This document shows, piece after piece, positions 1 through 53,132 of a DNA stretch of 53,132 bases. The DNA lies in the NCBI RefSeq assembly GCF_018986435.1, contig NZ_JAHMIN010000015.1, positions 97,558 through 150,689 of the forward strand. The letters run 5' to 3'. The translations under genes and the position numbers were made by a program. The notes under the pieces are model-generated. The model searched no databases and was not told the origin of the DNA. It saw only the letters and a program-made list of their open reading frames with translations. This stretch comes from Hahella sp. HN01 (GTDB lineage Bacteria; Pseudomonadota; Gammaproteobacteria; Pseudomonadales; Oleiphilaceae). Numbering within the stretch: position 1 is the first letter of the stretch; every line of letters starts with the position of its first letter.

Positions 1-699
1 CCCCGCCGCCACAAACCAGCCGTAATTGATCAGAAAGTTGGATGTCGCCACCAAAATCTTGGTGGGCAGCGGCAGGTCGGCGCCGAACTTGGCGAACACG
101 CCAGCGAAGGCGGGAATCACGAAAAAGTTAACCACCAGCAGTGCGATGGTGATCGCCACCACCACCATGATGGGATATCGCACCGCCTGCGCGACCCGCT
201 TACGGGTATCTCGCTCCAGCTCGATATTTTCCCCCAGCTGACGAAATGACTCTTCCAGTTGCCCGGTGTTTTCTCCCACCAGAATCATGGAAACGAACAA
301 CTCGTTGAAGGTGCGGGGATGAGCGCGCATGGCGGTGGCCAGATTCACCCCGCCCTCCAGACGCCGCGCCACATCGTCCAGCACTTCCGCCAATGTCTCA
401 GAGCGCGTGGACTCCGCCAACCCGCGTATAGCGCGAATAATAGGAATACCGGCGCGACTGAGCGCATGCATCTGACGACAGAGAATCACCAGCTCATCCA
501 GCGTCACTTTTTTACGGAAGATGGGCAGTTTTTTCAGCCATAGCAGTACATCGGTTTGCGCTTCCTGCTCCTGAATGCTGGTGGGCGTCACGCCTTTGCG
601 CAGCAGTTCATTGGCCAGCGCTTCCCGGTTAACGGCTTCCTGCACGCCTTCGATCAGCGCGCCCTTGCTGTCCCGCCCTTTGAATGCAAAATTCGCCAC
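1..699 (-). CDS. mshG: MSHA/type II secretion F-family inner-membrane platform protein MshG (partial, C-terminus missing)
   Basis: This is the N-terminal 233 residues of a PilC/GspF-family polytopic platform protein, which anchors the pilus assembly ATPase in the inner membrane. Reading in from the right edge of the gene, a GTG start at 699-697 gives VANFAFKGRDSKGALIEG, the usual beginning of this family. It continues into the first GspF domain with the typical LCRQMHALSRAGIPI segment, and a hydrophobic stretch (about IMVVVAITIALLVVNFFVIP) lies near residues 190-215. The start sits 1 base beyond the stop of mshE (701-703), as expected for translational coupling. The frame is open to position 1, so the gene continues outside the window. 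The family assignment is firm. The name MshG follows from its place after mshE. Confidence 0.9.
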   Translation of the reverse strand, partial: MANFAFKGRDSKGALIEGVQEAVNREALANELLRKGVTPTSIQEQEAQTDVLLWLKKLPIFRKKVTLDELVILCRQMHALSRAGIPIIRAIRGLAESTRSETLAEVLDDVARRLEGGVNLATAMRAHPRTFNELFVSMILVGENTGQLEESFRQLGENIELERDTRKRVAQAVRYPIMVVVAITIALLVVNFFVIPAFAGVFAKFGADLPLPTKILVATSNFLINYGWFVAAG

Positions 700-700
700 G

Positions 701-2437
701 TCAGCTGAACTCCAGATGGCTCGGTGAGTGCGGCAGATCGCCCAGCGACGCCGAAATGCGGAACACTTCATCCAATGTGGTGACGCCTTCCCGCGCATAG
801 TCCAACGCACTCAGCGCCAACGGGCGATAATGCAGCGAGCGTCTGGCGGCGTGAGTAAAAGCGCTTTGGTCATTTTTGCGCAACGCGTCCAATAGCGCGT
901 CGCTCATTTCCAGTAATTCGTAGACCCCGATACGACCGCGATAACCGGAGTTGCCGCATTGATAACAGCCTGCGCCTTTGAAGAAATGCGCCGGCAAGGA
1001 CTCCTGCGTCATGGCGTGCAGCCAGATTTTCTCCTGTTCACTGGCCTGATAAGGCTGCTTGCAGTTATCGCAAATGCGTTTCACCAGACGCTGCGCCACC
1101 ACCGCCGTCAACGCGCTGGCCACCAGATAGGGTTCAGCGCCCATATCGATCAGGCGCATGGCGCTGGAGATGGAGTCATTAGTGTGCAATGTGGAAAGCA
1201 CGAAGTGGCCGGTCATGGCGGCGCGTAAACCGATTTCAGCGGTTTCCTGATCCCGCATTTCCCCCACCAGCACTACATCCGGGTCTTGCCGCAACGCCGC
1301 GCGCAGCACTGACGCGAAGTCGAGTCCGATTTTTGGATTCACCTGCACCTGGGTCACCCTAGGCAGGCGGTATTCCACCGGATCTTCCGCCGTGATGACC
1401 TTCACTTCCGGCCGATTCAGTTCCGTCAAGGCGCCGTACAGCGTGGTGGTTTTACCGCTACCGGTAGGCCCGGTCACCAGCAGAATGCCATGGGGCCGTT
1501 TGATCAGAATGCGCAGTCTGTCCAGCAGCTTTTTCGGCATTCCTGTGGCTTCCAGGTTCAACATGCCTTCGGTCTGATCCAGCAAACGCATTACCACCGA
1601 CTCGCCATACTGCACCGGCATGGTGGACAGACGCACGTCAATGGAGCGGCCTTTCACCCGCACGTTAAAACGGCCGTCCTGGGGCAGACGTTTTTCGGAA
1701 ATATTGAGGCCGGACATCAGTTTCAGGCGCAACACCAGCGCTGCGTTGACGCGCCTTTCCTTCATCACCTGTTCGTGCAGAACGCCGTCGATACGCTGAC
1801 GTAAACGCACCACATTTTCGTCCGGCTCGATGTGAATATCCGAAGCGCGCGCCACCACGGCGTCTTCAAATATGGATTGCAGCAGGCGCACCACCGGCGC
1901 CTCGGTGTCATCGCCTCCCGCCGCCAGTTCCGCCAGGTCAAAGGCGTCTTCGCCCAGCTCGTCTTCCAGCTCGCCGGCGATACTGGCGATTTCCTCCGTG
2001 CGCCGATACACCAGATCCAGCGTGTCCAGCAGCTCGCTTTCGCGCACAACCGCCTGGCGCATGGGTTGTTTCAGCACCCGCACCAGTTCGTCGTAGCCGA
2101 AGATATCCATAGGATCGGACATGCCTACCAATAATTCTCCTTTCTCTTCCGACAGCACAATGGCGCGGAAACGGCGCGCCGCGGTTTCCGGCAGGCGTTT
2201 GATCAGTTCCTGATTAAACTGGTAATGGCGCAGTTGCACGAAAGGAATACCCATTTGCTGCGACAAGAAACGCAGCAGGCTATCCTCGTCCATATATCCC
2301 AGGTCAATCAGGGTACGGCCGAGCTTGCGGCCAGCCTTTTTTTGCTCGCTCAGCGCCGTCATCAATTGCTCTTCCGTGATGACGCCGTTTTGCACCAGCA
2401 AATCGCCCAAACGTATTTTCTTTTTCGGTTCGACCAT
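701..2437 (-). CDS. mshE: MSHA pilus extension ATPase MshE
   Basis: This is a GspE/PilB-type hexameric ATPase that powers pilus extension at the cytoplasmic face of the inner membrane. The 578-residue length is normal. The N-terminus (about residues 7-61) carries two copies of the MshEN pattern, RLGDLLVQNGVITEEQL and then RKLGRTLIDLGYMDEDSL, known in Vibrio MshE to bind cyclic di-GMP. The catalytic half shows Walker A GPTGSGKT at 323-330, the Asp-box region DPDVVLVGEMRD at about 385-396, the His box around STLHTND, and a zinc-type CDNC...CYQC module near residues 456-495. It lies 34 bp after mshN, and mshG begins at its stop. Assembly is probably switched on by c-di-GMP; this is inferred from the domain and not tested here. 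Confidence 0.95.
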   Translation of the reverse strand: MVEPKKKIRLGDLLVQNGVITEEQLMTALSEQKKAGRKLGRTLIDLGYMDEDSLLRFLSQQMGIPFVQLRHYQFNQELIKRLPETAARRFRAIVLSEEKGELLVGMSDPMDIFGYDELVRVLKQPMRQAVVRESELLDTLDLVYRRTEEIASIAGELEDELGEDAFDLAELAAGGDDTEAPVVRLLQSIFEDAVVARASDIHIEPDENVVRLRQRIDGVLHEQVMKERRVNAALVLRLKLMSGLNISEKRLPQDGRFNVRVKGRSIDVRLSTMPVQYGESVVMRLLDQTEGMLNLEATGMPKKLLDRLRILIKRPHGILLVTGPTGSGKTTTLYGALTELNRPEVKVITAEDPVEYRLPRVTQVQVNPKIGLDFASVLRAALRQDPDVVLVGEMRDQETAEIGLRAAMTGHFVLSTLHTNDSISSAMRLIDMGAEPYLVASALTAVVAQRLVKRICDNCKQPYQASEQEKIWLHAMTQESLPAHFFKGAGCYQCGNSGYRGRIGVYELLEMSDALLDALRKNDQSAFTHAARRSLHYRPLALSALDYAREGVTTLDEVFRISASLGDLPHSPSHLEFS

Positions 2438-2471
2438 AATTACTCTCTATCTCTCCGCTGCGCTTGCGGTG

Positions 2472-3797
2472 TCAGCCGCCCCCGCCGCCCGGCTCCAACT
2501 GCTGGATGCGGCGGCTGGCGTACTGCGCCAGAGTCGTCTGTAATTCCGGATCGCCCACCGCCTGACGGTAGGCTTGCAATGCGGATTGGCTGCGCCCGGT
2601 CTGATCCAGGGCGATGCCCAGCCCCGCCCACCAGTCGCCTTTGTGGGGATGGGCTTCGATCAGAGCGGCGTAGGAAGCAATAGCGTCTTCATAACGACGC
2701 GCCTGTTGGTAAAGGCCAGCCAACAGGCTGTGGTAATCCGGCGCCGCCTCCACTTTTGGGGCCTCGCTTTCCAGCAGCGCGATGGCCTGCGCCGCCATCC
2801 CCGTCGCCGCCAGAGTGCGCGCTTTCATCAACTTAAAGTCCACGCTGCTGTAGGCGTCAACGCTCTGCATTACTTGCAGCGCCTGAGCGTAATCGCCGCC
2901 GCCGATCAACCAGGTCGCCAGCTGAAAACGGCTGGCTTCATGTTCAGGCATCGACGTCAGCAACTCCCGCAAACGTTGTTCAGCCGCCTCAACCTCTCCC
3001 TGGCGATAAGACTCCCGCGCCTGCTGCAGCGCGCGGGCGGCGATTGCTTCCGGGGTTTGCGAGGGCGCGATATTCATGGCGGCTGCCGAAGGCGCGACCT
3101 CTTCAGCCGAGGCAGCGGCAATATCTATGTGGCGAGTTGGCGTAGCCGGCTTTTCCGGCGCCAGTTCCGGTCTCACCGCCAGCGGCGCAGGCGTCTCCAG
3201 TGTATTGCGAGAAGTCCTCACCGTGCCGGCTTGCGCCTTGGGTTCGGTATCAGCCATGGCGTTATTCGTCGTCGCTTCACCAATTACCGGGCTTTCCTGC
3301 TTGACGGTGGGAGGCCTTTTCGGCTTCACCATGGGCGGTAGCGGATCTTTTTCGACGATCACAATGGGTTGCGTTTGTCGCGCCGGTTCCTGAGCGTATT
3401 GCGGCGTCGCAACGACAGGCTGGGAAGCAGGTTCCGGCAGCGTTTCTCTGATCGGCGGCGCAACCTCTGCGACGACAGGCGTATCCAATTCCGTCACTTC
3501 CGGTGGAGCTGGAGTCTCTATCCTGTGATCAGGCGGAGTTGGCTTCTCGTCCTGCGCCGACAACGTATTCACCATCGCCACCTGAGACACCACTGGCGTC
3601 GGCGGTTCCGATGACGCTTTCATCCACCAGTAACCACCAGCCAGTCCCGCCGTCACCAGGGCCAACGCAAGCACGCCTGGCCAATGCCGGGTCGCGCTGG
3701 GGGGCGTCTTCTGTAGGCTGTGAGGCACTGACGTCCGCGGCGCCGACTCCCGTTTATCCAGATCTCTAAGCACATCGTTGAGTAAGCTCACGCCCAA
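2472..3797 (-). CDS. mshN: MSHA biogenesis protein MshN, TPR-containing
   Basis: This is a 441-residue bitopic membrane protein. It has a short cytoplasmic head (MGVSLLNDVLRDLDKRES, a start typical of MshN), one transmembrane segment at about residues 40-58, and a long Pro/Thr/Glu-rich linker to about residue 245. A C-terminal set of tetratricopeptide repeats follows (about 250-430), with repeat-like pieces such as LLAGLYQQARRYEDAIASYAALIEAHP split by helices. It ends in a Gly-rich tail. The start overlaps the end of mshM by 10 bases. MshN is needed for MSHA pilus assembly in Vibrio, and TPR domains of this kind usually hold other assembly proteins together; its exact partner here is unknown. 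Confidence 0.88.
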   Translation of the reverse strand: MGVSLLNDVLRDLDKRESAPRTSVPHSLQKTPPSATRHWPGVLALALVTAGLAGGYWWMKASSEPPTPVVSQVAMVNTLSAQDEKPTPPDHRIETPAPPEVTELDTPVVAEVAPPIRETLPEPASQPVVATPQYAQEPARQTQPIVIVEKDPLPPMVKPKRPPTVKQESPVIGEATTNNAMADTEPKAQAGTVRTSRNTLETPAPLAVRPELAPEKPATPTRHIDIAAASAEEVAPSAAAMNIAPSQTPEAIAARALQQARESYRQGEVEAAEQRLRELLTSMPEHEASRFQLATWLIGGGDYAQALQVMQSVDAYSSVDFKLMKARTLAATGMAAQAIALLESEAPKVEAAPDYHSLLAGLYQQARRYEDAIASYAALIEAHPHKGDWWAGLGIALDQTGRSQSALQAYRQAVGDPELQTTLAQYASRRIQQLEPGGGGG

Positions 3798-4636
3798 CCT
3801 CCCAACCAGGCGAACCGGAGCGGACGGGCGCTTTCCGTATCTTTCACCGCACGCCGCACATGGCCGGGCGCTACAGTTTTATCGCCATCGCCGTAGGCGG
3901 CGAGCATGGCCTTATGCGCCAGTACGTTCACCAACCTGGGAACGCCTCCGCTACCGCGAAATATGAGCTTGGCGGCGTCGGCGCGAAACAGGCTGTCGCC
4001 GTTGTAGCCGGCGGCCATCAGGCGATGCCGTAGATATTGCTCCACCGAATATTTATCCAGCGGACGGATATATTCCTGAAACGTGATGCGTTGCTTCAGC
4101 TGCCGCAATTGCGGCTGCGACAGCATGACGTCCAGTTCCGGCTGCCCGAACAACACGACTTGCAGCAACTTTCGCGATTCGGTTTCCAGATTGGTCAGTA
4201 AACGCAATGCCTCGATTGTCTGCTCGGGCATCGCCTGCGCTTCGTCAATCACCAGCACAACGCGCCGACCTTCCGCGCAATGGGCGATCAGCTGTTCGTT
4301 GATGAGCTTCAGCAATTGATGGCGACCGCCGTTCAGCTCGCCCAGATCCACCTGCAGTTCGTCCGCCAGGGCCAGATAAAGGTCCTGTGGCGACAGGCGC
4401 GGATTGGGGATGTAGGCGGAGACATAATCGCCATCGAGAAAATTCAACAAGCGGCGGCACAGCAGGGTTTTCCCCGTGCCCACCTCGCCGACGACTTTGA
4501 TAAAGCCTTCCATGCTCTCCAGCGCAGCGCGCACCGTTTCAAAGGCGTTACGGTGAGTGGACGCGTCCAGATAAAAATGCGTATTGGGCGTGAGGGAAAA
4601 CGGCGCCTCGCGCAATCCGAAATGTGTTTCGTACAT
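3788..4636 (-). CDS. mshM: MSHA biogenesis AAA ATPase MshM (ExeA-like)
   Basis: This is a 282-residue AAA ATPase of the ExeA/GspA type. It opens with the family signature MYETHFGLREAPFSLTPNT, has Walker A GEVGTGKT at residues 50-57, Walker B with VLVIDEAQ at about 127-134, and the sensor region VVLFGQPELD. ExeA proteins help insert or multimerise the secretin through peptidoglycan, although MshM lacks a visible C-terminal peptidoglycan-binding domain. A strong Shine-Dalgarno sequence (AGGAGG, 4 bases before ATG) fixes the start. It lies between the secretin gene mshL and mshN. Confidence 0.92.
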   Translation of the reverse strand: MYETHFGLREAPFSLTPNTHFYLDASTHRNAFETVRAALESMEGFIKVVGEVGTGKTLLCRRLLNFLDGDYVSAYIPNPRLSPQDLYLALADELQVDLGELNGGRHQLLKLINEQLIAHCAEGRRVVLVIDEAQAMPEQTIEALRLLTNLETESRKLLQVVLFGQPELDVMLSQPQLRQLKQRITFQEYIRPLDKYSVEQYLRHRLMAAGYNGDSLFRADAAKLIFRGSGGVPRLVNVLAHKAMLAAYGDGDKTVAPGHVRRAVKDTESARPLRFAWLGGWA

Positions 4637-4654
4637 ACGCCCTCCTTTCGCCGG

Positions 4655-6340
4655 TCAGAATTGCTCGCTCGCCCGGTGTTGCAGTTTTTCCATGCGCTGG
4701 CGACTGCCGCGCAGATCCTGACGGTAGCTTTCGCTGTCGGCGATAATCGGCCGGATCAGGATCACCAGTTCGCTCTTGAGTTCGGTATCGCGTTTCTGTC
4801 TGAACGCCTGCCCCAGCAGCGGGATATCCCCCAACAGCGGCACTTTCGCCTGCGTTTTTTCCGTCATGTTGCGAATCAGGCCGCCAATCACCACCACTTG
4901 CCCATTGCGGGCCTTGATCACACTGTCGGTCTCCCGCACGGAACTGAACGCCAGCGGCAGCACCAGATCATTAGAGCCCAGAGAGATAGTCTTGGTCTGA
5001 TCCTCTACGTCGCTCACCGTCGGATGCACATGCAGCGTTACGTCGCCGTTCTCGCCAATCTGTGGCGTAACGTCCAGGGCGATGCCAGAGAAAAACGGCG
5101 TGATCTCCACTTCCGAAATAAGGTTGCTGGTTCCGCTGGTGGTGGTGGCGTCGTTAGTCTCGATACCCGTGACGAAGAACTCGTCATCCCCTACCTTGAT
5201 TACGGCTTTCTGGTTGTTGATAGTGGAAATGCGCGGGCTGGACAGCACCTGCACTGTGCCCTGCTCGCCCAGCAACTGCAGCAGCGTCGTGAAGTCGTTA
5301 ATGCGCAGCGCTGCGCTGAAGACGCCCTCAAATCCCGGGTTAGTGACGCTTCGGGAAGTCTGCCCCAAAGTCAGGCTTTTGGTGGGATTGCCGGAAGCGT
5401 CCACTTTGGAAGTGAATTCATCGAAATAGGACCAGTTCACGCCTTGCTCAAAGCCTTTGTTCAGCACCACTTCCAGAATTTTTACTTCCAGAACCACCTG
5501 CCGCTGCATAATCAGCTGAGCTTTATCTAGATACTCCTCCACCGCCGTCAGTTCGCTCGGCGTCGCCCGCACCACCACAATGCCCGCGCCGCCGTTCGTC
5601 ACGACTTTACGGCCCTCTTCATTACCGACGATCGTAATCAAAGTCTCCTGCAAGGCGGTCCAGAAATCCGAATCGGTTTGAGTAGTGATGCGCGACAATA
5701 CGGCATTGGCGGAGCCGCCAGAATTATTGCTGTTGTTGTTACTACTACTGTTGCTGGAGCTGCTGGAAGAAGAGCCCGAAGAGTTGGACAGCTGCCCGGA
5801 GCTGACCATGATGTCCGACGCGCCCTTGCGTTTGACGTTCAGGTAATTGATCTGAAAAATGCGGGTTTGCACGCCGCCGGGCAGAACTTTGAACAGATTG
5901 CCCTTGCGCTGGTATTCAAAGCCATAGAGCTGCTGGACGATTTCCATCACTTCATCCAGGGTGACGTTTTTCAGGTCCAGGGATATCGCCCCTTCCACTG
6001 CGGGATGCACCACCATGTTGTAGCCGGTGCCTTTCACCAGTCCCATGAAGAAATCTCTGGCCGGCGCGTTATTGACGGTGATGTCAAAGCGCTCCGCCGC
6101 CTGCATCGTCTCAGCCGCCGGCATGGTCGGCAGCAGCGCCTGCATGACGTCCGGCGGCGGCGCGGGCTGCTGCGCCTGCGCCATGGTCTCTTCGGCTTCC
6201 TGCATCGCCTGCCCGATCGCCTGCGCGCTGGTCGGCGGCGGCTCGGGTTCATCCTTCTTGGGCGTAGCAGGCTGACTGGCGCACGCCGCCAGGCCGAAGC
6301 CGACCCAAACTGACAACAAGGTCCGCCAAAGACTTCTCAT
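4655..6340 (-). CDS. mshL: MSHA pilus secretin MshL (outer-membrane lipoprotein)
   Basis: This is a 561-residue secretin forming the outer-membrane gate for the pilus. The signal peptide ends in a lipobox (FGLAAC, lipidated Cys20). A Pro/Ala/Gln-rich linker follows, then a secretin/TonB short N-terminal domain (about residues 85-155), a Ser/Asn-rich low-complexity tract (about 185-210), an N-type domain (about 225-285), and the C-terminal secretin beta domain (about 330-545). That last domain contains the conserved [16 protein letters not shown] segment. Its start lies 2 bases after mshK, with a clear GGAG ribosome-binding site. Secretins are usually long-lived multimers of 12-15 subunits. 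The Ser/Asn tract is unusual in its purity and is reported separately. Confidence 0.93.
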
Positions 6341-6342
6341 TC

Positions 6343-6729
6343 TTATCTCCGAATAGTCAGCGCATCCTGGGACGCGCCTTGCACACTTTCGTACCAGCGC
6401 TGACCGCGCCAGTCCAATAACACCCTGCGCGCTTCGATTTTCACCACGCGCACGGAGCCGGTTTGTTGTCCTTCCGCCAGGGCCACGCCGTTAATCGTCG
6501 CCACCTTGCGGGAGGAGGAATACAGGATCGAATCCACACTGATCGCCGGACGACTGGGCGCCCCGCTGACCATCACGCCATCCGCGCGCCATCCCATGGG
6601 CCGGGTGGGGTCCGCCAGCACTTCGCCATCCGGCAGCCGGAAGCTCTCTGCGCGGCCAAACATCGCAACGCCCAACAGCAATAGACCCAGCGACCATTTT
6701 TTTACGTCAAACACCCAGCCACCTCTCAT
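6343..6729 (-). CDS. mshK: MSHA biogenesis protein MshK
   Basis: This is a small exported protein of up to 128 residues with a hydrophobic N-terminus ([18 protein letters not shown]) that reads as a signal peptide cleaved near Ala-Glu. The body has the PilP/GspC-like [10 protein letters not shown] box followed by a beta-rich domain ([21 protein letters not shown]). That fold normally docks the inner-membrane complex onto the secretin. The longest reading starts at an ATG inside mshJ. A GTG about 15 bases further in (VFDVKKW...) is an alternative that overlaps the mshJ stop more tightly. It lies between mshJ and mshL, the position of mshK in Vibrio. Confidence 0.82.
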
Positions 6730-7345
6730 CCAGCCCCAGAGTCTCGAATTCCAGCGTCACTTCCGCCCTGGGATAGGCGTCCACCTTGTAATCCATGTCC
6801 ACAATGCGTAGACGGGATTCATTGCGCTCAATCTTTTGAATGTATTGCAGGGTGTCGAAGTAGCCGCCGGTGAGCACTACTTTCACCCGGTGACTGAACA
6901 ACACCGCGGCGGCCTCGCCTTCGCCATGCTGAATTTTCCGCGGCGGCAGCTTGGCGACGGCGACCACTTGCAAACCGGGGTGCTTGCGCAACAGCTCCAT
7001 CAGTAACTCAGGCATTTCTTCCGGGGCCACCAGACGGGAAAGGCTTTGCTTTAATCGTTCCTGGCGGGCATTGAGCTGGTTGCGCAAACGCTCGTTCTCT
7101 TTACGCAGCGCGGCGTCCGGATCTTGCGCCAATTGCTTGCGCAGCACGTCCGCCTGAGCGCTAAGGTCCAGCAGCTCCAGATTGGCGGCGGCTATCGCCT
7201 GCTCCGCCGAGCGATTGCTGCGCCACAGCGGGTCCCAGGCGAACTGGGCGTACAGCAATATCAGCGCGACAATGACTGTCGCCAGCAGGATGGCTCTTTC
7301 CCGCAAGCTGAAGCGGTTCACCCGGAAGATCCATTTCTTCATCAT
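6707..7345 (-). CDS. mshJ: MSHA biogenesis protein MshJ (PilO/GspM-like)
   Basis: This is a 212-residue bitopic protein with a short cytoplasmic start, one transmembrane helix at about residues 18-35 (AILLATVIVALILLYAQF), a coiled-coil region rich in Leu/Glu/Arg (about 45-100), and a C-terminal ferredoxin-like periplasmic domain. This is the layout of PilO/GspM proteins, which pair with PilN/GspL in the inner-membrane ring. A GGGAGG ribosome-binding site precedes the start. The start overlaps the stop of the upstream PilN-like gene by 4 bases, and mshK overlaps its end. Confidence 0.85.
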   Translation of the reverse strand: MMKKWIFRVNRFSLRERAILLATVIVALILLYAQFAWDPLWRSNRSAEQAIAAANLELLDLSAQADVLRKQLAQDPDAALRKENERLRNQLNARQERLKQSLSRLVAPEEMPELLMELLRKHPGLQVVAVAKLPPRKIQHGEGEAAAVLFSHRVKVVLTGGYFDTLQYIQKIERNESRLRIVDMDYKVDAYPRAEVTLEFETLGLDERWLGV

Positions 7346-8031
7346 GGCTGTTTGCCTCCCGCGCTGACCACGGGTTGATTCAGCGCACGGCCGCCCGCCG
7401 CAGGACGGGACGCCTGCGCTTCCGGCTCAGGCGTCTCCACATAGGTGTCCACTTCGAATAACCGGGCGCTGGCGCTTTCCTGTTCCGGCTTCAAGGTCAG
7501 CATATTGAAGGCGCGACCGCGTAACGCCGGCTCATCTCCCAGCGCCTGCAGATAGGCGGGAAGTAAGTCCGGTTGCACGGTGGTCCCGCTGAAAATCAGA
7601 CGTTCGCCTCCTTGTTGAATCCGAATGCGCTGCAACCACAAAGGTTCCTGGCGATGCCGCGCCAGAGCGATCATCAGTTCACTGTAAGACATGGCCCCGC
7701 CGTCCGCTTTCAGGCCGGACTCCAGCGCCGCCAGCAGCGCCTCCGTGTTCTGCATTTGCAGACGCAGACGGTCATTGTCCGACTGCAGCCGGGTATCTCT
7801 GGCGCGAGCTTCGAGTTGCTTGCGCATGCTGTCTATTTCCCCCCCCAACGCCTGCTTGCGGGATTCGGCGGTTAACTGGCTCATGGTCACGTCGGCGCTG
7901 CGCCATACCAGATAGCCGGTGTAACAGCCGCATAACACCATCACCGCCACTACAGCGGCGATCATCACAGGGATGGAGAGCGGATCTCGCCGCGGGCGAA
8001 ACTCATCTACGTATAAGTTGACCTGCTGCAT
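7342..8031 (-). CDS. mshI2: PilN-like MSHA biogenesis protein (second half of split MshI)
   Basis: This is a 229-residue bitopic protein that starts MQQVNLYVDEFRPRRDPLS, close to the cytoplasmic INLLP-type peptide by which PilN binds PilM. A single transmembrane helix (about residues 19-43) follows, then a coiled coil with repeated heptad Leu/Arg/Gln (about 55-105) and a periplasmic ferredoxin-like domain (IRIQQGGERLIFSGTTVQPDLLPAYLQAL). Its start overlaps the stop of the PilM-like gene in TGATG. In several Vibrio and Shewanella genomes these two functions are named MshI1 and MshI2, and the symbol follows that usage. Confidence 0.8.
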   Translation of the reverse strand: MQQVNLYVDEFRPRRDPLSIPVMIAAVVAVMVLCGCYTGYLVWRSADVTMSQLTAESRKQALGGEIDSMRKQLEARARDTRLQSDNDRLRLQMQNTEALLAALESGLKADGGAMSYSELMIALARHRQEPLWLQRIRIQQGGERLIFSGTTVQPDLLPAYLQALGDEPALRGRAFNMLTLKPEQESASARLFEVDTYVETPEPEAQASRPAAGGRALNQPVVSAGGKQP

Positions 8032-8960
8032 CAGACGCTTTTCCTTCCCCCGCCGGCTTTGCGCATGGCGCCGCCGCAGGCCACCCAGTGAATGGCCGAC
8101 GCGAGTTGATCGTCCGGCAGTCCGACTTTGTCCTCCTGCAAGGTCTGCACGGTCAGTCCGAGCGCTTCATCCAACTGCGACAAAAGCTCCGCCTCATTCA
8201 CCACGGAGCCCGCCATCAGTCGGCGGGGGGGCGCCTGGCCCATCTGGCTTTCGAAATAGTCAAAGGAGCGCTGCACTTCCAACGCCAGTTGCTGACCCAC
8301 CCAGGATTTACGCTCAGGGTCGGCCAGCGCTTCCATGTCCGCATCGAGACGACGGGACAGGTAGACAGAGCCGTTTTTGATTAACAGCATAAGGCCGGTG
8401 TTTTCCCGCATCATCATCAGACCAAGGGATTTGCCGTCTTCTTCGAAAGGCTGCGCCAGATTGCGCAGCGCCAGCTCCGTGATATCGATGGAGGACAACA
8501 CCAGACCGCTGTCGTTGATGACGCGGATAAGTTCTTTCAGCAGGGATTTACGGGCGGTCACCACGTTGATTTGGGCGGGTCTGCCGCGCAAGGCGTCGCT
8601 GGGATATTCGAAAACATCGATAATGGCGTCGTCGATGGCGTAATCCAGCAGGTCTTTCACCTTCCAGCGCACCGCTTCCCGCAGTTCGCTTTCCTCAACG
8701 CTGGGACGTTCGATTTGATGCAGGGCGTACATTTCCGGCGGCAACACCAGATTGCAGGCCATTTTTTCCAGTTTGCGCTCGCTCACGAAAGCCTTGAGCG
8801 CGGCCGCCCGCTGCGCTGCGCGGGCGTCCAGATAGTCGATGACGCGGATTTGTGATTGCCCGCCGGCCGGCTCCGAGACGGCGATAGCCATTCCGTCCGG
8901 CCTTACTTCAATGCCGACCAGCCCTTTTTTGCCTTTGGAAAAGGAAAGCCATGAAAGCAA
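8031..8960 (-). CDS. mshI: MSHA biogenesis protein MshI (PilM-like, actin fold)
   Basis: This is a 309-residue cytoplasmic protein with the PilM/GspL-N actin-like fold. It starts SFSKGKKGLVGIEVRPDGMAIA (phosphate-1-like segment), has the conserved ALHQIERPSVEESELREAVRWKVKDLL helix region typical of PilM relatives, and later SSIDITELALRNL. The start codon is TTG at 8960-8958, with GAGG 7 bases before it; no better ATG exists upstream. It is the first gene of the msh operon in this window, and the promoter should lie in the 407-bp gap to its right. It should recruit the PilN-like protein encoded next. Confidence 0.87.
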   Translation of the reverse strand: MLSWLSFSKGKKGLVGIEVRPDGMAIAVSEPAGGQSQIRVIDYLDARAAQRAAALKAFVSERKLEKMACNLVLPPEMYALHQIERPSVEESELREAVRWKVKDLLDYAIDDAIIDVFEYPSDALRGRPAQINVVTARKSLLKELIRVINDSGLVLSSIDITELALRNLAQPFEEDGKSLGLMMMRENTGLMLLIKNGSVYLSRRLDADMEALADPERKSWVGQQLALEVQRSFDYFESQMGQAPPRRLMAGSVVNEAELLSQLDEALGLTVQTLQEDKVGLPDDQLASAIHWVACGGAMRKAGGGRKSV

Positions 8961-9300
8961 TCTAATACCTCGTTTTAAGCGCCAACAGCCGCATCACAGA
9001 GTGATATTTAACGGCCGGTATCCTTACAACGGGCACACTGATCCTAGTTTTTACATAACTTCAGCTTAGACCACTAACTTATTGTTGCAAATGTAAAAGT
9101 GTAAAAAAGGATTTGACAAAAACGGCGCTTTCCGGGCGTCACGAACCGTGAAATGCGACGTCATTTAAGGGCTTTCAGCCAGGTGAAGAATGCGCGTTTT
9201 GAACCCACCTTGCGATGGCCGTTTCACCGCGCGCTATCCACAGAACGTTAGGCTTCGCCGGCGGCATGCAGACGGCCACGAAGGCCTGCGCACCGGAGCC
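8961..9300. other. Intergenic region upstream of the msh operon
   Basis: No gene is supported here. The part next to mshI (about 8990-9120) is A/T-rich relative to its neighbours and is where the msh promoter should be, but no hexamer pair stands out, and no clear sigma54 -24/-12 pair was found on either strand. Short open frames in the stretch lack ribosome-binding sites and family resemblance. Its right end adjoins the terminator of the sulfotransferase operon, so the msh operon and the glycan operon are separate transcription units in the same direction. Confidence 0.5.
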
Positions 9301-9304
9301 GCAA

Positions 9305-9331
9305 CAAAAAAGGGGCGCCGCCGCGCCCCTT
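9305..9331 (-). terminator. Rho-independent terminator of the minus-strand glycan operon
   Basis: On the minus strand a perfect 9-bp stem (AAGGGGCGC / GCGCCCCTT, plus-strand 9310-9318 and 9323-9331) with a 4-base loop is followed by a run of T. It lies about 35 bp after the stop of the sulfotransferase gene, so it should end transcription that began upstream of cysC. Confidence 0.85.
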
Positions 9332-9367
9332 GAAAGCCCTTACGGGCGAAGATGCAAACAAGAGTTC

Positions 9368-10213
9368 TTACTGCCAGGCCGACAGATTACTGCCGGTCAA
9401 TTCGGCGACGAATTTCTTCTCGCCGGAGTAGTAGCTGCTGAGCACTTCCCGGCTGTCCGGGTCGATTTTCGGCAGCGGTTTGGAACTCACATTCAAACGC
9501 CTCAGCAGCTCAGGCACGCCGGTGCGCTTGATAACTTCCGTCAGACGGGTGTAGCCGGATTTGGCCAGCATTCGATAGGTGCGCACCATAATGTTTTCCA
9601 GAAACAGAAAACGGTAGGAACGCGCCTGATTTCTGCGCTGCTCCACGCCTTCGGGCAGGAAGTTCACATCCTGGCAGCCGAGGAATTCGTAGACTTCGCG
9701 AAAGCCTCTGGCGTAATCCTTGTTGAAATCCTCCAGCACGATGATTTTGATCTGTTCCTTGGGGAAGCTCGCAAAAAAAGGCTCCAGGTACTGGGTGTAG
9801 CAGCCGAACTTCAGGTGCTCTTCATTGCGGATAAACTCCGCGAATGAGGTGCTGCCGGCGATATCGCCTTTGCGGATAGCATGTAGGTAGTCGGAAAACG
9901 TGCGCTGCACCGGATCGCGCACAATCGCGATGATCTTGGCCTCTGGAAAATGGCGGCGTATGCGCTCCGCCGTTCCCGGCCGATACATGTACGTCACCGA
10001 GAATTCTCCCTTCAACAGGTGGTCATCGCTGCCTTTGAACTGCGACTCATACCAGGCGAATTCATGCTGATCGTACAGGTCACTGAAATAGTTAATTTCT
10101 TTCGGGTTGCCGTCGAATATTTCCGGGTGTTGCACCAGATTTTCGAAAAACCAGGTGGACCCGCATTTTCCTGAACCGATGCCGATAAAGTCGACGTTGA
10201 ATGGTTTAGCCAT
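9368..10213 (-). CDS. PAPS-dependent sulfotransferase
   Basis: This is a 281-residue cytosolic-type sulfotransferase that would move sulfate from PAPS to a hydroxyl or amino group. The 5'-phosphosulfate loop is GSGKCGSTWF at residues 13-22, with the invariant Lys and Gly-Ser-Thr. The 3'-phosphate site is RDPVQRTFSDYLHA from Arg99 through Ser107. The KEINYFSD segment (about 38-45) and the length match the heparan-sulfate-like Sulfotransfer family. It overlaps the preceding acyltransferase-like gene by 8 bases and is the last gene before a strong terminator. With cysC at the head of the same operon, PAPS supply and use are linked. The acceptor is unknown; a sugar of the glycan made by this locus is the simplest guess. 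Confidence 0.9.
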   Translation of the reverse strand: MAKPFNVDFIGIGSGKCGSTWFFENLVQHPEIFDGNPKEINYFSDLYDQHEFAWYESQFKGSDDHLLKGEFSVTYMYRPGTAERIRRHFPEAKIIAIVRDPVQRTFSDYLHAIRKGDIAGSTSFAEFIRNEEHLKFGCYTQYLEPFFASFPKEQIKIIVLEDFNKDYARGFREVYEFLGCQDVNFLPEGVEQRRNQARSYRFLFLENIMVRTYRMLAKSGYTRLTEVIKRTGVPELLRRLNVSSKPLPKIDPDSREVLSSYYSGEKKFVAELTGSNLSAWQ

Positions 10214-10787
10214 GTTGCGCCATCCTCTCCTTGGGCTCTTCCACTTTTTCCTCAGTCTTCATGGGAACGATGCGCGCGGGGTTGCCAATGGCGATCGAGT
10301 TGGCGGGCACGTCCGTGATCACCAGACTGTTCGCGCGCACCACCACGTTATCGCCGATAGTGACGTCACCCAGCACTTTGCATCCGGGTTCCAGAGTGAC
10401 GTTATCGCCAATGATCGCCAGACGCGGTTTGCCGCGAATATTGCCGACGGTCACGCCTTCATACACGGTGAAGTTCTCGCCGATCTCCTCCGCCAATACA
10501 AAGATGCCGGAAAAATTGCACACCACCATGCCCTTACCGATCCTCGCGTAGCTCTGGATGCTGATGCCGGTGAACATTTGCACCAGATAAAACAAAACGA
10601 AGTACGCTACTTTCAGCAGCAACGACAAGGGTTTGAATTTGACGGCGCCCGCCTGTCTTCCGAAGCGATACACCATCCCCGCGAGCGTCCCTCTGTGCGG
10701 CAATGCGCGCAGACAATTGGCGGTGGAGGCGTCGCCGTATAGCAGCTCCGCCTTGCGCCTCACATCCTGTTTAATGTTCGTTATCAT
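10206..10787 (-). CDS. Serine-acetyltransferase-like hexapeptide acyltransferase (copy 1)
   Basis: This is a 193-residue protein whose C-terminal half is a left-handed beta-helix built from hexapeptide repeats (IGENFTVYEGVTVGN, IGDNVTLEPGCKVLGDVTIGDN, VVVRANSLVITDVP). It ends in IAIGNPARIVP, the pattern of CysE-like transferases. The N-terminal half has a hydrophobic patch (LLLKVAYFVLFYLVQMF) not found in true CysE. The His that CysE uses for catalysis, in the DRHP segment, is not present in that form. Two related proteins lie in the same locus (10797-11396 and 18852-19427). The family is sure, but serine is an unlikely substrate; O-acylation of a sugar or lipid is inferred. Confidence 0.85.
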   Translation of the reverse strand: MITNIKQDVRRKAELLYGDASTANCLRALPHRGTLAGMVYRFGRQAGAVKFKPLSLLLKVAYFVLFYLVQMFTGISIQSYARIGKGMVVCNFSGIFVLAEEIGENFTVYEGVTVGNIRGKPRLAIIGDNVTLEPGCKVLGDVTIGDNVVVRANSLVITDVPANSIAIGNPARIVPMKTEEKVEEPKERMAQHG

Positions 10788-10796
10788 GTTCCGTCT

Positions 10797-11396
10797 TCAG
10801 TAATTAACCACCTTCTTGCCTTCCCGCTTCTCCGCCATCCAGTTGGTTTCCCGGGAGATAATGCGGGCGGGGTTTCCCATCACCGTGCAGTTGTCCGGCA
10901 CGTCGGAGATCACCACCGAGTTGGCGCCGACCACGACGTTATCGCCGATCTTCACACTGCCCAACACCTTGGCGCCGGCGCCGAGAAACACATTGTTCCC
11001 CAGCTTCGGCGGCTCCGGCTGTTCACGCAGGTGACCTGTAGTCACGCCCTGGAACACGATGCAGTTGCTGCCGATTTCGCCTTCGCTGATGAAGATGTTG
11101 GAAAAGTTGTGAATGACGAAGCCCGGGCCGATTTTGGCCTTGGAGGGAACGTAGATGCCGAACCCCAGCACCACCAGAACCTTGCCGAGGGCGTAGGGAA
11201 TATACAGAGGAATGCGCAACAGAGCGGGCTTGATGGTGCGCGCCCAGCTCCCGTAACGATAGACGATGACGGCGATGGTGCCCGGCTCCAGAAAGACCCG
11301 CACGTTACGGGTAAACCAGCTTTTCTGGCTGAGAAACCATTGCTGCTTGAATTTGACGTCCGCCTTGATCAGGCTGAAAAGTCCCATCTTATGCAT
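10797..11396 (-). CDS. Serine-acetyltransferase-like hexapeptide acyltransferase (copy 2)
   Basis: This is a 199-residue relative of its downstream neighbour. An N-terminal region has a hydrophobic segment (LRIPLYIPYALGKVLVVLGFGIYV, about residues 58-82). A hexapeptide-repeat beta-helix follows, with IGPGFVIHNFSNIFISEGEIGSN, LGNNVFLGAGAKVLGSVKIGDN and VVVGANSVVISDVPDNCTVMGNPARI. The IGPGxxIHNFS segment places a His where such enzymes use one to activate the acceptor hydroxyl. It ends 9 bp before the next gene starts. The acyl donor could be acetyl-CoA or the acyl carrier protein encoded just upstream. LpxA/LpxD show that this fold can use acyl-ACP, but nothing in the sequence decides. Confidence 0.85.
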   Translation of the reverse strand: MHKMGLFSLIKADVKFKQQWFLSQKSWFTRNVRVFLEPGTIAVIVYRYGSWARTIKPALLRIPLYIPYALGKVLVVLGFGIYVPSKAKIGPGFVIHNFSNIFISEGEIGSNCIVFQGVTTGHLREQPEPPKLGNNVFLGAGAKVLGSVKIGDNVVVGANSVVISDVPDNCTVMGNPARIISRETNWMAEKREGKKVVNY

Positions 11397-11418
11397 AAGT
11401 CCTTTTGCTGTCCGTTGC

Positions 11419-11670
11419 TCAGACGCCGGCGGATTCCGCTACGCATCCCGCCACATAGGTCGCCATGGCGCCGAAGGTGTCAAACGTTTCCGGCTCCAGA
11501 CTTTCGCTGTCGATCTCGATATCGAACTCTCCCTCCAACGCCACAATCAGTGAAATGCGCTGAATGGAATCCAGATTCAGGGGTTCGTCGAGACCCACTC
11601 CTTCATAATCGACGCGGGTGACGCCACCTACGACTGACTTCAAGCGTTCTAGCGTATCCGATTGGCTCAT
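11419..11670 (-). CDS. Acyl carrier protein
   Basis: This is an 83-residue acidic protein with the phosphopantetheine attachment motif LNLDSIQRISL, the modified serine being Ser35. Helices on either side match the four-helix ACP fold (LERLKSVV at the front, TFDTFGAMATYVAGCVAES at the end). It is not the housekeeping AcpP, whose motif is DSLD and which lies in the fab cluster. It is flanked by an AMP-forming ligase and a chorismate-lyase-like gene on one side and two acyltransferase-like genes on the other. That suggests a dedicated carrier which receives an acid from the ligase and passes it to a transferase. The charge chemistry is inferred from context only. Confidence 0.9.
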   Translation of the reverse strand: MSQSDTLERLKSVVGGVTRVDYEGVGLDEPLNLDSIQRISLIVALEGEFDIEIDSESLEPETFDTFGAMATYVAGCVAESAGV

Positions 11671-11744
11671 ATTATTTTCTCCATGTTCACTTCCGTTTAA
11701 GCCTTTGTTTCCGTAACCCTTTCTGCGGACTGCGCGGTGAAGCG

Positions 11745-12326
11745 TCAGCCCTTTTTGATATACAGGCGGTAGGGGAATTTCTCCGTCACCTGGATCACCG
11801 GGTTGTGACCTACATAGATATAGTAGGTGCGGCAGATCAGTTCTCCGCAGTAGTAGCTGGAGCTGCCCGGGACCACTTCCTGTTTGATTTCGCGGTAGAT
11901 GTCCGCGACCTGACGATAGGTTTCCAGACCCATTTCCCGCAGCAGCTCGCCAATACCGATTTTACCCTGAAGTAATTGATCGCTGATTTGCTCGGGAAGG
12001 TCTTGGGTTTTGATGATTGAGGTGGCGTAGGCGTATATGTCGCCGCTGTCCACGCCGCGAATGCAGACGTTGCGTCGCAATACGGTGTCGCCCTTGTAGC
12101 AGGACATTTCCTCCAGATCGTCTTCCAACGCCTGTTCGCTCTGGCCGAGTTGCTCGACCATCAACGGCTCCCAATAATAGGCTTCCAGTGTTTTGGTCAC
12201 AGTGCCGTCGGTGACCAGAAGCGTCCGCAAAATCGGCGGCATCGCAGCGATGTCGAGACTCTCATCGCGCTTGTTGGTAATGATGCCGCCAGCAATATAT
12301 CCCTTTGCTTTAAAACAATCTAACAT
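11745..12326 (-). CDS. Chorismate-pyruvate-lyase-like protein (UbiC/DUF98 family)
   Basis: This is a protein of about 193 residues. Several segments follow the pattern of the DUF98 chorismate lyases such as mycobacterial Rv2949c: LLVTDGTVTKTLEAYYWEP near the front, GKIGIGELLREMGLETYR in the middle, and CRTYYIYVGHNPVIQVTEKFP near the end. The Glu in VTEKF is at the place of the catalytic Glu of UbiC. These enzymes split chorismate into 4-hydroxybenzoate and pyruvate. An ATG at 12326 is preferred, with AAGG 8 bases before it; a GTG at 12335 is also open. It lies between the ligase and the carrier protein, so its product may be the acid that is activated. The family match comes from memory of sequence patterns and was not checked by search. 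Confidence 0.72.
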   Translation of the reverse strand: MLDCFKAKGYIAGGIITNKRDESLDIAAMPPILRTLLVTDGTVTKTLEAYYWEPLMVEQLGQSEQALEDDLEEMSCYKGDTVLRRNVCIRGVDSGDIYAYATSIIKTQDLPEQISDQLLQGKIGIGELLREMGLETYRQVADIYREIKQEVVPGSSSYYCGELICRTYYIYVGHNPVIQVTEKFPYRLYIKKG

Positions 12327-12355
12327 GCTCTCCACCTTGTACTTAACTTTGCGGA

Positions 12356-13795
12356 TTAAAGATACTTCCTGAGCACTTTGCCCAGAGGACTCTTTGGAAT
12401 TTCGTCTACGAATTCGATAATTTTCGGTGTTTTGTAGGCCGCCAGACGCTCCGCGCAGCAGGCCGCCACCATCTCCCTGGTGACGCCGACGCCGGCCTTC
12501 ACCGCCACCTTGACCATCTCGCCGTACATCCCGTCGGGTTTGCCCAAAGCCACCACTTCCAACACGCCGGGAATACGCCGGATCACTTCCTCGACATCCG
12601 CGGGATCGACTTTGTGACCGGCCACATTGATCATCAGTTTTTTGCGTCCAACGATGACCAGATTGCCTTCCTCATCCAGCCGCCCCAGGTCTCCCGTATG
12701 GTAACCGTCTTTGCGGAAGGTTTCCGCACTTAATTCCGGCAGCCCCCGGTACTCATAGGTCATGGCTGGGGAGTCGATCACCACTTCGCCTTCCTGGCCT
12801 GCGGCCACAGGCGCTCCCTCATCGTCAATCAAACGGATAACGGAGCCAGACACCGGCTTGCCGACGGAGCGAAAGTTAGCGGCCGAAACATGCGCATTCA
12901 CCGCCGCGGCGCCAGTTTCCGTAGAGCCATATAACTGCCCCAGAGGAATACCGAAGGCCTCGCGGAAGCCGGTGAATATGTCTTCCTCCAGCGGCGCTCC
13001 AGCCGTATACGCCAAACGCAATCGGCTCAAATCCGGCGCCTGCCTGAATGGCGTCATCGCCATCATTTTGCACATAAACGGCACGGAAGGCAGCAAGGTC
13101 GCCTGATATTCCGACACCAGCCGCATCATTTTTCGCGCATTGAACTCGCCGTGATGAATCAACAAGGTTCCGCCATTCATCAACGCCGCCAGGAAACAGT
13201 TGCCAAAGCCATGAGCGTGAAACAGCGGCACGCTGCAGGCGATGACGTCTTCATGGGTGATTCTCAGCGTCACGGCGGAGCCCTCCACTTCCGCCAACAC
13301 CTGCGCCTGCGTGCGCACTACCTGCTTGGGCGCGCCGGTGGAGCCGGACGAGAACATAATGACGGCGTCCGCCGCTCCTGGATAACGGACTTCCGGGGCG
13401 GCCTCATCCGTCACTGGCAACCCGTCATCCAAGCCAATCACGCAACGGGCCATCTCAGCGGGCAGCTTCGCTTCCGCGTCAGGAACGACAAAGGCGAAGC
13501 GCACTCGGGCGTTGTCGAGGTACAACGCAGTTTCCTCCTGCGTGTAAGCCACGTTTAACGGTAACAGTACGCCGCCGTTGGCCCAGACCGCCAGCGAGGT
13601 CGCCACAAAGTAAATCGAGTTGGGAACCAGCGCCGCCACCGCCTCGCCGGGACCGACGCCGGCCGCCCGCAGTTCGCGGGCGTATCCGACGGCGGCGCTG
13701 ATCATTTCGCGATAACTGTAGGAAGTCTCGCGCCAGACAACGGCTTCCTTTTCGGGAAACCGTTGCGCCTGCTCAACAAAACGTGCAAATAACAT
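12356..13795 (-). CDS. AMP-forming acyl/aryl ligase (ANL superfamily)
   Basis: This is a 479-residue adenylate-forming enzyme that activates a carboxylic acid with ATP and loads it on CoA or a carrier-protein thiol. The core motifs are all present: FSSGSTGAPKQVV (phosphate loop, about 148-160), LYGSTETGA (about 290), YHTGDLGR with the invariant Asp (about 370), and the C-terminal PKSPLGKVLRK with the catalytic Lys (about 468-478). At 479 residues it lacks the long N-terminus of fatty acyl-CoA ligases and is close in size to benzoate/hydroxybenzoate or malonate ligases. It sits just upstream of the chorismate-lyase-like gene and the ACP, which favours 4-hydroxybenzoate as substrate. This is inference; the binding pocket was not modelled. 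Confidence 0.88.
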   Translation of the reverse strand: MLFARFVEQAQRFPEKEAVVWRETSYSYREMISAAVGYARELRAAGVGPGEAVAALVPNSIYFVATSLAVWANGGVLLPLNVAYTQEETALYLDNARVRFAFVVPDAEAKLPAEMARCVIGLDDGLPVTDEAAPEVRYPGAADAVIMFSSGSTGAPKQVVRTQAQVLAEVEGSAVTLRITHEDVIACSVPLFHAHGFGNCFLAALMNGGTLLIHHGEFNARKMMRLVSEYQATLLPSVPFMCKMMAMTPFRQAPDLSRLRLAYTAGAPLEEDIFTGFREAFGIPLGQLYGSTETGAAAVNAHVSAANFRSVGKPVSGSVIRLIDDEGAPVAAGQEGEVVIDSPAMTYEYRGLPELSAETFRKDGYHTGDLGRLDEEGNLVIVGRKKLMINVAGHKVDPADVEEVIRRIPGVLEVVALGKPDGMYGEMVKVAVKAGVGVTREMVAACCAERLAAYKTPKIIEFVDEIPKSPLGKVLRKYL

Positions 13796-13812
13796 ATGCT
13801 TACGACTTCACT

Positions 13813-14622
13813 CTATGCTTTGGTTTGCAGCTCTTTATAGCCGGTGGCCTTCAATTTGCCGTAGAGATTGAACAGCTCCACAAACGCCTTGAAGATAACT
13901 AACGGATTGGCGCCGGTGGCGGAGCCTGACAACCTGGGATAGTGACTCACGGGCACTTGCTTGATCGTACAGTGCATCATGCCCGCCTGAGCCAGAATCT
14001 CCGTGTTGATCATGGCGCCTTCCGCCTCAATCCGAATGCTCTGGATAAAATCGCGCCGGAAAATCTTGAAGGCGCAATCAATATCCCGCACCCGAATACC
14101 GAACAGATAGCGCACCAGGGTTCCCCAACAGTAAGCGTTCAGCTTGCGATGCCAGGGATCGGCGCGCTGCGCCCGGTAACCCACCACGATGTCGTAATCG
14201 TTGATGTGCCGCAGCAGCAGGTCGACTTCCTCCAGGTCGAACTGGCCATCGGAATCCGAGAAGAAAATAAAATCCCCTCGCCCCGACTTCAGACCGGTCC
14301 TGACCGCGCCGCCATATCCCTTGTTCTGCACATGGTGAATGGGGCGCACTTCCTCATGCTCCTGACGCAGGCGTTCGAGGATATCCCGCGTGCCGTCGGA
14401 GCTGCCGTCGTTGACGACAATGATCTCTACGGTTTCAAAATGCCTTTTAAACGCTCCTATCGCCTTCAGGACCGTCATTTCTATATTCGTTTCTTCGTTA
14501 TAGGCGGGGAATACGACAGATACGCTAGATAATTTTTTATTTTGCGCGGAAACCGAAGCTTCCGTCTGGGCATCCTCTGTGGGCGCCTTATCCACCTTAC
14601 GTAATATGATGTCCGCTTCCAT
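13813..14622 (-). CDS. Family 2 glycosyltransferase, polyprenyl-phosphate (DPM1-like) type
   Basis: This is a 269-residue soluble GT2. After a 30-residue leader it has SVVFPAYNEETNIEMTV, IIVVNDGSSDGT (nucleotide site), GGAVRTGLKSGRGDFIFFSDSDGQFD (DSD metal site), and the DCAFKIFRR segment typical of DPM1/DpgS-like enzymes. It has no C-terminal membrane anchor. Such enzymes make a polyprenyl-phosphate sugar that serves as donor to GT-C transferases in the periplasm. A GT-C protein is encoded in the other arm of this locus (26727-28358), which fits. A clear AAGGA site lies 7 bases before the start. Confidence 0.88.
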   Translation of the reverse strand: MEADIILRKVDKAPTEDAQTEASVSAQNKKLSSVSVVFPAYNEETNIEMTVLKAIGAFKRHFETVEIIVVNDGSSDGTRDILERLRQEHEEVRPIHHVQNKGYGGAVRTGLKSGRGDFIFFSDSDGQFDLEEVDLLLRHINDYDIVVGYRAQRADPWHRKLNAYCWGTLVRYLFGIRVRDIDCAFKIFRRDFIQSIRIEAEGAMINTEILAQAGMMHCTIKQVPVSHYPRLSGSATGANPLVIFKAFVELFNLYGKLKATGYKELQTKA

Positions 14623-14682
14623 TGAACTGTCCTTTGTTTCGCTGGGTTATTCCATTCCGGCGTTTGCTTAACCACCCGTAAA

Positions 14683-15747
14683 TCACGCAGCCAGAAATTT
14701 GTCCTTAGTGAACACCGTTTGCGGCGTTCGCAGCTCACGGGAACTGCGCCAGGACTGCACGCCAGATAGTTCAAAGTTGAAAGACATCACTTCCACGCCG
14801 GCTTTCACCAGCGCTTCCATCACCCGACGTTTACGGGTGGACTCACAATAGAACATCATGAAGCCGCCGCCGCCCGCGCCGCTGACTTTACCGCCCAGGG
14901 CGCCGGCTTTAATCGCGTCTTCATAAATCTGGTCGAGTTGACCGTTGGAAATGGTCGCCGCCATTTTCTTCTTCTCTTGCCATGCGTAATCCAGCAGCTT
15001 GCCGAATTCATCCGGGCGACCGGTCAGCAGCGCTTTTTTCATTTCCACTGCATGCGCCTTGAGGTTGTGCATGGCGTTCAGGCTCGCCTGGTCGTTGCGC
15101 TCTACGTTCTTGACCTGAGACTCGATGATGCGCGAAGACAACCGGTTCTTTCTGGTGTACGCCAGAATCAGGTTGTATTCGAGTTCATGAATAACCCAGG
15201 GGTCGATGCGCAGCGAGTTGACGATGACATGGTCTTTCTGGAACTCCATGAAGTTGAAGCCGCCGAAAGCACTCGCGTACTGATCCTGCATGCCCCCCAG
15301 AATCCCCAGATCGCCGCGCTCGATTTCGCAGGCGCGTCGGGCGATGTCGTAAGGGCTTAACGCCAGGTTTTTGAGTTCCCGGAAAGCCCCGATCAACGAC
15401 ACCACCATGGCTGACGAAGAGCCCAGACCGGACCCTGGCGGGGCGTCATTGTGGGTGACGATGCGTAAACCGGCGGAACCTTCGTAAAAGCGCTTGATCA
15501 CGCCTTTGGCCAGATCGCTCTCGCCATTGAATTGAAGGTCCTTGTTGGCTTTGATGCGAGTGATGCTTTCGAAATCCTGCGAGTAGATTTCTATTTGCGG
15601 AACTTCCCGCAACTCCAGATGGGTGTATGCGTATTTGTTTATGGTGACATTCAGAACATTGCCGCCATATATGTCGGAGTAGCTGGCGATATCGGTGCCG
15701 CCTCCGGCGAAGCTGATCCTTAGCGGAGCTTTTGATCGGTAAAACAT
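14683..15747 (-). CDS. hddA: GHMP sugar kinase, probable D-glycero-alpha-D-manno-heptose 7-phosphate kinase (HddA-like)
   Basis: This is a 354-residue GHMP kinase. Motif 1 is APLRISFAGGGTDIASYSD at the N-terminus, which is very typical of HddA/heptose-phosphate kinases. Motif 2, the ATP phosphate loop, is PPGSGLGSSSAMV (about residues 103-115), and motif 3 is GKVSGAGGGGFMMF near residue 290. HddA phosphorylates C1 of D-glycero-D-manno-heptose 7-phosphate on the way to GDP-heptose. The matching isomerase (GmhA) and nucleotidyltransferase are encoded together at 28373-29759 in the divergent arm. A fucokinase-like role for this family is possible but less likely, given those partners. AAAGGA lies 7 bases before the ATG. 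Confidence 0.85.
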   Translation of the reverse strand: MFYRSKAPLRISFAGGGTDIASYSDIYGGNVLNVTINKYAYTHLELREVPQIEIYSQDFESITRIKANKDLQFNGESDLAKGVIKRFYEGSAGLRIVTHNDAPPGSGLGSSSAMVVSLIGAFRELKNLALSPYDIARRACEIERGDLGILGGMQDQYASAFGGFNFMEFQKDHVIVNSLRIDPWVIHELEYNLILAYTRKNRLSSRIIESQVKNVERNDQASLNAMHNLKAHAVEMKKALLTGRPDEFGKLLDYAWQEKKKMAATISNGQLDQIYEDAIKAGALGGKVSGAGGGGFMMFYCESTRKRRVMEALVKAGVEVMSFNFELSGVQSWRSSRELRTPQTVFTKDKFLAA

Positions 15748-15823
15748 AAAGTAGTCCTTTCCCTAGTTTTGTAACCTAATCATCTTGAATACGTCCAGTT
15801 ACAACAAACTGCAGTCCTTGCGC

Positions 15824-16486
15824 TCAAGAAGCGCGATACAGTGTTGCGTCCCTTTCAACAATAAATTGCTGTGCAATGAGATAACCGATAACCCTCTCCA
15901 CGCATTCGGACAGGGATACTGCATCAGTATTCAGAGTCAATTCCGGATTGACTGGCGGTTCATAAGGAGAATCAACGCCGGTGAACTTTTCGAGACGACC
16001 CGCGCGGGCTTTCTTGTACAAGCCTTTGGGGTCGCGATGTTCACAAACGTTGAGAGGCGTCGAAACATGGACCTCGACAAATTCGCCGGGCTCCAGCATT
16101 TGACGCACCATTTTTCTATCTTCGCGGAAGGGGGAGATGAAAGCGCTCAGAACGATCATGCCGCTGTCGACAAACAGCTTGGCGACTTCGCCTATTCGGC
16201 GGATGTTCTCGACCCGGGATTCGTCGGAGAAACCCAGGTCTTTGTTCAGCCCATAACGGACGTTGTCACCGTCCAACAGATAGGTGTGGCGCTGCAAGTC
16301 AAACAACTGCGCCTCCACTGCATTGGCGATCGTGGATTTGCCTGCTCCGCTAAGGCCGGTGAACCACAGTAGACAAGGCTTTTGCGTCTTGATGGACGCA
16401 CGCTGGGATTTACTGATTTTATGCTGATGCCAGACAATGTCGGCGCAGACGTCATTCCCAGACTTTATTGTATATTCCTTAGCCAC
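15824..16486 (-). CDS. cysC: Adenylylsulfate kinase CysC
   Basis: This is a 220-residue APS kinase that makes PAPS, the donor for sulfotransferases. Walker A is GLSGAGKS at about residues 44-51, followed by [47 protein letters not shown] and the lid region ending [12 protein letters not shown]. The start is taken as GTG at 16486-16484, because AGGAG sits 7 bases before it; a longer open frame back to 16612 has no ribosome site. The gene is the first of the minus arm and stands apart from any cysDN genes. With two sulfotransferase-like genes in the locus, it probably serves secondary sulfation rather than cysteine synthesis. Confidence 0.93.
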
Positions 16487-17360
16487 CGTCGTACTCCTGA
16501 AGCCATGTGCGAAACGCAAATCCGCGTTCATTTCCTTATCCGTGGGAGCAATCTCAGCAGAGTAAAGCAGCAGCCCAATGTCCTCAGCGAGGCAAAAAGC
16601 ATGCCCGAGCAAGGCGCAAAACAGGGAAAAAACGCAGATGACGCTTATATGACAGTCAGAGGAAATCGCGAAGCCGACGGGCGCCGGTTACGACCTGAGC
16701 AAATAAAGAGCTGTTTTATCTTCCACTTAAGACCGGTTTAACGATGGTCTACGCGGGAAGAAGTCGAGATAGGAGATCACGACTTTGAGCCTCCGCCTCC
16801 GTATAAAACACCGAAAAAAAATGAATTTTTTCTCACGTACCGGAATGAAAACAGCCCGATTTTTACCTCAATTTTTGATTCATTTGAGGGCGCCGATAGA
16901 GAAAAAAGGGCAGCCGCTTATGCGCTAGGTGTAAAGAAAATAATAAGATGAATGTCGATTCAGTTTACGCTTTGGCCACTTTCTCTGTTCACTTATTAAT
17001 CTCTGTAAACATTCCCGATACTTTTAACGACAAACGAAACCGGAACCGTCAATATATTTTACACATTGTTTTTGCACCACTTTTGACCACCCGGTCAGCT
17101 TATTCGCGATATCCCGCGCCACAAAAGGGTTTCCGGGCCATAGCCTCTATACATCGGGTATTTCGGCGAGAAAAAGCCGGCGTCAAAAAGGAGAATTTGC
17201 GCTCATTTATCGTCATCACCACGGGTTTTCATTTTACAAACCTGTCATCCTGCCCCTCCTCCTTTGGCTCGAATATTGCCTTTTTCGGAGTTAATAGCAG
17301 GTTAAACCTGTTTGCTTTTCAGCCAGGATCTACGTCACTTTTAGAAGGAATGCATACAAA
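16487..17360. other. A/T-rich divergent control region of the glycan locus
   Basis: This 874-bp gap separates the two divergent operons and must hold both promoters. It is clearly richer in A/T than the flanking genes, especially 16800-17080. I see a short A/T inverted repeat at about 16813-16832 (GAAAAAAAA..TTTTTTC) but no convincing -35/-10 pair on either strand. The JUMPstart/ops element found before many O-antigen operons was looked for and not seen. Short open frames in the gap have no ribosome-binding site or family resemblance and are not called. Confidence 0.6.
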
Positions 17361-18638
17361 GTGAAGCCAGAAAAAAGGAAATTTAAAATCGCCATGGTGG
17401 CGGCCTGCCCTTTCCCCGCCAATCATGGATCGCCAGCCTCCATCAGGGAAATGTCGGAAGCGCTGGTGAACCTGGGCAATGAAGTCCATATCGTCACCTA
17501 CCCTATTAAAGAGGACATTCCCGTTGTCGGGCCGCACATACATCGGGTGCGGGTTCCGGGTTTCAAGAAAAACGCCATACGGGTTGGCCCTTCCCCGGAG
17601 AAGTTTCTGTTCAACCCGCTGATGGTGTTCAAGCTCATACGCGTCATCCTCAAATACGATATCGACATTATTCACGCTCACAATTATGAAGGCGTGCTGA
17701 TAGGCTGGCTGGCCAAACTGATCACGCGCCGGCCGTTGCTGTATAACGCGGTCAACAGCATGACCGACGAGTTGCCGACCTACGACTTCTTCAAAAACAA
17801 AGATTTCGCCCGCAAGCTGGCGACTTTTCTGGACAAAACCCTGCCCTTCAAAGGCGACCATGTCACTGCAGTGTCTGATGATCTCAAACACTTTCTGGTG
17901 GAACTGGGCGTGGACGCGGACAAAATCACCGTACTGCCCGCCGGGGTCGTACCGGAGATGTTTGATAACCCCAATCCGGAGCGCATTTACGCCCGCCACC
18001 AGTTAAGCAAAGACGACCACTATCTGATTTACACAGGCAGTCTAGACGCCTTTCAGCGAATCGACTACCTGCTGGAGACAATGGCGCGAGTAGCCGCCCG
18101 CCGTAATGACGTGAAGCTGTTATTGGTCGGCAATATCTCCAACCCGGAAGCCCACCGCAAATACCAGCGCATGGCGGAGGAACTCGGCATCGCCCATCAG
18201 GTGTTGTTCTGTGATCAGGTGCCCCTGGATGAATTGCCGGACTATCTGGCGATCGCCGATGTGGCGGTGATTCCTCGTCCAGAGTGCCCGGGACATCCGG
18301 TGAAAGTCTTGAACTACATGTCCGCCGGCGTCGCCATCGCCGGCTTTCGCGGCGGCGCGAAAGGACTGACACATGAGAGCAATGCGCTGATCGTGGACAA
18401 CCATGACTGCGACGCGCTCGCCGACGCGGCGATTCAATTATTGGACGACGACGCCAAACGCCAGCGTTTGGGACAAGCCGCCCGACAGGTCGTAGACAAG
18501 TTCTACACCTGGCGGCAATTGGCGCAAGGCATTGAAGTGCTGTACGAACATTTGTATACGGGAGGAGAACGCGCGCCCAAGGAAAAGCTGCGTGAGTTCA
18601 TTCTGGAGACCTACTCTCCAAACGACGTAAGATCTTGA
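17361..18638 (+). CDS. Family 4 glycosyltransferase (GT-B fold)
   Basis: This is a 425-residue retaining glycosyltransferase. It has an N-terminal Rossmann half beginning FKIAMVAACPFPANHGSPASIREMSEAL, with an acceptor-side Gly-Ser loop, and a C-terminal donor half with DDHYLIYTGSLDAFQRIDYLLE, ADVAVIPRPECPGHPVKVLNYMSAG and AGFRGGAKGLTHESNALIV. The usual second Glu of the EX7E donor motif is replaced in this copy, which reads KVLNYMSAG. The start is GTG, with AAGGA about 10 bases upstream; the nearby ATG is in another frame and stops at once. It is the first gene of the plus arm and should add a sugar to a cytoplasmic lipid-linked acceptor. The sugar cannot be told from sequence. Confidence 0.9.
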   Translation: MKPEKRKFKIAMVAACPFPANHGSPASIREMSEALVNLGNEVHIVTYPIKEDIPVVGPHIHRVRVPGFKKNAIRVGPSPEKFLFNPLMVFKLIRVILKYDIDIIHAHNYEGVLIGWLAKLITRRPLLYNAVNSMTDELPTYDFFKNKDFARKLATFLDKTLPFKGDHVTAVSDDLKHFLVELGVDADKITVLPAGVVPEMFDNPNPERIYARHQLSKDDHYLIYTGSLDAFQRIDYLLETMARVAARRNDVKLLLVGNISNPEAHRKYQRMAEELGIAHQVLFCDQVPLDELPDYLAIADVAVIPRPECPGHPVKVLNYMSAGVAIAGFRGGAKGLTHESNALIVDNHDCDALADAAIQLLDDDAKRQRLGQAARQVVDKFYTWRQLAQGIEVLYEHLYTGGERAPKEKLREFILETYSPNDVRS

Positions 18639-18707
18639 AGTGTATAAAAGGAATGTAGTGCGGCAAGGGAGCGAACCGTCCTTTTCCAACGTCATTGAAA
18701 CGCTGGC

Positions 18708-18742
18708 GCGAATGCGCGGATTCTGGCAATCTGCGCATTCGC
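18708..18742. repeat. Long near-perfect hairpin between GT4 and acyltransferase genes
   Basis: This is a 35-base palindrome with arms GCGAATGCGC (18708-18717) and GCGCATTCGC (18733-18742). Pairing continues inward through GGATT/AATCT with one G-T wobble, giving about 15 bp closed by a 5-base loop (CTGGC). No T-run follows it, so a classical terminator is not indicated. The rest of the 213-bp gap has further GC-rich inverted repeats (for example around 18786-18801) but no gene. Confidence 0.75.
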
Positions 18743-18851
18743 CCACATGCAACGGCGAAGCCGGCGTCCGCGTCACGCCGGTGGGGCCTGGCGTCAGCGC
18801 CAGCCCAGGGAACAGGCTCTTGCAGCCGATTTATATGGAGGTTAGGTAACC

Positions 18852-19427
18852 ATGGCCGGTTTACTGGCGGCGGATATCCGCAGGAAGCGTTCACACTATG
18901 TGCGCATCGACAATTTCGTCAACAAGTACCTGAAAATCACGTTCCAGCTGGGCACGCTCTATCTGTGCTCGTACCGTCTGGGACACTACGCCGCGCGCAC
19001 GCGCAATCCCTTGTTGAAGCTGGCGGCGTGGCTTTTATATTTCCCGACCGAGTTTCTGCTGGGCTCCATTACCGGCATTCGCATTCCTCCCCGGGTCGCT
19101 ATCGGCCCCGGTCTGGTCATCCATAATTTCTCCGGCGTTTTTATAGACGCAGAAATTGTAGGCGAAGACTGCACCGTCAACCAATGCGTCACCGTCGGCC
19201 CGGACTATCAACGCAAAGGCCGTCCCCGACTGGGCGACAATGTCTTTATCGGCTCTGGCGCCAAGATTCTGGGAGACATCACCATCGGCGACAATGTGGT
19301 AGTCGCCTCCAACGCGCTGGTGATCGACTCAGTTCCGGATAACTGTACTGTCGTCGGCGCGCCAGCCCGGATCGTTTCGCGCAACAACACCAGCAGTTAT
19401 CTGAAGTTCAAGCAGCCCAAGAGTTGA
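18852..19427 (+). CDS. Serine-acetyltransferase-like hexapeptide acyltransferase (copy 3)
   Basis: This is a 191-residue protein with a membrane-associating hydrophobic segment (LLKLAAWLLYFPTEFLLGSITGI, about residues 54-76). A left-handed beta-helix follows, with IGPGLVIHNFSGVFIDAEIVGED, LGDNVFIGSGAKILGDITIGDN and VVVASNALVIDSVPDNCTVVGAPARIVSR. It is a close relative of copy 2 on the minus arm, sharing the IGPGxVIHNFS and DNVFxGxGAKxLG segments. ATG at 18852 follows GGAGGTTAGGTAACC. A role in acylating the glycan or its lipid carrier is inferred; serine acetylation is unlikely in this setting. Confidence 0.87.
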   Translation: MAGLLAADIRRKRSHYVRIDNFVNKYLKITFQLGTLYLCSYRLGHYAARTRNPLLKLAAWLLYFPTEFLLGSITGIRIPPRVAIGPGLVIHNFSGVFIDAEIVGEDCTVNQCVTVGPDYQRKGRPRLGDNVFIGSGAKILGDITIGDNVVVASNALVIDSVPDNCTVVGAPARIVSRNNTSSYLKFKQPKS

Positions 19428-19437
19428 CGGCGTACTT

Positions 19438-20016
19438 ATGGCGACCACTGTGGCCCACGCACTTTGCGGTATCGACTGTCTCCTGGCGGCCCATGCGTTG
19501 CGCGGCGGCGCGCCTATGCCCGGAGCCGCCGCGCTGGCGTTTTTCGCTCTGCTCGGCAATGCGCCGGATCTGGATATGCTGGTCGGATATGTCATCAGCG
19601 GCGACCATCTTGCTTATCACAGTCGCGCATCTCACGCGCCCGCGACGTTACTGGCTGTAGCCGCCTTATTGGCGTGGCCGCGCTGGAGACTGCTGGCGCT
19701 CTGGCCTGGCTACACGCAACGCTTCGCAGTGATAGCCTGCGCCCTGCTCAGCCACACCTTGCTGGACTTTTTCACCGGCCCGCAACGGGGGCTGTACAGC
19801 AGCTTTGGCGCGCCGCTGCTTTGGCCGTTAAGCGATGCGCGTATCTCCGCGCCGTTCACTTTATTGATTGGACCTCACCACGACACCCTGGCCCGCTTTA
19901 TCGGCTGGCGCAATGTGTGGGCGGTGGCGTCCGAGTTATTGCTGTTCGCGCCGCTCACCTGGTTGCTTTGGCGACAGGCGCGCGGGGCCCGCAACACCAT
20001 AGAAGGATTCAAATGA
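19438..20016 (+). CDS. DUF457/YdjM-type membrane-bound metal-dependent hydrolase
   Basis: This is a 192-residue inner-membrane protein with about four to five hydrophobic segments and the polar residues that mark the DUF457 family: THS-like AHALCG near the start, NAPDLDMLVGY (metal-binding Asp pair, about residues 41-51), HLAYHSRASHAP (about 57-68), and LLSHTLLDFFTG (about 101-112). E. coli YdjM belongs here, and the family is often described as a LexA-regulated membrane hydrolase, but no substrate is firmly known to me. Its TGA overlaps the ATG of the next gene (ATGA at 20013-20016), so it is translationally coupled to the adaptor protein. Confidence 0.8.
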   Translation: MATTVAHALCGIDCLLAAHALRGGAPMPGAAALAFFALLGNAPDLDMLVGYVISGDHLAYHSRASHAPATLLAVAALLAWPRWRLLALWPGYTQRFAVIACALLSHTLLDFFTGPQRGLYSSFGAPLLWPLSDARISAPFTLLIGPHHDTLARFIGWRNVWAVASELLLFAPLTWLLWRQARGARNTIEGFK

Positions 20017-21134
20017 CTGGACGCATGCTGAACATCATGAAGCGCAATTTCGTATTTTCCATCTTCATCGTGGCGATCGTCGGATTGATCGGCTTCCTGC
20101 TGCTGTCCGCCAAGAAGCATATGGAAATTACCAATACGGAAATCGCCCGCAATGTGGGGAACGCCGCGCCAGTAGAACTGCACAAAGTCGGCGCAGGCGA
20201 CGTCACCTCCCGCTTCGCCGCCACCGCCGTCGCCACGGAAGGGGTTTCCGTCGCGATACGTCCGCAAATCGAAGGCGCTATCAGGGCGCAACCAGTCAAA
20301 CTGGGCGATCTGGTGGTCGAGGGCCAGGAGCTGTTCCGGCTGGACGACACGCTCTATAAATCCAATTACACCCTGGCGAAATCCCTGGTGGAAAACCGCA
20401 AAACCTTGCTGGACTACTACAGCGCCAACCTCAGTGAAATGAAGAGTCTGCTGGAAGGCGAATATGTTTCTCAGGAGCAGTATAAAACCGCGTTTCTCAA
20501 CTTCACCCAGTCGCAAAGCAGCCTCGCCGAAGCCACTCACCAGTTTAACAACGCCAGCCAGGAGCTTAAGCAAACGCAAGTGGCTTCGCCGATATCCGGC
20601 GTCGTCAGCGAAGTGAAGAGTTTTCCCGGCGTCTATATCAAGAAAGGCGAGGAAGCGCTGGTCATCAATTCCATCGACCCGATTCTGTTCAAGATTCTGC
20701 TGCCGGAAAAAGAACTGGGCAACTTCTCACTGGGCAAAGCCGTGGATATCCGTCTGTCGGCCTTCACCAGCACCACCCTGCACGGAACAATCTATCGGGT
20801 GGACCCTGAATTGGATGAAAGCCAGGGCGCCGCCCGGGTCTACGTGCAGGCGCCCAATCCCGAGCTGATCGTGAAGCCCGGCATGACCGGCACGGTGTAT
20901 CTGGAGCAGAACAAAAACACCGTGCGCATTCCTTCCATCGCCCTGATCAATCGCTTTGACGACGACGCGGTGGTGTTTCGGGTCAGCGAGTCCGGCGCCG
21001 CGGAATTGACCCCGGTGAAAGTAGGCATCTCCGGCGACGGCTATGTGGAAATCATTGAAGGTCTGCATGTGGGAGATGAAATCGTGGTGGCGGGACAGCA
21101 GAGTCTGAAAGCCGGCGATAAGGTAAAAGGATAA
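20013..21134 (+). CDS. Periplasmic adaptor (membrane fusion) protein, RND/HlyD type
   Basis: This is a 373-residue adaptor with an N-terminal membrane anchor (about residues 12-30), a barrel-sandwich/lipoyl part (RPQIEGAIRAQPVKLGDLVVEGQELFRLDD), a short coiled-coil hairpin (about 110-185), the returning lipoyl half (TQVASPISGVVSEVKSFPGVYIKKGE), a beta-barrel domain, and a membrane-proximal domain ending GDEIVVAGQQSLKAGDKVKG. The ATG at 20013 overlaps the previous stop and has AGAAGGA before it; the longer upstream frame lies inside the hydrolase gene and is not used. It pairs with the TolC-like protein 7 bp downstream. No RND or ABC pump gene is adjacent, which is odd and is discussed as a finding. 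Confidence 0.92.
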   Translation: MTGRMLNIMKRNFVFSIFIVAIVGLIGFLLLSAKKHMEITNTEIARNVGNAAPVELHKVGAGDVTSRFAATAVATEGVSVAIRPQIEGAIRAQPVKLGDLVVEGQELFRLDDTLYKSNYTLAKSLVENRKTLLDYYSANLSEMKSLLEGEYVSQEQYKTAFLNFTQSQSSLAEATHQFNNASQELKQTQVASPISGVVSEVKSFPGVYIKKGEEALVINSIDPILFKILLPEKELGNFSLGKAVDIRLSAFTSTTLHGTIYRVDPELDESQGAARVYVQAPNPELIVKPGMTGTVYLEQNKNTVRIPSIALINRFDDDAVVFRVSESGAAELTPVKVGISGDGYVEIIEGLHVGDEIVVAGQQSLKAGDKVKG

Positions 21135-21141
21135 GGAATTC

Positions 21142-22509
21142 ATGATGTCAGCCAGGTTGTCGCTATCACTCGCCACAGGCGTCTGCATGACGTTGAGTGC
21201 GGGAATTTGTCATGGCTTTGAAGACCGCCCCGAGTTTAAGGCCCTGTTGAGTAAGATGTGCCGCACCAGCCCGCAATTGCAGGTGCAGCGTCTGGAAATC
21301 GCCTCTTTGCGCAAAGAGTTTGAATACACATCCGGACAGGCATGGTATCCAGAAGTGACTCTGAGCGCAGGGCCGCAGTACTACGAAGGCGAATCCGTGG
21401 GGAACTTCGCCTTCGAGCAGAATCAGAGCGCCTTCATCGACTCAGACAATGAAACATCCGTCAGCGGACGCCGCACCGGGTTTGTGAATCAGGCCAAGGT
21501 GGCGCTGGACGCGCCGATCTACCGCAATAGCCGCTGGGTGGGACAGGAAACCGACGACGCCGCGATTCTGCGGCAGCGCATCGAGTATGAAACCGCCAAG
21601 CATCAGAAGCTGTTTCAGGAAAGCCTGCTGGAACTGGTGGAAGTGCTGGTCTCACTGCAACAGGCGCAACAACAGGAAATTCTGCTACGGGAACTGCTGG
21701 CGGACGCCCAGTCGCAACTGGACATCGCGCGCAATGCCGCCCGCGCCCGTCTGATTGAACGCTCAGATCTGCTGGAAGCGGAAGGCGCCGTCGCTGAACT
21801 GGAAGGCGAGCTGCAACAAACCGCGAATAACCGTGACTATCTGAGCCAGAAGTTCGCATTCCTGGCGCAAACCGCCGACGCCATGCCGACGCCGGACTTC
21901 AAACTGGAATCCCTGCCTCCCGCCGGAGACCTGGAAACCCTCGTCAATGCCGCGGAGAACAGCAGCATCGACGTCATCCTGCAGCAAACCCAACTCGCCA
22001 TCGCCCGTCGCCAGTACGATCAGGCGCGTCACGATAACGGCGTGGCGTTCGGCTTGAGCGGTTCCGTCCGCGGGGTGGCGGACGAGGACTTTAGCGAGAG
22101 CAAGCATCTCACCACAGTGGGAGTCAGTCTTGAGGTGAAGCTGCAAGACACCCTGCGCGCCAGCGGCAAATCCCGCTATTGGGCGCTGCAGGTGGAAAAA
22201 GAACAGAGGCAGTTGGATCTGATCAGGGCGAATCAACGCATCGTCACCCTGCAAAATTATCGGGACTATCAACAGCAATTACTGACCCTGAAAAACTCAC
22301 TCAGCGCCCTGGATCGCGCCAGATCCGAACTGGAGAAGAACCAGGAGCTGTTTCGACTGGGCAAGGTGGGCGTCAGTGAGGTAATCGAATCCCGTTCCGA
22401 TATCCGACAAATTGAGCTGGGCAAATTGGACGCCTACGCCAAGCTGTGGCTGCTGCAATTCCGGCTGACGCCGGGCGCGCGATGGTCCTGCTCCGTAGAG
22501 GGAGATTAA
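21142..22509 (+). CDS. TolC-family outer-membrane efflux protein
   Basis: This is a 455-residue outer-membrane channel protein with a signal peptide (cleavage near residue 28, ICHGFE). Two repeated halves rich in long helices follow (for example LRKEFEYTSGQAWYPEVTLSAGP and LFQESLLELVEVLVSLQQAQQQEILL). The C-terminal half repeats the pattern (LQNYRDYQQQLLTLKNSLSALDRARSELEKNQELFRLGKVGVSEVIE). The Y-P-x-V-x-L segment is where TolC-like proteins enter the outer-membrane barrel. It follows the adaptor gene by 7 bp, and 3 bp later the flippase gene starts, so all three are in one operon. Export of a glycan, lipid or its precursor is inferred. Confidence 0.9.
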   Translation: MMSARLSLSLATGVCMTLSAGICHGFEDRPEFKALLSKMCRTSPQLQVQRLEIASLRKEFEYTSGQAWYPEVTLSAGPQYYEGESVGNFAFEQNQSAFIDSDNETSVSGRRTGFVNQAKVALDAPIYRNSRWVGQETDDAAILRQRIEYETAKHQKLFQESLLELVEVLVSLQQAQQQEILLRELLADAQSQLDIARNAARARLIERSDLLEAEGAVAELEGELQQTANNRDYLSQKFAFLAQTADAMPTPDFKLESLPPAGDLETLVNAAENSSIDVILQQTQLAIARRQYDQARHDNGVAFGLSGSVRGVADEDFSESKHLTTVGVSLEVKLQDTLRASGKSRYWALQVEKEQRQLDLIRANQRIVTLQNYRDYQQQLLTLKNSLSALDRARSELEKNQELFRLGKVGVSEVIESRSDIRQIELGKLDAYAKLWLLQFRLTPGARWSCSVEGD

Positions 22510-22512
22510 TCA

Positions 22513-23973
22513 ATGTCTTCGAACAAGAAGATTTTCCGCAATATCATCGCCACCCTGCTCGGCGAGGGCGTGGGGGCGCTGCTCAACATCTACGTCATCG
22601 TCTTGATCGCCCGCACCCTGGGACCGGAATCTTTCGGCGACTTCGCCTTCATTCTGGCGTTTGTCGGCCTGTTGCAGCTGGTCACCGACATGGGCGTCAC
22701 CAATCTGTTGGTGCGGGAAATCGCGCAGAAGGCGGAGCAATACAAGCATTTCTTCGGCAACGTGCGCCTGCTGGCCTGGGCGGTCACCCTGGTGGCCACC
22801 GCGCCCACCGCCGTTGTCTGTCTGCTGATTCTGGAGGACCGCGACTTCGGAATGAGTCTGTTCATTATGACGGTCGCCGCGTTGATCGTGTTTCACAGCG
22901 TGATCTATGGCGCGCTGTTTCGCGCCTTCGAGCGCATGGAATTCAACGCCGCCATTTTCGTCATCCACAAAGTGATTCTGTTGGCGCTCACCCTGTATTG
23001 GCGCGACCACGATCCCAGCATTCTGGCGCTGTGCGGTTACTATTTGCTGGCGAATGTCTGTCAGTTCCTGCTGTTTTACGCTTGCAGCCTGGCGGTTTTC
23101 AAACGCATTCCCTGGCGCTTTGATCCCGGCCTGTGGAAATACGTGCTTTTCGAGTCCGTTCCCATCGGCTTATCCATGATGTGTCGACGCGCCACCCTGC
23201 ATGTGGACACCCTTATCCTGAAAGCGATGGCGGCGCCGCTCGCCCTGGGGCTGTTCAACGCCGCCTATCGGGTAATACAGATAATCGAAATGCTGCCGTT
23301 CACGCTGTCTATTCCGATCTATCCCAAACTGGCCCGCCTGGCGCTTGGCGATAAAGCGGAATTCAGTCGTTTTCTCAATCAGGTGTTGAAGTTCTACGCC
23401 ATTCTGTCGCTGCCCATCGTGGCGTATGTGTTTGTCTTCGCCGAGGACATTATTGGGTTGATGTATACGCCGGAATTCGCCTCCTCCGCCAATATTCTGC
23501 AAGCGCTGGCGGTGGCGATCTTCTTTATCTTCCCCTCCTCCATCATGATTTACGTGTATTCCGCCATGGGACGGCAGCGTCTGTTCACGCTGATCTCCCT
23601 CGCCACCCTGGCCACCAACGCTATCCTGGATATTTTGCTGATACCACATCTGCACGCTTTTGGCGCAGCAGTGGGTACAGTGACCGCGGAAGCTTTATTT
23701 ATCGCCGGATCGCTCTGGTTCCTGTATCGCCAGTCTGTGCCCGTGCAATGGGTGCGCATGTCTTACAAGCCGTTGCTGGCGGCGCTACTGGCGGGCTACG
23801 CGGTGAACGCGGCTTTCGCGTCCCCGGGTCTGCTGCAGTTTATCCTGGCGTCCTTGCTGTTCGCCGTCGCCTATCTGATTCTGATTCTGGTCAGCAAAAC
23901 GCTGGATCAGCGCGAGCTGGCTTTCCTGGCGGCGCTGATCAAACGTCGTCCCGTCGGCAAAGGGGTGCAATAA
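22513..23973 (+). CDS. Wzx-like polysaccharide flippase (MOP superfamily)
   Basis: This is a 486-residue polytopic membrane protein with about 12-14 hydrophobic helices. It starts with the family signature FRNIIATLLGEGVGALLNIYVIVLIARTLGPESFGDFAFI and continues GLLQLVTDMGVTNLLVREIA. Proteins of this type flip undecaprenyl-linked oligosaccharides across the inner membrane. No Wzy polymerase or Wza/Wzc exporter was recognised in the window, so the product may be a single oligosaccharide unit rather than a polymer. It begins 3 bp after the TolC-like gene. Confidence 0.92.
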   Translation: MSSNKKIFRNIIATLLGEGVGALLNIYVIVLIARTLGPESFGDFAFILAFVGLLQLVTDMGVTNLLVREIAQKAEQYKHFFGNVRLLAWAVTLVATAPTAVVCLLILEDRDFGMSLFIMTVAALIVFHSVIYGALFRAFERMEFNAAIFVIHKVILLALTLYWRDHDPSILALCGYYLLANVCQFLLFYACSLAVFKRIPWRFDPGLWKYVLFESVPIGLSMMCRRATLHVDTLILKAMAAPLALGLFNAAYRVIQIIEMLPFTLSIPIYPKLARLALGDKAEFSRFLNQVLKFYAILSLPIVAYVFVFAEDIIGLMYTPEFASSANILQALAVAIFFIFPSSIMIYVYSAMGRQRLFTLISLATLATNAILDILLIPHLHAFGAAVGTVTAEALFIAGSLWFLYRQSVPVQWVRMSYKPLLAALLAGYAVNAAFASPGLLQFILASLLFAVAYLILILVSKTLDQRELAFLAALIKRRPVGKGVQ

Positions 23974-23977
23974 GTCC

Positions 23978-25234
23978 ATGAAGATGCTGGCGGGGGTGCA
24001 GGCGAGTCTGATTCTGGCGATGCTGGGCGCGTTCCTTGCTCCCTGGATCAATCTGCCCTTCGCCGGCGGCGAGTCTGGCGTCCAGTACGCCGCGTCAATG
24101 GCGCTGTCTCATCCTGACATGCTGGGCCCCGCCTTATTGCTTTTGATCGCCGCACCGTTGCTGGCGATCAGCGTCCATTTCAACAAGCCGAATCTTGCTT
24201 TGGTGAGCGCCGCCTTCGCCCTCGCGTTCCTGGCGTGCGTTCCCGGATATCTCGTCGCCCTCGACCCCCATACATTGCCAACCTACGCCGACAATATTGA
24301 GGATTACCGCACGTTGAAGCGGTTCTTCAATTCCTTCTTTACGCCCAATAAAGGCCAGGCCATCGCACTCCCCGACACCGCCAACTTTGATTCATTGGGC
24401 GGTCGTCTGGAGCTGGCGTTTCTGTGTCTGGAATGGGGCTGGTATATCGCCACGGGCGCCGCCGCCATTCTTTTTATGATGACGTTGTCCAAAGCGCACT
24501 TGCGCTTTTATCCCATTGCACTGCTCATTCTGATCATGCCGCTGGCGCTGACGCTCTACCCGACCCTGCAAGCGGCCAAATACAAACAGGATGCACAATG
24601 GCGGTTGACTGAGGGGGCTCCGGCGTCCGCTTTTGGCTCCATGGTCATCGCCTTCAAGCTCGACCCACTGCTGACCTACTCCGAGCAGGCCAGCCGGCTT
24701 TTCTCACAATTGAACGCGATGGTGTTCAAACCGGAAAACCCCGCCGCCGCGCTCTATCAGTCGGCGCAGTTGGAGACCGCAGGCAAGCGCCAAGAGGCGC
24801 TGGACACGCTGCATACCGCTCTGCAACACCGTCGCGAAGACGAGTTCTTTCCTTATGTGGCGCACCACACCAAGCGCCGGCTCGCCATCCTGACTGACCG
24901 GGTCATCAGCCGCAATTACCGTCACGAGCAATGGGATGAGGCCTTGCTGGCGTTGCAGGAAATGCTGCGGGTCTATCCAGAAAGCGACACTCTGCGGGCG
25001 ATGGCCAGTCTCGCCTATATCCGCCAGGGCGTGCCGGAAAGCTGTCTGTCCAGCGTTTCCGCCTCGCTCGAACGAATTCAAGGCTCCAGCCTGCGCGCCG
25101 ACTTGCTGGCGACCCAGGGAGAATGCCTGATGATGATGGGGAAAGTGGATCAGGCGCGGGAGTCATTCCAGCTTTCCATTGATGCGGACAGCGTGCGCAA
25201 TCTACGCGCCGTGCGCGGACTTAGCGGGTCATGA
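23978..25234 (+). CDS. Membrane protein with C-terminal TPR-like repeats, unknown function
   Basis: I do not recognise a named family. The 418-residue protein has about five membrane helices in its first half (near residues 5-25, 47-65, 72-95, 145-166 and 173-196). After that comes a soluble part (about 235-415) of helix pairs with TPR-like spacing, for example AALYQSAQLETAGKRQEALDTLHTAL, ALLALQEMLRVYPESDTLRAMASLAYIRQG and ATQGECLMMMGKVDQARESFQLSID. The loop between helices 3 and 4 should be periplasmic. It follows the flippase by 4 bp and overlaps the next gene in ATGA. A scaffold role in assembly of the glycan machinery is possible, but the sequence does not prove it. Confidence 0.75.
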   Translation: MKMLAGVQASLILAMLGAFLAPWINLPFAGGESGVQYAASMALSHPDMLGPALLLLIAAPLLAISVHFNKPNLALVSAAFALAFLACVPGYLVALDPHTLPTYADNIEDYRTLKRFFNSFFTPNKGQAIALPDTANFDSLGGRLELAFLCLEWGWYIATGAAAILFMMTLSKAHLRFYPIALLILIMPLALTLYPTLQAAKYKQDAQWRLTEGAPASAFGSMVIAFKLDPLLTYSEQASRLFSQLNAMVFKPENPAAALYQSAQLETAGKRQEALDTLHTALQHRREDEFFPYVAHHTKRRLAILTDRVISRNYRHEQWDEALLALQEMLRVYPESDTLRAMASLAYIRQGVPESCLSSVSASLERIQGSSLRADLLATQGECLMMMGKVDQARESFQLSIDADSVRNLRAVRGLSGS

Positions 25235-26730
25235 CTATGCTGTGGCGAAGCGCGCGACAGGGACTGCGGGCGAGCCGCAAAATCTTTCCGGCGTTGCTGG
25301 CTTTCTCTCTGTTGCTGGGACTGATGACCACCTACGCACTGGAGCTGAAGAATCAGCAAAGCGTGCGCTTGAACTGGGACGGAGCCCAGTGGATCACTGC
25401 GCCAGACGCCCGCGCCGTCAGCTATTTCCGCAAAATATTCATCGTGCGCGCAGCGCCCTATAAAGCCTTCTTGAAGCTCGCGGGCACAGAGAATTACAAG
25501 CTCTATATCAACGGCGTGGAAGTTGCCGTGAAATCCGCCGCCACCTCTGAGCCCATCTGGCTCGGCGCAGTGGAATCGTACTTACGCCCCGGTAAAAACC
25601 TCATCGCCGTCCGGGTGGAAAAATCCACCCTCGGCGGCGCGCCAGCGATGATTCTGTCCCTTCGGGTCCAGGACAGCCAGGGACAGGAACAGCGTCTGGT
25701 CAGCGATAACGCCTGGAAGGCGTCCTTCACCCCCGCCAATGGCGGCGCCGACGCCCGGGTTTGGTATCAATACGGGTTTTATGACGAGGACTGGCGGGCG
25801 CCGCAGTTAGCCAATGGGTTAAAGCCGCCTGCGATTAGCGGCAATGTGGATTACGGCTATTTTCTGTGGAGCCGCACCAGTGCGCTGCAGCCGGTCTGGC
25901 GCAGCGGCGCCGGCGACAAAGCGTCGGAAGCCCGTTTTGTGCTGACATTGCCCTTCTCCCGCGCCGCGCTGCAAAACGCCTGGTTGATGGCGCAATGCAA
26001 CGGCTCCTTCAAGGTTAACGTCAATCAACGCCGCCTGGGCGACTACGCCAGCGATTATCCGCAAATCAAAGTCATTAACTTGTTTCAACCGCTAGGCTCC
26101 GCGCCCGCCAACCAGATTGAAGTGTTCGCGGATTGCGACCCGGCCCTGGGTATGGGCTTGCAGGCCGTCGTACAGACCGGGGAAGATCGCTTCATCAGTT
26201 TTCCCGGCATAGATTGGCGCGTCAGTCCGGTCAGCGCTACGGATGCGCCGGCGCAATACGAGCGCCCCGCCTATACGCCACATATCCGTCAGGTAGAAAC
26301 GGAATCAGTGGAAAGCGCGCCAATTCGTTTCGAAGACCCCAGCCTGGAGGTCATGCGGCAAGTCAGTTACCCCGAATTGATTTTGCGCGCGTTGAAATGG
26401 TGTGCAATCTGGTTTCTGCTCAACGTTCTTACCAGCGCAGGACTGTTGTTGGCGCTGGCAGGTCTGCCCCGTCTTGTCGCAGCGATCAATCTGCTGCTGA
26501 CCTCTCTTACCTGCTTCGGCGCTTTGCTGTGCGCCCTCGCCCTGGATGCGCGCCTGCTTACTACCAGCCTGTTTAATCTGGGTGTCGTCACCGCCTTGTT
26601 CGGCGCTGCGCTCCTGGCCCAAGCCCTGTCCGCGCTGCAGTTGCGCTCATCACGCTTTGCAATCGGACGCGAGAGTTGCGCAACCGACTATGTCGGCGGA
26701 GCCACCAAAGTTTTGGAGGAAAGCTTATGA
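25231..26730 (+). CDS. Membrane-anchored protein with periplasmic jelly-roll (rhamnosidase-N-like) domains
   Basis: This is a 499-residue protein with an N-terminal anchor (about residues 18-37), a large periplasmic beta-rich part, and three C-terminal membrane helices (about 390-470). The segment from about residue 48 to 165 (WDGAQWITAPDARAVSYFRKIF... YKLYINGVEV... LRPGKNLIAVRV) follows the pattern of the galactose-binding-like domain found at the front of alpha-L-rhamnosidases and other glycosidases. A second, weaker beta domain covers about 225-330. No catalytic barrel is present, so it looks like a sugar-binding rather than a sugar-cutting protein. The next gene, a GT-C transferase, overlaps its stop in ATGA, which suggests joint action on a periplasmic sugar chain. 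Confidence 0.72.
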   Translation: MTMLWRSARQGLRASRKIFPALLAFSLLLGLMTTYALELKNQQSVRLNWDGAQWITAPDARAVSYFRKIFIVRAAPYKAFLKLAGTENYKLYINGVEVAVKSAATSEPIWLGAVESYLRPGKNLIAVRVEKSTLGGAPAMILSLRVQDSQGQEQRLVSDNAWKASFTPANGGADARVWYQYGFYDEDWRAPQLANGLKPPAISGNVDYGYFLWSRTSALQPVWRSGAGDKASEARFVLTLPFSRAALQNAWLMAQCNGSFKVNVNQRRLGDYASDYPQIKVINLFQPLGSAPANQIEVFADCDPALGMGLQAVVQTGEDRFISFPGIDWRVSPVSATDAPAQYERPAYTPHIRQVETESVESAPIRFEDPSLEVMRQVSYPELILRALKWCAIWFLLNVLTSAGLLLALAGLPRLVAAINLLLTSLTCFGALLCALALDARLLTTSLFNLGVVTALFGAALLAQALSALQLRSSRFAIGRESCATDYVGGATKVLEESL

Positions 26731-28358
26731 ACAGCCGCGCCGAGTCGCCATGGGTGAAATGGACGCTGATGCGCGCCAAGGCTAATTCCTTTCCAGTGAT
26801 CATGCTGATCGCCACCGCGCTGATTGCACTCTCTTTCAGTCTGCGCGTCGGCGGCCTGGAGGCGCGCGCGCTCACTATCGACGAAGCTACTATCGCCAGT
26901 TTTGTAGAGGGCGTGTTGGATAAGGGCTATCCCTATATCTACGTCAGCACCATGGAAGTTCCCTTGGCCACCTACGAACTGGTGCCTTACTTTTTGGCGC
27001 TATCGGTCAAGTTGGGCGGCTTTTCCGAATTCACTTTACGCCTGCCTGCGCTGCTATTCTCCACTGGCGTATTGAGCCTGATTTTCTGGATCAGCCTGCG
27101 CCGCTTTGGCTTGGCGGCGGCGATTATCGCGGGGCTCTTATACAGCCTTTCAACCTGGTCTATCTATTGGTCGCAGAACGCATTTCACCCGGCGCAGACG
27201 CAGTTCTTCACTCTGCTCACCGCCACGGCGGTCTACCATCTGCTGCAGCAGGAACGGGTTCGACTGCGATTCGCGTTGCTGGTCTGGGCGCTATTCACTG
27301 TGACCTATTTAAGCTGGGAAGGCTCCGGGTTTCTGCTTCCTGTGATGGGCGTCATCGTGCTTATCTTCAAACGGGATAATCTGGCCTGGATCTTCCAGCG
27401 CAATCTCTGGGTGATGTATCTACTGGTGATATTAACGCTGGTCGCCCAAGGCGTGCGCCGGGTGGTGCTGCAACAGCCGCACCTCATGCTGGGCTCCGGC
27501 AAAGGCGATGTCAGTCTGCCGCAGCTGGGCTTCCTGAAAGACAGTTGGGAGCCAGGCTTTTACTTTATCAACTTCTTTGGCATGGAAACCCATCTCATCA
27601 CCGGCGCTGTTTTCCTGCTCGGCGCCTATTACGCCTGGAAGCGTCCGACACTGCGCTTTTACTATCTGGTGTTCCTCATCACGCTGCTGTGCCTCAGCAA
27701 CTTTTTGCTGTTCTACAACGCCCACTATGTGTTTTTTATCTACCCGTTTTTCATCATCAGCGTCGGCGCCATCCTGACATTTCTGATTGAGGACGTAACA
27801 CGTCTTACCGCCCGGGTTAGAGCCCCAGCGGCGACAGCGGTCGCCAGCTTCAATCTGGCGGCGCTCTTATTGATGGCGGTGATGTCAATGAACTCCAACC
27901 TGATCCATTTTTATAGCATCGGCAACCTGGGACACCTGGGTTTTCGCTCGGATTACCGGGACGGTTTCGCCGGCGTGGACTACCGCAAGGTGTCCGCCAC
28001 GTTGAAACAGGGCTATCGGGAAGGCGATAAAGTCATCAGCATGGCGCCGATGCCAACCAAGCTGTATTCCGGCATTACACCGGATTATTTCCTGCAGACC
28101 ATTACCGATCGCAAGATCGTCTACGACCGTAACCTGGACTCGCCCTTCTATCGGGATAAATTCCTGGGCACGGTGGTGCTTCGCAGCGACAGGGAGCTAC
28201 AGGACGTACTGAACCAGAATAATCGTGTCTGGTTGGTGGCCTCCCCCTGGAATGCGATGACGCTGGTCATCGACGCGGACACCTTGCAATTCGTCCAACG
28301 CAACATGCGCGTGGTGGATGAGAGTTACGACGCCAGACTCTTTTTATGGCAGAAATAA
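26727..28358 (+). CDS. GT-C glycosyltransferase (PMT/ArnT-like, polyprenyl-phosphate-sugar dependent)
   Basis: This is a 543-residue polytopic membrane protein with about 10-12 helices and a C-terminal soluble tail (about 415-543). The first periplasmic loop carries the GT-C acidic pair in ALTIDEATIA (Asp52, Glu53). That loop and the following TFRLPALLF-like helix (FTLRLPALLFSTGVLSLIFW) are characteristic of PMT/ArnT-type enzymes, which use lipid-phosphate sugars outside the cytoplasmic membrane. A GGAGGA site 6 bases before the ATG at 26727 fixes the start. The DPM1-like GT2 on the minus arm is a plausible source of its donor. The acceptor could be the flipped glycan or a lipid; the sequence does not decide. 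Confidence 0.85.
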   Translation: MNSRAESPWVKWTLMRAKANSFPVIMLIATALIALSFSLRVGGLEARALTIDEATIASFVEGVLDKGYPYIYVSTMEVPLATYELVPYFLALSVKLGGFSEFTLRLPALLFSTGVLSLIFWISLRRFGLAAAIIAGLLYSLSTWSIYWSQNAFHPAQTQFFTLLTATAVYHLLQQERVRLRFALLVWALFTVTYLSWEGSGFLLPVMGVIVLIFKRDNLAWIFQRNLWVMYLLVILTLVAQGVRRVVLQQPHLMLGSGKGDVSLPQLGFLKDSWEPGFYFINFFGMETHLITGAVFLLGAYYAWKRPTLRFYYLVFLITLLCLSNFLLFYNAHYVFFIYPFFIISVGAILTFLIEDVTRLTARVRAPAATAVASFNLAALLLMAVMSMNSNLIHFYSIGNLGHLGFRSDYRDGFAGVDYRKVSATLKQGYREGDKVISMAPMPTKLYSGITPDYFLQTITDRKIVYDRNLDSPFYRDKFLGTVVLRSDRELQDVLNQNNRVWLVASPWNAMTLVIDADTLQFVQRNMRVVDESYDARLFLWQK

Positions 28359-28372
28359 ACAAGGGGAATGAA

Positions 28373-29140
28373 ATGAACATGGAAGCCAGAGCAACGCATG
28401 TACGTTGCATCATTCTTGCCGGCGGTAAAGGCGCCCGGCTGCGCTCGCGGGTTGCGGATCTGCCAAAACCCATGGCGCCGGTGGCTGACCGCCCATTTCT
28501 GGAGCTGCTGCTGGATCAGCTGGAGCGCCAGAATATCCACGATATCGTGCTGTCTCTCGGCTACAAAAGCGAACACATCGTCCGTTATTTTGAGGAGCGT
28601 CCCCGCGCCACCCAGCGCCTGAATTTCGTAATTGAAGACGCGCCCATGGGCACCGGCGGCGCTATTCGCATGGCGGCGGAACAGCATCCCGCGCCCTATT
28701 ATCTGGTGCTCAATGGCGACAGTTTCTGCGACACCGATTTGCAGGACTTTATTTCCTCCGTTTATCGCAGCGAGTTCACCAACGGCATGCTCGCCGCGCT
28801 GCAACCCGACTGCTCTCGCTATGGCAAGCTCACCGTGCACAAACACAGCGGCAAAGTGATCATGATTGAGGAGAAAAAGCCGAACGCCGGCCCTGGACTG
28901 ATCAATGCCGGCGTCTATTTCCTCAGCGCCGAGTTCTTGCATAAACACTGTCCGCAACAAGGCGCGTTTTCCTTCGAACAAACCGCCTTTCCGGCGCTGG
29001 TGGGCGGAGGGTTATACGCCTACACCAAAGCTGGCCCCTTTATCGATATCGGTATACCCGAAGACTACGACTTCTTATGCGCCCACACAGAGCAGTTCTT
29101 TCCCCAGCGGGAAGCAACCCTTTCGGCGCTCAGTGACTGA
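28373..29140 (+). CDS. hddC: Sugar-phosphate nucleotidyltransferase, probable D-glycero-D-manno-heptose 1-phosphate guanylyltransferase (HddC-like)
   Basis: This is a 255-residue nucleotidyltransferase with the signature CIILAGGKGARLRSRV (about residues 12-26), LPKPMAPVADRPFLELLLDQL, GTGGAIRMA and NGDSFCDTDLQDF (metal-binding Asp region), and a C-terminal FIDIGIPEDY motif. This set matches HddC/RmlA-like single-domain enzymes. The neighbour is gmhA and the kinase is HddA-like, so the likely reaction is GTP plus heptose 1-phosphate to GDP-D-glycero-D-manno-heptose. The ATG at 28373 is preferred because AAGGGGA lies 5 bases before it; an in-frame ATG at 28346 overlaps the preceding gene. Nucleotide preference (GTP against ATP or CTP) is not settled by sequence alone. 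Confidence 0.85.
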   Translation: MNMEARATHVRCIILAGGKGARLRSRVADLPKPMAPVADRPFLELLLDQLERQNIHDIVLSLGYKSEHIVRYFEERPRATQRLNFVIEDAPMGTGGAIRMAAEQHPAPYYLVLNGDSFCDTDLQDFISSVYRSEFTNGMLAALQPDCSRYGKLTVHKHSGKVIMIEEKKPNAGPGLINAGVYFLSAEFLHKHCPQQGAFSFEQTAFPALVGGGLYAYTKAGPFIDIGIPEDYDFLCAHTEQFFPQREATLSALSD

Positions 29141-29165
29141 GCCCGGACAACCAGGAGGATGACCA

Positions 29166-29759
29166 ATGAACATTGACATGGACTATGTAAAAGAACGCAT
29201 CAGAGATTCGATTGCAGTCAAACAACGCCTGCTCGCGGACGAGCCATTGATGGAGAAAGTGCTCCGTCTGGGTCAAGTCTGCGTGGAGGTTTATAAAAGG
29301 GGCAACAAGGTTATCCTGGCGGGAAATGGCGGCAGCGCGGCGGACGCACAGCATATCGCGGCGGAGTTCGTCAGCCGCTTTGAATTCGATCGCCCCGGCC
29401 TGCCCGCCCTGGCAGTGACGACGGACACCTCCATGCTGACGGCCATCGGCAATGATTACGGCTACGAACGGGTTTTTGCACGCCAGGTGGAGGCCAACGC
29501 CAAACCCGGCGACCTGTTCATCGGCATCACTACATCCGGTAATTCCAAGAACATATTGGTCGCTCTGGAAAGCGCCAAAGAAATGGACCTGATCACCGCC
29601 GCCTTCGCCGGCTCCGGCGGCAAAGTGCAGGAACTGGCGGAGCACGTCATCAACGTGCCCTCCACGCATACGCCAAGAATTCAGGAATGCCACATCATGA
29701 TCGGACACATTATCTGCGGTATCGTGGAAGACGCGATTTTTGGCGAAGCCGCCGCCTGA
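29166..29759 (+). CDS. gmhA: Sedoheptulose 7-phosphate isomerase GmhA
   Basis: This is a 197-residue SIS-domain isomerase that converts sedoheptulose 7-phosphate to D-glycero-D-manno-heptose 7-phosphate. It shows LAGNGGSAADAQHIAAEF (about residues 51-68, with His63 and Glu67 at the zinc/catalytic places), TTDTSMLTAIGNDYGYERVF, the phosphate loop ITTSGNSKNI, and the C-terminal TPRIQECHIMIGHIICGIVED with the second His. Length is normal. It lies 25 bp after the nucleotidyltransferase. A second gmhA for LPS core may exist elsewhere; this copy is tied to the glycan locus. Confidence 0.92.
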   Translation: MNIDMDYVKERIRDSIAVKQRLLADEPLMEKVLRLGQVCVEVYKRGNKVILAGNGGSAADAQHIAAEFVSRFEFDRPGLPALAVTTDTSMLTAIGNDYGYERVFARQVEANAKPGDLFIGITTSGNSKNILVALESAKEMDLITAAFAGSGGKVQELAEHVINVPSTHTPRIQECHIMIGHIICGIVEDAIFGEAAA

Positions 29760-29793
29760 ACTGGAACTCACAACCACTGACAAGGACACGATT

Positions 29794-30450
29794 ATGTTGG
29801 ACATACCGCAACTCCTCTCCCGAGTGAAGCTGTTCCGTAAAAAGGCCGCTGTGCGCTGCGCCATGTGCTCAATGGGCGGCGTCGGCTCCACCGCCCTGGC
29901 GCGCCATATCGGCTCCATCTCCGATAAAACCATCCGCGAACACGCCTATACGCCCGCCGTGTATGACGATGAGGTCGACATCCGACTCGGTTACATGTTC
30001 GGCAATCCTTACGATGCGGTGCTCTCACTGTTTCGTCGCAATTATCAGGACATGCACGCAAAAGCCATGAACGTGAACAGCCCCACTCCGGCGCGTTCGC
30101 TACGCGGCATGACGCTGGAGGAGTATTTGGAGAGAGGCGTGGATGAGTTCAATATCGAGCGCCAGTTTGATAACTGGGTCAGTAATCTTTCTCCCAAACA
30201 CCCGACCATCCTGATCAAGTACGAGAGCCTGGGATCGACCATCGATAAGGTGCTGGAATTTTTCCAGTGTGAGGAGCCGTTCGAATTGAAGCGTCGCAAC
30301 TCCTCCTGGGTGGATCAGCCTTCACGCATCATTGAAGGACTGCAGCTGATTTACGGCGATGTGGCCGCCAAGATAGACGCCATGCCGCCACTGAAAATAC
30401 TGCTGCCGGAAAGCGTTCACACCCGTACTCTGAACGCCGTCACCAGCTAA
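29794..30450 (+). CDS. Sulfotransferase-like P-loop protein
   Basis: This is a 218-residue protein of uncertain family. The segment CSMGGVGSTALARHIG (about residues 25-40) resembles the 5'-phosphosulfate loop of sulfotransferases, but the usual Lys/Arg before the Gly-Ser-Thr is replaced by Gly-Val. FGNPYDAVLSLFRRNYQDM (about 69-87) could be the equivalent of the RDPxxRxxS 3'-phosphate region, and ILIKYESLGSTIDKVLEFFQCEE resembles the late sulfotransferase helix. ATG at 29794 is chosen for AAGGA 8 bases upstream; a longer frame starts inside gmhA. It is the last gene of the plus arm. It may be a divergent sulfotransferase or a related kinase-like protein. Confidence 0.6.
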   Translation: MLDIPQLLSRVKLFRKKAAVRCAMCSMGGVGSTALARHIGSISDKTIREHAYTPAVYDDEVDIRLGYMFGNPYDAVLSLFRRNYQDMHAKAMNVNSPTPARSLRGMTLEEYLERGVDEFNIERQFDNWVSNLSPKHPTILIKYESLGSTIDKVLEFFQCEEPFELKRRNSSWVDQPSRIIEGLQLIYGDVAAKIDAMPPLKILLPESVHTRTLNAVTS

Positions 30451-30463
30451 TTCCATTGCAACT

Positions 30464-30484
30464 CCCGGAGGCTCAGCCTCCGGG
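30464..30484. terminator. Hairpin at the convergent end of the plus-strand glycan operon
   Basis: A perfect 9-bp stem CCCGGAGGC/GCCTCCGGG with a 3-base loop lies 14 bp after the last gene of the plus arm and 9 bp before the stop of the convergent lipoprotein gene. T-runs on both sides are weak, so this is a probable rather than certain bidirectional terminator. Confidence 0.6.
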
Positions 30485-30492
30485 TTGGCCGC

Positions 30493-31716
30493 TTACTTGA
30501 TCGCATTGTTGACACTGGTGTGAAAACCGCCCATTTGAGGCGATATATCCGTATTCAATAAGTCCTGATTCCAGACTTCGATATAGTAAATGCCCGATTG
30601 CAGCGCTAACTGGATGGCGTCGAGCAAATCTTCCCGGGTAATTTCGTTATAAGCCCGGGTGGAAGCCGTGCCGACCAGTTGCACGCCAGCAAAGCTGGAC
30701 GCTGCGCCGGACAACAGCAGGCTATACATTTCCGGGTACGCCACCTCCGCATTGCGACGACTCCACCAAGCTCCGAATACGCCAAAGCGCGCCCCAATAG
30801 AAGCTTGCCCATAGGCGACAACCTGCTCCGCCACCGTCGGCGAACCCAGTACCGGATGCACGTCCAGATCCATGCGGGTGTCGTCAAAGGCCTGGTTGTA
30901 TGCATCCAGAATTCGCTTCCATGAATTCACTAACGCAGACTCGCTGTATCCTTTTGCGTAGAAGTCCGCCTCCGCCTGAGCGTCAAAAAAGTACTGCATT
31001 TCAAAGCCATTGGTAGTCGAGTTGGTCATATGCACCAACTGCAATGCCTCCTCGCCGCTATAGCGAGCGCCCAAGGCCGCAATAAAGTTTGTCAGGTAAC
31101 GCAGATAGGTTTCATCCCAGGGAATCGGCAGACGCCGGGGAATGTCCCCGCGAAAGATGTAATCCAGCATGTCCGCGCCTTCGGATTCCAACCAGGCCGG
31201 CGCGGCATATCCATTCAGCAGCGCGAAGGTGACATGCAGCCCCTGCGCCTTGGCTTTAACCAACTGCTGATCCAGCAATGACCAGTCATAGACGCCGGGA
31301 GACGGCTCCATTTCCGCCCAGGGAATACGCACCAATACACCATCCAGATAAGCCGCTTCTTCGATATTGTTAAACACTGAAGAGGAGGTGCTGGTAGTGG
31401 GCCCGCAACTGCAATAGATACCGGCAAGTTCGTAGGTTTTAGGTGACTCAGGCTCATCAGGATCGTCGACGATGTCGTCCTGACCGGCATCGCTATCTCC
31501 ATTGCCTGTGGGCTCCAGATCATCTGGATCAATGCTGGTCGAAGGATCGCTTTGGGTATCTACAATCTCTCGATTTGAGTCGGTGCCGTTATCTGTACTT
31601 CCGCCACCGCCGCCACATGCGCATAGAGTCAAAAATAGAACCGCTAATAATAATCTAGCCGTCATGAGGCCTGTTCGCATCAGAACGACAGGCCACGGAT
31701 AAGTTCGCAACAACAT
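30493..31716 (-). CDS. Lipoprotein with glycoside-hydrolase-like (GH-A/GH42-type) barrel
   Basis: This is a 407-residue predicted lipoprotein. The signal sequence ends in LTLCAC followed by a five-glycine stretch, and then an Asp/Ser/Glu-rich linker (about residues 45-92). The rest reads as a TIM-barrel glycosidase relative: YLDGVLVRIPWAEMEPSPGVYDWSLLDQQLVKAKAQGLHVTFALL is the classic strand-2/3 pattern of GH-A/GH42 enzymes. A possible acid/base region is MTNSTTNGFEMQ, and a late Glu lies in YYIEVWNQDL. The normal NEP box is not clear, so activity is uncertain. The first in-frame ATG is used; starts at 31680 or 31665 would give a more usual 17-22 residue signal peptide. It lies convergent to the glycan locus. 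Confidence 0.7.
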   Translation of the reverse strand: MLLRTYPWPVVLMRTGLMTARLLLAVLFLTLCACGGGGGSTDNGTDSNREIVDTQSDPSTSIDPDDLEPTGNGDSDAGQDDIVDDPDEPESPKTYELAGIYCSCGPTTSTSSSVFNNIEEAAYLDGVLVRIPWAEMEPSPGVYDWSLLDQQLVKAKAQGLHVTFALLNGYAAPAWLESEGADMLDYIFRGDIPRRLPIPWDETYLRYLTNFIAALGARYSGEEALQLVHMTNSTTNGFEMQYFFDAQAEADFYAKGYSESALVNSWKRILDAYNQAFDDTRMDLDVHPVLGSPTVAEQVVAYGQASIGARFGVFGAWWSRRNAEVAYPEMYSLLLSGAASSFAGVQLVGTASTRAYNEITREDLLDAIQLALQSGIYYIEVWNQDLLNTDISPQMGGFHTSVNNAIK

Positions 31717-32042
31717 AGTTCATCCCATCACTTCAGCGCCGGATCTACCGGCAAACATGCAATCCATCGCCCGCAACTGCCTGAACACGGACATTTGGCG
31801 AGGGCATCATATAAGGATGAAACTGATCAAAAAAGAAACGGTTTGTAAAAACGGGGGGTATAGCGGCGGCTGTAACCATACTCCAACAAACCGCAATAAA
31901 TTCATCAGGATATGTTGCAACGAGTGAGTCACAGTCTTCTTTTATAAAGATATGCAACGCTAAAATAGCCAATAGAAAGTATGCCTGTCGTCCAGCAACA
32001 ACGATGCGCGGGAAGCCTCAAACCACACCAAGGGAAGACAAT
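31717..32042. other. Intergenic region between divergent lipoprotein genes
   Basis: This 326-bp A/T-rich gap must hold the promoters of both lipoprotein genes. A minus-strand open frame of 75 codons (31972-31745) begins with TTG, has no ribosome site and resembles nothing I know, so it is not called. No promoter hexamers or repeats were distinct enough to report. Confidence 0.5.
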
Positions 32043-32489
32043 ATGAAAAGCATAATAAAGCTGTCGCTGGCCATCGCCTTAAACGCCAGCATTCTGGGTT
32101 GCGCCACATACTCCCACCCTGTCCACTTCTATGACGCATCCTCTTGCGAGTACCGAATCACCAGCATGCGGCAAGACATCCACACCTGTTACGGAGAAGC
32201 ATTCCCGATTGAGTATGCAGTATTAGTCGCAGCGCAAAGCGACAGTCAGATTTTTCGTGAGCAGTTGAAAACGTTGGCGGGCTTTGACTGGGAAAATGAG
32301 CGCGCCATCCTCATTACCGCGCTAGCCGATAAAGCCAATAACGATGGCTATCACACCGATGTGAAAACTGCTCAGGATGTACTGGCGGGTCGCCCTTTCA
32401 TGATTCAACTGTATTCTCATGAGGGAGACTTATTGGCGGAGTCCAATGAGCCAGTGAATTTGCGCTGGATTCAGGCACATCAGAGGTAG
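32043..32489 (+). CDS. Small predicted lipoprotein, unknown function
   Basis: This is a 148-residue protein with a signal peptide ending in a lipobox (NASILGCATYSH, lipidated Cys21). The mature part contains ASSCEYRITSMRQDIHTCYGEAF and a DWENERAILITALADKANNDGYHTDVKTAQDVLAG segment, with two or three cysteines that might pair in the periplasm. I recognise no family. The ATG at 32043 is preferred over the one at 32004 because it gives a normal lipoprotein signal, with GGGAAGAC shortly before it. No operon partner. Confidence 0.7.
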   Translation: MKSIIKLSLAIALNASILGCATYSHPVHFYDASSCEYRITSMRQDIHTCYGEAFPIEYAVLVAAQSDSQIFREQLKTLAGFDWENERAILITALADKANNDGYHTDVKTAQDVLAGRPFMIQLYSHEGDLLAESNEPVNLRWIQAHQR

Positions 32490-32508
32490 GGGAGCTTTAC
32501 AGAGGTCA

Positions 32509-32535
32509 GCGAAGCGCCAGACTGCACCGCTTCGC
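32509..32535. terminator. Hairpin between convergent genes
   Basis: An 8-bp perfect stem GCGAAGCG/CGCTTCGC with an 11-base loop lies in the 65-bp gap between the convergent genes ending at 32489 and 32555. There is no T-run, so the terminator role is a guess from position. Confidence 0.35.
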
Positions 32536-32554
32536 CTTGGGGTCTCGAATCGAC

Positions 32555-32920
32555 TTACCAGGGATAAGCCGCTTCTTTCACTTCCGGTGTGGGTGAAGAA
32601 GTGACTTTCAGCGCCAGCATCAGCTTCGCCGGGGCGCCGCCTTCGAGCACAATCTTACCTTCTGAGAAAGCGTCGTCATCTTTACCGCGTTTGCCGATGA
32701 GGACTTCTTCAGCGCCATTTTTGGAGGCATGATAAAGCGCTTCTTCCATATCGATCTGAAAGACTCTACCCAGAATCGTACGCGTCCCTCTCGCTCTTTC
32801 CCAGACTTCCAGACACGGCGAAGGCTTACCATTTTTAGAGCCTTCCTTAGTGATCAATTCCACTTGATATTCCGTGCCGGTCTCAAAGTCCTTTTTTGCG
32901 ATATCCAAAATTGTAGTCAT
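32555..32920 (-). CDS. Hypothetical protein, 121 residues
   Basis: I do not recognise this protein. It starts MTTILDIAKKDFETGTEYQVELITKEGS and is a soluble, charged, beta-rich-looking polypeptide without signal peptide or membrane helix. Distinct pieces are GKPSPCLEVWERARGTRTILGRVFQIDMEEALYH and the C-terminal GGAPAKLMLALKVTSSPTPEVKEAAYPW. GGGAGTAGGAT lies just before the ATG, which supports translation. It stands alone, with the D-Ala-D-Ala ligase gene 142 bp upstream. Confidence 0.7.
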   Translation of the reverse strand: MTTILDIAKKDFETGTEYQVELITKEGSKNGKPSPCLEVWERARGTRTILGRVFQIDMEEALYHASKNGAEEVLIGKRGKDDDAFSEGKIVLEGGAPAKLMLALKVTSSPTPEVKEAAYPW

Positions 32921-33062
32921 ATCCTACTCCCTTGTTTCTGCCGTTAATTTTTCTAATTAGACCCTCGTACCTTGACGGCCTGTCTTCAGCATTATGACAC
33001 ACTATAACGATAGATTTGGCCGCATGCTCCCCACCTGGATTCGCCACAGTTTCGCTAAGTGC

Positions 33063-34130
<1,068 letters not shown>

Positions 34131-34168
34131 TCACAGCTCTATATCTTAAATATTCTTTAGCTTCCGGA

Positions 34169-34765
34169 TCAGAAAGGAATATCGTCGTCAAAGTCGTCCA
34201 TAGGCTCTGGCATGGGCGGCTTTGGTTGCTGAGGCTGTTGCGGGCGTTGTTGCCCCTGGTTCGGAGCGGAATAGCCGCCGCTTGACGCGCCATAGTTGTT
34301 ATTGGAAGCGCCACCATAATTGTTGTTGGAAGGAGCGCCGCCGTAGCTATCGCCGGAAGGAGCGGATTGCTGCCAACCGTCGTTGTAACCTTGCGAGTTA
34401 TCCATACCACCGCCGCCACTACGGCTGTCGAGCATCTGCATCTGACCTTGCATGTCTACAACAATCTCAGTGCTGTAGCGGTCCTGTCCAGATTGGTCCT
34501 GCCATTTGCGCGTTTGCAGACGACCTTCAATATATACTTTGGAGCCTTTTCTCAGGTACTGAGCAGCGATCTCCGCCAGCTTGCCGAACAGCACAACCCG
34601 GTGCCATTCTGTACGCGGCACCAGTTGTCCCGTCTGCTTGTCTTTATAACTCTCGTCAGTCGCCAACCTCAGGTTGGAAATCGCGCTGCCGGAGGGGGTA
34701 TAACGTGTTTCCGGATCGCTACCCAAATTACCAATTAGAATTACTTTATTTACACCACGCGCCAT
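34169..34765 (-). CDS. ssb: Single-stranded DNA-binding protein SSB
   Basis: This is a 198-residue protein with the OB-fold start [22 protein letters not shown], the core [30 protein letters not shown], a long Gly/Ser/Asn/Gln/Pro-rich linker (about residues 112-185), and the acidic tip DFDDDIPF that recruits other repair and replication proteins. Length is at the upper end for bacterial SSB because of the linker with its YGGAS(S)NNN repeats. The ATG at 34765 follows GGAGAG; a TTG four codons earlier is not needed. It lies 15 bp after the MFS gene, probably in the same transcript. Confidence 0.96.
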
Positions 34766-34780
34766 ATCGCTCTCCAAACG

Positions 34781-36163
34781 TTATCCCTCAACCTGGGCGG
34801 TGAGAGGGTAATTTACCAGCGCTTTCTCATCAAAGCGCTGTCTATCAATCTTTAAATACGCCAAGTGTTCTTCAATCACCAGAGTGACGTCTTCAACACC
34901 ATGAATTTGCGTCAGTTCCTGCGCTATCTTGTCCGCCGCGTCCACATTAAACGGCTGCAGCGACAGCACATAACTCGCTGTGTAGGGAGGATCAGGCATG
35001 AACAGGGACACTCCGCCCCATACTACCGCCATCACTGTACAAAGACCATACACTCCCATCAAACCAAACTTCTGATAAGCCAGTCCACCTAGGACGCCCC
35101 CTAGAAAGGCCCCAAAGAACTGCGAGCTGGAGTACACTCCCATCGCTGTTCCCCGCATTCCCGCGGGCGCCACCTTGCTGACCAAAGAAGGCAAAGTCGC
35201 TTCCAAGAAGTTGAAAGCCAAGAAAAAGCCGAATACAGCCAGGGTAAACCCGATAAAGTCGTTCACCCCTTTCATTACAATCATGAGAGCCGCCGCCATT
35301 AACCAGACAGCTCCAGTGAAAACCTGTCGCAAAAGGCGCTTTTTCTCGCCAATGATGATCAGCGGAATCATGAATACGAAGGCTCCGCCCATCACCGTCA
35401 GATAAAACCAGCCATGTCGATCCGCGGCCATATTAAATTTATCCGCCAATGTAACCGGCATTGCGACGAACATCGCCGTCAATATCATATGCAGCGAGAA
35501 TATTCCCCAGTTCAGACGCATCAGCTCTTTATGCTGAAAGACATCCCGCAGGGCGGATCGAAGCACTATCGTTTCCAAGTTGCGCCGCTGCTGTAACGGG
35601 GTCGGCACTTTATACAACAAAACCATTCCTGACAACGCCATGCACGCCGTCGCCCAAAACAGTCCAGACAATCCTGCAAAGCCTGAAATCAATGGCCCCA
35701 GCACCAGCGCCAACGCAAATGACAGCCCAATCGTCATTCCCACGGTCGCCATGGCCTTGGTGCGATTCTCTTCCTGCGTCAAATCACTGAGCAACGCCAT
35801 TAATACGCTGGCGATGGCGCCCGCTCCTTGCAATAGACGACCAAAGATAACCCCATAAATATGATCGCTTAATGCAGCGACGACACTGCCAAGGCAGAAT
35901 AATCCCAAACCGATCAAGATCAGCTTCTTCCGGCCAAAACGGTCAGACAGCGCCCCAAAAGGCACCTGCATGACAGCCTGACTCAAGCCGTAAACGCCTA
36001 TGGCTAGGCCCAGCAGCGCTGGCGTTGCTCCTTCAATCTCTCTGCCCAGCACCATGAAAACCGGCAGCACCATAAACAGCCCAAGCATTCGCATGGCGTA
36101 CAACGAAGCCAGCGCGGAGACAGCGCGGCGCTCCTGGGGCATAAACCTCTGCGTCTTTTGCAT
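34781..36163 (-). CDS. MFS transporter, YajR-type with C-terminal YAM domain
   Basis: This is a 460-residue major facilitator protein with 12 hydrophobic helices (about residues 12-385). The helix 2-3 loop is GALSDRFGRKKLI (motif A), and LALVLGPLISGFAG is a motif-C-like sequence. After helix 12 comes a soluble ferredoxin-like domain of about 70 residues (VLSLQPFNVDAADKIAQELTQIHGVEDVTLVIEEHLAYLKIDRQ), as in E. coli YajR, where it is called YAM. Substrate is unknown. The pairing with ssb and divergence from uvrA is common in Pseudomonas relatives. Confidence 0.9.
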   Translation of the reverse strand: MQKTQRFMPQERRAVSALASLYAMRMLGLFMVLPVFMVLGREIEGATPALLGLAIGVYGLSQAVMQVPFGALSDRFGRKKLILIGLGLFCLGSVVAALSDHIYGVIFGRLLQGAGAIASVLMALLSDLTQEENRTKAMATVGMTIGLSFALALVLGPLISGFAGLSGLFWATACMALSGMVLLYKVPTPLQQRRNLETIVLRSALRDVFQHKELMRLNWGIFSLHMILTAMFVAMPVTLADKFNMAADRHGWFYLTVMGGAFVFMIPLIIIGEKKRLLRQVFTGAVWLMAAALMIVMKGVNDFIGFTLAVFGFFLAFNFLEATLPSLVSKVAPAGMRGTAMGVYSSSQFFGAFLGGVLGGLAYQKFGLMGVYGLCTVMAVVWGGVSLFMPDPPYTASYVLSLQPFNVDAADKIAQELTQIHGVEDVTLVIEEHLAYLKIDRQRFDEKALVNYPLTAQVEG

Positions 36164-36196
36164 TTAACTACCGTACCAGTCCATCAAAAAGCGCAT

Positions 36197-36225
36197 ATTG
36201 TAGCATTTGACCAGCCACTTATTAA
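36197..36225 (-). promoter_or_regulatory. Possible sigma70 promoter for the MFS-ssb transcript
   Basis: On the minus strand TTAATA (36225-36220), a 17-base spacer and TACAAT (36202-36197) lie 34 bp before the MFS start. The -35 box is only a fair match. No LexA box (CTG-N10-CAG) was found in this gap. Confidence 0.45.
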
Positions 36226-36241
36226 TCGATTCGCTGTCGCT

Positions 36242-36271
36242 TTGCTCATCCTGTTTCCGTACTTATATAAT
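36242..36271 (+). promoter_or_regulatory. Possible sigma70 promoter for uvrA
   Basis: TTGCTC (36242-36247), an 18-base spacer and a perfect TATAAT (36266-36271) lie about 37 bp before the uvrA start. It faces away from the MFS promoter. The SOS box that E. coli has here is not visible. Confidence 0.5.
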
Positions 36272-36307
36272 GACCGGCTGTAAATTCCGGAGGTGAAAAA
36301 GAATTTT

Positions 36308-39133
36308 ATGGACACGATCCAAGTCCGCGGAGCCCGAACTCACAATCTTAAGAATGTCGACCTGGACTTGCCGAGAGACAAGCTCATCGTCATTACCGGG
36401 CTATCAGGCTCAGGCAAGTCATCCCTGGCTTTTGATACGCTGTACGCGGAGGGACAGCGGCGCTATGTGGAGTCGCTGTCTACTTACGCCAGGCAGTTCC
36501 TGTCCATGATGGAGAAGCCAGACGTCGACCATATAGAAGGTCTTTCACCCGCTATTTCCATCGAGCAGAAGTCCACCTCCCATAACCCTCGCTCCACTGT
36601 CGGCACCATTACAGAAATCTATGACTACCTGCGTCTGCTGTTCGCACGCGCTGGCGAGCCTCGCTGCCCGGATCACGACATCGTTCTCGAAGCCCAGACG
36701 GTCAGTCAGATGGTTGACCGAATCCTTGAGCTGCCTCAGGAAAGCAAGTGGATGTTGCTGGCTCCAGTCATACGTAATCGCAAAGGCGAACACCTTCATG
36801 TGATCGAGGGCCTACGCGCACAAGGCTTCATTCGTGCTCGTATCGACGGCATCGTGACTGACCTCGACGACGTACCCCAGTTAGATAAAAAGCGTAAACA
36901 CACCATTGAGGTTGTGGTAGATCGGCTCAAGATTCGCGCAGATATTCAGACCCGATTAGCCGAGTCTATCGAAACCTGTATTGAGTTAGCCGAAGGCGTC
37001 GTTATCGCCGCGCCAATGGACGGAGACGGCGAAGAGCTCATCTTTTCAGCACTATTCGCCTGTCCTGAGTGTGGGTACAGCGTCAGCGAACTCGAACCAA
37101 GAGTCTTCTCTTTTAACAATCCAGCTGGCGCCTGCCCAAGTTGTGATGGACTTGGCGTAAAGCAGTATTTTGACCCCGATAAACTCGTAGAGCGTCCAGA
37201 GCTGACACTGGCTGAAGGCGCTATCAAAGGATGGGATAGGCGCAGCGTATTCTACTTTCAAATGCTGACCAGCCTTGCGGACCATTATGAAGTCGACATT
37301 GAAACGCCTTTTGAATCACTTCCAGAATCGTTCCAAAATGCGCTGCTAAAAGGCAGCGGACGCACTGATATCAAGTTCAAGTATGTGAATAGCCGCGGAG
37401 ATATTGTCTTCAGAGAACACCCGTTCGAAGGCATATTGCCCAATATTGAACGTCGCTATCGGGAAACGGACTCACAAATGGTGCGAGACGAGCTGTCCAA
37501 GTTTCTCACCCAGAAGTCCTGTCCAGACTGCCACGGCAGCCGACTAAAACGTTCCTCTCGTCACGTCTTTATCGACAATAAGAGTCTGCCGGATACATCT
37601 CGCATGGCCATCGGCGACGCTTCCAACTTCTTTCATCATTTATCGCTACCTGGCCGTAAAGGAGAGATCGCGTCGAAGATCGTTAAAGAAATCCAGCTAC
37701 GCCTGCAATTTCTTGTTAACGTGGGACTGGATTATCTGACTCTGGATCGCAGCGCAGAAACTCTTTCTGGAGGAGAAGCCCAGCGTATCAGATTAGCCAG
37801 CCAGATAGGCGCTGGACTGGTTGGCGTCATGTACGTGCTCGACGAGCCTTCTATTGGCCTGCACCAGAGAGACAATGATCGTCTGTTGGCCACGCTGACC
37901 CACCTGCGAGATCTCGGCAATACAGTAATCGTGGTTGAGCACGACGAAGACGCCATTCGTATGGCGGACTATGTCGTAGACATCGGGCCTGGAGCGGGAG
38001 TCCATGGCGGAGAAATCGTCGCCCAGGGCTCTCCTGAACAGGTCATGGAAAGTGATAAGTCCATCACTGGCCAATATCTGAAGGGAACGCGCTGCATTGC
38101 TGTACCGGAACAAAGAGTGCAGCCAGATCCAGACAAACAGCTCATTATTACTGGGGCCACCGGGAACAACCTGCAGTCCGTCACGCTTAAAGTCCCAGTG
38201 GGACTGTTCACCTGCATCACCGGTGTGTCAGGATCCGGTAAATCCACACTGATCAATAGTACGCTCTATCCGATCGCCGCCACCAAGCTCAACATGGCGA
38301 CTACTCTGACTCCTGAGCCCTATGGGTCTATTGAAGGACTGGATCATTTCGATAAAGTTATTGATATCGACCAAAGCCCGATCGGGCGAACGCCAAGATC
38401 CAACCCAGCGACCTACACAGGTATATTCACCCCCATAAGAGAACTTTTCGCGGCGACTCAAGAGGCCAGGTCTCGCGGCTATAAACCGGGAAGATTCAGC
38501 TTTAACGTACGGGGAGGACGCTGTGAGGCCTGCCAGGGTGACGGGGTTATCAAAGTAGAAATGCACTTCTTGCCCGACCTCTATGTCCCCTGCGATGTAT
38601 GTAAAGGTAAACGCTATAACCGCGAAACTCTTGAAGTTACCTATAAAGGTAAGTCAATTCATGACGTTCTGGAGATGACGGTTGAGGACGCTCGAGAGTT
38701 TTTTGACGCCATTCCAGCCATCGCCAAAAAGCTTCAGACGTTGATTGATGTCGGTCTTTCTTACATCCGCCTCGGCCAAAGCGCAGTCACCTTATCGGGA
38801 GGCGAAGCTCAACGCGTTAAGCTTTCACGAGAACTGTCTAAGCGAGATACAGGTAAAACCCTGTACATCCTTGACGAACCCACGACTGGCCTACATTTTT
38901 TTGATATTGATCAGTTGCTTAAGGTACTGCATCGACTGCGTGATCACGGAAATACCATTGTAGTTATCGAGCATAACCTTGATGTAATTAAAACAGCGGA
39001 TTGGATAATCGATCTTGGGCCAGAGGGAGGAAGCAGGGGCGGATTGATTATCGCCGAAGGCGCTCCAGAAACAGTTAAAGACAATGACAAGTCTCATACC
39101 GCACATTTCTTGAAACGTATTCTGGAAACCTAG
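36308..39133 (+). CDS. uvrA: Excinuclease ABC subunit A
   Basis: This is a 941-residue damage-recognition ATPase of nucleotide-excision repair (E. coli UvrA has 940). The first half has Walker [21 protein letters not shown] (about residues 31-50), the FACPECGYS zinc pair, CPSCDGLG, and the ABC signature [16 protein letters not shown] with [10 protein letters not shown]. The second half has [12 protein letters not shown], the CEACQGDG...CDVCKGKRY zinc finger and a second [15 protein letters not shown] with LDEPTTGLH. The ATG at 36308 is chosen because it gives the usual start [20 protein letters not shown] at 36293 is directly attached to the GGAG and could not use it. All key motifs are intact. 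Confidence 0.97.
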
Positions 39134-39213
39134 CTGGCAGAAAATGATCAGGGAGCTGTGAGAAATCAACGCTTCCTTATCTCGAAAAAGACCTGCGTAT
39201 GGCGCAGGCACAA

Positions 39214-39238
39214 AAAAAGCCGCTAAAAGCGGCTTTTT
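39214..39238. terminator. Bidirectional terminator between uvrA and rplQ
   Basis: An 11-bp perfect stem (AAAAAGCCGCT / AGCGGCTTTTT) with a 3-base loop has T-runs on both strands. It can end both uvrA (stop at 39133) and the alpha operon (rplQ stop at 39255). A smaller hairpin (CCTGCG/CGCAGG) lies at 39192-39208. Confidence 0.92.
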
Positions 39239-39254
39239 AATATCCGAGAAGATC

Positions 39255-39644
39255 TTACTCTTCGTTGTCGCCTTCGGCTTCAACTACCGGACGGTCCACT
39301 AGCTCAACAAAAGCCATTGGAGCACTGTCGCCCGGTCTCAGACCGCACTTGAGAATACGCAGATAACCACCAGGGCGATCTTTGTAACGAGGACCAATCT
39401 CTTCGAACAGCTTGGTCACTGCATCTCTGCTTCTCAGACGAGAGAAAGCAAGACGGCGGTTAGCTACAGAATCACTTTTAGCCAAAGTGATTAGCGGCTC
39501 AGCCACTCTTCTCAGTTCTTTCGCTTTGGGCACCGTGGTTTTGATCAGCTCATGCTCTACCAACGATGCCGCCATATTCCGGAACATCGACTTGCGATGC
39601 GCGCTAGTCCGGTTAAATTTACGACCACTTTTACGATGACGCAT
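39255..39644 (-). CDS. rplQ: 50S ribosomal protein L17
   Basis: This 129-residue protein (E. coli 127) starts [20 protein letters not shown] and has the conserved [14 protein letters not shown] and [20 protein letters not shown] segments. L17 lines the region near the peptide exit tunnel. It is the last gene of the alpha operon and lies 34 bp after rpoA, just before the bidirectional terminator. The end is a short acidic tail (VEAEGDNEE). Confidence 0.98.
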
Positions 39645-39678
39645 CTTCTTTATCCTTCAACTACACTGTTGGCGCGCA

Positions 39679-40683
39679 TTAGCCGCCTAATACCCGATCA
39701 TCGCCCCGAATGCTGGCGGGAGGCCAGTTTTCAAGACGCATACCTAAAGACAAGCCGCGTGAAGCAAGCACGTCTTTAATTTCGGTTAATGATTTCTTGC
39801 CTAGGTTAGGAGTCTTCAGAAGCTCCACCTCAGTGCGTTGAATGAGATCACCGATATAGTAGATGTTCTCAGCTTTTAAGCAGTTCGCTGAACGCACAGT
39901 CAGTTCTAAATCATCAACCGGCCGCAGAAGAATCGGATCGATTTCTTCTTGCTCTTCAACTTTTTCTGGCTCATTTTGCTGATCAAAATCTACAAAGACA
40001 GCAAGCTGCTGTTGCAGAATTGTCGCTGCCCTACGGATTGCTTCCTCAGGATCAATCGTTCCGTTTGTTTCCAAGTCGATAACCAACTTGTCCAAATCGG
40101 TACGCTGCTCAACCCGAGCGCTTTCAACGTTATAAGCAACACGGAGCACTGGGCTGAAAGAAGAATCAAGCTGCAATCTTCCAATTGCTCTTGTTTCGTC
40201 ATCAGCTGAGTTCCGCTGATCCGCAGGCTCATAACCACGCCCACGAGCCACTTTCAGTTTCATCTTAACGTCGCCATTCGAGTTAAGATTGCAAATGACC
40301 ATATCTGGATTAGCAATCTCAACATCATGATCAAGTTGGATATCGCTAGCCAATACTGGACCAGCGCCCTTCTTGTTCAGGGACAACGTTGCTTCATCGC
40401 GGTTGTGCATTTTGATGGCGAGATTCTTCAAGTTCAGAAGAATCTCAATCACATCTTCCTGCACACCTTCAACGGTGCTGTACTCGTGAAGAACGCCATC
40501 GATCTCAACCTCGACGACAGCGCAACCCGGCATTGAAGACAGCAAAATGCGGCGTAATGCACTTCCTAAAGTATGCCCGAAACCGCGTTCGAGCGGTTCC
40601 AGGGTCACCTTTGCGTGAGTCGCATTGATTTGATTCACCTCGATAGTACGAGGTGTAAGAAATTCGTTTAATGAACGCTGCAT
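39679..40683 (-). CDS. rpoA: RNA polymerase alpha subunit
   Basis: This is a 334-residue alpha subunit. The N-terminal assembly domain has [29 protein letters not shown] (about residues 31-58). A flexible linker (about 232-250, rich in Glu) joins the C-terminal domain with [55 protein letters not shown], which contacts UP elements and activators. The length is 5 residues over E. coli. It sits between rpsD and rplQ, as in other proteobacteria. Confidence 0.98.
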
Positions 40684-40716
40684 AGACGCCCCTACTGGCT
40701 GAATTAGTTGCTGGCC

Positions 40717-41337
40717 TTACTTAGAGTAGAGCTCCACAATCAGGTTTTCGTTAATATCTGGAGACAGATCAGTACGCTCAGGAACTGATTTGAAGGTTCC
40801 AGACATCTTCGCAGCATCAACTTCAATCCACTCCAGAGTTGCACGCTGTGCGGCCAACTCAAGAGAGCCTTTAATGCGAAGCTGATTCTTTGATTTCTCG
40901 CGAATGCTTACTACATCGCCAGGCTTGACCTGATAGGACGGAATATTTACAGCCTTACCATTCACCAGAATCGCCTTGTGTGACACCAACTGACGGGCTT
41001 CGGAGCGGGTGGAGCCGAATCCCATACGGTATACAACATTATCCAGACGACGCTCTAACAACTGGAGCAGGTTCTCGCCTGTAGCGCCTTTAATGCGGGC
41101 TGCTTCTTTGTAGTAGTTACGGAATTGCTTTTCCAGCACTCCGTACATACGACGTACTTTTTGCTTTTCACGCAACTGTAGACCATAGTCGGAAAGACGA
41201 CCACGACGTTGGCCATGTTGCCCAGGAGCGGTCTCCATGTTGCACTTGCTATCAAGCGCACGAGCTCCGCTCTTCAAAAACAGGTCTGTGCCTTCACGGC
41301 GAGACAATTTACATTTCGGTCCAATATAACGAGCCAT
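40717..41337 (-). CDS. rpsD: 30S ribosomal protein S4
   Basis: This 206-residue protein has the same length as E. coli S4. It starts [23 protein letters not shown] and carries the S4 RNA-binding domain ([35 protein letters not shown], about 94-128). S4 starts 16S rRNA folding, and in E. coli it represses the alpha operon by binding the mRNA before rpsM. It lacks the N-terminal zinc cysteines of some S4 forms. Confidence 0.98.
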
Positions 41338-41352
41338 TAGACTTCTTCCTCT

Positions 41353-41742
41353 TTAAACTCGACGCTTTTTGGGAGGACGGCATCCGTTATGTGGGATCGG
41401 AGTAACATCAGTGATGTTAGTGATCTTATACCCACATGCGTTCAATGCACGAATTGCGGACTCGCGACCGGGTCCAGGTCCTTTAACCAAAACATCTAGG
41501 TTTTTTAGGCCGTATTCAGCAGCCGCATTACCGGCTCTTTCAGCTGCTACCTGCGCAGCAAAAGGTGTGCTCTTTCTGGAACCACGGAATCCTGAACCAC
41601 CAGAAGTCGCCCAGCTTAGAGCGTTACCCTGACGGTCGGTAATGGTTACGATAGTGTTGTTGAATGAAGCGTGGATATGCGCTACGCCATCAACAACGGT
41701 CTTTTTCACCTTTTTACGGGTACGTGTACCTGGTTTTGCCAT
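41353..41742 (-). CDS. rpsK: 30S ribosomal protein S11
   Basis: This 129-residue protein has the standard length. It contains [43 protein letters not shown] and ends CRPPKKRRV, a tail conserved across bacteria. S11 forms part of the 30S platform and contacts the mRNA exit. It lies between rpsM and rpsD with a short gap on each side. Confidence 0.98.
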
Positions 41743-41758
41743 GCTCTATTCCTGATAC

Positions 41759-42115
41759 TTATTTACGAATAGGCTTACGAGGACCTTTGCGGGTGCGCGC
41801 ATTTGTCTTAGTGCGCTGCCCTCGTACCGGCAAGCTATGACGGTGACGTAAACCGCGATAGCAGCCGAGATCCTTCAGCCGTTTAATGTTCATTTGCACT
41901 TCACGACGCAAATCGCCTTCAACAACCATTTTGGCGATTTCGTTCCTCAGTACGTCCAGCTGCTCCTCAGACAGGTCTTTAACCTTAGATTGAGGGCTGA
42001 TGCCGGTTCTCTCACAAAGGCCACGTGAAGTGGTGCGCCCGATCCCATAAATATAGGTCAGGGACACTTCTGTGTGCTTGTTATCGGGGATATTGACACC
42101 CGCTATACGTGCCAT
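41759..42115 (-). CDS. rpsM: 30S ribosomal protein S13
   Basis: This 118-residue protein, the same length as in E. coli, starts [28 protein letters not shown] and ends in the basic [21 protein letters not shown] tail that reaches towards the P-site tRNA. It is the first gene of the alpha operon, with a strong promoter about 60-88 bp upstream and a small hairpin (TTGGTAA/TTACCAA, 42140-42156) in the leader. Confidence 0.98.
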
Positions 42116-42139
42116 CCATCTTACTCCGCATAAATGTTA

Positions 42140-42156
42140 TTGGTAATAATTACCAA
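42140..42156 (-). promoter_or_regulatory. Leader hairpin before rpsM (possible S4 control element)
   Basis: A perfect 7-bp stem TTGGTAA/TTACCAA with a 3-base loop lies 25 bp before the rpsM start, inside the short alpha-operon leader. In E. coli S4 binds a pseudoknot at this place. This stem is much simpler, so the role is a guess from position. Confidence 0.4.
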
Positions 42157-42164
42157 CAAATTAA

Positions 42165-42187
42165 AAGGCGCAGAATGATAGCGCCTT
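42165..42187 (-). terminator. Hairpin ending the spc operon after rpmJ
   Basis: On the minus strand the stem AAGGCGC/GCGCCTT (7 bp) with a 9-base loop is followed by TTTAATTT. It begins 33 bp after the rpmJ stop and looks like a modest rho-independent terminator. The loop contains the -10 box of the rpsM promoter. Confidence 0.6.
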
Positions 42188-42203
42188 CGTGTATACAAAT
42201 CAA
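42175..42203 (-). promoter_or_regulatory. Sigma70-type promoter of the alpha operon
   Basis: On the minus strand TTGATT (42203-42198), a 17-base spacer and TATCAT (42180-42175) precede rpsM. Both boxes match the consensus in 4 or 5 of 6 positions. Transcription should start near 42168, giving a leader of about 53 bases. Confidence 0.7.
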
Positions 42204-42219
42204 GCAACAGAGCTAAATA

Positions 42220-42336
42220 TTAGCCTTGTTTCTGCTTGTGTCTTGGTTCTGTGCTGCAGATTACCATTACCGCGCCATTACGACGGATAATTTTGCACCC
42301 ACGACACATTTTCTTTACTGATGCTCTAACTTTCAT
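42220..42336 (-). CDS. rpmJ: 50S ribosomal protein L36 (zinc-finger form)
   Basis: This is a 38-residue protein read from ATG at 42336 to TAA at 42220. It begins [19 protein letters not shown] and ends [11 protein letters not shown]. It keeps the four zinc ligands Cys11, Cys14, Cys27 and His33, so it is the C+ (zinc-binding) form. It lies between secY and rpsM, its normal place, and closes the spc operon. Confidence 0.97.
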
Positions 42337-42380
42337 TGCTATTCTCCAGTCTCACGCCGATTACTTTAAAACTTGCTCGA

Positions 42381-43712
42381 CTATCGGACCAAACCGCTCT
42401 TGCCGTAATTCTTCAGGTTCGACTTCTTCATGAGCGAATCATATTGATGCGACATGAGATGCGACTGAACCTGGGCCATGAAATCCATAACCACAACTAC
42501 AACAATTAACAAGGAAGTTCCGCCAAAATAGAAAGGAACATTCCAAGACACCACTAAAAACTGTGGCAGTAACGCCACAGCTGCAATATACAAAGCGCCG
42601 AACACCGTTAAGCGGGTAAGAACGCCATCAATATATTTAGCAGTGTTTTCCCCAGGACGAATACCAGGAACAAATGCGCCAGAACGCTTCAAATTGTCGG
42701 CGACTTCCTTGGGGTTATACATTAATGCTGTGTAGAAGAAGCAGAAGAATACCACTGCTATCGCAAACAGAATAATGTATAGCGGTTGGCTTGGACCAAG
42801 CGCCTGCGAAACAACCTGCAACCACTCCATACCTTCGCCCTTGCCAAACCATTGCCCCAACGATGCTGGAAACAAAAGAATGCTAGAGGCGAATATAGGA
42901 GGAATTACACCAGCCATATTCACTTTCAAGGGAAGATGGCTGCTTTGCTGAGCATATACCTTGCGCCCTTGCTGACGACGCGCATAGTTGATGGTGATGC
43001 GGCGTTGCCCGCGCTCCATGAAAACCACGAACGCGATAATTGCTACTGCGAATACTGCAACAGCAATTAATGTCAGAACACTCAGCTCGCCGAGACGCGC
43101 CTGCTCGAATGTCTGACCAACCGCACCAGGCAAACCTGCAACAATACCAGAGAAGATCAGCAATGAAATCCCGTTACCGATACCTCTCTCAGTAATTTGC
43201 TCGCCTACCCACATCAAAAATACCGCGCCACAGACGAAGGTAACGACAGCGACAAAGAAGAAGCTCGGTCCGGTTGTAAAGGTGACACCTTGATTCGCCA
43301 GACCGACGGAAATACCAAACGCCTGAACGGTCGCAAGCAGCACTGTACCATATCTAGTGTACTGACTGATCTTGCGCCTACCCGCTTCCCCCTCTTTCTT
43401 CAGTTGCTCCAGTTGCGGACTAACGACAGTCAACAACTGCATAATGATCGATGCAGAAATATAAGGCATGATACCCAGAGCAAAGATACTCATACGTTCC
43501 AGGGCTCCCCCTGAAAACATATTAAACAAGCTCAAGATAGTGCCCTGATTCTGATCAAAGAGCGCCGCGAGTCTATCGGGATTAATTCCTGGTACAGGTA
43601 TGTGGGCGCCAACTCGATATACAAGTATCGCCAACAGTACAAACCAAAGCCGAGCACGAAGCTCGGCAAGGCCTTTACCTGCACCTGCGGGTAATGCGTT
43701 TAGTTTGGCCAT
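42381..43712 (-). CDS. secY: Protein translocase subunit SecY
   Basis: This 443-residue protein, identical in length to E. coli SecY, has ten membrane helices. It forms the Sec channel with SecE and SecG. Recognisable parts are [24 protein letters not shown] (helix 1), [32 protein letters not shown] (plug and helix 2), [27 protein letters not shown] (loop before helix 9), and a basic C-terminus. The start codon directly follows the rplO stop with no gap, so translation is coupled. Confidence 0.98.
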
Positions 43713-44147
43713 TTATTCCTCGACTTTGCCACCTGCGGCTTGGATTGCTTCTTGCGCGCCTTTGGTCACTTTCAGTCCTTTAACAGTCACCGCACGGGTA
43801 ATCTCTCCGGACAGAATAACCTTGACCTGCTTAGCCTGTTGAGCAACGATGCTAGCCGCTTTCAAAGCCGCCAAATCGATAACATCAGTACCAAGGCTGT
43901 CGATTTCACTCAGTCTAACTTCTTCAGAGTAACGGCCAACCCTTGAGGTGAAGCCGAACTTGGGCAGACGACGCTGCAAAGGCTGTTGACCGCCTTCAAA
44001 GCCAGGTCTGATAGTTCCGCCAGAGCGGGAAGTTTGACCTTTGTGACCACGGCCACCGGTTTTACCCAGCCCGCTACCGATTCCACGGCCCAACCTTTTA
44101 GGGGACTGTTTGGAACCTTCGGCCGGCTTGAGAGTATTCATTTTCAT
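43713..44147 (-). CDS. rplO: 50S ribosomal protein L15
   Basis: This 144-residue protein, the same length as in E. coli, starts [43 protein letters not shown], with the Gly-rich extension that threads into 23S rRNA. The rest is the compact domain ending [11 protein letters not shown]. It lies between rpmD and secY. Confidence 0.98.
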
Positions 44148-44148
44148 A

Positions 44149-44340
44149 TTACTCTCCTTCCACCTTCACCAGATAGTTAACCTTGTTAATCATACCTCTT
44201 ACAGCAGCAGTATCTTCTACTTCCACGGTATGATTAATTTTTCTCAAACCCAAGCCGCGAACGCAGTCCTTGTGCTTAGGCAGGATTCCGATAGTACTCT
44301 TTACCAGAGTTACCTTAATAGTCTTTGCTGCATTGGCCAT
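44149..44340 (-). CDS. rpmD: 50S ribosomal protein L30
   Basis: This 63-residue protein (E. coli 59) starts [35 protein letters not shown] and ends [14 protein letters not shown]. It is the small two-domain L30 of bacteria. One base separates its stop from rplO, and 3 bases separate it from rpsE. Confidence 0.97.
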
Positions 44341-44343
44341 GAC

Positions 44344-44847
44344 TTACCCCAGAATCTCTTCCACAGTCTTACCACGTTTAGCTGCAATCTCCTCAGGAGC
44401 TTGCATGGCTTTTAAGCCTTCGAACGTGGCGCGAACAACGTTAACAGGGTTGGTTGAGCCGTAACACTTAGCCAATACGTTTTGTACGCCAGCGACTTCC
44501 AATACAGCGCGCATTGCGCCGCCTGCGATAATACCTGTACCTTCAGAAGCAGGCTGCATAAACACCTTAGCGGAGCCATGACGCGCCTTGACTGGATACT
44601 GTAAGGTATTGCCGTTCAAAGTTACGGTAATCATGTTCTTGCGGGCGGCGTCCATAGCTTTCTGAATCGCTACAGGCACTTCACGCGCTTTACCACGACC
44701 AAAGCCTACTTTACCGTTCCCATCGCCAACTACGGTCAAAGCTGTGAAGCCGAAAATACGACCACCTTTAACAACCTTAGCCACGCGGTTGACCTGAACA
44801 AGCTTCTCCTGGAGCTCTGCTCCTTTTTGCTGCTCGTTATTTGTCAT
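44344..44847 (-). CDS. rpsE: 30S ribosomal protein S5
   Basis: This 167-residue protein, the same length as in E. coli, has [46 protein letters not shown] (double-stranded RNA-binding-like domain) and [30 protein letters not shown]5 works with S4 and S12 in decoding accuracy. It lies in the spc operon after rplR. Confidence 0.98.
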
Positions 44848-44859
44848 ATATTCAACCTC

Positions 44860-45210
44860 TTAAAACTCGAGTCCGTTTTCCCGCGCAGCATCAGCTAACG
44901 CTTTTACACGACCATGGTACTTGAAGCCGGAACGGTCAAAAGCCACTTTGGTAATGCCTGCAGCCTTAGCTCTTTCCGCGATCATTGCGCCAACTTTACC
45001 TGCAGCTTCTACGTTGCCGGTAGTGCCTGCACGCAAATCTTTATCCAAAGTGGAAGCAGTAGCCAAAACCTTGCTTCCATCCGCGCTGATAATTTGCGCG
45101 TAGATATGACGCGGCGTCCGATTGATGCTCAATCTGTCGACACCGAGTTCACGAATTTTATAACGGGTTTTCTTAGCCCGACGTAACCGAGAAATCTTTT
45201 TGTCACTCAT
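44860..45210 (-). CDS. rplR: 50S ribosomal protein L18
   Basis: This 116-residue protein (E. coli 117) contains [32 protein letters not shown] and [27 protein letters not shown]18 binds 5S rRNA together with L5, whose gene is in the same operon. It is 9 bases after rplF. Confidence 0.98.
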
Positions 45211-45219
45211 AGCCGCGCC

Positions 45220-45753
45220 CTACTTCTTCTTAGCTTCTTTAACTCGAACTTGCTCGCCGGAGTAGCGAACACCCTTTCCTTTATATGGTTCAGGCGGTCT
45301 GATACTACGGATTTCAGCAGCAACCTGCCCAACCTTTTGCTTATCGATACCACGAATCACAATTTCAGTTTGGGTGGGAGTCTCAGCTGTAATTCCCTCA
45401 GGAATTTCGAATACTACAGGGTGAGAAAAGCCAAGAGTCAGGTTGATCGCCTTGCCTTGAGCCTGCGCTCTGTAACCTACGCCAATCAGTTCCAACTTGC
45501 GCTCAAAACCTTGAGTAACGCCGAGAACCATGTTGTTGATCAACGCACGCGTGGTTCCAGCCAATGCACGTGCTTGGTTGGAGCCTTCTTTTGGACCAAA
45601 CGTCAATGCGCCATCTTCCTGTTTCACTTCAACAGAAGGATGAACAGACAAAGAAAGAGCGCCTTTGCCGCCCTTGATATTAACCAGCCGACCGTCGAAC
45701 TTAACCTCTACGCCAGCGGGAATCTGTACTGGATTTTTTGCTACCCTAGACAT
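45220..45753 (-). CDS. rplF: 50S ribosomal protein L6
   Basis: This 177-residue protein, the same length as in E. coli, starts [34 protein letters not shown]. It has the two L6 repeats and ends [26 protein letters not shown]6 sits near the factor-binding site. It lies 9 bases after rpsH. Confidence 0.98.
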
Positions 45754-45762
45754 GATTCACTC

Positions 45763-46155
45763 CTAGAAGACGGTACAAATAACTTCACCACCAACGCCGG
45801 CTTTACGAGCTGCTCTATCAGTCATAACGCCTTTGGAAGTGGATACGATCGCGATACCCAAGCCACCATTTACGGTAGGCAGGTCATTAGCGGCTTTGTA
45901 CTGGCGCAGACCTGGACGGCTCACTCGGCTAATATTCTCAATAACCGGAGTGCCTTGGTAATACTTCAGTGTGATCTCAAGAACAGGCTTCGCTTCTTCA
46001 CTAGCTTGAAAGTCAGTGATAAAACCTTCTTCTTTCAAGACGTTGGCCACAGCGACCTTCATCTTTGAGGAGGGCATACGCACAGTTTCTTTTTCCGCCA
46101 TCTGTGCGTTACGGATACGGGTAAACATATCCGCTAAGGTATCTTGCATACTCAT
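45763..46155 (-). CDS. rpsH: 30S ribosomal protein S8
   Basis: This 130-residue protein, the same length as in E. coli, starts [33 protein letters not shown] and ends with the signature [27 protein letters not shown] (here IVSTSKG...). In E. coli S8 also represses the spc operon by binding mRNA at rplE. A strong hairpin lies in the 75-bp gap upstream. Confidence 0.98.
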
Positions 46156-46187
46156 TTAATAGCTCCAAACATTTTAGTTGTGCAGCG

Positions 46188-46209
46188 CTTTCGGCCTAAC
46201 GGCCGAAAG
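46188..46209 (-). promoter_or_regulatory. Strong mRNA hairpin between rpsN and rpsH
   Basis: A perfect 9-bp stem CTTTCGGCC/GGCCGAAAG with a 4-base loop fills the middle of the 75-bp gap, the widest gap inside the spc operon. There is no T-run. It may slow read-through, protect the mRNA or bind a ribosomal protein; none of these is shown. Confidence 0.6.
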
Positions 46210-46230
46210 ACGCTTACCAACGGTCGAGCG

Positions 46231-46536
46231 TTACCAGCTTGCCTTTTTCAAACCTGGCACATCACCGCGCATTGCGGCTTCGCGAAGTTTAATTCGGGAC
46301 AGACGGAACTTTCTCAATACCGCATGCGGACGGCCAGTTACTTGGCAGCGATTGCGCAGTCTAGAGGGACTAGCGTCTCTCGGCAGCTGCTGCAATTTCA
46401 TCTGCGCTTCCCAACGCTCTTCATCAGAGACGTTCGGATTTGCAATAATGGCCTTCAACGCAGCGCGCTTCTCAGCGTATTTCGCTACGGTTTTTTCACG
46501 CTTGAGCTCACGCTCGCGCATTCCAACTTTTGCCAT
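46231..46536 (-). CDS. rpsN: 30S ribosomal protein S14 (zinc-free form)
   Basis: This 101-residue protein, the same length as in E. coli, starts [27 protein letters not shown] and ends [18 protein letters not shown]. The zinc cysteines of the short S14 form are absent; the segment reads [24 protein letters not shown], so this is the long C- form. It lies between rplE and rpsH. Confidence 0.98.
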
Positions 46537-46547
46537 ATCAGTTCACC

Positions 46548-47087
46548 TTATTTTCTGAACGGGAAGCTGAACGCGCTAAGCAGCGCTCTGCCTTCGTCGT
46601 CAGTGTTTGCGGAGGTCGTGATGGTGATATCCATTCCGCGGACTTTATCGATTTTATCGTAATCGATCTCCGGGAAGATAATCTGCTCTTTCACGCCCAT
46701 AGAGTAGTTTCCACGCCCGTCGAATGACTTCTGGTTCAAACCACGGAAGTCACGTACACGAGGAATAGCTACATCAACCAGACGCTCAAAGAATTCCCAC
46801 ATACGATCGCCACGCAAAGTAACTTTGCAACCGATAGGAAAACCTTGACGAATTTTAAAGCCAGCTACGGATTTGCGAGCTTTAGTTACTACAACCTTTT
46901 GACCGGTAATAGCTTCCAAGTCAGCTGCCGCCGCTTCGATCTGCTTTTTATCGCCAAGAGCTTCGCCGACACCCATGTTAAGGGTAATCTTCTCAATACG
47001 AGGCACCTGCATAACGCTGCTGTAGGACATTTCCTTCATCAGCGCAGGAATAACCTCTTTCTGATATACCTCTTTATACTTTGGCAT
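46548..47087 (-). CDS. rplE: 50S ribosomal protein L5
   Basis: This 179-residue protein, the same length as in E. coli, starts [19 protein letters not shown] at ATG 47087, with AGGTGG 6 bases before it; a TTG two codons earlier is not needed. It contains [19 protein letters not shown] and [32 protein letters not shown] (here FPEIDYDK...). L5 binds 5S rRNA and contacts the P-site tRNA. Confidence 0.98.
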
Positions 47088-47104
47088 AATCAACCACCTA
47101 ACCT

Positions 47105-47422
47105 TTAGTTATCGACAAGTTCGTTTGTCGACTTGAAGATGCGCACTTTCTTACCGTCTTCAAGAATCTTAAAGCCAATACGATCAGGCTTATCGGTGGC
47201 TGAATTAAAGATCGCCACGTTTGAAGCTTGAATGGGCGCCTCTTTCTCGACGATGCCGCCAGCAGTACCCAGCATAGGGTTTGGCTTGGTATGACGCTTA
47301 ACCATATTGACGCCACTGACAACCAGCTTGCCGTCTTTCTGGACGCGATTTACTTTACCGCGCTTCCCTTTATCTCTACCTGCTATGACGACAACTTCGT
47401 CGCCTTTTCTGATCTTGTTCAT
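47105..47422 (-). CDS. rplX: 50S ribosomal protein L24
   Basis: This 105-residue protein (E. coli 104) starts [27 protein letters not shown], which is a KOW motif, and goes on with [37 protein letters not shown]24 is an early assembly protein at the exit tunnel. It lies 14 bp after rplN. Confidence 0.98.
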
Positions 47423-47436
47423 ATCTGGTCTGACTC

Positions 47437-47805
47437 CTATAGCACTTCCGGGGCCAGCGAGATAATTTTCATAAATTTCTCGCCACGCAGTTCCCGTGTC
47501 ACCGGCCCGAAGATACGAGTACCGATGGGCTGTTCCTGGTTATTCAAAAGAACAGCGGCATTGCCATCAAAACGAATCAAGGAACCATCCTGTCTACGTA
47601 CGCCCTTACGGGTACGTACTACGACAGCTTTAAGAACCTGACCTTTCTTTACTTTCCCGCGGGGAATAGCTTCTTTAACAGAAACTTTAATCACGTCGCC
47701 GATACTTGCGTAACGACGGTGTGAACCACCCAGCACTTTAATACACATTACTCGACGGGCTCCGCTGTTGTCGGCCACGTCAAGCACGGTTTGCGTCTGA
47801 ATCAT
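47437..47805 (-). CDS. rplN: 50S ribosomal protein L14
   Basis: This 122-residue protein (E. coli 123) starts [33 protein letters not shown] and ends [18 protein letters not shown]14 contacts 16S rRNA across the subunit interface. It is the first gene of the classical spc operon. No separate promoter was distinct in the 30-bp gap to rpsQ, so spc may be read from the S10 promoter. Confidence 0.98.
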
Positions 47806-47835
47806 CGGTTATCTCCACCTAACAGCTTTGCTTGA

Positions 47836-48102
47836 CTAGACTTTTTCGGCCCGCTCAACAATGTTCACAAGCTTCCACGACTTAGTCTTGGAAAGAGGAC
47901 GAGACTCTTGAACTTGAACGGTATCGCCAATGCGACATTCGTTGTTCTCGTCATGAGCATGAAGCTTGCTTGAGCGCTTAACATACTTGCCGTACAGGGG
48001 ATGTTTCACGCGACGCTCAACCAAGACCACAATGGACTTATCCATCTTGTCACTAACGACCTTACCGGTCTCAGTGCGCACGCTTTTCTCGTTCGCGGTC
48101 AT
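47836..48102 (-). CDS. rpsQ: 30S ribosomal protein S17
   Basis: This 88-residue protein (E. coli 84) contains [54 protein letters not shown] and ends [19 protein letters not shown]. The ATG at 48102 is used, with AGGTGAG just upstream; a GTG at 48111 is part of that ribosome-binding sequence. The gene is one base beyond the rpmC stop and closes the S10 group. Confidence 0.97.
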
Positions 48103-48103
48103 A

Positions 48104-48295
48104 TCACTCACCTGCCTTCTGATTTAAGACTGTCTTGACACGAGCAATGTCGCGACGCACTTTACGCAGAAGATGGACTTGATTTAATTGGCCCGTCGCC
48201 TTGCGCATCCGCAAGTTGAATTGCTCTTTCAACAAAGAGATCAGTTCATTACTGAGCTCTTCCTGAGTTTTGTTTCTCAATTCTGCAGCTTTCAT
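48104..48295 (-). CDS. rpmC: 50S ribosomal protein L29
   Basis: This 63-residue protein, the same length as in E. coli, starts [37 protein letters not shown] and ends [12 protein letters not shown]. It is a two-helix protein at the exit tunnel near trigger factor. Its start directly follows the rplP stop. Confidence 0.97.
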
Positions 48296-48709
48296 TTACA
48301 TCACCGTTCTTGTCACAAAAGTAGTTGCGACAGGAAGTTTAGCCGCTGCAAGCGCAAACGCCTCGCGGGCCAATTCCTCACTTACCCCTTCCATCTCGTA
48401 AAGCATACGGCCTGGCTCAATCTCCGCCACCCAGTACTCAACTGGACCTTTACCTTTACCCATACGGACTTCTAGAGGTTTCTTGGTAATCGGCTTATCC
48501 GGGAATATACGGATCCAGATCTTACCGCCACGCTTAATACGACGAGTCATAGTACGACGCGCTGCTTCGATTTGTCGGGCAGTTATGCGTCCACGTCCAG
48601 TCGCTTTTAAACCAAATTCACCAAAACTTACTTTGTTTCCGCGTTGCGCCAAGCCAGTGTTGCGGCCTTTGTGGACTTTGCGGAATTTCGTACGCTTAGG
48701 TTGCAACAT
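48296..48709 (-). CDS. rplP: 50S ribosomal protein L16
   Basis: This 137-residue protein (E. coli 136) starts [52 protein letters not shown] and contains [28 protein letters not shown]16 helps position the A-site tRNA. It lies 11 bp after rpsC. Confidence 0.98.
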
Positions 48710-48720
48710 TTCACTGCCCC

Positions 48721-49404
48721 CTACTTAGAACTTTTCTTTTTAGCTGCTTTCTTTTCAGCGCGAACCTGTTCAATACCACCCAGGATTTCGCCCTTAAAGA
48801 TCCAAACCTTCACACCAATCACACCATAAGTGGTATGCGCTTCGTGCGTAGCGTAGTCAATATCAGCACGAAGAGTGTGCAAAGGCACGCGACCTTCACG
48901 GTACCATTCAGTACGGGCAATTTCTGCACCGCCCAAACGGCCGCCAACTTGAATTTTGATACCTTTGGCGCCTTGACGCATCGCATTCTGAACCGCGCGC
49001 TTCATTGCACGACGAAACATAACGCGGCGCTCCAATTGGCCGGCAACGCCAGCAGCAACCAGTTTAGCGTCCAAATCAGGCTTACGAATCTCTTCTATGT
49101 TGATGTGCACAGGCACTTTCATCAACTCGCCAACTTCCTGGCGCAGTCTATCTACGTCTTCACCTTTTTTACCGATTACAATACCCGGACGGGCTGTATG
49201 AATAGTAATCTTGGCGTTTTGAGGTGGACGCTCGATGATGACCTTGCTCACGGAAGCTTTTTCAAGCTTCTTCATCAGAAACTCGCGAACCTTGATATCA
49301 GTCAGCAAATGATCTGAATAGTTCTTTTTGTCTGCGTACCAGACTGAATTGTGATCTTTAACGATCCCCAGTCGAATACCGACTGGATTAACCTTTTGAC
49401 CCAT
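48721..49404 (-). CDS. rpsC: 30S ribosomal protein S3
   Basis: This 227-residue protein (E. coli 233) starts [33 protein letters not shown] and has the KH segment [27 protein letters not shown]. The C-terminal domain contains [39 protein letters not shown]3 forms part of the mRNA entry helicase. It lies 10 bp after rplV. Confidence 0.98.
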
Positions 49405-49414
49405 CTGCTATCTC

Positions 49415-49747
49415 CTACTCTTCGGCTACCTTGACGGTGATATGGCAAGTCCGCTTGAAAATGCGATCCGCCCGACCTTTCGCTCTAGGCTTAATCCGCT
49501 TCATTGTAGGACCTTCGTCTACGCAGATAGTGGCCACCTTCAGCTCATCAACATCCAGCCCTTCGTTATGCTCAGCATTGGCGATAGCTGACTCCAGCAC
49601 TTTCTTGATAATGCTAGAAGCCTTTTTGGGACTAAAGGTCAATATGTCCAACGCTTCTTCAACCCGCTTACCGCGCACCTGATCTGCAACTAAACGAGCT
49701 TTCTGAGCAGATAAGCGAGCACCAAATAATTTTGCCGCTACTTCCAT
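49415..49747 (-). CDS. rplV: 50S ribosomal protein L22
   Basis: This 110-residue protein, the same length as in E. coli, starts [36 protein letters not shown]. It has the tunnel-reaching loop [34 protein letters not shown]. Changes in this loop affect macrolide action. It lies 12 bp after rpsS. Confidence 0.98.
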
Positions 49748-49759
49748 CTCTATACCCTC

Positions 49760-50035
49760 TTACCGTTTAGCTTTCTTGTCTGCAGCGTGTCCGCGATAAG
49801 TACGTGTGGCTGCAAATTCACCCAGTTTATGGCCGACCATGTCTTCAGTCACATAGACAGGAACATGTTGACGACCGTTATGAACTGCGATAGTTAAACC
49901 AACCATTTCCGGAAAAATGGTGGAACGACGTGACCAAGTTTTAATTGGCTTCTTGTCTTTGACTTCTACCGCTGTCTCCACTTTCTTGAGAAGGTGAAGA
50001 TCAATAAATGGACCTTTCTTTAAGGAACGTGGCAC
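49760..50035 (-). CDS. rpsS: 30S ribosomal protein S19
   Basis: This 91-residue protein (E. coli 92) starts [24 protein letters not shown] and contains [59 protein letters not shown]19 sits in the 30S head beside S13. It lies 11 bp after rplB. Confidence 0.98.
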
Positions 50036-50046
50036 GAGAGACCCCC

Positions 50047-50871
50047 TTACTTAGCTTTGCGACGACGCACAATCATTTTGTCTGTACGCTTGTTCTTACG
50101 AGTTTTGTAACCCTTCGTAGGAACACCCCAAGGAGTAACCGGGTGCTTACCGAAGTTACGCCCTTCACCACCACCATGCGGGTGGTCAACTGGGTTCATC
50201 GCAGTACCACGAACGGTAGGTCTTACCCCACGCCAGCGTTTAGCACCAGCTTTTCCGTATACACGCAGGTTGTTCTCGCTATTGGATACTTCGCCCAATG
50301 TAGCGCGACACTCCACAAGCACCTTACGCATCTCGCCGGAGCGCAAACGGATTGTTGCATATGCCCCTTCACGAGCAACGACCTGGGCCGAAGCGCCAGC
50401 GCTTCTAGCAATCTGGGCACCCTTGCCTGGCTTCATTTCGATACAATGAACGACAGAACCTACGGGAATGTTTCTCAGAGGCAAGCAGCTTCCCACGCGA
50501 ATCGGAGCTTCTTGTCCGGAAGCGATTGCGTCACCTACAGATACACCCTTAGGAGCAATAATGTAACGACGCTCTCCGTCGGCATATTTCAACAAAGCAA
50601 TATGCGCGGTACGGTTAGGGTCATATTCCAAGCGCTCAACAACAGCAGGAATGCCATCCTTGGTGCGCTTAAAATCGACAACACGATACAACTGCTTATG
50701 GCCGCCGCCCTGATGGCGCACAGTAATTCGACCTGCGTTGTTGCGTCCGCCGTTCTTACGTTTTTTCTCAGTCAACGACGCCAAAGGAGCGCCTTTATGC
50801 AGTGACGGATTTGTAACAGCCACTACATGTCTACGACCGGGAGATGTTGGTTTAGTTTTAACAACTGGCAT
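50047..50871 (-). CDS. rplB: 50S ribosomal protein L2
   Basis: This 274-residue protein (E. coli 273) starts [19 protein letters not shown] and has [32 protein letters not shown]. Near the end is the conserved [30 protein letters not shown], with the His needed for peptidyl-transferase function. It ends in the basic [19 protein letters not shown]. It lies 14 bp after rplW. Confidence 0.98.
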
Positions 50872-50885
50872 TATTCGCTCCCCCC

Positions 50886-51182
50886 TTACTCGACATCTAC
50901 AAAATCGATAGATTGACCGGAGGCAAGACGAACATATGCCTTACGAATATCATTGCGCTTACCCATACCGCGTGCGGTACGCTTGGTTTTACCCTTGATA
51001 TTCACAACCTGCACCGACTCAACCTTAACATCAAACAAAGCTTCAACCGCTTTTTTAATCTCGGGCTTTTTGGCATCGGCCGCCACACGGAAGACCACTT
51101 GATTGTTGATTTCCGCTAACAATGTGGCCTTTTCCGAAATATGGGGCCCAAGCAAAACCTTATAGAGCCTTTCTTGGTTCAT
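50886..51182 (-). CDS. rplW: 50S ribosomal protein L23
   Basis: This 98-residue protein (E. coli 100) starts [24 protein letters not shown] and contains [45 protein letters not shown]23 at the tunnel exit is the docking site for trigger factor and SRP. Its ATG overlaps the rplD stop (ATGA). Confidence 0.98.
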
Positions 51183-51787
51183 CCCAACATCTCCTCAATT
51201 TTCTTAAGCGCAGAGACAGTAACTAGCACCTTGTCATGCGCGATAAGGCTGACAGGGTTAATAGCAACAGCGTCACACACATCGACATGCGGAATGTTAC
51301 GGGAAGCCAAATACAGGTTTTGATCAACCGCATCCGCTACTATTAATACATTCTCAAGCCCAAGGTCCTTCAGCTTCGCATTGAACTGCTTGGTCTTTGG
51401 AGCTTCTACAGCCATTTCCTCAACAACAACCAGGCGCTCCTGTCTAACAAGTTCAGACAGAATTGACTGCATTGCTGCGCGGTACATCTTTTTGTTCACT
51501 TTCTGAGAGTGATCCAACGGCGTAGCAGCGAATGTTTTACCGCCGCCTCTCCAGATAGGGCTGCGAATAGTACCCGCACGAGCACGGCCACTACCCTTTT
51601 GACGCCATGGTTTCTTTCCACCGCCGCTCACTTGGGAGCGTGTCTTCTGGGCTTTTGAACCCTGACGACCACCAGCCAAATAAGCAGTAACTACTTGGTG
51701 AACCAGAGCTTCGTTAAAATCTCTTGCAAAGGCCACGTCAGATACTGAAACAGTACCCTTACCCGCACCATTAATCGTTAACTCCAT
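51179..51787 (-). CDS. rplD: 50S ribosomal protein L4
   Basis: This 202-residue protein (E. coli 201) contains [60 protein letters not shown], the extended loop that lines the exit tunnel. The C-terminal part has [29 protein letters not shown]. In E. coli L4 also represses the S10 operon through its long leader; the leader here is short (see the promoter entry). Confidence 0.98.
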
Positions 51788-51799
51788 CTCTCACCCCTC

Positions 51800-52438
51800 T
51801 TATGCTTTAACCGCGGGCTTGATAACCACGTCTGCGCCGGTCGCTCCAGGAACTGCGCCCTTAATCAGAAGCAAACCTTTCTCTTCGTCGACTCTTACAA
51901 TTTTAAGAGTCTGCACAGTGACGTTTTTATTGCCCATCTGGCCAGCCATTTTTTTGCCTTTGAACACTCGTCCAGGAGACTGGTTCTGACCAATAGAGCC
52001 AGGAGCGCGATGAGAAAGAGAGTTACCGTGAGTGGCATCTTGAGTAGAGAAGTTCCAGCGCTTGATAACGCCAGCAAAACCTTTACCCTTTGAACGCCCA
52101 GACACATCAACTTTTTGTCCGGCTTCAAAGATAGTGACGGGAACTTCGTCGCCAACCTTGTACTCAGCAGAGTCAGTGGCGTCCAAAGTAAATTCACAAA
52201 CAACACGTCCAGCTTCAACGCCAGCTTTAGCAAAATGGCCCGCCATGGGCTTATTTACGCGCGACGCCTTCACTGAACCAGAAGCCACCTGAATTGCCCG
52301 ATAACCGTCAACCTCAAGACTTTTAACCTGAGCAATGACGTTTTTCTCGACCTGAATCACAGTGACCGGGACGGCTGCGCCGTCATCTTCAAACAAACGA
52401 GTCATGCCAGCCTTACGGCCGACCAAACCAATCGCCAT
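51800..52438 (-). CDS. rplC: 50S ribosomal protein L3
   Basis: This 212-residue protein (E. coli 209) starts [29 protein letters not shown] and contains [53 protein letters not shown]. The Gln in IGQNQ is the one methylated by PrmB in E. coli. L3 is an early 50S assembly protein. It lies 92 bp after rpsJ; no hairpin terminator was seen in that gap. Confidence 0.98.
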
Positions 52439-52530
52439 TTTTCACCTCTTAGTGCACGGGGCTTTCACCCTCTATGGCCACATACAAAAGTGTTACACCA
52501 ATGAAGCGACGCTATATGCGTCAACCTTGC

Positions 52531-52842
<312 letters not shown>

Positions 52843-52898
52843 TTATTTACTCCGAATCCAACGACGGAAGACAGCCATACCCTACAAAAAGGAGCCGC

Positions 52899-52927
52899 AT
52901 TTTAAGCAGCCGGCCATTTCCTGTCAA
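52899..52927 (-). promoter_or_regulatory. Strong sigma70 promoter of the S10 operon
   Basis: On the minus strand a perfect -35 box TTGACA (52927-52922), a 17-base spacer and TAAAAT (52904-52899) lie between the tuf terminator and rpsJ. Transcription should start near 52892, leaving a leader of only about 50 bases, much shorter than the E. coli S10 leader that mediates L4 control. Confidence 0.88.
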
Positions 52928-52950
52928 GAGCACTTTTTAAACAGCTCAAT

Positions 52951-52977
52951 AAAAAAGGGGGAGCGAGCTCCCCCTTT
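52951..52977 (-). terminator. Rho-independent terminator of tuf
   Basis: On the minus strand the stem AAAGGGGGAGC/GCTCCCCCTTT (11 bp) is followed by a run of T. It lies 20 bp after the tuf stop and just before the S10 promoter, so tuf and rpsJ are separate units. Confidence 0.9.
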
Positions 52978-52996
52978 ACCTTATGACTGGCTAGTC

Positions 52997-53132
52997 TTAC
53001 TCGAAAATTTTAGCAACAACGCCAGCGCCAACTGTACGGCCGCCTTCACGAATCGCGAAGCGCAAACCTTCTTCCATCGCGATTGGAGCGATCAGGCTGA
53101 CTTTCATTTTTACGTTGTCGCCAGGCATAACC
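52997..53132 (-). CDS. tuf: Elongation factor Tu (partial, C-terminal end)
   Basis: Only the last 44 codons are in the window. They read [21 protein letters not shown] and then [23 protein letters not shown] before TAA, the highly conserved end of domain 3 of EF-Tu. EF-Tu carries aminoacyl-tRNA to the ribosome as a GTP complex. The gene lies upstream of the S10 operon, as in the str operon (rpsL-rpsG-fusA-tuf) of gammaproteobacteria. Whether this is tufA or tufB cannot be told from this piece, but position suggests tufA. Confidence 0.97.

Follow-up and report, generated by a model that had tools for sequence, protein, structure and literature searches.

A minus-strand operon of Hahella sp. 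HN01 appears to make an aromatic acyl group that decorates a sulfated surface glycan, probably one with heptose in it, and its chorismate lyase probably also feeds ubiquinone biosynthesis; taken as a whole, we consider this reading the probable one, with appreciable room for others. The three genes for activation of the acid are well supported; 4-hydroxybenzoate would be the acid used in vivo and a sugar its end point.

Results

In the window, the whole stretch of 53,132 nucleotides that was analyzed, genes for an acyl carrier protein (ACP), a DUF98 protein and an AMP-forming ANL ligase adjoin each other on the minus strand (11419-13795), as a preliminary description of the locus had claimed. 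The trio sits within a nine-gene run together with a glycosyltransferase, a heptose kinase, an APS kinase, two hexapeptide transferases and a sulfotransferase:

9310..9331, minus strand: terminator-like hairpin and T run, 3' of the sulfotransferase and ahead of pilus-type genes (12 terminator-like sites found against a shuffle mean of 10.9)
9368..10213, minus strand: sulfotransferase (PF00685/PF13469)
10206..10787, minus strand: HexB, paralogue of HexA, His replaced by Cys or Met
10797..11396, minus strand: HexA, hexapeptide (serine-acetyltransferase-like) acyltransferase (PF00132), His kept
11419..11670, minus strand: acyl carrier protein, 83 aa (PF00550, Ser of LDSI)
11745..12326, minus strand: DUF98 / Rv2949c-like chorismate lyase (predicted 4-hydroxybenzoate synthase), 193 aa
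12356..13795, minus strand: ANL (AMP-forming) ligase, 479 aa (PF00501 and PF13193)
13813..14622, minus strand: GT2 glycosyltransferase
14683..15747, minus strand: HddA-like D-glycero-D-manno-heptose 7-phosphate kinase (NF049969)
15824..16612, minus strand: APS kinase (PF01583, 2e-69; TIGR00455 above cut-off)
17361..31716, plus strand except the GH42-like gene: rest of the glycan locus, with GT4, HexC, YdjM-like, HlyD, OEP and Wzx-like flippase genes, then a TPR protein, an unknown protein (25231), PMT_2-like, HddC-like and GmhA-like genes
30493-31716, minus strand: GH42-like

The two hexapeptide genes and the sulfotransferase that had been noted beside the trio are real by Pfam. The APS kinase is predicted to supply PAPS to the sulfotransferase. 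The best NCBIfam match of the GT2 protein is an undecaprenyl-phosphate aminoarabinose transferase, far below cut-off, and the heptose kinase matches NF049969 at 1e-99, likewise below cut-off (334 of 600 bits).

The ligase carries AMP-binding (9e-74) and AMP-binding_C (1e-11) domains, and the core motifs ascribed to it before, including P-loop and catalytic Lys, are present: G151, T153, G154, K157 and G472-K473 are invariant across 10 rows of its subfamily. R161, E169 and N199 are also invariant in these rows and differ in three outgroup ligases. Its best matches among solved structures are oxalate- and feruloyl-CoA ligases, and its closest relatives mostly adjoin DUF98 or are fused to it; we predict it to be a 4-hydroxybenzoate:ACP ligase, a specificity to which the fusions lend indirect support. 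All matches in a plasmid search with the ligase were below 60% identity, the eight listed being at 32-33%. The ACP matches PP-binding (7e-7), and the DS motif of its previously recognized LDSI attachment site is present in 8/8 aligned ACPs of the module.

The DUF98 protein matched PF01947 ('Rv2949c-like'; E 7e-14, 52.4 bits, cut-off 22) and, just above cut-off, PF04345 (Chor_lyase; E 3e-6, 27.3 bits, cut-off 23.6). The catalytic residues of UbiC, Arg77 and Glu156 (gene numbering), align with R85 and E182, found in 53/53 and 49/53 alignment rows, respectively. The preliminary description had proposed DUF98 membership, asked for this Pfam search and made its case dependent on a lyase profile and on active-site residues; both profiles match and both residues are kept. 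In a fold search with the AF2 model (pLDDT 79), the DUF98 structure 2nwi scored best (TMt 0.80-0.85) and UbiC 1g81 lower (TMt 0.60, E 2e-4), with effector domains of GntR-family regulators, which share the chorismate-lyase fold, in between. As modeled, the protein has a chorismate-lyase fold. An identity as a regulator effector domain was rejected in view of the two profile matches, the retained Arg and Glu and the closeness to 2nwi. Nor is it a canonical UbiC, the PF04345 match being weak and the gene not beside ubiA. It is predicted to turn chorismate into 4-hydroxybenzoate and pyruvate, with indirect support from the missing canonical ubiC described below. The gene first described with 196 codons is real, but its start is most likely not GTG 12335 (196 aa) but ATG 12326 (193 aa), upstream of which stands a ribosome-site-like GGTGGAG and at whose residue the relatives in loci L028 and L092 begin.

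Three same-genus genomes encode the operon proteins at 94-100% identity, and G1089, from another family of the order, has eight of them in unchanged order at 55-79%; because of this conservation we regard the trio as more than a chance arrangement. The glycan locus is also kept in G588, as two blocks on one contig; genes of 17361..31716 have homologues in G1089, many of them in G588 as well. Chance or misannotation was rejected since profiles, conservation and synteny all agree. In searches with the ligase only, 6/7 genomes outside the genus carried DUF98 on the same locus and 7/7 an ACP, while any DUF98 occurred in 9/97 genomes (the window's own included). The binomial probability of ligase-lyase co-location is 4e-6, or 4e-5 after dropping one same-genus genome. 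The four Hahella with the locus form a single lineage, G1012 and G1082 belong to one genus, and the ANL relatives from separate ligase searches overlap. Ligase and lyase form a single fused protein in Minicystis (Myxococcota) and in a Lentisphaerota MAG. Judged from these comparisons, the two are linked by evolution, and linkage and fusions bear out the earlier treatment of lyase, ligase and ACP as one set.

Canonical ubiC (PF04345) is missing from the ubiA locus of the window's genome, where the order is hpt-kef-ubiA with 49 bases from kef to ubiA, compared to hpt-kef-ubiC-ubiA in G004 and G006 and hpt-ubiC-ubiA in G003. It was not found in the four locus-bearing Hahella and is present in three other Hahella, in a survey that left out G1089, G1012, G1082 and G921. 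One comparison of DUF98 and UbiC covered 30/42 loci (all but L050-L052, L055-L057, L060, L061, L065, L066, L068 and L069). A search with PF21168 (FkbO/Hyg5-like chorismatase), for an alternative source of 4-hydroxybenzoate, gave no match, and neither did its control. Since ubiC was not found in locus-bearing Hahella, the DUF98 lyase probably also supplies ubiquinone; no other chorismate lyase was found in the genome, and a role confined to the glycan is therefore improbable. This dual supply had been overlooked in the preliminary description.

One might argue that the lyase serves ubiquinone only and lies in the operon by chance, with ligase and ACP activating some other acid, such as a fatty acid or a hydroxy acid, to acylate the glycan. 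DUF98 indeed seems to stand in for UbiC, and G921 has a ligase (36%) and an ACP with no DUF98 within the 15 kb read. The nearest lone DUF98, in L028 (69%), has no ligase match within 10 kb, showing that the lyase can do without the module; 12/13 lone-DUF98 stretches, some on short contigs, had no ligase match and L036 only a distant one (23%). However, the fusions occur in Myxococcota and Lentisphaerota, where a need for ubiquinone is not expected, and DUF98 is carried by 6/7 ligase loci, so that we consider a chance neighborhood improbable.

In their known roles, trios of this kind work with ketosynthases, and the Hahella trio could accordingly make an aryl starter for a polyketide or aryl lipid (aryl polyene, alkylphenol or phenolic-lipid type), the ketosynthases being encoded at other sites. 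A ketosynthase is indeed present in the Lentisphaerota fusion locus L034, together with a second AMP-binding protein reading like FAAL and an O-methyltransferase. Yet tblastn with one PKS-type ketosynthase gave no match at E <= 1e-6 in the window, in line with the absence reported earlier, and none in the parts covered of G1089, G588, G175, G288, G1082, G1012 and G921; 26/27 stretches, the window among them, had no match to this query, the 27th being L034, the source of the query. As far as this query shows, the window does not contain the ketosynthase of an aryl polyene or phenolic-lipid cluster. The recurring partners are instead acyltransferases, glycosyltransferases and sulfotransferases, the latter found with one query in the loci of G1089, G588, G175, G1082 and G1012 (identity 70% in G1089 and 50% in G588). 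The acyltransferase and sulfotransferase setting first seen in Hahella thus recurs in other loci, and we judge a ketosynthase route to be quite unlikely.

HexA is the candidate aryl-ACP:glycan transferase. It has hexapeptide repeats and a catalytic-type His, and the IHNFS motif is present in 6/6 HexA. Its gene lies immediately 3' of the ACP in six genomes read (four Hahella, G1089 and G588), and in G1089 (79% identity) and G588 (55%) HexA is the best-conserved operon product. HexB, a possible non-catalytic partner, lacks the His retained by its paralogues, which had previously escaped notice. Alternatively, HexA and HexB could be ordinary acetyl-CoA-dependent sugar acetyltransferases, with the aryl group routed elsewhere (e.g. 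to protein or lipid): their best NCBIfam matches are serine acetyltransferase EpsC/CysE- and WcaB-like, the top scores of HexA being acetyltransferases and all below cut-off, and the paralogue HexC of the divergent arm does not adjoin an ACP. The placement of HexA right after the ACP and its conservation speak against this, as do G175, G1082 and G1012, where acyltransferases of a different family adjoin the ACP; we therefore find ordinary acetylation rather unlikely. PF03279 (LpxL-like) acyltransferases adjoin the ACP in L073 and L093, with a 94% homologue in L094. For the membrane proteins beside the ligase-lyase fusions, Pfam found no MBOAT; an AF2 model (pLDDT 40) was too poor to use, and the only hint is a sub-significant match (E 1.9) to a DGAT1, an MBOAT enzyme.

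Discussion

We infer the following enzyme activities and acceptor for the proposed glycan decoration. DUF98 would take pyruvate off chorismate to give 4-hydroxybenzoate, which the ANL ligase would adenylate and load onto the phosphopantetheine of the dedicated ACP. HexA, perhaps complexed with HexB, would then move the 4-hydroxybenzoyl group from the ACP to a lipid-linked sugar that is built with the GT2 product and GDP-heptose, attaching it at a hydroxyl or an amino group. With PAPS supplied by way of the APS kinase, the sulfotransferase would sulfate the same glycan. The same lyase would also supply 4-hydroxybenzoate to ubiquinone. A bolder and, in its entirety, unlikely extension is a general aroylation system, in which acyltransferases that can replace one another (hexapeptide and LpxL-like proteins and, with less certainty, a membrane protein) pass chorismate-derived 4-hydroxybenzoyl from a dedicated ACP to sugar, while the accompanying sulfotransferase sulfates the phenol itself to a coat of 4-sulfooxybenzoyl groups (aryl sulfate ester), the Hahella system having taken over quinone precursor supply after ubiC loss.

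The locus would represent a compact gene set for hydroxybenzoyl groups on bacterial surface glycans, of which we found no description among the matches listed from the open-license PMC literature; a word search of parts of PMC9030710 and PMC5646410 gave no passage on the Hahella locus. Across Pseudomonadota the module keeps its activation trio while the acyltransferases differ, so that a single chemical analysis could account for many loci. A glycan operon that seemingly carries a ubiquinone step is an unusual case, from which a clear-cut genetic prediction follows. For marine bacteria, coats of phenols or sulfated phenols would be relevant to adhesion, fouling and the scavenging of radicals.

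Several known systems share parts of this arrangement. The mycobacterial Rv2949c / FadD22 phenolic glycolipid route has ligase and carrier in one protein and hands its product to a polyketide synthase. This route likewise combines a DUF98 chorismate lyase, an AMP-forming 4-hydroxybenzoate ligase and a carrier protein, whereas the Hahella ACP is separate, the window has no ketosynthase match and the neighbors are acyltransferase-like proteins and a sulfotransferase. Ketosynthases are central to XanB2-type aryl polyene / xanthomonadin clusters as well, in contrast to the Hahella window. These clusters (PMC3949708) resemble the pathway proposed here in using a chorismate-derived hydroxybenzoate and an AMP-ligase, although the XanB2 chorismate enzyme is of a different family from DUF98. 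With UbiC, DUF98 shares the fold, the Arg/Glu pair and a probable quinone role, but its best Pfam match is another family, its gene lies in a glycan operon and canonical ubiC is absent. In the DltABCD system, D-alanine is loaded by an ANL ligase onto a carrier of its own, from which a transferase passes it to teichoic acids. Both an ANL ligase and a separate carrier protein are encoded in one operon here too; however, the Hahella acid would come from chorismate, the candidate transferase is a hexapeptide protein and no match to MBOAT (DltB) was obtained among 31 window proteins scanned with Pfam, a subset of the window's ORFs. LpxA and LpxD are hexapeptide acyltransferases that use acyl-ACP donors for sugars. 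They belong to the same hexapeptide-repeat type as HexA and set a precedent for transfer from acyl-ACP to sugar, while the donor proposed for HexA is an aryl-ACP and its sequence is nearer to serine-acetyltransferase-like EPS enzymes.

Results

Organization of the locus

Three neighbouring genes on the minus strand of the 7.13 Mb genome encode an ANL ligase, a DUF98 protein (chorismate lyase family) and an acyl carrier protein (ACP). They are part of an operon in the order APS kinase, HddA-like kinase, GT2, ANL, DUF98, ACP, HexA, HexB, sulfotransferase, where HexA and HexB are hexapeptide acyltransferase-like proteins. With intergenic spacings of 76, 60, 17, 29, 74, 22, 9 and -8 bases, the nine genes would form one transcript.

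Features of the locus
15824-16612, APS kinase, first gene of the operon
14683-15747, HddA-like gene
12356-13795, minus strand, ANL ligase (Pfam AMP-binding, 9e-74, and its C-terminal domain)
11745-12326, minus strand, DUF98 lyase (Pfam Rv2949c-like chorismate lyase, 7e-14; weaker Chor_lyase, 3e-6)
11419-11670, minus strand, ACP (Pfam PP-binding, 7e-7)
10206-10787, HexB
9368-10213, sulfotransferase, last gene of the operon
17361-31716, divergent arm: GT4, HexC (a HexA/HexB paralogue), YdjM-like, HlyD, outer-membrane efflux protein, Wzx-like flippase, TPR protein, one unknown, PMT_2-like, HddC-like, GmhA-like and GH42-like genes
28346-29140, HddC-like gene
29166-29759, GmhA-like gene
25231-26730, 499-aa protein, no Pfam match

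A hairpin with a T run lies 3' of the sulfotransferase (9331-9310), one of 12 such sites in the scan, which is hardly above the mean of 10.9 for shuffled sequence. Past it lie pilus-type genes, of which the secretin and the MshEN/T2SSE ATPase have domain matches; the set as a whole was assigned to MSHA by eye. The HddA-, HddC- and GmhA-like genes suggest a supply of GDP-D-glycero-D-manno-heptose for a glycan, with HddA and HddC matching well under, and GmhA just under, their curated cut-offs. Homologues of the 499-aa protein occur in the same neighbourhood in G1089, from another family of the order (31%), and G588, from the same phylum (23%). The pilus-type operon downstream of the aryl operon has an echo in G010, a member of the same family (L037 151-1722): a DUF98 gene with 42% identity to that of the window sits upstream, some 70 bases away from a homologue of window 8031-8960, which is MshI/PilM-like by eye and has no Pfam match.

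The lyase and its link to the ligase

The preliminary description had read the DUF98 gene as a chorismate lyase from motifs, and both Pfam profiles agree. Alignment to E. coli UbiC places R85 and E182 at the positions of Arg76 and Glu155, the catalytic residues as numbered in the mature protein (Arg77 and Glu156 if the initiator Met is counted). The Arg is kept in 53/53 and the Glu in 49/53 rows of the DUF98 alignment. The AlphaFold2 model (mean pLDDT 79) matched the solved DUF98 structure 2nwi best and UbiC (1g81) as well, with effector domains of GntR-family regulators ranking between the two.

A search that used an alignment of DUF98 as query yielded 42 loci. Two of these loci, one from a Lentisphaerota MAG (L034) and one from Minicystis rosea of the Myxococcota (L035), encode both domains in a single open frame, ANL first and DUF98 second; identities are 37-39% to the ligase of the window for ANL and 39-42% to its lyase for DUF98. 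Since these loci had been picked by DUF98, linkage was tested separately with the ligase alone as query in overlapping samples from class (369 genomes, E <= 1e-75), phylum (398, E <= 1e-72) and order (390, E <= 1e-72). Outside the genus, seven genomes matched (class 2, phylum 1, order 4). DUF98 was on the ligase's locus in six of them. The two genes are adjacent in G1089 and G175; elsewhere the distance is roughly 3 kb (G288), 4 kb (G1082 and G1012, which are one genus) or 20 kb (G588). G921 (ligase 36% identical) had no DUF98 within the 15 kb read. Given that DUF98 occurs in 9/97 genomes at large, including our own and three locus carriers of its genus, linkage in six of seven would arise with binomial probability 4e-6, or 4e-5 when only one of G1082 and G1012 is counted. 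An ACP was found in all seven, adjoining DUF98 in G588.

Some neighbourhoods carry further genes. The G921 locus (L095 8716-11688) has a same-subfamily ACP-ANL pair beside a GNAT-family gene. Two B12-binding radical SAM genes (Pfam) between ligase and DUF98 in G288 (L074 568-5561) suggest further modification of the aryl group. The stretch around the Minicystis fusion (L035 6813-17379) includes a class-II DAHP synthase and a tryptophan-halogenase-family protein, as if the product were a halogenated hydroxybenzoate.

Conservation and the proposed transfer step

G1089 keeps the order HddA-GT2-ANL-DUF98-ACP-HexA-HexB-sulfotransferase (55-79% identity), with divergent-arm homologues alongside (28-71%). 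In G588 the genes form two blocks on a single contig, one with two sulfotransferases, GT2 and ANL, the other with DUF98, ACP, HexA, GT4 and APS kinase; homologues of the HlyD, flippase, TPR, PMT_2 and GH42-like genes are also present. HexA immediately follows the ACP in both genomes and is the most conserved operon product (79% in G1089; 55% in G588, APS kinase being next at 54%). The His of its IHNFS motif, presumably the catalytic His of serine acetyltransferases, is kept in all copies read (six HexA, three HexC). At that position HexB carries Cys in the four copies from Hahella and Met in the one from G1089; it is possibly a non-catalytic partner subunit.

Elsewhere, PF03279 (lipid A acyltransferase family) proteins adjoin the ACP in G175 and G1082, a 94% homologue occupies the corresponding position in G1012, and the fusion genes adjoin a membrane protein. 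L034 has a Pfam-confirmed PKS-type ketosynthase; with it as tblastn query, no other match was found among 27 stretches including the window, in keeping with the earlier statement that the window has none. With a single sulfotransferase query, the loci of G1089, G588, G175, G1082 and G1012 gave matches; the stretches read of G288, G921, L034 and L035 gave none. Mainly because one activation trio adjoins differing acyltransferases, we favour glycan or lipid acylation over chain extension.

Apparent displacement of ubiC

A PF04345 search of our genome, which has UbiA, matched the DUF98 gene alone and no canonical UbiC. Among 58 genomes, the four locus-bearing Hahella (G000, G001, G002, G005) had only this weak match to the DUF98 gene, and all three Hahella without the locus (G003, G004, G006) had canonical UbiC (one, G004, also carries a distant DUF98, 30%). 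Within this set of 58, DUF98 was present in 7 of the 11 genomes lacking canonical UbiC versus 1 of the 47 that have one (Fisher 8e-6, or 1e-3 after collapsing the genus). At our ubiA locus the order is hpt-kef-ubiA, kef and ubiA being 49 bases apart, and ubiC gave no match there; the order is hpt-kef-ubiC-ubiA in G004 and G006 and hpt-ubiC-ubiA in G003 (hpt and kef named by eye with Pfam domain backing). G175, G288 and G588 had no PF04345 match (0/3).

The UbiC survey covered 30 of the 42 DUF98 genomes, of unstated completeness. Canonical UbiC exceeded the cut-off in six, all with DUF98 25-32% identical to ours; nine further genomes with DUF98 of 34% or less lacked it. Among the 15 genomes whose DUF98 is at least 36% identical, none had it, and two sub-cut-off matches there were the DUF98 gene itself; four of these 15 come from groups in which ubiquinone synthesis is not expected. 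In the DUF98 tree the four Hahella group with L028 and G1089 (support 99/99), inside a 20-row group with canonical UbiC in none of its tested genomes, a test that covered members other than G1089, G1082 and G1012.

Discussion

The sequence contains the genes, their layout, the fusions, the linkage, a conserved locus and a ubiA locus lacking ubiC; at this level the aryl-activation module is real and conserved. The activation step of the preliminary description is well supported by profile matches, fusions and ligase-lyase-ACP linkage. The UbiC distribution, the ubiA-locus layout and the DUF98 tree make activity of the lyase very probable and an additional role in ubiquinone supply probable; this apparent displacement of canonical ubiC goes beyond that description. 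This evidence cuts both ways: L028, a lone relative (69%) without the module, suggests that the lyase can hold the quinone role by itself.

In the proposed mechanism, the lyase would make 4-hydroxybenzoate as the ligase's substrate, and the ACP would be loaded with the aryl group. The earlier claim of onward transfer to a sugar or lipid is plausible; HexA would be the transferase and a sugar the acceptor, with the order of sulfation likewise part of the proposal. The lyase product would then supply both glycan and ubiquinone. We consider carrier-protein-dependent glycan acylation as a full mechanism somewhat probable.

No hydroxybenzoylated bacterial glycan or such gene set was among the matches listed in open-licence PMC papers, a scope mostly outside subscription journals, and this silence is weak evidence of novelty. 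PMC9030710 contains neither hydroxybenz- nor chorismate. Abundant extracellular polysaccharide is described for H. chejuensis in PMC5646410. A related use, described in PMC3949708, is that of a XanB2-type enzyme together with an AMP-ligase in making an aryl-polyene pigment.
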